Assembly (NCBI RefSeq): GCF_032854445.1 | Contig: NC_088303.1 | Coordinates: 1,743,501-1,807,500 of the forward strand | Direction of reading: 5' to 3' | Source: Liolophura sinensis | Taxonomy: Eukaryota; Mollusca; Polyplacophora; Chitonida; Chitonidae | DNA length: 64,000 bases | Shown: positions 1 through 64,000 of the stretch, piece by piece | How positions within the stretch are numbered: position 1 is the first letter of the stretch | How the letters are laid out: every line of letters begins with the position of its first letter | Position numbers and translations under genes: made by a program | Notes under the pieces: model-generated | Told to the model about the DNA's origin: nothing | Databases searched by the model: none | The model's input: the letters and a program-made list of their open reading frames with translations, nothing else

Positions 1-178
1 GTACAGTAAGGTGTATGAAGGTACAGCAAGGTGTATGAAGGTACAGCAAGGTGTATGAAGGTACAGCAAGGTGTATGAAGGTACAGCAAGGTGTATGAAG
101 GTACAGCAAGGTGTATGAAGGTACAGCAAGGTGTATGAAGGTACAGCAAGGTGTGTGAAGGTACAGTAAGGTGCAACA
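1..178. repeat. 20-bp minisatellite, about 9 copies, at the left edge
   Basis: The unit is GTACAGCAAGGTGTATGAAG and is nearly uniform. The array probably continues beyond the window. No exon was found between it and 598. Confidence 0.95.
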
Positions 179-597
179 AGGCTTTTTCATGCTGTATGTT
201 CTGCATTTGACAAGATGTGACCAGAATAATTTTGTTGATATTTTTTTTTACTAACTAAAAGTTATTCTCAGTTTATGCTGGTTGTTAAATTTTAAAGCGT
301 TTTCACATTCAACAATGACATCAAATAAAAAAACTTCCCATCGTGTACATTAATTTATTTATGCGAGCTTGAACGGTACCATTACGAACCAGTACATAGT
401 ATTCTAGGCTCTGTGACTGGTACACCTTGATGAGGCTACCAGCTTTCCACCACCATCTGAAAAATTCTTTATGTGCTTAAATGTACAATTCTACCAGTTC
501 AAAGGCAACCGATTCATAAACCACTGACAGGCTAATGGCAAGCTATTACAATGAAGTTTTTAGTTTTATGCTGGCAAATACAAAGAGGGTATCTTAC

Positions 598-3500
598 CTT
601 AGGCCACAGACATGTGACTGCTCGTAGTTAAAAAGGGAATGTATCTTAGCAGGGGTGTTTACCATTACCAGACGATCAATCAGAGACTGAAAACAAAGAA
701 AATTCACAGAACCAAAAGAATTCAATTAATCATGTGGGAATGAGAAAAAAAAAACAGCAGCATAATAAAAGTAACATATAAAGCTCTCTGAAATCAATAG
801 TTTCTAGGACCTCCACAAATCTGATGCTTGCTATATACCCATGATTAAAAATACGTCTGTACAAGTTCAAAGCCACTTGTCTACATCACCACAATGGCAC
901 GGATGAAGATCGATCTAATATGGGATCAAATAGCAGACCATGTCTATATAGTTTAATTGAACAGTAGTACAGATATGTTGATCACAGTACAGTAACTACA
1001 ATTGCCTGAACTCACTGCCACTGTGTCGGGCATCTGCCTCAGGGAGTAAAACTCCTGGACCGTTACCCTCTGGTCTGCTAGGGCCTCGTACACAGCCGGG
1101 AAAGATGTCAGCACGTTGAGCAATCGAATGAGGGGCTATATGGAGAAGAAACAGATTCATGAATTACATGAATTTCAAGCCACTTCTATCAAATTATAAG
1201 CGATACCAAAAAATGTTATCAAAATCAGCCAATAGTTGAAGCAGTTGTTGTAAACACACATTATCTGAATGTTACAATTATATTTGTCCACAGGGTCACA
1301 CTCTGAGTTCATCAGAATCAACTACAGAAAGAACACCATAAAGCAGCAAGAGATTGTTCTTACAAGGATGTGTGTAGCTCACCTGTAAATCACCCAGAAA
1401 ACTTACTTTGTGTGAGGGCCTGTCTATGGGGTCAACTGGCCAGATCCTGGGAGCTAAGACAGGCTGGTCAGACAGTCCACATTCCAAAACTGACCACAAC
1501 TCATGAATAAGTGCCTGGATAAATCCTGGTAACACATGAGCAGGGCTTGTCACAGGCATTTTATGGTTAAAAAGAGGAAGTATTTACTTTGTTACTTGGT
1601 TGGTGTTCATTTATTTGTTACTTGGTTGGTGTTCATTTACTTGTTACTTGGTTGGTGTTCATTTACTTGTTACTTGGTTGGTGTTCATTTATCTGTTACT
1701 TGGTTGGTGTTTATTTATTTGTTAATTGGTTGGTGTTCATTTATCTGTTACTTGGTTGTTCATTTACTTGTTACTTGGTTGGTGTTCATTTATTTGTTAC
1801 TTGGTTGGTGTTCATTTAATTGTTACTTGGTTGGTGTTCATTTATCTGTTACTTGGTTGGTGTTTATTTACTTGTTACTTGGTTGGTGTTCATTTATCTG
1901 TTACTTGGTTGGTGTTTATTTACTTGTTACTTGGTTGGTGTTCATTTACTTGTAACTTGGTTGGTGTTCATTTATCTGTTACTTGGTTGGTGTTCATTTA
2001 CTTGTTACTTGGTTGGTGTTCATTTTTTTGTTACTTGGTTGGTGTTCATTTATTTGTTACTTGGTTGGTGTTCATTTATTTGTTACTTGGTTGGTGTTCG
2101 TTTATTTGTTACTTGGTTCGTGTTCATTTATTTGTTTCTTGCGGGGCCTCCGTGGCTCAGTTGGTTAGTGCGTCAGCACAGCATAATGACCCAGGAGCCT
2201 CTTACCAATGCAGTTGCTGTGAGTTCTAGTCCAGCTCATGCTGGCTTCCTCTCTGGCCGTAAGTGGGAAGATCTGTCAACAACCTGTGGATGGTCGTCGG
2301 TTTCCCCCGGGCTCCCCGGTTTCCTCATGACCTTCAGGAGGTAAGTAGCTGACAATCCTCATGACCTACACTAGGTAAGTAGCTGACAATCCCCATGACC
2401 TTCACCAGGTAAGCAGCTGGCAATCCCCATGACCTTCACTAGGTAAGTAGCTGACAATCCTCATGATCTTCACCAGGTAAATAGATGACAATCCTATGAC
2501 CTTCACCAGGTAAGTAGCTGACAATCCTCATGACCTTCACAAGGTAAGTAGTTGACAGCCCCCATGACCTTCACCAGATAAGTAGCTAACAATCCTAATG
2601 ACTTTCACAAGGTAAGTAGCTAACAATCCTAATGACCTTCACCAGGTACGCAGCTGACAATCCTCATGACCTTCACAAGGTAAGTAGCTGACAATCCTCA
2701 TGACCTTCACCAGGTAAGTAGCTGACAATTCTCATGATGTTCCCCAGGTAAGTAGCTGACAATCCTCATGACCTTCACCTGGTAAGTAGCTGACAATCCC
2801 CATGACCTTTACCAGGTAAGTAGCTAACAATCCCCATGACCTTCACCAGGTAAGTAGCTAACAATCCCCATTTTGTTTCACCAGGTAAGTAACTGACAAT
2901 CCTCATGACCTTCACTATGTAAGTAGCTGACAATCCCCATGACCTTCACCAGGTAAGTAGCTAACAATCCCTATGACCTTCACCAGGTAAGTAGCTGACA
3001 ATCCTCATGACCTTCACAAAGTACGTAGCTGACAGTCCTCGTGACTTAGAGCTGCAGCTGATCCAGCCATAGTTGAATCTGAACTGGCAAAATGATTGGT
3101 AAGGGGCTGATTGGCTGCAGTGAGAATTCATTATCCAAATGAGCTAGTGAGGGGCCTCAGTACAGTAGAGATACATGTTCCTTACTTCAGCATAACACAA
3201 TGATTCAATGGCTGTTAATTTTCCATATATGCAATCACACTCAGTTTTATAGGCCCAGAGTAATCCACAAACTTATGGTCAGTTACATATGAGCTATCCT
3301 ATAAGTGATGTAGAGACTGGTACATCAAATTTGTGGACAGTAAGAGGTCTTCAGTCATTGCTTTGATGTTTTTGTTTTTGGGGGTTTTTTTGATTTGCTT
3401 TTGTTTGTTTTTGCATCAGTCAGTGTTGTTACAGGCAAGAGGTAATGTAATTACAATATTAAAATGTAGCAATAAATTGGCAAGTATTTCTAAATGAAAA

Positions 3501-6500
3501 AAGCTATAAGAACAAGAGTAAAAAAACATGGTGCCACAATGAATTTAATTTGACCTGTTTTTCCCATCTGATTAACCAATCAAGCTGCAGCACTGGCAGA
3601 AAAACGCATGCGTGTGCCTAAATAATAACACATACTACAGATGTAATTCTTCAACCTATTTGAATGTTTGCAAGGTGTTTATTCAAGCATATCATGAAGG
3701 CAATATTCATTGTAGACTGATAAAATTACACACTTTGTGAAGCCCTGAAACTGGCCAATCCAACCAATGTAGTTTTGTATAAATTGCATTGAAAGTTGCT
3801 CTTTTATATGTGGAAAAGGTTGAGGAACTAGGGTATGTGCTTTATAACAATCAACTAAAAACCCAACTGTGGACTGACTACCACACATACACAAATAACC
3901 AGACAGAGGCCAGATGGGCAGGTAGCCAGCTCCTTCCCCCACGTACCTGAGTTCAGAAGGGCGACCATGCCCGGGGCTGTAGTGGCCACCTGGGTAACCA
4001 TGTAACCATAGCCAAACTTCTCACGCTTGCTCACCTGAAGACCAAGAGAACTACAGCACATAGTCTAAAACAAGAATTCCTAAAGGTTCATGTAACATTT
4101 TCTAAGTGACACTACCATGCCTGTAAGATTATTTTTCTTATTTATTTAATTAATGCTATATTCAAGTATATTTCATTCCTACAATGGTGAGGAATCTCCC
4201 ATTACCTTGATGTCAAGTTCCATCCAAGTTTATGAAATGGTGGGAGGAAACCGAGCAGAGCTTGGAGAAAACCCAGGCTGCTGACAGACTTCCCCATGAG
4301 TCCCACTAAGGGAGGAAGCCAGCATAAGCTGCACTTGAATACACAGCAATCACATTTGGTTCTGGCTCCTGGTTCATTGTGCTGCCAGAGGAAGCCAAGC
4401 AATCTGCTATGGAGGCCCTCAAATTCTTACCTGAACTTGAATACAAGTACATGGTAATGCAGCTGACAGTGGCATCTGCATGACAACGCTTCAAACATAC
4501 GAAAAATATACGATAAAAAATGTATATCACATTGCAATCAAAAACTGGATAAAAAAAAAAAAACAATGCTCAAAATAAATCTTTGTTCATCTTGCTGTAC
4601 ACTACAAGCACTGTGATAAAGCCATAGCTTTATCACAAAGGTGAACATTTCTGTCAGTTACCTGGAGTTTCTTGGCATATCTAGCTGACATGTAAGACAC
4701 ACACTCATTAAGGCTGCCTGTCTGCTGTAGTAACAAAATTCCTTTGGCTGTGCTGGCAAAATTCAGCAAGTTATCCCGCAATGTGTCCTCCCAAACCAAT
4801 CTGAAACAAGAAATTGTAGGGAGAATTTCACTTAACTTGATAACATTATTGGTACTACACTGAAATAGCATTCAAATAAAAAAGATGTTGTTCCAGTGTT
4901 TAATTGAAGGCCTTATCACAACAAAATGTTGACATCACAATTATTGATCTCTTTACAGATGGCATCTTCTCATAAGATACATGTAAAACAAATACGCCTG
5001 GTTTCTATTTCATTTAAAGTATCAAAACAGCTTTACATTCATAAAACTGCAAGTGAAGCTTGCACAACTTTAACACAACACAAGGCTTTAACACAACTCT
5101 TTAGTCTCTAAAGGTGAAAAAGTAACACCCCCAAATTTTGTTCATGACCACGCTGTTCATATTTCCAGATTCTGAAAGTTGTATTGATTTTAGAGAGGTG
5201 CTCTGAAAGTTGTATTGATTTTAGAGAGGTGCTCTGAAAGTTGTGTTAATTTTAGAGAGGTGCTCTGAAAGTTGTATTGATTTTAGAGAGGTGCTCTGAA
5301 AGGTGTTTGGAGGGAAGGATGATTTCCTCCAGGGAAAACATAAATTTTTGCACCAGAGGAAATATTTCATGACATTTATTTGCCTCCAAAAATGCTCTTT
5401 TATGGTCTAATTTTTACGTCATTTAGGGTATGTGATTTGCCAAAAATGTTTGGCATCATTTACTTGTTGCCATTAATTTACCGATCACCTACCTCACCAC
5501 ACTGCATGACATTTCTGACAGGTCACATGAAATCTTAGGACCACTCTCACATTTAGTGATTTTTAACATTTAACGTTGTAGTAACCGTGATCAGTTTGGG
5601 TAAATGAGCGCACTTACGCTGACTGTCCATTAGACCGTCCCCTGCGGTCATCACTGGGTCCTGGGGTTGGGGTAGGAGCTTTCTCAGCTTCTAGACATGC
5701 CTGATAGACAGTAAATACAACCAGAAGATGTATCAACATTACGCACATCTAGTGTTCATGTGATCAAAACTACACAATCTAGTGTTCATGTGATCAAAAC
5801 TACACAATCTAGTGTTCATGTGATCAAACAAGGCTGCTATGGTGACACATGGTTAAGTCATGAATATGAAGCAGTTTAGTTCAGAGATACACTCAACAGA
5901 ATCCAAAACCCAAATTTCTTGACAACTTTCACTACAACTTAATCTTCAGATTAAAATTCATAAAACTTTTCAGGCATTTAAAATGTCAACTCATGGGGTC
6001 TACAAATAAATCAAATTTGACAGAATTGACTATAAAATCAGCTACTTCCACAAAGTATACCTTTCAAATCTCATGATAAAAATTTGACGGACAGCGTGAC
6101 AGGCAGACGGGGCAACTATTAGAGCAGACTGTCACAGTGAAAAATGTGGCATGGAGTGCACCGTAGCAATACAAACTGACCTGATGGAAAGCCTGTGCCA
6201 CACAAGAATGGAGGGAATAGTGAGAGAGAATGAGGAGGCCCTCATAGGTGTTGTACAGCTGACGACAGATATACAGGCAGTCTCCTATCACAGCTTTGGA
6301 CGGAGGCTCAGCAAAGCCAGGGGTGAGTTTATTGTCCAAGGCTTTGGTGGTAAACTCTGTTATGACCCGAGCAGCAGATGACCTGAGGATGTCACAAAGC
6401 AAAACAAGTACTAAACATTTCCAAAAGGCATGGTTTATACAGGCATAGGATTTATTTGATTGGCAACTGAGGCAGAAAAGCTATCAGAATTATGACAACT

Positions 6501-9500
6501 TATTACCTGTCATCTCATACATAGAGCCCCATTCTTAAGCTAGGAATGACTGATAAGGCATATCATTCTACACATGCCACATTCCACATGTGAGATGTAT
6601 TTCACACCATTCCCGATCAATTCTTCAAAAGTGCATTTCAAATTCAGCCAGCCTCATCAATATTAATATTAGCAATACCCAAACTAAAACCCACTTTTAG
6701 CATTTTAATACAGCTCAAAATTGCACTTCACATTTATAACCATTAAGAAAACCAGAGCTAACAGTAGACTTTCAGGACCACTTTCACAAAACTTTGTAAA
6801 TCTGTTTTTTGCAACTTTTCTTGTAAATGATGTCGCCTTATGGCACTATAATTCAGACGCTTCTTTTACAAAAAAGCTACAAGAAATATGACCTACAAAG
6901 TTTTGGGAAAGTGGCTTCTATTTCCTTGGTCCTTACATTTTACATCCCATATATGTGTAACACTCATGACACCAAAATTCAACAAGAATATGAGAAGATG
7001 AGAAATGTAAACAACTGTACCTTGGTGTAAAACCCATATTGTACAGCATTAAAACATGATATTTATTTATTTATTTGATTGGTGTTTTTCACCATCCTCA
7101 AGAATATTTCACTTGTACGATGGAGGCCAGCATTATGGTGGGAGAAAACCGGGCCAAGCCCAGGAGAAACCCACGACCATCCACAGGGATATGGCCAGAA
7201 TATTTAATAGTCTGTAATAGCCAAAGAACTGTGGAAATATGGCCTACTATAATAACCTGAAACAGCCAAATAACTGTGGATATATGGCCTACAATAATAA
7301 CCTGACATAGCCAAATAACTGTGGACATATGGCCTACAATAATAACCTGACATAGCCAAATAACTGTGGACATATGGCCTACTATTATAACCTGACATAG
7401 CTAAAGAACTGTGGACATATGGCCTACTATAATAACCTGACATAGCTAAAGAACTGTGGACATATGGCCTACTATAATAACCTGACATAGCCAAATAACT
7501 GTGGACATATGGCCTACAATAATAACCTGACATAGCCAAATAACTGTGGACATATGGCCTACAATAATAACCTGACATAGCCAAATAACTGTGGACATAT
7601 GGCCTACAATAATAACCTGACATAGCCAAATAACTGTGGATATATGGCTTACAATAATAACCTGACATAGCCAAATAACTGTGGACACATGACCTACAAT
7701 AATAACCTGACATAGCCAAGGAACTGTGGACATATGGCCTACAATAATAACCTGACATAGCTAAAGAACTGTGGACATATGGCCTACTATTATAACCTGA
7801 CATAGCTAAAGAACTGTGGACATATGGCCTACTATAATAACCTGACATAGCTAAAGAACTGTGGACATATGGCCTACAATAATAACCTGACATAGCTAAA
7901 GAACTGTGGACATATGGCCTACTATAATAACCTGACATAGCCAAGGAACTGTGGACATATGGCCTACAATAATAACCTGACATAGCTAAAGAACTGTGGA
8001 CATATGGCCTACAATAATAACCTGACATAGCTAAAGAACTGTGGACATATGGCCTACAATAATAACCTGACATAGCTAAAGAACTGTGGACATATGGCCT
8101 ACTATAATAACCTGACATAGCTAAAGAACTGTGGACATATGGCCTACAATAATAACCTGACATAGCTAAAGAACTGTGGACATATGGCCTACTATAATAA
8201 CCTGACATAGCCAAGGAACTGTGGACATATGGCCTACAATAATAACCTGACATAGCTAAAGAACTGTGGACATATGGCCTACTATAATAACCTGACATAG
8301 CCAAGGAACTGTGGACATATGGCCTACAATAATAACCTGACATAGCTAAAGAACTGTGGACATATGGCCTACTATTATAACCTGACATAGCTAAAGAACT
8401 GTGGACATATGGCCTACTATTATAACCTGACATAGCCAAATAACTGTGGACATATGACCTACTATAATAACCTGAAACAGCCAAATAACTGTGGATATAT
8501 GACCTACTATAATAACCTGAAATAGCCAAATAACTGTGGACACATGACCTACAATAATAACCTGACATAGCCAAAGAACTGTGGATATATGGCCTACAAT
8601 AATAACCTGAAATAGCCAAATAACTGTGGACACATGACCTACAATAATAACCTGACACAGCCAAATAACTGTGGATATATGGCCTACAATAATAACCTGA
8701 AATAGCCAAATAACTGTGGACACATGACCTACAATAATAACCTGACATAGCCAAAGAACTGTGGATATATGGCCTACCATAAGAACCTGACATAGCCAAA
8801 TAACTATGGACATATGGCCTACTATAATAACCTGACACAGCCAAAGAGCTGTGGGCATATGGCCTACTATAATAACCTGAAACAGCCAAATAACTGTGGA
8901 TATATGGCCTACAATAATAACCTGACATAGCCAAATAACTGTGGACATATGGCCTACTATTATAATCTGACATAGACAAATAACTGTGGATATATGGCCT
9001 ACAATAATAACCTGACATAGCCAAATAACTGTGGATATATGGCCTACTATAATAACCTGAAATAGCCACATAACTGTGGATATATGGCCTACTATAATAA
9101 CCTGACATAGCCAAATAACTGTGGGCATACGGCCTACTATAATAACCTGAAACAGCCAAATAACTGTGGACATATGGCCAACAATAATAACCTGACATAG
9201 CCAAAAAACTGTGGATATATGGCCTACTATAACAACCTGAAATAGCTAAATAACTAAACCATGGAATACTAAATATCAGCTGTAATTAGATGGAATTATC
9301 CATCAGCTAATCACCTTGCTATCACCTTATAGCGGTAATCAGAAGTTACATACTATTTACTGTTTCAAAAACATTCCTGTGATTTTTACTCAGCTCAGTA
9401 CTTAAGGGTGATTACACAGTGAAGTTAAATTGTTGGTATATTGTGTGCATGTATTTACAGTATACAAGTACTCACTCATTCCTGGAGAGCAAGGTCCTGT

Positions 9501-12500
9501 CCTGGCCATAGAGCAGATGTCTTCTCCCTCGGGTACTGGAGGCAATGACGGACAGGATGTCAGCTACCCTCAGCAGTGTGCCCTCACTAGGCAGCTGGGC
9601 AGAGGATATGTCCTGTAACTGACAGAGAGGCATGGGTAATTCACAAGGCAGTTGGACAGAGGATATGTCCTGTAACTGACAGAGAGGCATGGGTAATTCA
9701 CCAGGTAGCTGGACAGAGGATACATCCTGTAACTGACAGAGACATGGGTAATTCACCAGGTAGCTGGACAGAGGGTATGTCCTGTAACTGACAGAGACAT
9801 GGGTAATTCACCAGGTAGCTGAACAGAGGATATATCCTAAAACTGACAGAGAGGCATGGGTAATTCACCAGGTAGCTGGACAGAGGATACATCCTGTAAC
9901 TGACAGAGACATGGGTAATTCACCAGGTAGCTGGACAGAGGGTATGTCCTGTAACTGACAGAGACATGGGTAATTCACCAGGTAGCTGGACAGAGGATAC
10001 ATCCTGTAACTGACAGAGACATGGGTAATTCACAAGGCAGTTGGACAGAGGATATGTCCTGTAACTGACAGAGAGGCATGGGTAATTCACCAGGTAGCTG
10101 GACAGAGGATACATCCTGTAACTGACAGAGAGGCATGGGTAATTCACCAGGTACCTGGACAGAGGATATATCCTGTAACTGACAGAGAGGCATGGTTAAT
10201 TCACCAGGTAGCTGGACAGAGGATACATCCTGTAACTGACAGAGACATGGGTAATTCACCAGGTAGCTGGACAGAGGGTATGTCCTGCAACTGACAGAGA
10301 GAAATGTGTAATTCACCAGGGAATGGAGCAGATGACATGCTGATAACACACTGTATAGACTTACAGACTGTGGTTCTAGCCACTGCTCCAGCGGGGTGAG
10401 GAGGGCGTTAGTGATGCTGTCCTTACACAGGCAGATCTCACACACTTCCTCTGTACTGCACAGCACCTTGAGGGTCTGGGTAAGCAGATGAGGGGGACAC
10501 CAATCCTCTGTAACAACATCACGAGCATATCATTATAAAGAACAGTTTGATTTGATTGGTGTTAATCAAAAAAAATATTGTAATCAAAAATATTTCATGT
10601 ACGCCAGTGATCAGTCCTACATGTATTTGTGGAGGAAACAGGAGTATCCAAAGTAAACCACTGCCCTTTGGTAAGTAAATGATGAACTTTCCTCATGAGT
10701 CAACTGAAAATCAAGCATGATAGCCACAATCTAGCTTGCTGTTTGATTATTCAAGGCAACTCTGATAAAATCCATGCATAGAAGGATGAACAAATGTGAT
10801 GCTCATTAAATGCTTCCAATTTAACACTTGTTTTTACACATCATACTATTTATTATCATGCATCCATGTCCAAGTGCTACTGTACTTCACCTCAAGTTTA
10901 GTATTTTCCATGAGACACATTGAGCTGGATTCTGACTAATTCTTCTCTGTTACACTGCCACAGGTGAGTTATTTTCTGAACTCTGATTAATGTGTCTTTA
11001 TGTGCTTCTGAAAGTGCAATATTTCAAACTAAACTTATCAGTAAATTAAGGTAGTTTAAAGGAGAAGAAAACACTATAGGCTGAAAAGAGCACATTTTTT
11101 TCTATCTGGTGGTGCCTGCTGCATAGTTTTGCAATTTTTCCTTGCCATACTCGTAAAGCCTGAAAAGGGCAAAGCTGGCATGAATCACTGAGTCCATCGT
11201 GTCTTCCATCTTTAACACCCTGTAATTTTTCCTGGGGGGGTGGGGGGGTGGGGGGGGGGTTGCCTCTCAGCAATGAGAGTCGTTAAAACTGCCGGCTTGT
11301 TTGTGTAAACTCGGATTCTCTGTCCAACATTCCGGTTCCCGACCGTCAAGCGCAAAAGGAATCATACAGTTCGCTACCTTCTGGGAAGAAAAGTTCTACC
11401 GGAAATGTACGAACTGCACTTCGGCGGTTTCCAAAGGCAATTCTCCTCTTAAAACAGAAGATTTCAGGACTAGTTCTTAGGCAAAATGAAGTCACCCACA
11501 GCGGATTTTGCCGCTGACTTTATTTATAATTTATCAACTTGAGGTACAAATTAGAATTTTTTTTATGGCATGCACCTGCAAGGAAATGCATACTCTTTTC
11601 AACTGTATTTGTTTCATATTTAAATTTTCTTCTCCTTTCTGTTGTATTGGTTGCCATGTTGATGATATGTTTCACACCTTTATATCATCACAAGTTAAAT
11701 TCTTAATTACGATGCAGTACAACATTAGGATTTGCACAGACATTAGTTGAAGATCAGTTGTCTTCCACCTACATGGCAACTTTCTCACTGCTCTACATTT
11801 TTTTCATTTGGCAAAAGTATCTCAAAATGTAACAATAATCTTATCTATCAGAATCATTTATTTTTACCATTTTGTTTGTTTTTTCACTTGATATCATTTC
11901 AAGTAATTTCAAGTATAGTAGTTTCAAATATTTTAAAATTCACACAGACAGAGGTGAAAGAATGAAGTAAAACGTAAGCTACCTGTGGCAGGTGAAGCGG
12001 TAGGTGTGTCCGGGTCTGTAATCAGGGATATCATGGCTACCAGCAGGTTGCTTATCGTCAGAGGTTCTGTAAATAATACAAAATAAATGTGAAACAGTAT
12101 GACAAACACATCTCCGGCAAAATGACATCTTGTGATGACACTGTTGCCAGGGACATCAGGCTGTCCTTTTCCTTCATCTGTCAACTGAACAAAACTACCT
12201 CTGTTCATCAACATCAAACTTCCTGGATGAAAGATAATTATATTCATTTTTTGGAGTGTCGCTGAATGTCATACTCAAGAATTTTGGTGAAAGAAAATGA
12301 AAAGCGTACTCAGTAAGAGAATTTGCAAATGTTTAAAACTATAAATACTAGTTATTGTCAATAGTCAATAAGTATTTGTGTGTTTTACCTTGATTAGATC
12401 TTTAAAACCATCAGGTTGCTTTAAAGTGCAGTGCTAGAGGAACCTCATTTAATACCAGATCAGTGTGTCAAGGTATAACCTTCATAACAAAGTCATAAAT

Positions 12501-15500
12501 CCATTTTCCAGTAACTATTTTTCCTTGATATTACATCATAAGACAATGTTACTTTACACAAGAAAAGGTACAAATCTCACAGGCTGTTTTGATTATTACC
12601 CTATACTAGACTGGTTTCTAGTGACTTCTAGCATTCTGGCTAAAAATCTTCACTTCTGTTTTAACCATTTGAACAGACAAGAAGAGGTTTTGATCTGAAC
12701 AGGCAAATTAATCAGTAACATTCTGTATCAGCAAACGTATCAAATATCCGAGACACTTCGGCCTGTGCAATACACAACTTAAGCTCTAAAATTTCCTCGA
12801 GACAGGGCTTCAATCAAAAGGCACTAGACCATGATAATGATTACAGATATGAAACCACATCTGGGCATCAAGGCTAGAGGGAGACAAATCCTACCTGTTC
12901 TGTCAGGCAGCTTAACCGGGAAGAAATCTCGCCCTCTGGTATAGCTTAGCAGACTGCCCAGGAAGTGGACAGAGTGGATGAAGTAGGCATACTCCAGCTC
13001 TGCTCCTGTGTACACCATACGCTGACCAGTCACTGAAAACACATGGACACAGCCTCGTTATATGTACTTATATGCTGTCGTTTACAATACAGTTGCTGTA
13101 GTATCCCCAGGATCACAAAAACATCTCCTTATTTTATATATAATCAATTTTGTTACATAGGACTTCCTTGATACAGTATAAAAGAGACAGGCCAGTTACT
13201 CTCTGACCTGAGGTAGAACTTAACTGTAAAGGAGAACATGAAACTGACTGAGGTAATGGAGCTTACATGATGATGTCCACGGAGCATTTTCTGAGGTGTC
13301 ACTCATCCGATCTGATGAACATCTGCGTGAGCTACAGTAACGCAGACAATGTCGTACAGCATTCTCTAACTGAAAAGTTCATAAAGCCAAGGGTACTACA
13401 AAAACATTTCACGACTAATTTATGCAGCCTACAGGAAAGTGGTAAAGCATACGGGTAACACAAAGCAGGCAAAGTTGTCGGGAAATCATGTAGAGCTCAG
13501 AATAAATCACAATACTGAAACCAGTCATAATATATAATCCATACAGAGATTTGAAGTATGTTTATCTTAACAAATACATGTCTTTGGGTGTCAGTTTTCT
13601 GTGGGGTGTATCTGTGGTATTGTCATTTTCTTGTGGGGCGTATCTGTGATTTTACTTACGATGGATGGATATCGCTGGAGCATTGTCAAGACTGGCAACC
13701 TGCTGTAACTCCCATGCTACAAAAGTAAACACATTTTATCCATCTGTTCATTTCTTATTAAAGTGGTGTGCTATGTGGCATTGATGTGAAAGAATGCATT
13801 ACCAATTATAAGCACTGAACATATATGTACATTTTGTAACATGTGGTAGACTTCACAGTATAGATTAAATATAAAAATAAAACTGCCATCACATCAACAG
13901 TTACAAAACTGCCACTTACATCAACAGTAACAAAACTATCACTTACATCAACAGTCACAAAATGGTCATTTGCATCAACAGTAACAAAACTGTCACTTAC
14001 ATCAAGTCACAAAACTGCCACTTACATCAACAGTAACAAAACTGTCATTTACATCATCACAAAACTGCGATCTGCATCAACAGTCACAAAACTGCTATTT
14101 ACATCAACAGTTACAAAACTGCCATTTATATCAATAGTAACAAAACTGACATCACATCAACAGTAACAAAACTGCCATCGTGAGTGCTCTGTGTATCTAT
14201 CACAAATACTTACCATCCATTTGATGAACCAGGAGGCTTTAGGGTCAAGGACAGCTATAAGATGTGAAGGGGAGACAACCTGGGCTGTCTCCAATGACAA
14301 CAGGTCAAGAGTGCTCTGTAGAATCTCCTCCATGTACCTGACAACACACAAGAAACACAATGTACACACACCACAAGTATTTCGCTTTGGCCATCACATA
14401 GTTTGCAAACTTTTAAGGTGTTAGTTTTTAAGAGTTCCAAACAGGATAACTGATGAAGTTCATGGGAAACTCTGCAGCGATGAAGAATTTCGCCTTGACA
14501 TGGCTACAATATTGCCGAAGTGGAATTAAGCCATATTAAACATTCCTTCAATTTAAAGAGGAGTTAGCAACCAAGAACACCTGAAGCAACAAAACAGAAT
14601 ACATAAGAAGGATACATGATGTTTTTATCTCTCTCAGAACATAAACAAGGTCTTGTAACCACCCTTGGTCAATCCAGAAGAATGGGAGAGCAGTCTAAAA
14701 TGCACATGGCTAGTCCAGAGTTCAGACTTTGAATCTCCTCTCTGACAACACAAGGGTAATCAGAGGTAAAATCTTTAAGACCCATTCTATTTACCAGAAA
14801 ACCTAGACTTAAATATGCTCAATTTTATGCCTTCCTGTTAAGGTGTTTCTTACAGCACAAAGGGTTCAAAATGATTCACAATGTATAACACCATTTCAAG
14901 GGTAGTGATGAACTGTCCTTACCAATACCAAAACCTTTGCTAAGTTTCCACACAACTTGCCTGATGTCACATGAACTTATTCCTCATGTCATGTTAAAAA
15001 AGACAACTGTCTCAGAATGACATAAAAGTGTGGCTCCATGACACACCAGAAGTGGGAATGACAGAAACATTCTCTTTCAGTATGATCCTCTAAGAAAACA
15101 AACTTAGGGATACCCTATAAACTGGTCAGAATTTATGAAAGCTAATCATCACTTAACGATCACTTGTACAGAAGGTGATGTAGGCCTTTTCATCAGAAAA
15201 TTGTAATAAGTGTCCGTCTTACTTTTCTGGATAGCGAACCCAATAACCAGGAGCTTCACGCTGGAATTCGTTCATCAGTCGGAACTGTAATAAAAATATA
15301 AATAATAAATAAAAATAAAATAATAAAAAATAAAAGACAGGACTATATCAACCACATGGTTAAAAATGACATAACATTTTAAAACCGATGACTTAAGACA
15401 TATATAGATGTACAATAAACCCCAAAAGCTTTATATATTTAATTCTCCATGATGCGTCTCTCCACAGAGGATCAGACTAAATGTTTCAATCACAAGAGTG

Positions 15501-18500
15501 TTATACATGAAGAGAAATAATCTGTTTCAAGTAAATGATAGTGACAAAAAATGGAGCACTATGTTTGATACTCACAGCTTTGAGAAGACGCACTGACTCA
15601 ACTTTTCTCAGATCTAACCCGCTCTTCAGGCTGGAGATGGCCGTGCTTTTATGGGAGGTCATTTGAGAGGATAGGAATTTCACTGGCAATGGACATAAAT
15701 ATTAATCATACAAACAAAAAAAAACATTCTTACTGTAACTGTATTTTCCTTAGATGGGAAAAATTTATAAACTGATCAAATTTAACCTCTAGTTTTGTAG
15801 TTTGAGCTTTTGACAGTTCTTTATCTTGAGCCTGTGAGGTTAACTGTAATATTGCCTTCAGACATATGAATGTAACAGAATACTGACCATGAAGAGTAAT
15901 AGTGATGATAGCAGTTTGTATTTTCCTACTGCAGATCAAGAAGGACTCACCAAGTAGAGTGAATATCTCTCCAGTCCGTGGTGTAGTTGTAGAAAAGGCT
16001 TGCATTATAAATTTCAAAGTTGAATTCTACACATGAAGAAAAACAAAAATGAAAAAAAAAGTAAACACTGTCAAACATGATGTAATTCTGGTTTCAGGAA
16101 ATTGGTTTTCTTTACAGATTACTAAATGCAGCTGTATTCCATAATAAAAACATATATGAGTTTCCAATTTAATGCAATCAATTGCCAAGGCAGATCATTT
16201 TACAATTTACCCTGGAGGTCTATACAGTGTTCTAACAGTTCTATATGTGACACACACATGCAAAAGTCCAGTATTAAGGCAAGGATTAACACTGATTGAA
16301 ACACATACTGTGTATTATTGACCTGTAGGTCAAATTCACACTGCCCAAGGCGATGAATAGGACTAAATAGGAATATCTGGACTAAAATCAGGATATGAGG
16401 TTTCGCTCTTATAGGGCTATTACTAACAGCTTCAAACTTCCTGGGGGCCTCCGTGGCTCAGTCGGTTAGCGCGCTAGCGCAGCGTAATGACTCAGGAGCC
16501 TCTCACCAATGCGGTCGCTGTGAGTTCAAGTCCAGCTCATGCTGGCTTCCTCTCCGGCCGTAAGTGGGAAGGTCTGCCAGCAACCTGCGGATGGTCGTGG
16601 GTTTCCCCCGGGCTGTGCCCGGTTTCCACCCACCATAATGCTGGCCGCCGTCGTATAAGTGAAATATTCTTGAGTACGGCGTAAAACACCAATCAAATCA
16701 AATCAAACTTCCTGTCCTATCCAAATGAATAAAACAAACTAACCTCTTATGATTAACTGTCAATGGCTAAACTTGCAAGAATGAACAGATTTTCCCTATT
16801 GAAAAAGGCAGGAAAATGAGAACATAACTGTATTTTGTGTTAACAGGTACAAATATCTGCCTTCACACACCATTAGATTGACAGATAAACTAAACTCACC
16901 GCGAGATTCTGGTCAGGGTCAGCCAAAAGGTCAAGGACACTACTTTTAACCTGATGCCACTGGTCACTACACACAATTTCTGTTGCCGGAATCATGTTGA
17001 GTTGGCGGAGAGCCTCGCGGCGAATCTAAATATGGAATGGAAGATTTGTGCAGATGTTAACTGAAAGAAATTTACACTTGTAGTCAAGGCAGTTTTTATA
17101 TCACATTTATTGTTTTCTTTTTTTTACAGTATGTGTGTTTTTGACCAGACATTTCCATATCATACAACAGAATACCCTACAAATATTATACCTCTGGAGG
17201 CTGTCCCTTTTCTAGATCCTCTGTCAATCGAACAAAACGATCTGTGTTCATGAACATGAAACTTCCTGGCTGAAAGACAATTACAAGTTATCAACATTAA
17301 TTCTGATATATGCCTGTAAGTATATTATTTTATCCAAATATGTTAAACAAAGACAAATGTTAATAATCTACTCAGCTTGCATTTTCCTTGTATTTTTGTA
17401 CTGACAGCCATGAATACCTAAATGCACTGTAACATAGCTTGATTTCGCACTTGGCACAACCTCTGAATTTAATAAAAAACTTTAAAATCTATAATAAAAC
17501 AACTATTCAGTCCCATATCATTTTTCATGGCTTAATAGGAAAATACAAAATGAGGCAAAAAGACAGAATATAGCTTACTGTTGTGTACATGTATCTTCAA
17601 CTCTTATTAAAGGGTAGATGGACATTTTATGGCCAAGTTCAAAAGATGTAAACAACAGCACAGCCTGGTAAAAAAAATCATAAAGTATCACCAAACTCAA
17701 ATTGGTGGCTTTTAATAATACACTATACTAAATACATACAACATTTCAATTAAATATCTTCACAAGTAACTAAAAAAAAAAAATAAAAACCAGAAAAGTG
17801 GGATAGACCCAAAGGGTGACAGGACACAGATAGTCATCTGGCTTACCAGAAAAATGAATATTATAGGGATATGTGTATTATATTTGATTTGGTTTTTCTA
17901 CGCCATATCATTATTCACGAATATTTGACTTCTAAAGCAGTGAAGGCTCTGCCGGAATTTATTAACCAAACACACCTGGTTAAGGGAGCTGCTGTACGAG
18001 GTTTCATCATCATCGGGATAATGTTTTCTGGGTCGTGAGGTTTCCTGCGAGCTCTCCCCATTGTGGACAGCTGATTCAAACTGTCTACCAAAGTTCTGAA
18101 GCAAATCCTCCGCAGCTTCTGTCACGGCTCGCTTTAACTTTCCCACCAGCTCTGACATGCTGCATTGAAAAAATATCACAAAAGATATGTGCAACAGAGG
18201 ACAGGTTCATGAGTGAAGGATAACGCATACAGAAAACCAAACCTGCTGCTACATACCTGACTGAAGTCCATACTTGACCCAGCGAGACACATTTGTCAAA
18301 GGTAGTCATAGTCTTCTGACACAAGCATGAGGGAGCGATTTCACAGTTTCTAATACACACCCCTCATGTACAAGTGTAAGTATATCACATGTACCTTGGC
18401 ATGCAGCTTACTGAGTTAAGTCAAAATTCCACTGCTCTGATACCCTCAAGGTTTAACCTCACCACAATGTTCAAATGACATTTATGTTCAACAAAACACA

Positions 18501-21500
18501 TTGTTATTCTTATAAAAGCCAGCATATGTAAATTCTGGTAGCAGCTTATGATCATAAGGAAACTCTCGTACGGACTAGAGTGAATCACACGCTCTGTGAT
18601 TCGGTCTACTTGCGTCTCATCCTGTCCCACCTCCTCCGGCACTCCCATGCTGCATTTCTCAATCTCTTCATCGATGAATCCACCAAGGTTTTCCTCGATG
18701 CTTCTCTTCAATTGCTTCACAAACTCATATCTGCAGGGGATGACAATAAAATCTTCACTGATGTTTGTTGATAATATCAATAAACATGTCTCATTGTAAG
18801 CGCATACTTGACAGTAAACACGCAGGCCTATGAACTTCACTCACGCAGACACGTCAGCGAAAAAAAAAAAAATGTCCAAATCACATGAAGTCTAATGTAA
18901 AACTCATTGCTGTATGGCAACGTAAGTCCAAAACTATGCTGTGCTGACGTTCACAATTTACATATGTGCAGATTGCAAACAGTCGTGTTTTCTAACATAC
19001 TATAATTTCCAGTTATATCAGATCTAGTTCTCACACCATCTTCCATTGTTGTTCATTTCCCTATACCTTACCATGTGCCGGGATGTGTATGCTCAGGACT
19101 TTTTCACCCTGTCATCTGGAGAAGTGCCTGGTGTGAAGTGCCTGGATGTGTATGCTCAGGACTTTCTCACCTTGTCGTCTGGTGAAGTGCCTGGATGTGT
19201 ATGGTAAGGATTTTTCACCTTGTTGTCTGGTGATGTGCTGGGAGGTGTATGCTCAGGACTTTTTCACCTTGTTGTCTGGTGAAGTGCCGGGATGTGTATG
19301 GTCAGGACTTTTTCACCTTGTCACCTGGTGAAGTGCCGGGATGTGTATGGTCAGGACTTTTTCACCCTGTCATCTGGTAAAGTGCCGGGATGTGTATGCA
19401 CAGGACTTTTTCACCTTGTCGTCTGGTAAAGTGCCAGGATGTGCACGGTAGGGATTTTTCACCATGTCGTTTGGTGAAGTGCCGGGATGTGTATGCTCAG
19501 GACTTTTTCACCTTGTCGTCTGGTAAAGTGCCAGGATGTGCACGGTAGGGATTTTTCACCATGTCGTTTGGTGAAGTGCCGGGATGTGTATGCTCAGGAC
19601 TTTTTCACCCTGTCGTCTGGTGAAGTGCGGGATGTGTATGCTCAGGACTTTTTCACCTTGTTGTCTGGTGAAGTGCCTGCATGTGGATGCTCAGGACTTT
19701 TTCACCTTGTCACCTGGTGAAATGCCGGGATGTGTATGCTCAGGACTTTTTCACCCTGTCGTCTGGTGAAGTGCCTGGATGTGTATGCTCAGAACTTTTT
19801 TACCTTGTCGTCTGGTGAAGTGCCTGGATGTGTATGCTCAGGACTTTTTCACTTTGTCGTCTGGTGAAGTGCCGGGATGTGTATGCTCAGGACTTTTCAC
19901 CCTGTCGCCTGGTGAAGTGCCGGGATGTGTATGGTCAGGACTTTTTCACCTTGTCGCCTGGTGAAGTGCCGGGATGTGTATGCTCAGGACTTTTTCACCT
20001 TGTTACCTGGTGAAGTGCCGAGATGTGTATGGTCAGGACTTTTTCACCTTGTTGTCTGGTGAAGTGCCGGGATGTGTATGCTCACAACTTTTTCACCTTG
20101 TCTGGTGAAGCGCCTGGATGTGCATGGTCAGGACTTTTTCACCTTGTTGTCTGGTGAAGTGCCGGGATGTGTATGCTCAAAATTCTTTCACCTTGTCTAG
20201 TGAAGCGCCTGGATGTGCATGGTCAGGACTTTTTCACCTTGTTGTTTGGTGAAGTGCCGGGATGTGTATGCTCAGGACTTTTTCACCTTGTTGTCTGGTG
20301 AAGCGCCTGGATGTGAATGGTCAGGACTTTTTCACCTTGTCTGGTGAAGTGCCGGGATGTGTATGCTCAGGACTTTTTCACCTTGTTGTCTGGTGAAGTG
20401 CCGGGATGTGTATGCTCACAACTCTTTCACCTTGTCTAGTGAAGCGCCTGGATGTGCATGGTCAGGACTTTTTCACCTTGTCTGGTGAAGTGCCGGGATG
20501 TGTATGCTCAGGACTTTTTCACCTTGTCGTCTGGTGAAGTGCCAGGATGTGTATGGTCAGAACTTTAACGTATAAACATGTATTTATATTTTATATATTT
20601 GAATATATATATTGACTCAAGAATATTACTTCATTTGTACAACAGACTAAACAGCAGTGAAGTTCATTTAATTTCATTTTATTTACTACATAGATATAAG
20701 GGGATGTAAAAACATATACAAAGTAGCTTTGGCGGGAGTAAAGTTCCAAAGAGCTTGTTATATCCCAAACTCAGGAAACACTGATAGTGACCTGCAATTG
20801 TACAAGACGAATAATTCTGCAACAATAAGGCAGGGTAAAACACATGTAATCAAACAGATAACAAGTAAATGTTCTGTCAGTTTAGATGTTAAGAGTGACG
20901 TAGAATTGAGAGACTTCAGACACAGGGGTAATTTACACGTACTCCACTCTCATGGACATTTGATTTTGATGTGTGAAGTGTTCATATGGTGCTATTGATT
21001 GGTTTGTGAAGATTGTTCAGGGTTCTAGTTGGGTAACTCGGTAGAGCAGATTGTTGTGCAAAAATTCTTTTAGAATTGGCAGGCAGTTTTTCTGGGTGAT
21101 GAATAAATTTATAGGCATTGACGATACAAGAAAACTGATTTAACATATAATTTATAGGAGGCACCAAGGAAAAGTTTATAGTTAAAAATAATTCCAAGAA
21201 AATTGACATTAGATACGACTATTATGACTATTATTTATTTATTTATTTGATAGGTGTTTTATGCCGAACTCAAGAATATTTCACTTATACAACAGCTGCC
21301 AGCATTATGGTGAGTGGAAACCTGACAGAACCCAGAGGAAGCCTACAATCATCCACAGGTTGTTTGCAGACCTTCCCATGAATGGCTAGAGAGGAAGCCA
21401 GCATGAGCTGGCTTGACCATTAAGAACTATGGAAGCGCTTTAAAAGAAAGTGTAACAGCATTGCTTTTGTTTTTCTAATATTTAGTGAGAGCTTATTTGC

Positions 21501-23419
21501 ATATAACCAACAAACTTTTGTAAGTTCTCACGTCAGAGTATTCATGGTTTCGTTAATATTTCCTGATGAATAGCAGGAGCTGGTATCATCAGCAAAGAGC
21601 AAAGTTCAATATAGTAGACGAAGAAATTATATCGTTGATATCAATTAGAAATAGTATAGAACCTAGAATAGAGCCCTGTGGCACACCATACCTAATGACA
21701 GAAAAGGAGTTAGTATAAAAAACACACTGACTTTCATTGCAAAGGTAACTTTGAAACCCCGACAGAGATGCATTTGGAAATCCATGGAAGTGTAACATAT
21801 GTAAAAGGATCTGATGGTCAACTGTGTCAAACGTTAATGATAAGTCCAGGAACGACACTAAATCATGATATCATGGTCAACTGTGTCAAACGTTAATGAT
21901 AAGTCCAGGAACGACACTAAATCATGATATCATGGTCAACAGTGTCAAACGTTAATGATAAGTCCAGGAACGACACTAAATCATGATATCATGGTCAACT
22001 GTGTCAAACGTTAATGATAAGTCCAGGAACGACACTAAATCATGATATCATGGTCAACAGTGTCAAACGTTAATGATAAGTCCAGGAACGACACTAAATC
22101 ATGATATCATGGTCAACTGTGTCAAACGTTAATGATAAGTCCAGGAACGACACTAAATTGTTTACTTTCCTTAGCTTAATCAGTTTGTTGTAAAGAGCAC
22201 TGATGCAAATAAAGTAGAATGATTGCTTCTAAATCCACACTGACTATCTGAAATTATGTTATTAGTATTACGAAGTCGGGTTGCCATATTGGCTGCTATT
22301 TTTTCCATTATTTTGCTTATCAAAGGTAGTATAGAGACTGGTCTGATTTGTATATGGGAGTAATTCCAGTTCACTGTCCATGGAACACTTTCAAGAATAT
22401 CCTGGAAGAAATCATCACATTTAACCAATTAACTTCTTGTATTTGAACAAACATGATACAACAGACTGCCAAAACATGATTTCTTGGTCAATGGCATGCT
22501 GTATGCACCATCTCAAATTGCTGAGTCAATGTGTGCTCTCACGATAATATGTTTAATTTGCACACACATGCAAGAACTTCACTCGCATGAAGCAGAAGCT
22601 AGCAGACAATGATGTGAAAGATGATTTGGGAAGGTACAGGGAAAGGCATATCCGGAAACTACACTATGTTACACAACTGAACAATCTGCACAGCACATGT
22701 AAATTGTGAACGTCAACAACGCCTAGTTATGGACTGGGCCATGAGTATTTTCATTAACTAGACTACTAATCAAGAACTTACTCAAGAATATGTGTAGCAT
22801 GAGCCAGCATGAGCTAGACTTGAACTCACAATGATCGCATTGGTGGGATGTCCTGGGTCATACGGCACACTAGCATGCTAACCAACATGGCTATGCTGGC
22901 TCCTCTGTGTTATTTAGACAATATTTTCACTACTGTGTCTGCACAAGTAAAGCCTGTTGGCACATGTAAAAACTTAAATGCCCGAATGTCCATGGTCTTG
23001 AACTTTACACAGTTTTGCAATGCATATTTGTGATGACACCGCTGTTTTATTTGCATACGCAAAATATGTAAATTTTTCTGGGAATAATCAACACTGCTGT
23101 AACACATCCACCAAATGTGAAGTCAGATGACTGCTTATGGAGAAAATCAAACAGACATACATCCATACAGAAGATTCTTTCCTTTATACATATAGTCAGA
23201 TACACATACATGTATATGTAGCATTATAAAGAGATCTGTAAAACTTTCCATAGCCACAAGGCTTTAGCATAATTGTTACCTGTGGAAATGTTGTTCGTTT
23301 TCTTCCAAGTGTTGTAGGACATCTTCTACCTGCTCCAGTGAGCCAGCCTCTCGCACATGTGGCTCAAATCCAAGCACCAGATGCTTCAGATTATTAACCA
23401 GCTCTTCTCCTTCCATCAT
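598..23419 (-). CDS. TBC1D32: TBC1D32 / broad-minded homolog, 22 exons, 5' part of gene (runs off left edge)
   Basis: Coding exons in transcript order: 23419-23280, 18730-18572, 18159-17976, 17269-17192, 17025-16900, 16026-15951, 15682-15576, 15284-15223, 14337-14214, 13716-13660, 13369-13267, 13032-12895, 12066-11983, 10507-10365, 9612-9476, 6382-6181, 5700-5618, 4800-4662, 4034-3947, 1525-1407, 1135-1016, 686-598. All have AG/GT edges and compatible phases, giving 2,558 nt (852 codons plus 2 nt) without a stop. The start is the first of two ATGs (MMEGEEL). Family-like stretches are [16 protein letters not shown] (about residue 47), [16 protein letters not shown] (about 684), [15 protein letters not shown] (about 716) and [12 protein letters not shown] (about 836). 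The human protein is about 1,257 residues, so the C-terminal TBC domain is outside. Vertebrate TBC1D32 is a ciliary protein needed for Hedgehog signalling and works with the kinase CDK20. The N-terminal part seen here is helical and armadillo-like, with no membrane segment. The introns are full of minisatellites. Identification rests on recalled family similarity and the intact frame. Confidence 0.93.
1585..2141. repeat. 26-bp minisatellite, about 21 copies
   Basis: The unit core is TTACTTGGTTGGTGTTCATT. It lies in TBC1D32 intron 19 and starts about 60 bp from exon 20. Plus-strand open frames here are read-through of the repeat. Confidence 0.95.
2143..2321 (+). mobile_element. SINE family 1, 3'-truncated copy between two arrays
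   Basis: It starts with CCTCCGTGGCTCAGTTGG and runs through the B box to the CCCCCGGGCTCCCCGG region. It then passes directly into the 34-bp array. A 26-bp array ends at its 5' side. Confidence 0.88.
2322..3045. repeat. 34-bp minisatellite carrying consensus splice donors on the plus strand
   Basis: About 21 units with core CACCAGGTAAGTAGCTGACA. Most carry CAGGTAAGT, the ideal U1-binding 5' splice site, on the strand antisense to TBC1D32. Confidence 0.95.
4130..4425 (-). mobile_element. SINE family 1, diverged, minus orientation
   Basis: On the minus strand it shows a recognisable tRNA-like head (about 4,425-4,330), a body with a CCACCATTTCAT-like stretch and a decayed tail near 4,150. It lies in TBC1D32 intron 18. 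Confidence 0.7.
5168..5302. repeat. 31-bp minisatellite, about 4 copies
   Basis: The unit core is GATTTTAGAGAGGTGCTCTG. It lies in TBC1D32 intron 17. Confidence 0.9.
5747..5829. repeat. 30-bp minisatellite, about 3 copies
   Basis: The unit core is TCTAGTGTTCATGTGATCAA, 46 bp upstream of exon 17 in the TBC1D32 transcript. Confidence 0.88.
7062..7205 (-). mobile_element. SINE family 1 3' half, minus, truncated by the 45-bp array
   Basis: It reads TTTATTTGATTGGTG, then AAGAATATTTCACTTG, CAGCATTATGGTGGGAG and AAACCCACGACCATCC. It is cut off exactly where the 45-bp array begins. Confidence 0.85.
7206..9255. repeat. 45-bp minisatellite, about 45 copies
   Basis: The unit core is GTGGACATATGGCCTACAAT, in TBC1D32 intron 15. 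Because 45 is a multiple of three, the minus strand stays open for 666 codons as a 15-residue repeat ([15 protein letters not shown]). The central block alternates two unit types, a 90-bp higher-order repeat. I do not call it a gene. Confidence 0.96.
9613..10330. repeat. 55/57-bp minisatellite built from the TBC1D32 exon 15 acceptor
   Basis: About 12 units follow each other directly upstream, in the transcript, of exon 15 (9612-9476). Each repeats the last intron bases, the AG and about 27 nt of exon start. The minus-strand core is TTACAGGACATATCCTCTG. The 57-bp units keep the frame (19 residues); the 55-bp units shift it. Confidence 0.95.
10545..10700 (-). mobile_element. Diverged SINE family 1 tail, minus
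   Basis: TTTGATTGGTGTTAATC, AAATATTTCATGTACG and TGGAGGAAACAGGAG resemble the tail and body of the family, with many changes. It lies in TBC1D32 intron 13. Confidence 0.45.
11228..11262 (+). other. G-run tract, potential G-quadruplex
   Basis: Three long G runs are separated by single T bases. Such a tract can fold into a quadruplex on the plus strand. The TBC1D32 transcript would carry the C-rich complement, in intron 13. Confidence 0.7.
11270..11500. other. CpG-denser, promoter-like patch in TBC1D32 intron 13
   Basis: CpG is clearly more frequent than in the flanks. There are ETS-like CATTCCGGTTCC and ACCGGAAAT words and a short plus-strand ATG frame at about 11,486. No gene was recognised in either direction. 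An internal promoter is possible but unproven. Confidence 0.35.
12157..12240 (-). pseudogene. Relic duplicate of TBC1D32 exon 4 inside intron 12
   Basis: Read on the minus strand, this stretch aligns with exon 4 (17269-17192) over almost its full length and a short way into the upstream intron. It encodes [18 protein letters not shown] where the real exon encodes [18 protein letters not shown]. The acceptor AG before the exon (TTTCAG in the real copy) is TTTCAT here, and the donor end does not align. It lies between exons 12 and 13, where the surrounding exons already join in frame without it. It is best explained as a decayed copy from an internal duplication. Confidence 0.8.
13890..14182. 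repeat. 27-bp minisatellite, about 11 copies
   Basis: The unit core is ACTTACATCAACAGTAACAA with frequent small deletions, in TBC1D32 intron 9. It ends about 30 bp from the donor of exon 9. Confidence 0.92.
16444..16702 (+). mobile_element. SINE family 1, full length, with 12-bp target duplication
   Basis: The tRNA-derived head has an A box (TGGCTCAGTCGG, 16,454-16,465) and a B-box-like GAGTTCAAGTCC near 16,522. A central body contains CCACCATAATGCTGG, and the tail has GAAATATTCTTGAGTACG followed by AATCAAATC repeats. It is flanked by TCAAACTTCCTG at 16,432-16,443 and 16,703-16,714. It lies in TBC1D32 intron 5 and looks young. Confidence 0.93.
19078..20566. repeat. 49-bp minisatellite, about 30 copies
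   Basis: The unit core is GTGCCGGGATGTGTATGCTC, followed by AGGACTTTTTCACCTTG. It lies in TBC1D32 intron 1. Confidence 0.95.
21225..21430 (-). mobile_element. SINE family 1, minus, lacking the tRNA head
   Basis: The tail TTTATTTGATAGGTG, CTCAAGAATATTTCAC and body CAGCATTATGGTGAG are clear, with the GAAGCCAGCATGAGCTGG block at about 21,390. It lies next to the retrotransposon fragment. Confidence 0.82.
21590..22428 (-). mobile_element. Degenerate non-LTR retrotransposon reverse transcriptase fragment
   Basis: Two minus-strand pieces lie in TBC1D32 intron 1. The upstream piece (22428-22180) reads [15 protein letters not shown] and [13 protein letters not shown], typical of the first RT blocks of Jockey/CR1-type LINEs. 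The downstream piece (21858-21590) reads [10 protein letters not shown] (motif A), GVPQGSILG (motif B) and INDI. Between them a 59-bp segment around motif A is repeated. Just before the FADD box, near 21,583-21,605, a few extra bases shift the frame and stop the reading. It is a dead copy; no endonuclease domain or 3' tail was recognised. Confidence 0.85.
21813..22159. repeat. 59-bp tandem array derived from RT motif A, about 6 copies
   Basis: The near-perfect 59-bp unit contains the minus-strand coding for [12 protein letters not shown] of the reverse transcriptase, followed by a short linker. The last unit runs straight into the rest of the RT frame. Confidence 0.92.
22770..22910 (-). mobile_element. 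SINE family 1 fragment, internally deleted, minus
   Basis: A short CTCAAGAATAT tail piece is joined to GAGCCAGCATGAGCTAGA and a tRNA-like head ending near 22,905. The body is missing. Confidence 0.65.
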
Positions 23420-24839
23420 TAATGTCTACTTCTTGTCAACCACATACTGGCAAACTGAGAGTCAGTCCAGAAATTGGGATATGGGAAAAGGAAGATGGAA
23501 ATACAACATAGAAGACATTTTACATTTAATATCTTAGCAACAGGATGCTGCATTTATTATTATACATGCTGTACTTAACAAAAACTTTTGTTATCTTAAT
23601 AAAATGTAGTACAGAACAGAGGGAAATCAAGAAGAGGTTTTAATTAACACCTAGATCTGATCAACACCAGAAGAGTGGCTAAATAATTTTACATCAATAC
23701 ATCATGTCACTTTATTGCCTTGGGAATTCTTAAAGTATTCACTGACCTTTGGGAACTAATAAACACCATGATGTCTTAAATAAACTTTCATTTGCAACAT
23801 CAGGTCACTTCACACCTTAACCACTTTGTGTCCAGTTACTGCATACCATAATCACCTCATACCATAGTTTATCTCGTACCATGCTCACTGACTGAATCTA
23901 AATATACTTTCTTACAATATTTTGTAATGTAAAACTCTTCCTCAATTATGTTGTTTTGTATCATAGCATTTTGTAATAGTATTTAACAAAAATTCCACAA
24001 TTCTCTTACTTGTGTATTAAATCTTGTCCCTATGCAGTTAAGTAGTTATTATAATCCCCCAACTGTTAATTAACCACATCGTGTATGTTGTAATGTATAT
24101 ACAACGCATGCAACAGGTTTCAGTGGTAAGGTTATCATCATGTAGGTTGGTTTGGAAATTAAACAGCATACCCTATACCCTAAAAACATCAGCAATTTTG
24201 ACCACAGACATAGTGCATGTTTCGGCATATTTGATGAATGTTCTCTGAACTAGACAGGTTATTTTTAAATTTTCATGAACATTTTATTCTTCCAAATATT
24301 ACCAATATTACGAAGCTGTATTAAAAGTTTTAAAATTGGATTTAAAGTTACATATCTCTAGTCGAATTTATTGAGGATTTAGGGTGCCTGTTACAGACGG
24401 CCATGTTGGGGCTCTACATATCTTATCTTATCTAAGATCTTAGTACCGGTACACTGACAAGAGGGGGCCTATTTAATGGCTGCTGAAAAGGCATATGTAA
24501 ATAAACCTCAACCTACAAGTCAGTTAGCCCTCGCTGACTACGCTACGCATATGCAAGCGTAAGTACAAATATAACAGAGCGTATCGTACTCATCCAGGGG
24601 TAGTTCAGGCATAGGCTGATGAACAAGTGCGAGATTACGACCTTCGACAATGAACTTAGAGGCGAGAGAGAAGATATCAAATTTCTGTGGAAACCAACGC
24701 ACGTGTGCATTAAATTAAACAAAAAAACGTCAGCACGGCTACTATCTTGGGTGTATGCCAGATAAACTGTCCAATGTGTTGTTTGCACTTAATGTTATTC
24801 ACCAAAATTAGCATCCCAAGTCACCCAGCAACAAGAATG

Positions 24840-25072
24840 TTTACAACGTCAGCCATCTTTGTTTAATGAAAGAAAGCTGGGTGTAATCCTAGATTCTATT
24901 GGACCGTTTTACATCGGATAGCCAATGAACATCTCTTTCTCATTACCGACTTGTTCTCCTGCCCTTTGACCCACAAGTAGGCGTGACCCACCGCATCGTG
25001 GAGAGTTGATAATGTGATCAGCTGTCCACGTCGCTACATTGACATTGCTAACGATTTAGACGATTGTACAAG
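24840..25072. promoter_or_regulatory. Putative shared promoter of TBC1D32 (-) and NIPSNAP3-like (+)
   Basis: The NIPSNAP3-like ATG is at 25,073 and TBC1D32 is transcribed away to the left. The interval has a YY1-like GCCATCTTTG at about 24,852, an ATTGG (CCAAT on the other strand) at 24,898-24,902 and a CCAAT at 24,922-24,926. On the minus strand the YY1-like site reads AAGATGGCTGAC, a layout common at transcription starts. The TBC1D32 coding start is at 23,419, so an untranslated first exon is expected near 24,5xx-24,86x. Transcription starts are inferred, not seen. Confidence 0.5.
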
Positions 25073-28000
25073 ATGACAGCTTTTTTCTCTCGCGGTATAG
25101 GATCTATCTTAAGAAATTCTTCGATTTCAAAACAAAAGGTGAAGCCACCAATATTTTAATTATTTTTCAAACTGTTTTATACACCTGAAAACAAGTCTGT
25201 TGCACATCAGTTAATAACTGTCACAAACTTATCAGGAACTTCCAGAGCCTAGACAGATAAATAATTGTTAGAAATATTAATTTAATGATTTGCATCCGAT
25301 ATAACATTTCAGTTAACCTTATGTATTTGATTTGTCTGGTTAACTGCATGTAGCCGCATGTGTGTGGCTCAACTGATCTGATGATATACTTAATGTACCA
25401 AGCAGTACAAGTAAGTTAGTACATTGTTGAGCTAGGTTAACTGGACTTATTTTGTAGTGAACGATGCATTTAAGGTGACTTATAATAGGTTGAAATGATC
25501 ATTTTAATACAGCGTACACCACACATTAAATATTAAATATGGTACCGGTACATTGGTGTGTGTTTGCCGGATACATGTAAGTTTTTTAGTTACTTAGCCA
25601 AAGGCTGGTGGTTTTCTCCCAGCATTCCATGCAGATGCTTCCAGCTATTAAAAGGCAAAACAACACATAGCTTAACCTTATTTATTTTTAAAGAGAGGTG
25701 GAAATATAGACCTTTAAGGCAACATACAGTTAGTTTGCCCTGATGTAATTGGTCACTGTGTAAATCAGCTTTTAGTCTGAGATTGTTACAAGGCCATGAG
25801 ATGTGCCATGTTAGAGAAACTGGAATCATGATGTCATGAGATATGCCATGTTAGAGAAACCAGAATCATGATGTCATGAGATGTGCCATGTTAGAGAAAC
25901 TACAATCATGATGTCATGAGATATACCATGTTAGAGAAACTGCAATCATGATGTCATGAGATGTGCCATGTTAGAGAAACTGGAATCATGATGTCATGAG
26001 ATGTGCCATGTTAGGGAAACTGCAATCATGATGTCGTATCATTCTTATGGCTAAAACAGGGTTCAGGTGAAGCCAGCAGAAACAGTTGAACTCTCTAGCT
26101 GTACAAATAACTAACACCTTCTTGATTTCCACAACAAGTCATTTTGCTTACTTTAAATTATGATATCTCAAGTTATGCAACATTACATAGATAAAATGGT
26201 ACTGGTATGCCTTTTTAAACTAAATGTGGGATACTTTATGTATGCATGCATTTAATCTGGTGTTGTCTTTTCTTTTAAACTGACTGTCATATAAATGAAT
26301 TGTAAATAAGCTTGATTTTTGGTATGACACCACAAGTTAATGAAAACAAATTTGTATGATTTCTGTATCATGCTTTTCTCAGGAATGTAATATGTGTTTT
26401 AAACCACCGGTATACAATATCATAATTTTACCTCAACTATAGGTTGTGTTTCCCAGTGTCCTTAGCAGTGGGTATCAACGGAATCTATCTAACAATGGTG
26501 CAGATGACAAGCATTCTAAAATATATGAGCTTCGGCAATACAACATTTATCCACAACACCTGAAGCCATTTCTGGAGCTCTCTGTCCAAGGACTGGTCAT
26601 GCGCGCAAAATTCTCAAAGATGATTGGCTATTGGTCAGCTGAGCTAGGAGGGTTAAACCAAGTCATTCACATTTGGGAATACGGTAGGAAACATTTCATA
26701 GAAATTAGTCTTACATGGACATGTGGTTTTTGATTTTCTTCATGCTCAAGCTTATTGATGCTTCCCCTTCTTATATGTATGTGTATTTTTTTATACATTT
26801 AAAATTCATTTTTAATGTTGTGTTTTAATTTTTTTAACAATTTAAAGTGAATTCAGAATGTCATTCTTATTGACTCACAGAGGTACAGTATTTTCTCAGC
26901 TCAGTTTTCTCGGCCACTTCCCATGTTGAGGCTGCAATAATGACTGTGACCATTCATTGTCCCTTTAAGCCCAGGAACCTGAGCACACTTATATAAGTAA
27001 GATATTTCAGAGTATCATTGTGTAAGTCATCCAGTTATAGAAGTGAGATATTCCAGAGTATCATGGTGTAAGTCGTCCAGTTATAGAAATGAGATATTTC
27101 AGAGTATCATGGTGTAAGTCATCCAGTTATAGAAGTGAGATATTTCAGAGTATCATGGTGTAAGTCGTCCAGTTATAGAAATGAGATATTTCAGAGTATC
27201 ATGGTGTAAGTCATCCAGTTATAGAAGTGAGATATTTCAGAGTATCATGGTGTAAGTCGTCCAGTTATAGAAATGAGATATTTCAGAGTATCATGGTGTA
27301 AGTCATCCAGTTATAGAAGTGAGATATTTCAGAGTATCATGGTGTAAGTCGTCCAGTTATAGAAGTGAGATATTTCAGAGTATCATGGTGTAAGTCGTCC
27401 AGTTATATAAATGAGATATTTCAGAGTATCATGGTGTAAGTCATCCAGTTATATAAGTGAGATATTTCAGAGTATCATGGTGTAAGTCGTCCAGTTAGGC
27501 CTATATAAGTGAGATATTTCAGAGTATCATGGTGTAAGTCGTCCAGTTATAGAAATGAGATATTTCAGAGTATCATGGTGTAAGTCATCCAGTTATAGAA
27601 GTGAGATATTTCAGAGTATCATGATGTAAGTCATCCAGTTATATAAGTGAGATATTTCAGAGTATCATGGTGTAAGTCGTCCAGTTAGGCCTATATAAGT
27701 GAGATATTTCAGAGTATCATGGTGTAAGTCATCCAGTTATATAAGTGAGATATTTCAGAGTATCATGGTGTAAGTCATCCAGTTATAGAAGTGAGATATT
27801 TCAGAGTATCATGGTGTAAGTCATCCAGTTATATAAGTGAGATATTTCAGAGTATCATGGTGTAAGTCATCCAGTTATATAAGTGAGATATTTCAGAGTA
27901 TCATGGTGTAAGTCATCCAGTTATATAAGTGAGATATTTCAGAGTATCATGATGTAAGTCATCCAGTTATATAAGTGAGATATTTCAGAGTATCATGGTG

Positions 28001-31000
28001 TAAGTCATCCAGTTATAGAAGTGAGATATTTCAGAGTATCATGGTGTAAGTCATCCAGTTATATAAGTGAGATATTTCAGAGTATCATGATGTAAGTCAT
28101 CCAGTTATATAAGTGAGATATTTCAGAGTATCATTATGTAAGTCATCCAGTTATATAAGTGAGATATTTCAGAGTATCATGATGTAAGTCATCCAGTTAT
28201 ATAAGTGAGATATTTCAGAGTATCATTATGTAAGTCATCCATAAAATGAATACATTAACAAATCAGATATCTGTTAAGTTTCAAATGATGCATTGTTTAC
28301 ATTCATTGCTGAAGTAAGAAATTAGAAAGCCTCAATCATGAAAAAGCATTTCTGGCTAACATACAATGGGTAATTGGAGCTGATGTACACTGGGTAATTG
28401 GAGCTAATGTACACTGAGTGATTGGAGTTGATGTACACTGAGTGATTGGAGCGAATGTACACTGGGTAATTGGAGCTAATGTACTCTGGGTAATTGGAGC
28501 TAATGCACACTGAGTGATTGGAGCTAATGTACACTGGGTAATTGGAGCTAATGTACACTGGGTAATTGGAGCCAATGTACACTGGGTAATTGGAGCTTAT
28601 GTACACTGGGTAATTGGAGCCAATGTACACTGAGTAATTGGAGTCAATGTACACTGGATAATTGGAGCCAATGTACATTGGGTGATTGGAGCTAATGTAC
28701 ACTGAGTGATTGGAGCTAATGTACACTGGGTAATTGGAGCGAATGTACACTGAGTGATTGAAGCTAATGTACACTGGGTGATTGGGGCTTATGTACACTG
28801 GGTGATTGGAGCTAATGTACACTGGGTGATTGGGGCTAATGTACACTGGGTAATTGGAGCTAATGTACACTGGGTAATTGGAGCTAATGTACATTGGTGC
28901 TAATGTACACTGGATAATTGAAACTAATGTACACTGGGTGATTGGAGATAATGTACATTGGTTAATTGGTGCTAATGTACACTGGGTGATTGGAGCTAAT
29001 GTACACTGGATAATTGAAACTAATGTACACTGGGTGATTGGAGATAATGTACATTGGTTAATTGGTGCTAATGTACACTGGGTGATTGGAGCTAATGTAC
29101 ACTGGATAATTGGAGCTAATGTACACTGGGTAATTGGGGCTAATGTACACTGGGTGATTGGAGCTAATGTACACTGGGTAATTGGAGCTAATGTACACTG
29201 GGTGATTGGAGCTAATGTACACAGGGTGATTGGAGCTAATGTACACTGGGTAATTGGAGCTAATGTACACTGGGTAATTGGAGCTAATGTACACTGGGTG
29301 ATTGGAGCTAATGTACACAGGGTGATTGGAGCTAATGTACACTGGGTAATTGGAGCTAATGTACACTGGGTAATTGGAGCTAATGTACACAGGGTGATTG
29401 GGGCTAATGTACACTGGGTAATTGGGGCTAATGTACACTGGGTAATTGGGGCTAATGTACACTGGGTGATTGGAACTAATGTACACTCGGTAATTGGAGC
29501 TAATGTACACTGGGTGATTGGGGCTAATGTACACTGGGTAATTGGAGCTAATGTACACTGGGTAATTGGAGCTAATGTACACTGGGTGATTGGAGCTAAT
29601 GTACAATGGGTAATTGAAGCTAGTATTTTGTGTTGTGTGCTGCAGGTTTTCATGTAAGATGCCGACAAATAATTCAAAAGAAAAAGTTATCCATGTTACA
29701 TTTGCTCACAATCTTGTGTATTTTTTCAGACAGCATAGCACACAGGGCCAGTGTCAGACAGAGCCTGGCTTCAGACCCAGAGTGGACAGAGAGCTACTTC
29801 TCAAAGATCTTACCTCATATGAACACCCAGGAGAATTCTGTGTTGCGTCTGTTACCATGGAGCCCTCTGGAGTCTGATCTTCCAGCTGGAGGTATGTTCG
29901 TGTGCATTACTCAGTCACTGGAGCCCTCTGGAGTCTAATCTTCCAGCTGGGGTCTAATCTTCCAGCTGGAGTCTAATCTTCCAGTTGGTGGTATGTGTGC
30001 ATGCATCACTCAATCACAACATGTCCTCTTGGAGTCTTTGACTGACGTCAATATAATTTAGATCTGATCTGTTTTTAGGGACTGATTGCATAAAGCGGTT
30101 TTTGACATTAATAAAAGTTTCAAACATCACAATAATACTATAGTTTACATGTAGTTTTTTATCCAACAAATTCATTAAAGCCAGCTTTGTGGAATCAGCT
30201 GCCAGTGCTGAAGCTGATGGATGTGCTCTGTTGATCAAACCCTCTGTTTGGTTTATCCACAGAAACTTTTGGATGTGCTCTGTTGGTCAAACCCTCTGTT
30301 TGGTTTATCCACAGAAACTTTTGGATGTGCTCCATTGGTCAAACCCTCTGTTTGGTTTATCCACAGAAACTTTTGGATGTGCTCTGTTGGTCAAACCCTC
30401 TGTTTGGTTTATCCACAGAAACTCTGGGATGTGCTCCATTGGTCAAACCCTCTGTTTGGTTTATCCACAGAAACTTTTGGATGTGCTCTGTTGATCAAAC
30501 CCTCTGTTTGGTTTATCCACAGAAACTTTTGGATGTGCTGTGTTGGTCAAACCCTCTGTTTGGTTTATCCACAGAAACTTTTGGATGTGCTCCATTGGTC
30601 AAACCCTCTGTTTGGTTTATCCACAGAAACTTTTGGATTTGCTCCATCGGTCAAACCCTCTGTTTGGTTTATCCACTGAAGATTTTGGGTGTGCTCCATT
30701 GGTCAAACCCTCTGTTTGGTTTATCCACAGGAACTGCTGGATGTGCTCCATTGGTCAAACCCTCTGTTTGGTTTATCCACTGAAGGTTTTGGATGTGCTC
30801 CACTGGTCAAACCCTCTGTTTGGTTTACCCACTGAAGGTTTTGGATGTGCTCCACTGGTCAAACCCTTTGTTTGGTTTATCCACAGAAACTGCTGGATGT
30901 GCTCCATTGGTCAAACCCTCTGTTTGGTTTATCCACTGAAGGTTTTGGATGTGCTCCACTGGTCAAACCCTCTGTTTATCTACTGAAGCGTTTGGATGTG

Positions 31001-34000
31001 CTCCATTGGTAAAACCCTCTGTTTGGTTTATCCACTGAGCCCTTGGATGTGCTCCGTTGGTCAAACCCTCTGTTTGGTTTATCCACTGAGCCCTTGGATG
31101 TGCTCCATTGGTCAAACCCTCTGTTTGGTTTATCCACTGAAGGTTTTGGATGTGCTCCACTGGTCAAACCCTCTGTTTATCTACTGAAACGTTTGGATGT
31201 GCTCCATTGGTCAAACCCTCTGTTTGGTTTATCCACTGAGCCCTTGGATGTGCTCCGTTGGTCAGATCCTCTGTTTGGTGCTTATTTGCCTATGGTTGGG
31301 TACACCCTCTGGCTAGTTTATGCACTAATGATTTAGGCACATTTTGTAACACATTTTATTTTAACAACTGGTAATTAGGCTCATATTCTGTTTAGTTTCT
31401 CCACAAGTGATTTGGGCAAGCATGTTGTTCAGGTTCGTCACTGATTATTTGGGCACATCCCTTCTTCTGTTTATCCACCTGTAATTTGGACACATCCTCT
31501 GTTGGTTTATCTCAAATTGATCTAAACACATCCTTTCTTGGCTTATCCCAAAATAAGCTGGGCGCATCCTCTCTTGGCTTATCTCGAGATGATTTTGTGC
31601 ACATCCTCTCTTGGCTTATCTCAAAATAATTTGTGCACATCTCTCTTGGCTTATCCCAAAATAATTTGTTCACATCTGCTCTTGGCTTATCTCAAAATAA
31701 TTTGTGCACATCCTCTCTTGGCTTATCCCAAAATAATTTGTGCACATCCTCTCTTGGCTTATCCCAAAATAACTTGTGCACATCCTATCTTGGCTTATCT
31801 CAAAATAATCTGTGCACATCCTCTCTTGGCTTATCCCAAAATAATTTGTGCACATCCTCTCTTGGCTTATCCAGAATTTGGGCACATCCTTTCTTGGGTT
31901 ATCTCAAAATAATTTGTGCACATCCTCTCTTGGCTTATCTCAAAATAATTTGTGCACATCCTCTCTTGGCTTATCCTAAAATAATCTGTGCACATCCTAT
32001 CTTGGCTTATCTCAAAATAATTTGTGCACATCCTATCTTGGCTTATCCCAAAATAATTTGTGCACATCCTCTCTTGGCTTATCTCAAAATAATTTGTGCA
32101 CATCCTCTCTTGGCTTATCCCAAAATAATTTGTGCACATCCTCTCTTGGCTTATCCAGAATTTGGGCACATCCTGTCTTGGGTTATCTCAAAATATTTTG
32201 TGCACATCCTCTCTTGGCTTATCTCAAAATAATTTGTGCACATCCTATCTTGGCTTATCTCAAAATAATCTGTGCACATCCTCTCTTGGCTTATCACAAG
32301 CTGATTAGGACACATATTCGTTTGGCTTATCCCAGAATTTGGGCACATCCTGTCTTGGGTTATCTCAAAATAATTTGTGCACATCCTATCTTGGCTTATC
32401 TCAAAATAATTTGTGCACATCCTCTCTTGGCTTATCCCAAAATAATTTGTGCACATCCTATCTTGGCTTATCTCAAAATAATTTGTGCACATCCTCTCTT
32501 GGCTTATCCCAAAATAATTTGTGCACATCCTCTCTTGGCTTATCCCAGAATTTGGGCACATCCTGTCTTGGGTTATCTCAAAATATTTTGTGCACATCCT
32601 CTCTTGGCTTATCTCAAAATAATTTGTGCACATCCTCTCTTGGCTTATCCCAAAATAATTTGTGCACATCCTCTCTTGGCTTATCCTAAAATATTTTGTG
32701 CACATCCTCTCTTGGCTTATCCTAAAATATTTTGTGCATATCCTGTCTTGGCTTATCACAAGCTGATTAGGACACATATTCGTTTGGCTTATCCCAAAAT
32801 AATCTGTGCACATCCTCTCTTGGCTTATCCCAAAATAATTTGTGCACATCCTCTCTTGGCTTATCCCAAAATATTTTGTGCACATCCTCTTTTGGCTTAT
32901 CCTAAAATATTTTGTGCACACCCTCTCTTGGCTTATCACAAGCTGATTAGGACACATATTTGTTTGGCTTATCCCAGAATTTGGGCACTTCCTGTCTTGG
33001 GTTATTCCAAGATGATTTTGACACTTATTTTCTTGGCTTATCTCAAGATGATCTGGGCACATCTTTTCTTGACTTCTCCCAAAAATTTATAATTTATTCT
33101 CCCATAATTTGACACATCTTCTGTTGACTTATCTCAAGATTATTTAGGCACATCTTATTTTCGTTTTATCCAGTGATGTGATGGAGAGAGTCACATCCTG
33201 TGTTTGGTTTGTAGTGACCCAGAAAGTATTGGTGAACTTACATCCATATTTTTAGCTTGATAGGCTGGTTTGTTTCAGTTTTTAGTACATAAGTAGTACA
33301 GTGATGCTATCTGATGTGACTCAGAAATACAGAATGGCAAGGGATAGGTTGCAACTAATGCATTTCCAGTTTCTTGTGTGTCAGGTCTATATGAGCTGCA
33401 GACATTCCGGTATAAGGAGCCAAACAGCTCTGAGTGGGGAAATGACCTTGAGAACTACGCCACTGCCCGTGGAAGAACCATCAAGCTGGTTGCTGCTTTT
33501 AAAACCACTATAGCTGGACACAAGAATTCATGTATGTAAATTGTCATAGTTGCACATATATCACCAATATTTCCTGAATTTTGGATGTTCAGTAAAAATA
33601 ATATTCAATAATGTCGAGAAATTAAAACACACTTGGATTTATTCTAATTTACACGTAAACAGCACTCATAAAAAAGATCTACAAAACAATATTAACTGAC
33701 GACCTCTTTGCAAGCATTAAAGGTTTTAACTGTTGGCAAAGCTATCAAATGAGCAAGGCAAATGACATACTGAACGTTTTTGTCGTACATCGGGTACTAG
33801 GTGTTTACATTAAATGATTCTTTCATCACAGCCATTCAGCTGTGGCATTATCCAGACTTGAAGATGTTGGAAGTCAAACAATCTCAGCTTGAAGAAGACA
33901 AGACTGCTATGGAAGCATGTAAGTTAAAGTTGCATCCAATTATTGTAAGTTTATGAGCTTGAGTGTGTTTTCATTTTGTTGTAAAGTAATTGAGATTGAT

Positions 34001-35846
34001 GTGTTAATAAGTAAAATAATTTATTTATTTATTTGATTGGAGTATAACGCTGTACTCAAGAATGTGTGATTCATATAACAACCAGCATTATGGTGGGAGG
34101 AAACCAGCCAGAACCCGGGAGAAACCTGTGACCATCGGTAGGTAGCTGGTAAACCTTCCCACGTGCAACTGGAAAGGAGAGTCAATTTTATGGGTATAGG
34201 AAACCTGCCTATACAGGCAGCCTAGGGTAAACCTGCCGATACAGTCTGCCCAGGGTAAACCTGTTTAAGCTACCCAGGGTAAAGCTGTTTAAGCTACCCA
34301 GGGTAAACCTGCCGACACAGGCTGCCCAGGGTAAACCTGCTCAGGCTGCCCAGGGTAAACCTGCTGATACAGGCTCCCAGGGTAAACATGCCGATACAGG
34401 CTCCCAGGGTAAACCTGCCGATACAGGCTCCCAGGGTAAACCTGCCGATACAGGCTCCCAAGGTAATCCTGCCGATACAGGCTGCCCAGGGTAAACCTGC
34501 CGATACGGGCTCCCAGGGTAAACCTGCCGATACAGGCTGCCCAGGGTAAACTTGCCGATAAAGGCTGCCCAGGGTAAACCTGCCCAAGCTACCCAGGGTA
34601 AACCTGCCCAAGCTATGCAGGGTAAACCTGCTCAGGCTGCCCAGGGTAAACCTGCTCAGGCTGCCCAGGGTAAACCTGCCCAAGCTACCCAGGGTAAACC
34701 TGCTCAGGCTGCCCAGGGTATACCTGCCCAGGCTACCCAGGGTAAACCTGCCCAGGCTACCCAGGGTAAACCTGCCCAGGCTACCCAGGGTAAACCTGCC
34801 CAGGCTACCCAGGGTAAACCTGCCCAGGCTACCCAGGGTAAACCTGCTCAGGCTGCTCAGGGTAAACCTGCTCAGGCTGCCCATGGTGAACCTGCTCAGG
34901 CTGCCCAGGGTAAACCTGCTCAAGCTACCCAGAGTAAACCTGCCCAAGCTACCCAGGGTAAACCTGCCCAAGCTACCCAAGGTAAATCTGCCCAAACTAC
35001 CCAGAGTAAACCTGCCCAAGCTACCCAGGGTAAACCTGCCCGTGCTACCCAGGGTAAACCTGCTCAGGCTACCCAGGGTAAACCTGCCCATGCTACCCAG
35101 GGTAAACCTGCTCAGGCTACCCAGGGTAAACCTGCCCAGGCTGCCTAGGGTAAACCTGCTCAGGTTGCCCAGGGTAAACCTGCTCAGGCTGCCCAGGGTG
35201 AACCTGCTCAGGCTGCCCAGGGTAAACCTGCTCAAGCTACCCAGAGTAAACCTGCCCAAGCTACCCAGGGTAAACCTGCCCAAGCTACCCAGGGTAAACC
35301 TGCCCATGCTACCCAGGGTAAACCTGCCCAAGCTACCCAGGGTAAACCTGCTCAGGCTACCCAGGGTAAACCTGCTCAGGCTACCCAGGGTAAACCTGCC
35401 CATGCTATCCAGGGTAAACCTGCTCAGGCTACCCAGGGTAAACCTGCTCAGGCTACCCAGGGTAAACCTGCCCAGGCTACCGGGTAAACCTGCTCAGGCT
35501 GCCCAGGGTAAACCTGCTCAGGCTGCCCATGGTGAACCTGCTCAGGCTGCCCAGGGTAAACCTGTTCAAGCTACCCAGAGTAAACCTGCCCAAGCTACCC
35601 AGGATAAACCTGCCCAAGCTACCCAGGGTAAACCTGCTCAGGCTACCCAGGGTAAACCTGCCCAAGCTACCCAGAGTAAACCTGCCCAAGCTACCCAGGG
35701 TAAACCTGCCCAAGCTACCCAGTGTAAACCTGCTCAGGTTACCCAAGGTAAGTCAGTGATGTTTTTCAGATGCACGATTGCTGAAGAAAGTCTCAGATGA
35801 GCAGGTGAAGATTTTGGTCCCACAACCTTGGTCTCCTCTGAAGTAA
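25073..35846 (+). CDS. NIPSNAP3A-like: NIPSNAP3-like mitochondrial protein, complete, 6 exons
   Basis: Exons: 25073-25138, 26443-26683, 29730-29891, 33385-33531, 33832-33918, 35770-35846. The total is 780 nt, 259 residues plus TAA; human NIPSNAP3A is about 247. All junctions are GT-AG and in phase. Exon 1 encodes a basic, Ser-rich N-terminus (MTAFFSRGIGSILRNSSISK) that looks like a mitochondrial presequence. Two NIPSNAP (ferredoxin-like dimeric barrel) domains follow. The first opens with KIYELRQYNI (about residue 48) and carries GYWSAELGGLNQVIHIWEY. The second opens with GLYELQTFRY (about residue 157). The protein ends VPQPWSPLK, like the family. NIPSNAPs are mitochondrial proteins; some act as mitophagy signals, but the role of the NIPSNAP3 branch is poorly defined. 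Introns 1, 2, 3 and 5 hold large minisatellites. An AATAAA at 36,376 is a possible polyadenylation signal. Confidence 0.93.
25787..26034. repeat. 40-bp minisatellite, about 6 copies
   Basis: The unit core is ATCATGATGTCATGAGATGT, in intron 1 of the NIPSNAP3-like gene. Confidence 0.94.
26993..28240. repeat. 46-bp minisatellite, about 27 copies
   Basis: The unit core is GTGAGATATTTCAGAGTATC, then ATGGTGTAAGTC. Each unit has a TTTCAG acceptor-like and a GTAAGT donor-like word on the sense strand of the NIPSNAP3-like gene (intron 2). A GGCCTATATAAG variant occurs at about 27,498 and 27,688. Confidence 0.95.
28368..29625. repeat. 24-bp minisatellite, about 52 copies
   Basis: The unit core is GGAGCTAATGTACACTGGGT. 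It stays open on both strands as 8-residue repeats. It ends about 100 bp before exon 3 of the NIPSNAP3-like gene. Confidence 0.95.
29892..29995 (+). repeat. Tandem copies of the 3' end of NIPSNAP3-like exon 3
   Basis: After the real donor at 29,891, GAGTCTAATCTTCCAGCTGG-type blocks recur about three times. The first carries GGAGCCCTCTGGAGTC, and the last ends in a donor-like GGTGGTATGTGTG. Confidence 0.85.
30213..31275. repeat. 52-bp minisatellite, about 21 copies
   Basis: The unit core is GTCAAACCCTCTGTTTGG, then TTTATCCACAGAAAC. It lies in intron 3 of the NIPSNAP3-like gene and carries TTTATCCACAG acceptor-like words on the sense strand. Confidence 0.95.
31380..33165. repeat. 36-bp minisatellite, about 45 copies
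   Basis: The unit core is CACATCCTCTCTTGGCTTAT. Variant blocks with ACAAGCTGATTAGGACAC recur at about 32,296, 32,758 and 32,939, which shows larger internal duplications. Open frames on both strands are 12-residue read-through. Confidence 0.94.
34020..34180 (-). mobile_element. SINE family 1 3' part, minus, abutting the 24-bp array
   Basis: It has TTTATTTGATTGGAG, a CTCAAGAATGTG tail and CAGCATTATGGTGGGAGG body in intron 5 of the NIPSNAP3-like gene. The 24-bp array starts about 20 bp further on. Confidence 0.8.
34200..35755. repeat. 24-bp minisatellite, about 62 copies
   Basis: The unit core is CAGGGTAAACCTGCCCAAGC. It is open in several frames (GKPAQATQ on plus, GSLSRFTL on minus). It ends about 15 bp before the acceptor of NIPSNAP3-like exon 6. 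A block with CCCATGGTGAACC recurs three times, about 320 bp apart. Confidence 0.95.
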
Positions 35847-36177
35847 GCGACTTGTGAGAGAAATGGTTATATTTCAAGATCTGGCCTATCCAGCCTATCC
35901 AGCCTATATGCAGAAGGAGGTTTTTCATGTATTTTCGTCATATAACATATTTTGAGGTCTGAAATGAGCATTATATACATGTACATGAAGGTGAATTCAA
36001 TATTTGTATGTTTTTTGTAGTTATTATAATCATAATTTTAGTAGCAGTTCTGAAATAGCAGAGTTGGAAATGTTTTGTCTCACTTCATGAATTTGAACTT
36101 ATGAACTGTATTATGTACAGTATTGCTGAGATGTTTCTAAGATGGTGGTAAGAATTTTGTTTACCAGGTTCTACATG

Positions 36178-36335
36178 TATCATTATATTGCAAGGATGAT
36201 TGTTTTGTTGCACGTACATTATGCTGCAAGAATGATTATTGTTTATTGCACATACATTATACTGCAAGGATGATTGTTTTGTTGCACGTACATTATACTG
36301 CAAGGGCGATTATTGTTTTATTGCATGTACATTAT
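36178..36335. repeat. 36-bp minisatellite, about 4 copies
   Basis: The unit core is CATTATACTGCAAGGATGAT, downstream of the NIPSNAP3-like stop codon, probably in the 3' UTR. Confidence 0.85.
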
Positions 36336-36817
36336 ATTTCTTAGTCTCTTTATGATGGTGCTACATAGTGGTATAAATAAATCTATGTTTTATATCAACG
36401 CTGCCAAATACAATATCACACTGATTATACTTGATAATGATGAGTTAACACCTGAAAAATCAACATATGCAAAAGTTTAACATGCCTATAAAAAATTTCA
36501 GATTGTTTTCATTGGCCTTCTCCTGATGTTCATTTAATTTTTATGTGATCTTATCCTTTAAAAGTTTAGTACTGATTTTAAATGATGAAGACAAAAATAC
36601 CCGATACAAGAGTATAAAGCATGCAAAAAGGATCTGAATTTTACGTTTCTACTGTTATCAGCCTGAAATCAAAGAAATATTATAGATTTTACAACACTTT
36701 GAGCTATTATATTTGCCAAAGTTTCTAGCCCACCAAGTGTTAATCTGCTACTCTGGTTTTAACTCAAAATATTTAAAGTCAGGTATAGATAAATATTACT
36801 TTCATGTAAATCTTAAT

Positions 36818-36892
36818 GTATACACACTGATTTATGTATACACACTGATTTTTGTATACACACTGATTTATGTATACACACTGATTTGAATG
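36818..36892. repeat. 18-bp repeat, about 4 copies
   Basis: The unit is TGTATACACACTGATTTA. It lies in the convergent intergenic region between the NIPSNAP3-like gene and FARS2. Confidence 0.88.
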
Positions 36893-37397
36893 TATAGCTT
36901 TACATTGTTGTTATTAAAAAAGTGAATCTGACACATCTGGCCTGATGGTGTTCTGTTTATTAATAATATTGGCTAAAAAAAACACCTGTGATACCATTGC
37001 TTTCCTGTAGTTCAAGTGTCAATCACACAGCACAATCATGATCAGAATAAATAATACTACAAATATGCGTACCTATGATATATGATGTATATGGTGCATG
37101 AGTGCACAGGCTACAGGTAATAAGGGTTAAAATTGACCCCACACTGCAGACCTGTGCAGAACTGTGCGCACTCAGTTTTCCTACATAAAATACATGGACT
37201 GTCATGTCAAAGGTATGGATTTGTATTGTATTGTTGAGAGTGACACCAACAAAACGAGTAGGAAAACTGTAATTAAATAGACTTGATCACAGCAAAAAAC
37301 TCCATAAATGTGTAATATACAATTATCAAGCATCAGGATAACACAAGGCAATGTTACATGTTCATTTCCACTCTGGTAAAACAGATAACTCTTTTTT

Positions 37398-37454
37398 GAC
37401 TGGTGTTTATTACCTGAAGAATTAATCATTTCTCACTTATACGACAGCGATCAG
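37398..37454 (-). mobile_element. SINE family 1 tail stub, minus, abutting the 31-bp array
   Basis: It reads ACTGGTGTTTATTACC, GAAGAATTAATCATTTC and TCACTTATACGACAGCG. It stops where the 31-bp array starts. Confidence 0.6.
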
Positions 37455-38465
37455 GTACAACAAATACAACTGTAGCAGATATCCCAGGGCACAAATACAA
37501 CTATAGCCAATATCCCAGAGCACAAATACAACTGTAGCTGATATCCCAGAGCACAAATACAACTGTAGCTGATATCCCAGAGCACAAATACAACTGTAGC
37601 TGATATCCCAGAGCATAAATACAACTGTAGCTGATATCCCAGGGCACAAATACAACTGTAGCAGATATCCCAGGGCACAGATACAACTGTAGCCGATATC
37701 CCAGAGCACAAATACAACTCTAGCCAATATCCCAGAGCACAAATACAACTGTAGCCGATATCCCAGGGTACAACTAAAACTGTAGCCAATATCCCAGAGC
37801 ACAAATACAACTGTAGCCAATATCCCAGGGCACAAATACAACTGTAGCCGATATCCCAGGGCACAAATACAACTGTAGCCAATATCCCAGGGCACAGATA
37901 CAACTGTAGCCGATATCCCAGAGCACAAATACAACTGTAGCTGATATCCCAGAGCACAAATACAACTGTAGCAGATATCCCAGGGCACAAATACAACTGT
38001 AGCAGATATCAGGGCACAAATACAACTATAGCCAATATCCCAGAGCACAAATACAACTGTAGCCTATATCCCAGAGCACAAATACAACTGTAGCTGATAT
38101 CCCAGAGCACAAATACAACTGTAGCTGATATCCCAGAGCACAAATACAACTGTAGCAGATATCCCAGAGCACAAATACAACTGCAGCAAATTTTCTAGAG
38201 CACGAATACAACTGTAGCCAATATCCCAGCGCAAAAATACAACTGTAGTTGATATCCCAGGGCACAAATACAACTGTAGTTGATATCCCAGGGCACAAAT
38301 ACAACTGTAGCCAATATCCCAGGGCACAGATACAACTGTAGCCGATATCCCAGAGCACAAATACAACTCTAGCCAATATCCCAGAGCACAAATACAACTG
38401 TAGTTGATATTCCAGAGCACAAACACGACTGTAGCCAATATCCTGGAGCACAAATACAACTGTAG
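37455..38465. repeat. 31-bp minisatellite, about 33 copies
   Basis: The unit core is CACAAATACAACTGTAGCTG, in the intergenic region downstream of both the NIPSNAP3-like gene and FARS2. Confidence 0.95.
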
Positions 38466-39137
38466 CACCATGTAAATGTCTTTTTCATTTCTACGACTAC
38501 ACAATACCTGCTGCATTGGTTACCCGGGTACATATAGCTACACACATGTAATGACCGGATATGTCAGGGTCAGCCAGAAATGTGAAAGTTGGTATCCAAA
38601 CAATCCTCTCTACCATTTCATTTGTGCAGGGAGGCCAGATTTCATTATTTACCATCTTTGACCCATGTTGAAAGGGCACTGATTTTCTATTTTACCTGTT
38701 CACTTAGACGGGTGTTCATGTAGCTGGCCTACCCCTGACCTTAGATGATAGCAAATGAAAATCAAACACTCAAATTTTGTGATTGAACAGTCATGTCACA
38801 CATGTAGTGAATCCAGCTGCATCCAGGTTGAAGATTTCTGAATGTGAGAACTCATCCTCCTGCAGAAGTCTTCTGGCATTATATCTGACATACAAGTTTT
38901 TGTGAATGATTTGATGGTTAATGACAGCCATATTACACATCAATCCCAGCTATCACATATCATGGATCTGAACACATAACAATGAACGGAACACCATTAC
39001 AGGATTTTGAAATGCTCAGCACACAAGTCGCTCTTGATAGGCACCATAAGTAAACAGACAACTCAATTCAACTTCCCAAAATTGATTGCTAAACAAAACA
39101 GTTCATATTGTAAAATGAGTTTTTGGCACACTTCCAA

Positions 39138-42100
39138 TCATCTTATCTCAACTTTTAACACTGCTTCTGCTTCTTTGGCAATCATTTTATGGACCTCGTT
39201 CACCTCTGCCTGTGTGAGAGTCCTATCCGTGTGTCGGTACACTATGCGGTAACAATGACTGCTTCGCTGGGTTTTCGGATGGACAAACGTGTCAATGTTC
39301 ACAACCTGTTCCACAAGGTCACCTCCGATGTTTCGTACAATGTCAAAGAAATCATTTTCACTGAAAGCTTCAGGGATCCAGAAGGACAAGTCACTGATAC
39401 ATTGTGGGTATAGGCTGACAGGCTGAAATGTAACAAAATGTGAGAGATGAGCTGAAACGTAACAAAATGTGAGAGATGAGCCAATATGTAACAAAATATG
39501 AGAGATGAGCCAATATGTAACAAAATGTGAGAGATGAGCTGATATGTCCTGAACAGAACATGTCTGTCACACAACAGTCAACATCTTGTGATAAATCATT
39601 ACAATTTATTCCAGTGCACTCATGATCATATATGTCTTAACAACCATTCATGATCTAAAATGAGAATGTGAACAAGGAGAGTACCTTTTTTGTGAAGTGT
39701 GGGTGCGAAGGAGGGGGGCAATTTTGAAGCAGAAGTTTTTCAACTTCACACCTTTCATATTTTACAACTGTTGTCTTTTCCCATGAAGATTTACTGGACT
39801 TTCAATGAATGTGAACTTTGGAACTTACCTTGTACTTGATATCAGAGTTGATATCAGCAATGTTAAACTGACTGAGGAAACCCGAATCTCGACTCCAGAA
39901 GATACGAATGTCTGGTATATCAAACAACAACATGGCTAACCTATCAAGACCAAGTCCGAAGGCCCATCCCACCTTATCACCAGCACCACCTGTTGGAAAG
40001 TCAATAATTTCTGTCACCGAAATATACGCGGCATTTGGTGGAATTATAGGGTGGATTTCACAAACAAAATTAATAGTGTTAGTGTCCAAAGATGTCTACA
40101 TCTTTCTTCTTTCATATAGTTACCTTTGTCAAAATATAATATATAATATGTGTACATATAATATAATATGTCCCATCCAGTTAAAATTTACAATGTATGT
40201 CCATCCAGTCAGAATATACAATGTATGTCCCACCAGTAAAAAAAAAATACACAATGTCTGTCTCTCCCAGCCAAAATATACAATGTATGTCCCTTCCTGT
40301 CAAAATATACAATGTATGTGTCACCCAGTCAAAATATACAATGTATGTCCCATCCAGTCACAATATACAATGTATGTCCCTCCCTGTCAAAATATACAAT
40401 ATATGTCCCTCCCTGTCAAAATATACAATGTATGTCCCTCCCTGTCAAAATATACAATGTATGTTTCATCCAGTCAAAATATACAATGTATGTGTCACCC
40501 AGTCAGAATATACAATGTATGTCCCACCCAGTCAAAATATACGATGTATGTGCCACCCAGTCAAAATATACGATGTATGTCCCACCCAGTCACAATATTC
40601 AATGTATGTCCCTCCCAGTCCCAAAATACAATGTATGTCCCACCTAGTCAAAATATAAAATGTATGTATCTCCCAGTCAAAACATACAATGTATGTATCT
40701 CCCAGTCAAAATATACAATGCATGTCCCACCCAGTCAAAATATACAATGCATGTCCCACCCAGTCACAATATACAATGCATGTCCCACCCAGTCACAATA
40801 TACAATGCATGTCCCACCTTGTCAAAATATACAATGTATGTATCTCCCAGTCAGAATATACCATGTATGTCCCACCTTGCCAAAATATACAATATAATTA
40901 TACTCCACCCAGTCAAAATATACAATGCATGTCCCACCCAGTCACAATATACAATGCATGTCCCACCTTGTCAAAATATACAATGTATGTATCTCCCAGT
41001 CAAAATATACCATGTATGTCCCACCTTGTCAAAATATACAATGCATGTCCCACCTTGTCAAAATATACAATGTATGTATCTCCCAGTCAAAATATACAAC
41101 GTATGTCTGCCTAAGCAAATCAAAATGAACAATATTCCTTATAAAGGAACACCATGCCAAAGACATCAAACAACATACCCTACCATCAACCTACAGAACG
41201 TATTGAGACTGGGTCAATTAGCCCTATCCCCTTATAAAGGATCACCATGCCAAAGACATCAGATAACACGCCCTACTGTCAACCTACAGAACGTATTGAG
41301 ACCGGGTCAATTAGCCCTATCCCCTTATAAAGGAACACCATGCCAAAGACATCAGACAACATACCCTACCATCAACCTACAGAACGTATTGAGACCGGGT
41401 CAATTAGCCCTATCCCCTTATAAAGGAACACCATTCCAAAGACATCAGATAACATGCCCTACCGTCAACCTACAGAATGTACTGAGACCGGGTCAATTAG
41501 TTATATCCCCTTATAAAGGAACACCATGCCAAAGACATCAGACAACATACCCTACTGTCAACCTACAGAACGTATTGAGACCGGGTCAATTAGCCCTATC
41601 CCCTTATAAAGGAACACTATTCCAAAGACATCAGATAACATGCCCTACCGTCAACCTTCAGAATGTACTGAGACCGGGTCAATTAGTCCTATCCCCTTAT
41701 AAAGGAACACTATGCCAAAGACACCAGATATGCCCTTCCGTCAACCTACAGAATGTACTGAGACCGGGTCAATTAGTCCTATCCCCTTATAAAGGAACAC
41801 CATGCCAAAGACACCAGATATCATGCTGTACCCTGTCAAAATATCCCATGTACGTACACCAGGTTGATCAGTAATTGGTTTATCCCCATATACTGAACAC
41901 CGAAAAAGGGAGTACCGATACTAAAATTGTGAATTATAAAATTTCAATTGAATCTGAGTCTCCTGCTGCCAATGAAAAGGATGTTCTAGCCGCATCAGGT
42001 AATCCAACTTTGAACCACTGGCCTTTGGGACCGTAGCCGATTCTTTTACCATTAGACCAATATGACATTCTCGCTAGGTCAGGTTGTGGGTCACCAGAAC

Positions 42101-44603
42101 ATTCTACTCTGATACATTCTCCACCTCTTTAAACCCGTCCTCCTGACAATCTGTAATTTCCTAGTTACCTGAGTGAAGTAGCTTTTGTTCCATGGTTCCG
42201 CAGCCTAGTACCTCCAGCCACTCACCAGCAAACTTGATCTCTAATTCCCACGACGGGTGGGTGAAGGGAAAGTAAGCCTCTACCCAGCGCATCTCTATGT
42301 CTGACAATTAAGCAACAGAACACACATTTTTTTAAAACAAAAGACAACCAGTAATACAACCTTAGTTATTTCACAAAAGAGGTGTGAACAAGACTAAAGG
42401 GCCACAATAAATTTTTCCATTGCGAATATAAATTTATAAATCAACTTTATATCTGGGACTGTTTCAAGACCATGGCGTACACCATGTTGGAAAAACCTGG
42501 GGTTTTACAACTTACTCACAATTTTTCATTTACATGAGGAGGAGTCATCATTAGGTGTGTATACACATATTGTCTTCCTGTATCTGGGGCAAGTCCATGC
42601 CCATCAAGTGCTACTGCCAATGAAGTATCAAGAGAAAAATCCAGACATGACACCCCACCCATTAACATTATACTGACCCCTGGCAAACCAGTCCTGTTTC
42701 CTTGCTCTAACCTCTTGGTTGGCAGAGCGCCAAGAGAGGCAGCAACAAGTTTCCATTATTAAAGTCGTTGGTATGATCCGACCTGGGTTTGATTCATGGT
42801 CTGGTGGTTTGCAGAAAAAATGATGTGGTGTTTCTCCTATGTACTAATCAATATGGATATTCAAGGGCAATAACTCGCTAGACAAATACATAATAACTGA
42901 CATGAGAACATTTGAAACATTTGAGTTTGAGATAACCACACAGATTCCTGGTATTAAAACCACCATTTTAGAATAATGCTCATTCGTCTATTCGTGCATT
43001 CATTCTCTTAATGAAGTTAATGGTACAAACCTTTTCCAAACAGATGAACTGCAAGTTTTTCAAGTGTGCTTTTCAGTCTGTGTTCTGATAACTTTGCTGC
43101 CTCTAACGAGTGTGTTTCTTGTTTATCTGATAATCTGCGACCATCTTCAAACAAGGACAAACCTCTCGGGTCTTTTACTTCTGAAAACAGCTATAGAAAA
43201 GTTAAGAACAATTAAGTTGAAAAGAAGAAAGCTTTTTGATACACAAGGATATCTCTCAAATTTTGTTCAGTTTATAATGATATTCGTTTGTGTTACATAG
43301 AAAGATGCAATTTTTCAAAGACTGAAGAAAAGATAGACGAAACTTCCTCTACCTCCCAGAGCTAGGCATTTTAAAGATTATGACTATGATTTAGGCACAT
43401 TAAAAGACAGCTGATCAGATAGATAAAATGTACATTTTTCAAACACAATATGTACTGTTTAAAGCCAGTACATAGTGTTTGCATGAAATGAACATCTATT
43501 TATGTTTTAGTGAAAGAAAACAAAAGATAAGTGAATATCATTGGAAAGTCTGCTTAACTGTGTTGGAATCTGTGACTATTAAGATACTCTGGTCTCCTTA
43601 ATATAGAGAGCCTGCGTGTCCTACATACACGTGGCTGTGGTGAACCTGCACCCTGATGGCGGACAACCCAGGGGGATGACACCCTGATGGCGGACAACCC
43701 AGGGGGATGACACCCTGATGGCTGACAACCCTGGGGGATGACACCCTGATGGCTGACAACCCAGGGGGTTGACATCCTGATGGCGGACAACCCTGGGGGA
43801 TGACACCCTGATGGCTGACAACCCTGGGGGATGACACCCTGATGGCTGACAACCCTGGGGGATGACACCCTGATGGCGGACAACCCAGGGGGATGACACC
43901 CTGATGGCGGACAACCCAGGGGGATGACACCCTGATGGCTGACAACCCTGGGGGATGACACCCTGATGGCTGACAACCCTGGGGGATGACACCCTGATGA
44001 ATTAACAGTGCATACCTCGTGTTCTGTGTACAGTCGTACCCCCTCCATCTGATGGAAAACTGGATAGTGACTTTTGTCTATCGTGTCTCTGCGATACACA
44101 TCGCCGACGACTAGGAAAGCATCCAGTCCTGAGCGGATGAGGTCTCTCTGGTGTGCTGAAGTGTGCGCCCGCAACATGTACTTTTGGTTGATGTAGTAGC
44201 TATCTGACGGGGCTCTAGAGGGATGGTTCTCAGGCACAAATAAACTGTCAAAGTTCTGCTCCAGAGTCACCACAGGACTGAGGTTGTCATACACAGAAAA
44301 CATCGGATTGCCAGAACGATTTAAAAAATGGGAGTAAAAGAAGTTCTGAATTCGCTGACGAATTATGTTTATCGGGTGACATTTCTGGTTGTGAAGCCGC
44401 CAGTCTAGTCGCGTTAGAATCCTGGGACTCACATTTGTGGCGGAATCTGTGTTGTATGTACTCCCTAATACTGTCACCTGACCTGGCTGTTCAGCTAGCA
44501 TCTGTGGTAAGTTCAGCCCTGTGGTTGTGCAGGTATGACGAGCACCAAACACAGTCACTGTTTTCTTCCATGCCAGCAGGGAGACTGTTGCACGTATAAA
44601 CAT
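39138..44603 (-). CDS. FARS2: Mitochondrial phenylalanyl-tRNA synthetase, complete, 5 coding exons
   Basis: Exons in transcript order: 44603-44016, 43190-43031, 42300-42169, 39989-39829, 39422-39138. The total is 1,326 nt, 441 residues plus TGA; human FARS2 is 451. All phases agree. The enzyme charges mitochondrial tRNA-Phe as a monomer. The start [14 protein letters not shown] is basic and presequence-like and lies 20 nt inside an exon whose acceptor is at 44,624. Class II catalytic core: HTSAHQ at residues 147-152, motif 2 GDVYRRD at 167-173, [14 protein letters not shown] from exon 3, and motif 3 [13 protein letters not shown] at about 301-313. The last exon (348-441) is the FDX-ACB anticodon-binding domain, with [15 protein letters not shown] and IGGDLVE. 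Residues expected for activity appear intact. The gene is head-to-head with LYRM4 and convergent with the NIPSNAP3-like gene. Confidence 0.97.
39423..39540. repeat. 29-bp repeat of the FARS2 exon 5 acceptor tract, about 4 copies
   Basis: On the minus strand the unit is a pyrimidine-rich tract ending TTTTGTTACATTTCAG, the real acceptor of exon 5. The next copy upstream keeps TTTCAG; the outer two have lost the AG. Confidence 0.88.
40165..41110. repeat. 29-bp minisatellite, about 32 copies
   Basis: The unit core is AAAATATACAATGTATGTCC, in FARS2 intron 3. A degenerate unit reappears at about 41,830-41,860, beyond the 93-bp array. Confidence 0.95.
41125..41835. repeat. 93-bp tandem repeat, about 7.5 copies
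   Basis: The units contain CCTTATAAAGGAACACCATG, AACCTACAGAACGTATTGAG and CCGGGTCAATTAG. A 93-bp unit is 31 codons, so a plus-strand frame stays open. It lies in FARS2 intron 3. Confidence 0.94.
42690..42870 (+). mobile_element. tRNA-like SINE head remnant
   Basis: TTGGTTGGCAGAGCGCC resembles an A box and GGGTTTGATTCATGG a B box, in FARS2 intron 2. No clear body or target duplication was seen. Confidence 0.35.
43648..43998. repeat. 31-bp minisatellite, about 11 copies
   Basis: The unit core is ATGACACCCTGATGGCGGAC, starting about 18 bp after the donor of FARS2 coding exon 1. It is GC-rich compared with its surroundings. Minus-strand frames continuing from the exon are read-through. Confidence 0.95.
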
Positions 44604-44694
44604 GATACCTATGTCAGAAAAGCCTGGAACAAAACCAACACAACCTGAATCATGCAATTATAGACAACTTTTCCATCATAAAGTAACAGTAGTT

Positions 44695-44945
44695 TTGGAG
44701 CTACCTCGCTTGGCACTCAGCATAAGAGGCATATGCCAAGTACTGGTCAGCCCATTTTCAGTGTAATGTGACTGGTTGCCCAGTGGGGCATCATGTCTAG
44801 TGTCTTTAGCATGGCTTTCCAGTGAGGCAGCACGGTAAATACGTCAGAATTTGGTCTGGCAAGTTAGAAGGAGACACTATCCTGATATGACCAAAACAAT
44901 GTTAAAAGCAACACAGAAATTCAATCAATCAATCAATCAAGTAAC
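44695..44945 (+). mobile_element. Older SINE related to family 2 (body and tail)
   Basis: CCTCGCTTGGCACTCAGCAT, TAATGTGACTGGTTG and CCAGTGAGGCAGCACGGTA align with the family 2 body. The tail is (AATC)n. It lies just upstream of the FARS2 first coding exon, inside its predicted 5' UTR intron. Confidence 0.65.
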
Positions 44946-45656
44946 TCAGTAGCAAATTGTTTGAGGAGATCTGTAAAACTATTCATATATATGTACCGCA
45001 TGTAGGCCTAGCTATATCCTACTGAAGCTTAAATCACATTCCATTCTTAATTTCCCATTTGATCAGCTGCTTGCACATCATTTTACCCACTGCATACAGA
45101 AACTCATTATTTTTTTCCAGAACTGAAGTTGACACAGAAGCTAGGTCACATTATCATGAAATGACAATAATGACAGTGGAAATTTATTCTGCCGCTCACA
45201 CAAACTTTCAGAACATTCTGAGAGAAAACAAAAAACCATGTGTACAGTGCCGGGTTTGGCCTTGGATTGACAGCTTATGGTGTTTGCCCTAATTTAGGAA
45301 TTACATGTAAATCTCATTCATTTACAGTCAATGTCACTTAGCAAATCTCTTAATGCTATTACTGGCTGGCTACCGGTGCCATTATTCTAAACCTAGTCCT
45401 AGTTCAATTAAATGAAACGCCGACGTCCATACAATTTCATCAACTGTTGAAAAGAAACTCTAAGTCCTGACTTGACAATGTAGTCAAGTTACAGCTACAC
45501 GCACATAACTGTACAAATGTAAATAGGCCTGCTACAACAAGTGCATTACATATTGACAACATTTTGCAAGCCCAGAAACTGCTTATCAATGCCCCCCACC
45601 CCTCGATCTGAGTATTAGGAAACCGAAGGCTATGAAATCAGTAAAGGCTAACATAC

Positions 45657-45773
45657 TTTCAGGGTGAACTAGAAGAACAAATCGCTGACAGTCATCAGTC
45701 CGTCCCTCCCAACATCAACACGTGTGTGAATCCTGGAACTCTTCAGTGTTTGAAGGAAGGTAAAGTATCCAAG
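45657..45773. promoter_or_regulatory. Putative FARS2/LYRM4 bidirectional promoter and FARS2 5' UTR exon
   Basis: The FARS2 start codon lies in an exon with an acceptor at 44,624, so an upstream untranslated exon is needed. The best donor on the minus strand is CCCTGAAA then GTATGTTAG, placing the exon end at 45,657. That exon would lie against, and perhaps overlap, the LYRM4 leader, whose ATG is at 45,774. The minus-strand leader contains a short upstream ATG frame ending just before the donor. This is a junction prediction; no transcript was seen. Confidence 0.5.
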
Positions 45774-47691
45774 ATGTCAGCCACCAGGCAGGGAGTGTTG
45801 ACTTTGTACAAATCTTTACTTCGCGAAAGCCAAAAATTTACGGGTTATAATTACAGGTGGGTATTGAAACTTGCTTACACCCGGTGGCCTAATTTAATGC
45901 AGAAAAAAGGAAATAGTTGTCAATAGTATTTCCTATCGAAAACTATAATCTGTACGTCTTGCCAGGCGTGCTTATAAAGAGTACCTTGCCTCGGTACCAA
46001 TGTCATAGTCATCAATTTAAGTTCCATGAAAACACTAATTTACATAACTTCAGCTGAATTGATGCATTTTATTTATCCTTAAAGGTTTTTGGAAGCTCTG
46101 TTGTGTCTGAATAAGGCTGACACAAGACAGATGCGAAATGCACAGAAATACTGCAACTTTCCAGTAGGCCTATGTCGAGTTTTTTGGCTTGACTGGTACT
46201 ATAGCGACTGGACACTGCAGTGTCAAAACTTTCTTACGTTACCCCACGTGTAACTAAAGTCGGCGTGCGTCATCTTGATAACCCACAAACTGCTATAATA
46301 TAGTATCGAGAAATGTGATTATTTTTTATGACCATAAATGAATGCCATGAACCCTTTTGGTTAGGCAAGTCCCACAACAGGTTAGCTTGTTACATAGGCC
46401 ACACAGTTTACGTTGATATATGCCAGGGATGGTGTAATGCTTGTGTGAACAGTGGTAAATGTACCGTCAATACGACACATTTGGGGCTTTTTCTCAGGCT
46501 ACCAACACAGCAGCTGTGTTGCTCGATAAGTTACCCCACTCAACAACTAGGCTGGGAGCTATACTATTAGTATTTCATGGGGCAAAACTTTTGCTGACAT
46601 TTATTTGAAAACTTTGATTGTGAAGTGAAACCAGAGACCTGAGACCTTAAGAAAACAGTTCTTGTTGCTGCATCGTTTGGCGCTCAGCACTGAGAGGTTA
46701 AAGCTAGAAAACAGAACTGGTTGGCCGAGTGTCTGTATAATGTGACTGGGTATGGTGCCATGTCTGGTGTCTTGAGCATGATACTTCAGTGATGGAGCAT
46801 CTCTTTGGTGACATGAACTAGGCTCCTAAGGCTGTCATAAAAAGACACAGCATATATACACAAACCTATCTTCATTGTCATATGATTGAAAAATGGTTAA
46901 GTACGATGTAAAACGATGTTAGGCATACAGACATACATACTTTGTGTCTAATGTGACAGCCTACCCTGCACTAACACTAGGCAAGCTGTGATGTGTTTTC
47001 AGCTTGATTGCATGGTATATCGCTTCACATTGCATACAAAGAGGCAGTTGTTTATTGACCAAGTGTACACTGTTGCTGACTTGGGATCAAAAGAGTTATA
47101 ACATGTTCATTCAAATTTATTTCTTTTTTGCTGAAAATTGACTGAAAAGGAAAAAGCTTTTCCAAGCAGCATAGCTCCCAGCCCACAGAAGTGTCAACCC
47201 TTGGTGTTTTTATTACTACCTGAGCATGCCTACAATATTAGGAGCACCTGTGTGTTATTCTTGCCCAATTGATAGTGCAGACTTTTCCATGTAAAACAGC
47301 TGGATGTTAGTAAATTATACTAGTAAATTTAGTATATTCTTAAATCACATGGCCAAAAATTTGTGGCTAATACAAGACAATGACTTATCAATTTGTTGAT
47401 CACTTCAGCAAAAAGTAGACACAATGTTAATATTAGCATGTCCCTTGTTTTGTTTGAGTCTAGAACTGCTGGAAATAGAAAATGTAATTACTAATCAAGC
47501 ACATGTACAGTTCTGTTTTTGGAACAGATATATGTCACATTGATGACATTTTGATCATCTCTATTTCCAACAGAACATATGCGTTAAGAAGAACAAGAGA
47601 TGCCTTCAAAGAACATAAATCGGCACCACCAGAAGAAGTGGAAAGCCTCTTAAGGAAAGCTCAACATAATTTAAATGTTATTAAAAGACAG
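45774..47691 (+). CDS. LYRM4: LYRM4 / ISD11 iron-sulfur assembly factor, exons 1-2 (last exon not found)
   Basis: Exon 1 is 45774-45856 and exon 2 is 47574-47691, joined in phase (AG plus A). Together they encode 67 residues, from MSATRQGVLTLYKSLLRES through NYRTYALRRTRDAFKEH to LNVIKRQ. Human LYRM4 is 91 residues with the same order of blocks (LYR box, NYRTYA.RR.RDAF, VIRRQ). ISD11 stabilises the cysteine desulfurase NFS1 in the mitochondrial matrix together with acyl carrier protein. The Leu-Tyr-Arg box reads LYK here. Exon 2 ends in phase 0 before a strong donor (CAG then GTAAGT). The final exon, about 20-24 residues, was not recognised in the next 16 kb and may lie beyond the window. No ATG lies in frame upstream of 45,774 after the nearest stop. 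Confidence 0.9.
46660..46970 (+). mobile_element. Older SINE related to family 2, in LYRM4 intron 1
   Basis: TTTGGCGCTCAGCACTGAG, TATAATGTGACTGG, CATATGATTGAAAAATGG and TTAAGTACGATGTAAAACG match the body and tail of family 2 with many changes. Confidence 0.65.
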
Positions 47692-50385
47692 GTAAGTAGT
47701 CATTTGTACTGTTGGTAGATGCTTATGTGCATGTCACATACGGCTGCCTGTTGCTAAAGGCAAGAAAGCTGACGATATTTTCTGTATGGCAAATGTGTAT
47801 TGTTTGTGTACACTTGTTTTGCTGTCCTGTAAGCTCTAATGTTGAGCCATATATGTATCTTGATTCATGAATGGATTTTGATCCTATTTCTCTGCCTATT
47901 GCAAAGTGTTTGTCCTGCTTCAATTGACAAAAAAATATATATTCAGTAGATGAAGTTATAGGCAATGTGACTGCATTGTTGTTTATGTATTTATGTACTT
48001 ATGTACTTTTATCTCGTTAATTAGAAAATGTCTTTGGTGAAAAAGTCAAATGACCAAAAAAAATTCATTCAGAGATTTTAAAGATTACACTGGAAGTGAA
48101 AATAACCAATAAGAATAAGTAGCTGATAAATGTCTTGGGAATTTTTTCAGGAGACACTCGGGTAGCACTCACTCACTCACTAACTCATTCATCAAATGGC
48201 CATTAACTGCAAATGCCAGCTTTAAATTTGTTTTTAAAATCTTTAGGCTCATTTAGTAGGGAATTTTTGGCTACCTCATCAGGGCTCGCAAAATCTGAAA
48301 CAATCTTTGGGCAGGTAGCCCTTTGGGCAGGTTACATTAGAAACAAGATTGTCAGTAACTGCAAGCAAGGTAACATGGATGAACCTCTGCAATTGTTTCC
48401 CATAGTCATCATACAGATACAAATAAAGTATATTAGGTATTCACTTCTGTCACATTCAGTCTAAAACTTTGATAGCCCGACAGGGAGCATGCTCTCAGTT
48501 TCCAGTAGCCCGAAGAAAAAATCAGGTTGTCCCAGGATGTTGGACTAGCGATTTGGCAAGCCCTGCTCATACATTCTTTATGCTCGGGTGACCTTAGCAT
48601 TTGGCATTCGTGTGGTGGTTTGTGTCCTGTCAGGTGGCAGCTGAATGTTCATTTTCAGGGGAGACTACTCTTGTGGGAATAGTCCAGCTGTAGATTTCTG
48701 AATTGCTTTCTGCTTATGGTTTGAAAAGCTCAAAATGTGGAGCAGTGTCAAAAGTTTAGTGTTTTTCTAGAAGATGGGTAAAATGATAAGATATACGGCA
48801 GTACAGATTGTTTTACTAACTTCCTCAGAATTCCCATTGTATGTGGTATTACTACATGGTACAAAAAACAATTTCTGTGGTTTCTACTTTTGTCTGACCT
48901 TAGTAACACTTACCTCAAGTGGAAGCACAATATCACCCACTGCTGACGAATGGCCACAAATGATGCTGCTCTTTTGACTGCTTTCTAACAACAGATAAAT
49001 AGAGTCAAAACGTAGAATCTGTCAAAGACTTTATGTTTGGGGACACTTTCAGTCACATACTTGTTAATTAGTGCTATGCATTGAATGACAAAACCTTTGA
49101 AACATTGTTTTTGTTCTATTCCATAGGGCCTCCTTGCTATAAATTTAAATATTCAACCTAGTTTCCCTTGGACCCGGACTAACATTTGAAGACTTGTTCA
49201 GTTTTTGATCCTGAAATGTATAAAACAAGCATTAAATCATCATTCCTGAGTTGTGAGAATGGGATTGTAGAATTTTTGAAAGTAACCTGTAACTCTGACA
49301 TGCATCGGTCACATGAAATTCTTGAGTATGGTGTAAAACACCAATCAATCGGATTAAATTAATCATTTTTGTGAAATATTCTTGAGTATTACGGTGAGTA
49401 AGCAAACATGCCCTTATAAGTACAGAGATTGTTGTTTAGTCACTCGTGAAACCTACCACCATGACCACATGGGGCACAGCTAAAGTTCTGATTTGTACTC
49501 GTACATAGCAAACTAAACATTGGCAGTAGTTCATTTGACACACTTCTTGGTGACAGAACAAAAGTAGGACTGTCCTTAAGCTGTTTCTAAATGGCATAAT
49601 TCCCAGGCATCTGTATGTAGGCCGCTAGAGGTAATGACCTGTGCACATAATGGAAATACAGCTTAGTGCACAGGTAAAAAGGCCACTGTTAGGTATTATA
49701 GATTTGTTTATAAGCCACACTTGAACATGAGCTTACCTTAACACAGTAATCCAGCTAGTCTGGTTTACGTTACAGGTATACTTCCAGCTACAACAGCTAA
49801 CTTTCATCTTCAGGACTGATATTAGGCCTCTCGGTCATGAAAGCAAATCCTCGAAAAGTGAGGTCATCCGTTTGAATCCAGTTGTGACCGGTTTGGTTTT
49901 GGCTTTACAACAGGTGTTTTTGTCAGGTAGCTGACAAAGTGTGGCGGTTTCGTCCGAGCTGTAAATGCTTTCCTCTGCCCATAACCAAGGCGTAGAAATC
50001 CTGACAGCGTGAAGAATTCTTGGCACCTCTTTACAGGCTTATTCTGCACCTTTATAATTAACCTGCTCATATAAACATGAAGCTGGACCCTCACTTGCAC
50101 ATTTGGTGAGATCTCTGGACATTCGATTGGCATCCGACTGATAAGGTCATGAGTTCAAACCCAAGTCTTGATAGTTGGACTTTGAATTTAGATCAGAAGG
50201 TTTGTTAGCTAAGTCAGTGGTTTACTATTTACTTGTTTTCTCAATCTGTAAACCTGACCGTGAAATAAATTTATAAATATGATGCAAAGTATATATGTAA
50301 GTTAAATAAATAGTAAAAGAGAGTCATTGTGTGTAATAATGTATAAAACTGTTTGGGGGTGGGTGGGGAAGGCGCTATAAAATAT
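47692..50385. other. No gene recognised: LYRM4 intron 2 or intergenic
   Basis: AT-rich DNA with short unconvincing frames, SINE tail pieces near 49,300-49,400 and a few CACT repeats at about 48,168. I saw no exon with a good acceptor matching the LYRM4 C-terminus. Confidence 0.6.
49305..49400 (+). mobile_element. SINE family 1 tail remnants
   Basis: Two short pieces, GAAATTCTTGAGTATGG with AAAACACCAATCAATC and GTGAAATATTCTTGAG, match the 3' end of the family. Confidence 0.55.
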
Positions 50386-50665
50386 TGAGTGAGTGAGTGA
50401 GTGCTTGGGGTTTAATGTCGTACTTGACAATTTTTCAGTCATATGATGACAAAGGAATCTTTAGAGTGCATGTAATGTGCCTCCTTGTTGCAGGACAGAT
50501 TTCCAATGCTCTTTTAACTAATGCTGCTTCACTGAGTCACCTTACCGAAGGCAAGTAAGCCGCCCTGCTCAAGCCATTGTACTGATACGGGTCAACCAGT
50601 CGTTGCACTGTCCCCTTAATGCTGAATGCAGAGTTACAACTTCCTCTTTGAAGGAATGACCCTGG
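50386..50665 (-). mobile_element. SINE family 2, 5'-truncated, minus, abutting the 31-bp array
   Basis: GAGTGAGTGAGTG, then TTGGGGTTTAATGTCGTAC and the TTACCGAAGGCAAGTAAGCC block are the reverse complement of family 2. It ends near GAGTTACAACTTCCTC, beside the array starting at about 50,690. Confidence 0.88.
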
Positions 50666-50689
50666 ATCTGCTGCTCCCAAAGCAGATAA

Positions 50690-52065
50690 AGCTGATTGAA
50701 GAGTGAGGAAGTAAAATACATACCGAAAGAGGAAGACAAAAGTGGAGTGAAATATAAAGCTGGTTGATATGTGAGGCAGAAAAAATGAAGTTGGTTGGAG
50801 AGTGAGGCAGTAAAATATGAAGCTGATTATGGAGGTTGTCAATGAAATATGAAGCATATTGAACAGTGGTATTACAGGGTAAGAAGGGAGCCAATGAAAT
50901 ATCAAGCTGGTCGAGGAGTGAGGCAGTAAAATATGGAGCTGGTTGAGGAGAAGCCAGTGAAATATGAAGTTGGTTATGGAGGGTGCCACTGAAATATGAA
51001 GCTGGTTATGGAGGGAGCCATTAAAACATGAAGCTGGTTGAGGAGGTAGCCAGTGAAATATGAAGCTGGTTGAGGAGGTAGTCTGTGAAGTATGAAGCCG
51101 GTTGAACACTGGTATAGCAGGTTAAGAAGAGAGCCAATGAAATATGAAGCTGGTTGAGGAATGAGGCAGTAAAATATGGAGCTTATTGAGGAGCCAGTGA
51201 AATACAAACCTGGTGATGGAGGAAGTGGGTGAAATGTGGAACTGGTTACTCTAGGGTATAGCAAGTTAAGAAAGGAGCCAATGAAATATCAGACTGTTGA
51301 GGAGTGAAGCAGTAAAATATTGATCTGATTGAGGAGGTAGCCAGTGAAATGTGAAACTAGTTGAGTTGGGGTATAGCAGGTTAAGAAGGGAGCCAGTGGA
51401 ATGTCAAGTTGGTTGAGGATGTACAAATGTGAAATGTGAAACCCAGTTGAAGAGTTAGGCAGTAAAATTTGGAGTTGGTTAAAGAGGTAGCCAATGAAAT
51501 GTGAAGCTGGTTGAGGATGAGCAAGTGAAGTATGAAACTGGTTGAGGATGGGCCAGTGAAATACGAAGTTGGTTGAGGATGGGCCCGTAAAATATGAAGT
51601 TGGTTGAGGATGAGCCAGTGAAATATGAAGTTGGTTGAGGATGAGCCAGTGAAATATGAAGTTGGTTGAGGATGGGCCCGTAAAATATCAAGTTGGTTGA
51701 GGATGAGCCAGTGAAATATGAAGTTGGTTGAGGATGAGCCAGTGAAATATGAAGCTGGTTGAGGATGAGCCAGTGAAATATGAAGCTGGTTGAGAAGGAA
51801 CCAGTGAAATATGAAGTTGGTTGAGGATGAGCCAGTGAAATATGAAGTTGGTTGAGGAGGAGCCAGTGAAATATAAAGTTGGTTGAGGAGGAGCCAGTGA
51901 AATATTAAGCTGGTTGAGGAGGAGCCAGAGTAATATCAAGCTGGCAGATTAAGGAGCCAGTGTAATATCAAGCTATTTGATGAGAGAGGCTGTAAAAGAT
52001 AAGCTGGTCTAGGAGTAAAACAGTGCAGTGTCTGTCTGGTTGAGCAGAGAAGCAGTAAAATATCA
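50690..52065. repeat. 31-bp minisatellite, about 40 copies
   Basis: The unit core is GAAGTTGGTTGAGGATGAGC. The units are degenerate at the left and most uniform at 51,530-51,920. Confidence 0.93.
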
Positions 52066-53026
52066 AGCAGTAGAGAGCCTGTGTGGGATCATAGACAATA
52101 GGATGATAATTAGTAATGTATGCATCTGGTTGGGATGTCAATGACCCATGTCTTGTAACACTGGAGTGTTAACGATCATTTGTTTGGCAAAGGCATGGAC
52201 TCTACTCACTAGTATTACAGAAACATTCTGTCCAGTAATACTCCTTAATTATCCATTAATCTGGCATGATTGAAAATGTGCTCTTTCCAAAAGGAAGCGT
52301 TGTTGGATTTAGTAGGGTCAGTGTCAGTGGGTAATGGATTAAACACACTTTGTTGTCATGCCCACAGCGTTTTGCCCATGATCCTCAGCTTATATTTTGC
52401 CAGAGGGTGTTTGCTGAGAGGCACCGCCATTAGACATTGTTTGCGGTTACGCAGTCATTCCTGAGCCTTTGAGCCCTAAACCTTTGTCTTATTACACATT
52501 GGGTGTAAACCTTTGTCTTATTACACATTGGGTGTAAACCTGCTGTTGTCTCACATTTAAAATTGCACATAAGCATGTAGACATCTCAACCTTATTCCTA
52601 TATTCATATGATGTACTGTATATGTTAGTAATCTGAGGTCATCTGAGCAGAATATGCTGTGTACAAATATTACAAAATGGCCAGCTCATAATGTTGCAGT
52701 CCTTAAACATTGTCCACTCAAAAGTACAGGTAGTGGTATTTCATGTTTCACCAAATACAAAACGGCAGTACAATTTTATATACCTTATGCGTCTTCCAAA
52801 ATGGCATATAAGTATTTTATTAGAACAGTCGCATTGAAATGAACTAACATTTTATTGTGATGAATTTGAGAAATTGGACATATCTGCATTTTCTGAAATC
52901 CTTGTAGGTACCAAGTACATGTACATGTATTTCTGTCCATGTACCATATATGATACACTGTATATGCATACTCATACCATATTTACAATATTTATTCAAT
53001 AACCTATTTACAATACATCAATCAAT
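52066..53026. other. No gene recognised
   Basis: AT-rich single-copy-looking sequence with a 31-bp direct duplication (AAACCTTTGTCTTATTACAC) at about 52,479-52,540. The open frames here show no family resemblance. Confidence 0.6.
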
Positions 53027-53039
53027 TCAACTAGGGGGC

Positions 53040-53400
53040 GACCGGCCCGGATAGCACAGTTGGTAGAGCGTCCGCTTCGGGACCGGTAGGTCCAGGATCA
53101 ATCCTTGGTCGAGTCACACCTAAGACTTTAAAAGAGGAAGTTGTAACTTCCTCGCTTGGCGTTCAGCATGAAGGGGATAGTGCAACGACTGGTTGACCTG
53201 TATCAGTATAATGGCTCGGGCGGGCGGCTTACTTGCCTTCGGTAAGTCGTCTCAGTGATGCAGCACTAAATAAAAGAGCGGTGGAAATCCGTCCTGCAAC
53301 AAGGAGGCACATTACACGTGCATGCACCCTAAGGATTCCTTCGTCGTCATATGACTGAAAAATTGTTGAGTACGACGTTAAACCCCAAGCACTCACTCAC
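53040..53400 (+). mobile_element. SINE family 2, full length, with 13-bp perfect target duplication
   Basis: It is a second tRNA-derived SINE of 361 bp. The head is GCCCGGATAGCACAGTTGG with a B-box-like GGATCAATCC. The body holds GAAGTTGTAACTTCCTCGC and CGGCTTACTTGCCTTCGG. The tail is TTGAGTACGACGTTAAACC then (CACT)n. The flanks are TCAACTAGGGGGC at 53,027-53,039 and 53,401-53,413. The perfect target repeat suggests recent insertion. Confidence 0.94.
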
Positions 53401-53514
53401 TCAACTAGGGGGCAATTTTCATTTGTCAAAAATGAAAATTTTACACAAAAAATTAAGTTGGTAAAACTGGTAATATTTGTGTATGAATGTCAGGAGAATA
53501 TGTAGAGGGAGAAA

Positions 53515-53985
53515 AGATGTCAGTGAATGAATATGGACAGAGGTGTCGTTGACTGAATGTGCACAGCGGTGTCAGTGAGTGAATATGGACAGCGGTGTCA
53601 TTGAATGAATATGGACAGCGGTGTCATTGAATGAATATGGACAGCGGTGTCAGTGAATGAATATGGACAGCGGCGTCAATGAATGAATGTGCACAGCAGT
53701 GTCAGTGAATGAATATGGACAGCAGTGTCAGTGAGTGAATATGGACAGCGGTGTTATTGAATGAATGTGCAGCAGTGTCATTGAATGAATGTGCACAGCG
53801 GTGTTGTAGAATGAATATGCACAGCTGTATCGTTGGAATGAATGTGCACAGTGGTGTCATTGAATGAATGTGCACAGCGGTGTCATTGAATGAATATGGA
53901 CAGCGGTGTCATTGAATGAATGTGCACAGCGGTGTCATTGAATGAATGTGCACAGCGGTGTCATTGAATGAATGTGCACCGTAGT
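53515..53985. repeat. 26-bp minisatellite, about 18 copies
   Basis: The unit core is TGAATGAATATGGACAGCGG, alternating with a TGTGCACAGCGG variant. It begins about 100 bp from the young family 2 SINE. Confidence 0.93.
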
Positions 53986-55924
53986 AACGACCCGTTGCTA
54001 ATGCTGACGTGCAATATGAATGTTGTTAAGCACAGCATGCGATATGAAAGTTGCTAATGTCAACTTACACTATGAAAGTTGGGAGTGGCAGCATGATCAC
54101 CACAATGTTGAAAGATAGGCAAACATGGAAGGTGTAGAATAAAGATTGATGTAGCATTATTTTTACTTTCAGTGTGTGTAAATTTGAAACAATTTAGGAC
54201 CTAAACTGATGAAATGAATATTATTACGTCATATTAATTATTATATCAAGTCATGTCAGTATATATGTGTGTGCAATAAGGTAATTGCACTCTGGCAACT
54301 GTGATATTCTGCAGTGTAACATTGCACACGTCACTTGCCTGAGGAGACTGTAAAACTTGATGTCTGAAAGGTTCTGTATACTAGTATCTGAAACGGGAAG
54401 CTGGAGTGTGGGTCATGCGTTAATTTTGCAGTGACAGCCTGTAATTTTTATTTAAAGTGAAAGACAGCGCCTGTCAGACTAATGTTTATATCCACTGAAA
54501 GACTACTATTCAAAGTATCTTAAACCAGCATTAAAAATTTTTTTAGATTTTTTTCAACCCAGTAAAAGTTTAGTGAAACTTCGTCTTGACACAGCTTCAG
54601 TGTGTTTCCATTATCGAGGGCAAGGTGACGTCATGTTTACTACGGTGTTTTCTGTAATATAGTCAAAGCAGTAGCCTATGGCAGGTAAAGTTGTGGACTT
54701 CACTGATGAAGGTCCAAGTGATATATAGCTTTCTCGGAAATTGGACACTCTGGAAGGATATTTCTTCCACTGCTTGAACTGTTGATACAGGTAAGGCCTC
54801 TATATCATTTACAGTTTAAGTAGCCTGTAGATGCATTGTCGGTATGCTCCTGGTTCAGATGGTAGGCTCTGGAAGGGTTGTGCTGGTTATTTTGACCCTT
54901 CTAATAAATGTTTACAAAATTACATTAGGATTGTTGTACAACTATATTCATGCTCAGTTCTGAAAGAAGTGGAAATAAATCTAAGCACCACTGAGGCTGA
55001 TCTATGCATTCAACTGGCTCTGAATTTTATGCTGCAGTTTTGTGATCGTGGCTTCTAGTATGAGAGCAATGCTGACACAGTTATGGCGGACGTCAGAGAA
55101 AGCACATCGGCTTCAGCACGACATTGCAATAATTTTACTGTGTTTTATTAAAGAGAACAGGAAAAAATCATGTATGTGATAAAGACAAGGGAGCAAAATT
55201 TAAATTCTTCAATTCCAATAAATTTTGAGAAAAAAGTTATATTGTAGAAATTAAAATTATTTTAAGCATTGTCCGGTGAGATGCCGTTTTCTCACTTCGA
55301 CTCTGATATTTGTTATTTAAAAACTGCCGACTGAACGCTAAAATGAACGACAAAAAAATGTATTTGTGTAATTTGAACAGCGACCTAGCATGCCTAGGGT
55401 CTGGTCAAGAGATGACTGTGGTTTGGGTCGAGACGGTATGCTACTGTCTGACGTAATTTGTGATAACGTTGTTGAATATTACACGGCTTGTAAATCAACT
55501 AATTTTACGTCTTTGGTGGTTCGTAAATGATACACACCTATCCCAGAACATTGTGTGAAATGGCTCTTCGGCGACATGTCCTACATCTTTGTAAACTATC
55601 TCAAAATGATGTCTTATGCAGTAGTTGTATGTTGTTATATGTCACCTCATGGAGTGGACGGGTAAAAGCTATGTCACAGCTTAGGCCACACAATCTGATA
55701 GTAACGTGTTTGAATGGATAAAATTCTCAGAATGTCTAACTTCATTCACAACAGCCATTTGTGCAGTATTGTCATTTTGGTCTGCAAATTATTCGATGAA
55801 ATCTCATTAAAATAATAAAGTATGAAACTTCTTAGAAAGCTTGAAAATCCTGCTTTCGATTGAAGTATGTTTTAACGAGATGCTGCCTTGTCCTTTAATG
55901 TCTGACGTAAATTAGATGTAGAAT
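53986..55924. other. No gene recognised
   Basis: Mixed AT-rich sequence with short frames at 54,831-55,058 and 55,527-55,721 that look like chance. Confidence 0.55.
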
Positions 55925-58900
55925 TGCGTCTGATATCATTCACTGTGGGACAGTCAGTTGCGTCTGATATCATTCACTGGAGGACAATCAGTTGCATCTG
56001 ATATCATTCACTGAGAGGCCTCCGTGGCTCAGTCGGTTAGCGCGCTAGCGCAGCGTAATGACCCAGGAGCCTCTCACCAATGCGGTCACTGTGAGTTCAA
56101 GTCCAGCTCATGCTGGCTTCCTCTCCGGCTGTATGTGGGAAGGTCTGCCAGCAACCTGCAGATGGTTGTGGGTTTCCCCCGGGATGTGCCCGGTTTCCAC
56201 CCACCATAATGCTGGCCGCTGTCGTATAAGTGAAATATTCTTGAGTACGTCGTAAAACACCAATCAAATCAATAAAAAAATAAAATATCATTCACTGTGG
56301 GACAATCAGTTGCATCTGATATCATTCACTGTGGGACAATCAGTTGCATCTGATATCATTCACTGGGGGACAGTCAGTTGCATCTGATATCATTCACTGT
56401 GGGACAATCAGTTGCATCTGATAGCATTCACTGTGGGACAGTCAGTTGCTTCTGATATCATTCACTGTGGGACTGTCAGTTGCATCTGATATCATTCACT
56501 GTGGGACAGTCAGTTGCGTCTGATATCATTCACTGTGGGACAGTCAGTTGCATCTGATATCATTCACTGGGGGACAATCAGTTGCATCTGATATCATTCA
56601 CTGTGGAACAATCAGTTGCATCTGATATCATTCGCTGTGGGACAATCAGTTGCATCTGATATCATTCACTGGGGGACAGTCAGTTGCGTCTGATATCATT
56701 CACTGTGGGACAATCAGTTGCATCTGATAGCATTCACTGTGGGACAATCAGTTGCTTCTGATATCATTCACTGTGGGACTGTCAGTTGCACCTGATATCA
56801 TTCACTGTGGGACAGTCAGTTGCGTCTGATATCATTCACTGTGGGACAATCAGTTGCATCTGATATCATTCACTGTGGGACAATCAGTTGCATCTGATAT
56901 CATTCACTGTGGAACAATCAGTTGCATCTGCTATCATTCACTGTGGGACAATCAGTTGCATCTGATATCATTCACTGTGGGACAATCAGTTGCATCTGAT
57001 GGCATTCACTTTGGGACAGTCAGTTGCATCTGATATTCACTGTGGGACAGTCAGTTGTGTCTGATATCATTCACTGTGGTACAGTCAGTTGCATCTGATA
57101 TTCACTGTGGGACAGTCTGTTGCATCTGATAGCATTCACTGTGGGACAGTCATTTGCGTCTGATATCATTCACTGTGGGACAGTCAGTTGCATCTGATAT
57201 TCACTGTGTGACAGTCAGTTGCATCTGATATCATTTGTGGGACAGTCAGTTGCATCTGATATCATTCACTGTGGGACAGTCAGTTGCATCTGATGTCATT
57301 CACTGTGGGACAGTCAGTTGCATCTGATATCATTCACTAGGGGACACTCAGTTGCATCTGATATCATTCACTGTGGGACAGTCATTTGCGTCTGATATCA
57401 TTCACTGTGGGACAGTCAGTTGCATCTGATATCATTCACTGTGGGACACTCAGTTGCATCTGATATCAGTCAATGTGGGACAGTCAGTTGCATCTGCTAT
57501 CATTCACTGTGGGACAGTCAGTTGCATCTGATATCATTCACTGTGGGACAGTCATTTGCGTCTGATATCATTCACTGTGGGACAGTCAGTTGCATCTGAT
57601 ATCATTCACTGTGGGACAGTCAGTTGCATCTGATATCATTCTCTGTGAGACAGTCAGTTGCATCTGATATCATTCACTGTGGGACAGTCAGTTGCATCTG
57701 ATAGCATTCACTTTGGGACAGTCAGTTGTGTCTGATATCATTCACTGTGGTACAGTCAGTTGCATTTGATATTCACTGTGGGACAGTCTGTTGCATCTGA
57801 TATCATTCCCTGTGGGACAGTCAGTTGCGTCTGATATCATTCACTGTGGGACAGTCAGTTGCATCTGATATTCACTGGGGGACAGTCAGTTGCATCTGAT
57901 ATCATTCGTGGGACTGTCAGTTGCATCTGATATCATTCACTGTGGGACGGTCAGTTGCATCTGATATCATTCACTAGGGGACACTCAGTTGCATCTGATA
58001 TCATTCACTGTGGGACAGTCATTTGCGTCTGATATCATTCAGTGTGGGACAGTCAGTTGCATCTGATATCATTCACTGTGGGACACTCAGTTGCATCTGA
58101 TATCAGTCAATGTGGGACAGTCAGTTGCATCTGCTATCATTCACTGGGGGACAGTCAGTTGCATCTGATATCATTCACTGTGGGACAGTCAGTTGCATCT
58201 GATATCATTCACTGTGGGACAATCAGTTGCGTGTAATATCCTTCACTGGGGGACAGTCAGTTGCATCTGATATTCACTGTGGGACAATCAGTTGCATCTG
58301 ATATCATTCACTGTGGGACAGTCATTTGCATCTAATATCATTCACTGTGAGACAATCAGTTGCATCTGCTATCATTCAATGTGGGACAGTCAGTTGCATC
58401 TGATAGCATTCACTGGGGGACATACAGTTGCATCTGATATCATTCACTTTGGGACACTCAGTTGCATCTGATATCATTCACTGTGGGACAATCAGTTGCA
58501 TCTGATATCATTCACTGTGGGACACTCAGTTGCGTCTGATATCATTCACTGTGGGACAATCAGTTGCATCTGATAGCATTCACTTTGGGACAGTCAGTTG
58601 CATCTGATATCATTCACTGTGGGACAGTCAGTTGTGTCTGATATCATTCACTGTGGTACAGTCAGTTGCATCTGATATTCACTGTGTGACAGTCAGTTGC
58701 ATCTGATATCATTCACTGTGGGACAGTCAGTTGCATCTGATATCATTCACTGTGGGACAGTCAGTTGCATCTGATGTCATTCACTGTGGGACAATCAGTT
58801 GCATCTGATATCATTCACTGTGGGACAGTCAGTTGCATCTGATATCATTCTCTGTGAGACAGTCAGTTGCATCTGATATCATTCACTGTGGGACAGTCAG

Positions 58901-59945
58901 TTGCATCTGATAGCATTCACTGTGGGACAGTCAGTTGTGTCTGATATCATTCACTGTGGTACAGTCAGTTGCATCTGATATCATTCACTGTGGGACAGTC
59001 TGTTGCATCTGATATCATTCCCTGTGGGACAGTCAGTTGCGTCTGATATCATTCACTGTGGGACAGTCAGTTGCATCTGATATTCACTGTGGGACAGTCA
59101 GTTGCATCTGATATCATTCGTGGGACTGTCAGTTGCATCTGATATCATTCACTGTGGGACGGTCAGTTGCATCTGATATCATTCACTAGGGGACACTCAG
59201 TTGCATCTGATATCATTCACTGTGGGACAGTCATTTGCGTCTGATATCATTCACTGTGGGACAGTCAGTTGCATCTGATATCATTCACTGTGGGACACTC
59301 AGTTGCATCTGATATCATTCACTGTGGGACACTCAGTTGCATCTGATATCAGTCAATGTGGGACAGTCAGTTGCATCTGCTATCATTCACTGTGGGACAG
59401 TCAGTTGCATCTGATATCATTCACTGTGGGACAGTCATTTGCGTCTGATATCATTCACTGTGGGACAGTCAGTTGCATCTGATATCATTCACTGTGGGAC
59501 AGTCAGTTGCGTGTAATATCCTTCACTGGGGGACAGTCAGTTGCATCTGATATTCACTGTGGGACAATCAGTTGCATCTGATATCATTCACTGTGGGACA
59601 GTCATTTGCATCTGATAGCATTCACTTTGGGACATACAGTTGCATCTGATATCATTCACTGTGGGACAGTCAGTTGCATCTGATAGCATTCACTGGGGGA
59701 CATACAGTTGCATCTGATATCATTCACTGTGGGACACTCAGTTGCATCTGATATCATTCACTGTGGGACAGTCAGTTGCATCTGATATCATTCACTGTGG
59801 GACACTCAGTTGCGTCTGATATCATTCACTGTGGGACAGTCATTTGCGTCTGATATCATTCACTGTGGGACAATCATTTGCGTCTGATATCATTCACTGT
59901 GGGACAGTCAGTTGCATCTGATAGCATTCACTGTGGGACAATCAG
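55925..59945. repeat. 34-bp minisatellite, about 110 copies, interrupted by a SINE
   Basis: The unit core is GCATCTGATATCATTCACTG, then TGGGACAGTCAGTT. It is the largest array of the window, split by the SINE at 56,014-56,284. Distinctive unit strings recur about 1.2 kb apart. Confidence 0.96.
56014..56284 (+). mobile_element. SINE family 1, full length, inserted inside a 34-bp minisatellite
   Basis: The head, body and tail match the copy at 16,444 closely. ATATCATTCACTG precedes it (56,001-56,013) and follows it (56,285-56,297). That word is also array consensus, so it serves as target duplication and array sequence at once. Confidence 0.93.
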
Positions 59946-59959
59946 TCAAAACATAACTC

Positions 59960-60370
59960 CCATGTATATTGGGACACAATGGCAAGGCACGCATTAAAGG
60001 ATCAAAAACTCAATTAGAATACAGTGGGACACACTGGCAGGCTACACACCAAAAGGTTCAAAACTGAATTAGAATACAGTGGGACATACTGGCAGGCTAC
60101 ACACCAAAAGGTTCAAACTGAATTAGGATACAATGGGACATACTGGCAGGCTACACACCGAAAGGTTCAAACTGAATTAGGATACAGTGGGACATACTGG
60201 CAGGCTACACACTAAAAGGTTCAAAACATGAATTAGGATACAGTGGGACATACTGGCAGGCTACACACTAAAAGGTTCAAAACATGAATTAGGATACAGT
60301 GGGACATACTGGCAGGCTACACACCAAAAGGTTCAAAACTGAATTAGGATACAATGAGACATCCTGGTGG
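59960..60370. repeat. 54-57-bp repeat, about 7 copies
   Basis: The unit core is GTGGGACATACTGGCAGGCT. It follows the 34-bp array directly. Confidence 0.92.
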
Positions 60371-61800
60371 ACTAAACAGAAAAATGGTCCAAAATTGAAT
60401 TAGAATACAGAGGAACATTTTGGTGAGGTTACAGGCTATAAGTGTTGTACATACATACTGAAGGCTACAGAAGAAGAGTCAAAATTCATTTTTTTCTCTG
60501 TGAAGCTATAGTGTTCATATCTAAGCATAACATCTTGAATATGCAGAAGGTTTGAGCATGTTAATAGTTACGCAGACATATTTCTTTCAAAGGCTGGAGG
60601 GGATTGCCGTGACTTCCTGATTCAGTCTTCACCCGTATTGCATGTGTGAGCGTGTGCAAACAACTGACACACCTCACATTTACCTAAGCACGAGTTTACC
60701 TAAGCTGTACATGTACTCCTTGGCCTTACAGGAATAAAGGTGGAGTGGTTGTTTTAGGATCAGATGTACCGCCAGATGCAATCCCCCCTGCTCCCTGGCT
60801 CTGTGATCAGGTGTGCTCCCAGGTGCAGGAAATAGCCCCCCTGTGCTGTTAATGAACTCAGTAAACTGTGATTGAGCTCGGATTGATGTTGATTAGTTTC
60901 TCTCCGTGTGATTATCCTGTAATGACTTGTATCCTGTAATGATAATGACTTGTGTGATAGATGACCTCTGGGTCTACAAATACAGGCTTGTCAGAAGCTT
61001 CATCGGTTTTTTTGTAATTATCCTATATACTTTAGAAATGTACATCTCTCTGTATATGTATGTCTCTATATATTGAGTATCTTATAGTTCATATATTGCA
61101 TTTTGCATTGAAAGGATTTTTTTCCTCCAGGAGAGAATTCTGCTTTAATTTGCTGAAAGTTAATATGATAATGATTCCATAAGGAAAAAAAATATTGAAA
61201 TCCCCCCGACCAGTCTGTTCTTTAACTACATGTAACAACTATAACAAAGTTATGGGTTAAGACATTGCGTCAGTGGACTATTACCAAAGGACCTGAACTT
61301 TCTCATACTGGTGGTAATACTCAGATACAGTAGGTCTAAATGCTCAAACAGGAAAAAGCCAACGCAAGTTAATTGTCACTAAGAAGATTAAAAGTTAAAG
61401 CAAGCTAAATGTGCCAGAAAATAAGACATTAGCAGATATATGACTGTCTGCATGTCCTTGTACACCTCTGTCACAGGTGTGTCGTATAAGTCGCAGAGGA
61501 AAACTTCCCTGTCAGTGTGTCTTGATTATCAGCTTGAATCAAATCAGATCATAGATATGTAGGTGGTTATCATTTCTTTCACTGGCACAGGTGTACTGTG
61601 TTGAAGAAGTGTTAAGAAAACGTCTTGTATATGGCGTTGACGTCAGAAGAACTGTGCTGAACCATAGAAATAATTATTTCATTCATGAGAAGAAAACTTG
61701 AGAGACATGGTTATAAATTGTTTCATCATGGAAACCTGTCAGTATTAATTCATGCATAAATAGCATACTGATACATCACATATATAAACACCCCACAGGT
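60371..61800. other. No gene recognised
   Basis: Non-repetitive sequence between arrays. A TTGGCCTTACAG word at about 60,720 looks acceptor-like, but what follows does not encode a recognisable exon. Confidence 0.55.
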
Positions 61801-61807
61801 GGCATGC

Positions 61808-62030
61808 ATAAGGGCATACTTACCTGTGCAGCAGGGCAGACTTACCTGTGCAGTAGGGCAGACTTACCTGTGCAGTAGGGCAGACTTACCTGTGCAGCAG
61901 GGCAGACTTACCTGTGCAGTAGGGCAGACTTACCTGTGCAGTAGGGCAGACTTACCTGTGCAGCAGGGCAGACTTACCTGTGCAGTAGGGCAGACTTACC
62001 TGTGCAGTAGGGCAGACTTACGTGTGCATT
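61808..62030. repeat. 22-bp minisatellite with minus-strand consensus splice donors, about 10 copies
   Basis: The unit core is CAGACTTACCTGTGCAGTAG. On the minus strand each unit reads CACAGGTAAGTCTG, an ideal 5' splice site. Confidence 0.95.
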
Positions 62031-62144
62031 TGCATCACTCAATCCCTTTTGTACAACATGCCCCACTTATAACATGAGAACCCATTCTTCCCGCAGCAAC
62101 AGACCTCTACAGAATAAGAAGTGTATGGTTATATTGGAAGGACT

Positions 62145-62655
62145 GTATTGCTGAATGTACACACAAAGTGAACTGATCAACTGTGTGAATGTACACACAA
62201 AGTGAACTGATCAACTGTGTGAATGTACACACAGAGTGAACTGATCAACTGTGTGAACTGTGTGAATGTACACACAAAGTGAACTGATCGACTGTGTGAA
62301 TGTACACACAAAGTGAACTGATCAACTGTGTGAATGTACACACAGAGTGAACTGATCAACTGTGTGAATGTACACACAGAGTGAACTGATCAACTGTGTG
62401 AATGTGATCAACTGTGTGAATGTACACACAGAGTGAACTGATCAACTGTGTGAATGTACACACAAAGTGAACTGATCAACTGTGTGAATGTACACAGAGT
62501 GGACTGATCAACTGTGTGAATGTACACACAAAGTGAACTGATCAACTGTGTGAATGTACACACAAAGTGAACTGATCAACTGTGTGAATGTACACACAAA
62601 GTGAACTGATCAACTGTGTGAATGTACACACAAAGTGAACTGATCGACTGTGTGA
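62145..62655. repeat. 34-bp minisatellite, about 15 copies
   Basis: The unit core is AACTGATCAACTGTGTGAAT, then GTACACACAAAGTG. Confidence 0.95.
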
Positions 62656-63424
62656 CAGATTGTGGATCATTTGAATTGTATATCAAGCAGAGGATTAGAA
62701 TAAAGTAGATCACACGTTTCATTTGAACTGAATGAAGAGCATGGGTTAAAATGTTTTCAGCTGTACATTTCCCATTCTTCTACAGTCCTCTTCCCATCTG
62801 TCCGAGCTACATTGTGTATACATGTAACTAAACTCAGCGATTATGCTATATTCAGTATCTCTATCCCACACCAACATGTACCTGTATGTACATCTGAATG
62901 ACTGGCACTGGGGTGACTGGAGGGACATCATTCACTAGCCTCATCAGGCCTGGCTAGGACTGTGAGTCTATTGATCAGCACATATCCCACAATTCTTCCA
63001 CTGGAGGTTGTTGACTGCACAGGCTATTGACCTGGGTACCCAGTCTAGCATGCTCTAAGTTAACAGGGCTCAGCCTGGGGGAATCCCACAGCATTATGGG
63101 GAATGTTTAATAAACAGCATCAGCCTAACAGAACTACTGTACCCGTAGATAACATTTGCTGAATTTCGCCTAAAATTTACTATGTGAAAATGTTTTCTCA
63201 GAAACACACAAAAGCTATGAAATGATACTTTTTATGTCAACACTTTTTATTTTTCACAAAAAAAAAACACCTCTTACCCTAATCCTTCTAATTGTTGGGA
63301 CAGATATTAGTTCTGAAAGCAGAATTTTATTTATTTTATTTTATTTTTTTTTTTGCCAGCTTTGTTGAAAAGTGACCATGTGAGAAAAAAGAAACTAAAT
63401 ATTTCTGCCACTATTTGTACTATC
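62656..63424. other. No gene recognised
   Basis: Ordinary sequence with an A run at about 63,258 and a T/A-rich tract at 63,328-63,355. Confidence 0.55.
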
Positions 63425-64000
63425 AGTATATCCTAATCTGTGTTGTCAATCCATCCTAAACTGTGTTCTCAATATATCCTAAACTGTATTCTCAGTCACA
63501 TCCTAAACTGTATTCTCAGTCCATCCTAAACTGTGTTCTCAATCCATCCTAAACTGTATTCTCAGTCCATCCTAAACTGTGTTCTCAGTCCATCCTAAAC
63601 TGTGTTCTCATTCCATCCTAAACTGTATTCTCAGTCCATCCTAAACTGTGTTCTCAGTCCATCCTAAACTGTGTTCTCAATCCATCCTAAACTGTATTCT
63701 CAGTCCATCCTAAACTGTGTTCTCAGTCCATCCTAAACTGTATTCTCATTCCATCCTAAACTGTATTCTCAGTCCATCCTAAACTGTGTTCTCAGCCCAT
63801 CCTAAACTGTATTCTCAGTCCATCCTAAACTGTATTCTTAGTCCACCCTAAACTGTGTTCTCAGCCCATCCTAAACTGTGTTCTCATTCCATCCTAAACT
63901 GTGTTCTCAGTCCACCCTAAACTGTGTTCTCAGTCCACCCTAAACTGTATTCTCAGTCCATCCTAAACTGTGTTCTCAATCCATCGTAAACTGTGTTCTC
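63425..64000. repeat. 23-bp minisatellite, about 25 copies, runs off the right edge
   Basis: The unit core is ATCCTAAACTGTGTTCTCAG. The array is still going at the last base. Confidence 0.95.

Follow-up and report, generated by a model that had tools for sequence, protein, structure and literature searches.

Does a row of near-identical 3' splice sites inside a single intron influence splicing, or is it simply tolerated? The question is raised by a minisatellite in a 64,000-nt stretch of the genome of the chiton Liolophura sinensis (the window, whose numbering is used below wherever no sampled locus is named). An earlier note on this DNA proposed that an exon's own acceptor and first nucleotides are the repeat unit of the array directly upstream, and that the copies might yield length-variable isoforms or act as a bank of decoys that the spliceosome must ignore. 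We examined the anatomy of the array, searched for similar arrays at other junctions of the genome, and compared the reading frames opened by each acceptor.

Anatomy of the TBC1D32 array

The two exons flanking the array-bearing intron, when joined, match the Pfam BROMI family (E value 2.9e-13), which identifies the gene as TBC1D32 (BROMI); exon numbers 14 and 15 are those of the earlier note. The phase 0 intron begins at the donor CAGTCT|GTAAGT, and the downstream exon is bounded by the acceptor GTCAGTTACAG|GACATATCC and the donor AATGA|GTGAGT (Table 1). Junctions within the window were placed by eye.

Table 1. Positions of the TBC1D32 and FARS2 features in the window
Feature	Position	Strand	Details
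TBC1D32 exon before the intron (exon 14)	10365..10507	-	143 nt; open frame and Pfam BROMI profile positions 327-369
Intron between the two TBC1D32 exons	9613..10364	-	752 nt
TBC1D32 exon starting within the array (exon 15)	9476..9612	-	137 nt; Pfam BROMI profile positions 377-407
TBC1D32 minisatellite	9584..10320	-	55- and 57-bp units; acceptor copied 12 times upstream; TRF, unit listing and whole-genome pattern search
Upstream acceptor copies (first exonic base)	10284, 10229, 10172, 10115, 10058, 10003, 9948, 9893, 9836, 9781, 9726, 9669	-
Nearest decoy acceptor (first exonic base)	9669	-	+57 nt, +19 residues, no stop
Second decoy acceptor (first exonic base)	9726	-	+114 nt, +38 residues, no stop
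Ten further decoy acceptors	9781..10284	-	premature stop from each
FARS2 array (weaker case)	39422..39547	-	29-bp unit, 4.3 copies, the final one forming the acceptor of the last FARS2 exon

TRF reports the array with a 55-57-bp period, 13.1 copies and 91% matches; it fills the intron except for about the first 44 nt and, given its limits, overlaps the minus-strand exon starting at 9612 by 29 nt. The proposed range of 9476-10330 contains the array but overstates its upper limit, which lies at 10320. Each unit consists of the exon's acceptor and exon start, as the earlier note had it, with about 29 exonic nt, so that thirteen unit-type acceptors stand in series, the authentic one at 9612 and 12 upstream. 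These 12, announced as about a dozen, all retain the AG (TTACAG in 10, TTGCAG in one and TTTTAG in one). Array copies are identical to the first 30 exonic nt at 24-26 of 30 positions, and the nearest copy, at 9669, shares all 30 intronic nt with the authentic acceptor. With the downstream exon on its own as query against Pfam BROMI, its repeated first ~8 codons lie in a stretch that the profile does not match. A 112-bp higher-order period reported by TRF is a mixture of the 55- and 57-bp units.

A 40-mer centred on the 9612 junction has 12 local copies at a threshold of at least 75%; of 1236 positions drawn at random from the window outside arrays, just 10 have one or more. The array occurs at one place in the assembly, and no second haplotype of it is present there.

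Arrays at other splice junctions

The window holds a second, weaker case where the last FARS2 exon begins (TTACATTTCAG|CCTGTC); the array unit there is intronic, and one of the three further copies has the AG. It was detected by the intronic 30+2 test and missed by the 20+20 test. Two more window arrays begin a short way inside introns, at 43649-43999 (17 nt inside a FARS2 intron) and at 13879-14178 (36 nt inside a TBC1D32 intron).

We then sampled two sets of genes from the genome. From a list of 213 exon matches, 81 to myosin and 132 to kinesin, sample 1 takes 92, at 20 loci that were hand-picked for many matches per kb before any array was seen, with a bias to short introns. Sample 2 comprises all DHC_N2 genes with at least three matches (one of the 86 matches lay outside the fetched stretch). 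Junction-type arrays stand at 12 of the 354 exon-match edges (about 3%; myosin, kinesin and dynein genes), 8/184 in sample 1 and 4/170 in sample 2, a rough figure that is probably low per true junction because some of the matches overlap one another or run across stop codons, and a match edge need not coincide with a junction. Donors are repeated in L006, L009 (twice), L010, L025, L027 and L038, and acceptors in L008, L016, L020 and L035 (twice). Two of these are weak: L010, where the TRF start lies about 50 nt into the intron, was included since the donor recurs in its units, and the L035 acceptor at 4364 was counted with two copies and an AG in neither. The array in L038 (58 bp, 2.2 copies) looks like an early stage of growth.

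Several arrays were left uncounted. In L012 (111-604) a 125-bp unit lies at a kinesin exon end, and three further copies read GG for the donor GT; in L025 (5681-6696) homology to the donor is not clear; L033 2064-2109 lies within an exon match; L016 1065-1373 shares its sequence type with the array that was counted at the following exon; and by eye the arrays in L021 (two), L034, L036 and L039 have no repeated junction. Also uncounted, within 80 nt of an edge, are L008 1516-1764, L011 5041-5316, L021 6622-6682 and L025 1359-1434.

Such recurrence might arise if splice junctions were preferred seeds of tandem amplification, for example through transcription-linked breaks, so that placement is targeted rather than random. 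We consider this unlikely. Sample 1 holds six arrays that intrude by at most 20 nt into exon matches where random placement predicts 1.4, a number reached by none of 600 runs and by 2 of 500 in a second randomisation, and at the same limit the two samples together give 7 against 2.5 expected (8/500 runs). Sample 2, however, gives no surplus over random placement (1 array against 1.2 expected; 4 against 3.3 at up to 70 nt), and the combined signal fades as the limit is relaxed, to 8 against 4.9 at 40 nt (43/500 runs) and 11 against 7.3 at 70 nt (50/500 runs), the array in L025 entering with an intrusion of 68 nt because its Pfam match extends past the donor at 1676. Automatic calling in sample 1 gave 123 junctions (76 acceptors, 47 donors), and repeats cover these less often (6/123, one of the six hits, in L020, having been placed on a decoy and not on the exon-proximal AG) than they cover random non-coding positions (392/1795). 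The excess of arrays at junctions over random placement is thus weak.

Reading frame, decoy integrity and acceptor choice

The Pfam BROMI score is highest when the exon begins at the AG at 9612 (49.3 bits) and falls to 36.4 and 37.2 bits when one or two array units are included. The frame is also kept by an AG 6 nt upstream (TCAG|TTACAG), at a cost of just 1.8 bits, and by another 18 nt downstream (CCCAG|CTG), at a cost of 1.5 bits, so that either of these neighbours may be the authentic AG instead.

The earlier note's suggestion that the 57-bp units add 19 in-frame residues each is accurate for 2 of the 12 upstream AGs, those at 9669 and 9726; from the ten distal decoys translation reaches a stop 18 to 84 codons past the upstream exon. 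A graded series of length-variable protein isoforms is therefore impossible. Partial use of the two proximal acceptors, which would lengthen a loop of the BROMI region by the residues given in Table 1, is quite improbable. Neither extension contains a stop or shifts the frame, the intronic sequence before 9669 equals that before the authentic acceptor, and the inserted residues would fall in the gap from profile position 369 to 377, which neither exon matches when scanned alone; against this, the insertion lowers the family score by 12-13 bits, the ten other copies are unable to act in the same way, and the 13 other arrays show no frame preference, their unit length (TRF periods) being a multiple of three in 4/13.

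The same stops might make the array a copy-number-dependent poison element, in which low-rate use of the decoys leads to premature termination and expression falls as the array grows. Ten of the 12 TBC1D32 decoys reach a stop, and 10/12 have a core identical to that of the authentic acceptor. Over 14 arrays, however, the AG or GT is intact in 154/205 decoy copies (75%), compared with 71% for other adjacent unit pairs (decoys picked at 62% identity outside the dinucleotide, with the exon-side search limited to 200 nt). Decoy dinucleotides have thus been retained about as well as other positions of the unit, and we see neither purging nor any other sign of selection to keep or lose them, which makes a poison element very unlikely; concerted homogenisation of units could mask selection against decoys. 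Losses occur in individual arrays: the dinucleotide is missing in 15/21 copies at the L035 acceptor 3062, 13/42 in L020, 6/11 in L027, 2/3 in the FARS2 array and 2/2 at the L035 acceptor 4364. Of the two proposals in the earlier note, a decoy bank to be ignored fits better, given uneroded decoys and unit lengths that follow no frame.

The splice-site core (acceptor -14 to +1, donor -3 to +6) is identical to the authentic one in 62/205 decoys and so cannot by itself set the real site apart from these, which suggests that context decides. At TBC1D32 the spliceosome most likely pairs the upstream exon with the exon-proximal AG at 9612, since this copy alone leads into the complete 137-nt exon and its donor, as exon definition would favour.

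Local origin and known counterparts

That the array is a dispersed satellite or the tail of a mobile element ending at the exon by chance is scarcely credible: an array elsewhere in the window (2322-3045) does seem to have grown from a SINE-like tail, but one end of the TBC1D32 unit is coding sequence of the gene, and a pattern search of the whole 609-Mb assembly with up to 3 mismatches found 13 matches to the unit core (the 12 copies and the exon), all at the TBC1D32 locus and none outside it.

We therefore regard the TBC1D32 array, with good confidence, as a locally born, tolerated minisatellite of the mirage type described below, with the exon-proximal AG at 9612 the one probably used. The founder would have been a short duplication that spanned the exon's 3' splice junction; unequal exchange or replication slippage may have carried it to about 13 units, filling the intron. 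The upstream copies would be near-neutral passengers. The junction arrays of the chiton genome, in turn, look like tolerated by-products and not like a working switch.

Lancelet "mirages", as described in PMC3087553 and PMC3902484, are tandem duplications across 5' or 3' exon-intron boundaries, many of whose units carry splice signals; examples are Adh, troponin C, the globins BflGb6 and BflGb9, and PGBD5. These papers report that mirage genes splice normally, and lancelet mirages are reported to be polymorphic in length; the cases in PMC3087553 have units of about 10-160 bp, and that paper notes that cryptic-site use of the copies is possible. The TBC1D32 array likewise crosses an exon-intron boundary, repeats a splice signal in every unit, and has a unit size inside this range. 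Lancelets are cephalochordates whereas the present array lies in a mollusc, and the reports of normal splicing and length polymorphism concern the lancelet arrays. Structurally, the TBC1D32 array belongs with the mirages, a known kind.

Other systems resemble it less closely. A recursive splice site requires an AG and then, directly, a donor. The array does place acceptor-like sites within an intron, but its units read AG|GA, with no donor after the AG. In the Rogers model, cited in PMC3087553, new introns arise when AG/GT proto-splice sites are duplicated in tandem. The array shares the duplication near a splice site and is a potential source of new introns, but it repeats the acceptor side only; the donor at 10365 lies outside it, and the intron's two ends therefore do not lie in two copies of a single unit. 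Internal tandem repeats in human segmental-duplication genes alter exon-intron structure and include minisatellite expansions, sometimes at exon-intron boundaries (PMC2812944). There, the outcome among human paralogues is longer exons or an association with new introns, whereas the TBC1D32 copies are intronic.

On a wider reading, splice-junction minisatellites would be a genome-wide class in a mollusc, present at ~3% of sampled edges, donors as well as acceptors, so that by extrapolation thousands of introns would confront the spliceosome with series of near-identical sites; some of the arrays might tune splicing in an evolvable way or give birth to new introns. As a whole this is doubtful, although its recurrence part is supported by the samples. 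With a few percent of its junctions duplicated, the chiton would offer a large test set for exon definition, cryptic-site selection and intron birth, and would extend the arrangement reported from lancelets to a second phylum. If array length varies among individuals, each array would amount to a graded natural experiment on splice-site competition. Public RNA-seq exists (SAMN35319765-69).

The array at the TBC1D32 acceptor

The TBC1D32 exon that starts at position 9612 contributes its acceptor and first 29 nt as the final copy of a tandem array whose typical unit is CTCTGTCAGTTACAG/GATGTATCCTCTGTCCAGCTACCTGGTGAATTACCCATG. The earlier note had described the exon's own acceptor and start as the array unit, and this description proved correct, as did its claim of a dozen upstream acceptors: 12 of the 13 acceptors of the unit type lie upstream, every one with its AG (12/12), at mixed spacings of 55 and 57. 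The junction 40-mer has 12 local copies; any copy was found for 10 of 1236 random non-array positions. A search with the unit core of the whole assembly (609,464,459 bases in 632 contigs; the matching record GCA_032854445.1 first carried the name Liolophura japonica, later amended to L. sinensis; PMC12441733) returned 13 matches. Because all 13 are at this locus, the most likely source of the array is the TBC1D32 junction itself, as opposed to a dispersed repeat.

Arrays and gene regions in the window and in the sampled stretches of myosin, kinesin and dynein genes elsewhere in the assembly (L numbers)
Feature	Location	Strand	Description
Array at the TBC1D32 acceptor	9584-10320	minus	55-57-bp units; TRF: 13.1 copies, 91% matches
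Further BROMI matches	956-14339	minus	
BROMI_N match in open frame	18424-18840		
Array with donor-like words	2322-3045	plus	34-bp unit
FARS2	39141-44657	minus	
Array in FARS2 intron	43649-43999	minus	31-bp unit
Array beside possible exon	61811-62028	minus	22-bp unit
Donor-side junction arrays	L006, L009 (two), L010, L025, L027, L038		TRF and by eye
Acceptor-side junction arrays	L008, L016, L020, L035 (two, second weak)		TRF and by eye
Duplicated dynein donor	L038, 1910-2036		58-bp unit, 2.2 copies

Reading frame across the array

When joined, the two exons that flank the array-bearing intron match Pfam BROMI (E = 2.9e-13), the family of the broad-minded protein, gene name TBC1D32. This intron is 752 nt long and in phase 0. 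The repeated part corresponds to the first ~8 codons of the downstream exon and falls between BROMI profile positions 369 and 377, a stretch in which seven profile positions are matched by ten residues of the chiton protein. With the AG at 9612 the BROMI score is 49.3 bits, compared with 47.5 bits for an in-frame AG 6 nt upstream and 47.8 bits for one 18 nt downstream; it falls to 36.4 and 37.2 bits when one and two array units, respectively, are included.

Joining the upstream exon to 9612 gives an open frame, and joining it to 9669 or 9726 adds 19 or 38 residues with no stop. The series of isoforms growing by 19 residues that the earlier note had envisaged thus stands for two steps and fails beyond them, because the ten remaining AGs all lead to a stop, after 18 to 84 codons. 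The reading frame thus mostly excludes the idea of length-variable isoforms.

Recurrence and placement of junction arrays

In lancelets, the name mirage is given to tandem duplications that involve exon-intron boundaries. In two reports (PMC3087553, PMC3902484), minisatellite-like mirages are described in Adh, troponin C, globins and PGBD5, with both 5' and 3' boundaries duplicated, a unit number in BflGb6 that differs by haplotype (6 vs 3) and regular splicing of the mirage genes; the authors of the globin paper note that the copies could serve as cryptic sites (PMC3087553). In its structural features the TBC1D32 array is a mirage, and the literature searched yielded no molluscan example. The arrangement is of a known kind, new for the chiton lineage as far as searched, and recurrent in the L. 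sinensis genome.

Of the 23 window junctions that were located by eye (12 acceptors, 11 donors), two have an array of this type, the TBC1D32 acceptor and the last FARS2 exon; the latter was picked up by the intronic test alone (30+2 nt) and has the AG in 1 of 3 further copies. Units repeating the junction were found by TRF and by eye at 8 of 184 match edges in sample 1 (20 loci, 146.6 kb, 92/213 myosin-head and kinesin exon matches listed) and at 4 of 170 in sample 2 (18 loci, 83.4 kb, 85/86 DHC_N2 matches). Tandem arrays make up 37.8% of the window, vs 19.0% of sample 1 and 6.4% of sample 2. A stricter automatic test of sample 1 gave a local copy at 6 of 123 called junctions; the corresponding counts were 392 of 1795 for random non-coding positions and 2 of 92 for exon middles. 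Junctions therefore carry local repeats less often than introns at large.

Targeting was judged against random placement of arrays with limited intrusion into exon matches. With up to 20 nt allowed, sample 1 had 6 arrays against 1.4 expected, a number reached in 0/600 runs and in 2/500 of a second simulation; with ~70 nt it had 7 against 3.9 to 4.4 (50/600 and 71/500 runs). Sample 2 had no excess of junction-intruding arrays over random placement. For both samples together the counts were 7 vs 2.5 expected at up to 20 nt (8/500 runs), 8 vs 4.9 at 40 nt (43/500) and 11 vs 7.3 at 70 nt (50/500). Our reading is that arrays land almost randomly and that the ones crossing a junction are tolerated.

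The likeliest course for the TBC1D32 array is that a duplication spanning the junction founded it and that it grew by unequal exchange or slippage; for the last steps we infer that exon definition pairs the donor of the 137-nt exon with the nearest acceptor. In L038 a dynein exon end and its GTAAGT donor are duplicated, possibly an early stage of a junction array.

Fate of the decoy sites and other arrays

Two arrays of the window and 12 of the samples together contain 205 decoys, the array copies of authentic sites. They lie on the intron side, which is upstream of the real site for acceptors and downstream for donors (exon side searched over 200 nt only). The splice dinucleotide is intact in 154 (75%), whereas the figure for the remaining adjacent pairs in these units is 71%, and the splice-site core is identical to the authentic one in 62, from 10 of the 14 arrays. 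Of the 13 arrays besides TBC1D32, 4 have a TRF unit length divisible by three, about as expected by chance. Losses at three arrays run against a picture of intact decoys: AG is missing from 15 of 21 copies at L035 (3062) and 13 of 42 at L020, and GT from 6 of 11 at L027. Overall, the 205 decoys gave no sign of purging or retention; homogenisation of units could mask weak selection.

The 34-bp array of the window has the exact donor-like word (C/A)AGGTAAGT in 11 copies and seems to begin in the tail of a SINE-like sequence (~2143-2330, presumably tRNA-SINE-like), antisense to TBC1D32. The 22-bp array has nine exact CAG/GTAAGT words and adjoins a possible exon (acceptor TTATTCTGTAG, donor CACAC/GTAAGT), which is only a guess because no homology was found for it. 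The 31-bp array begins 17 nt into the intron that follows the large FARS2 exon and does not repeat the donor of that intron (after 44016).

Open frames of the window match Complex1_LYR and NIPSNAP on the plus strand and RVT_1 on the minus strand; a FARS2-LYRM4 neighbourhood, if present, would recall the human arrangement. Contig C632 is the mitochondrial genome (15,209 bp), with a gene order presumably of the chiton and vetigastropod type. Contig C99 (108,685 bp), which holds L002 and L003, has seven COX1 copies in one orientation, ~15.4-15.6 kb apart, either an assembly concatemer or real.
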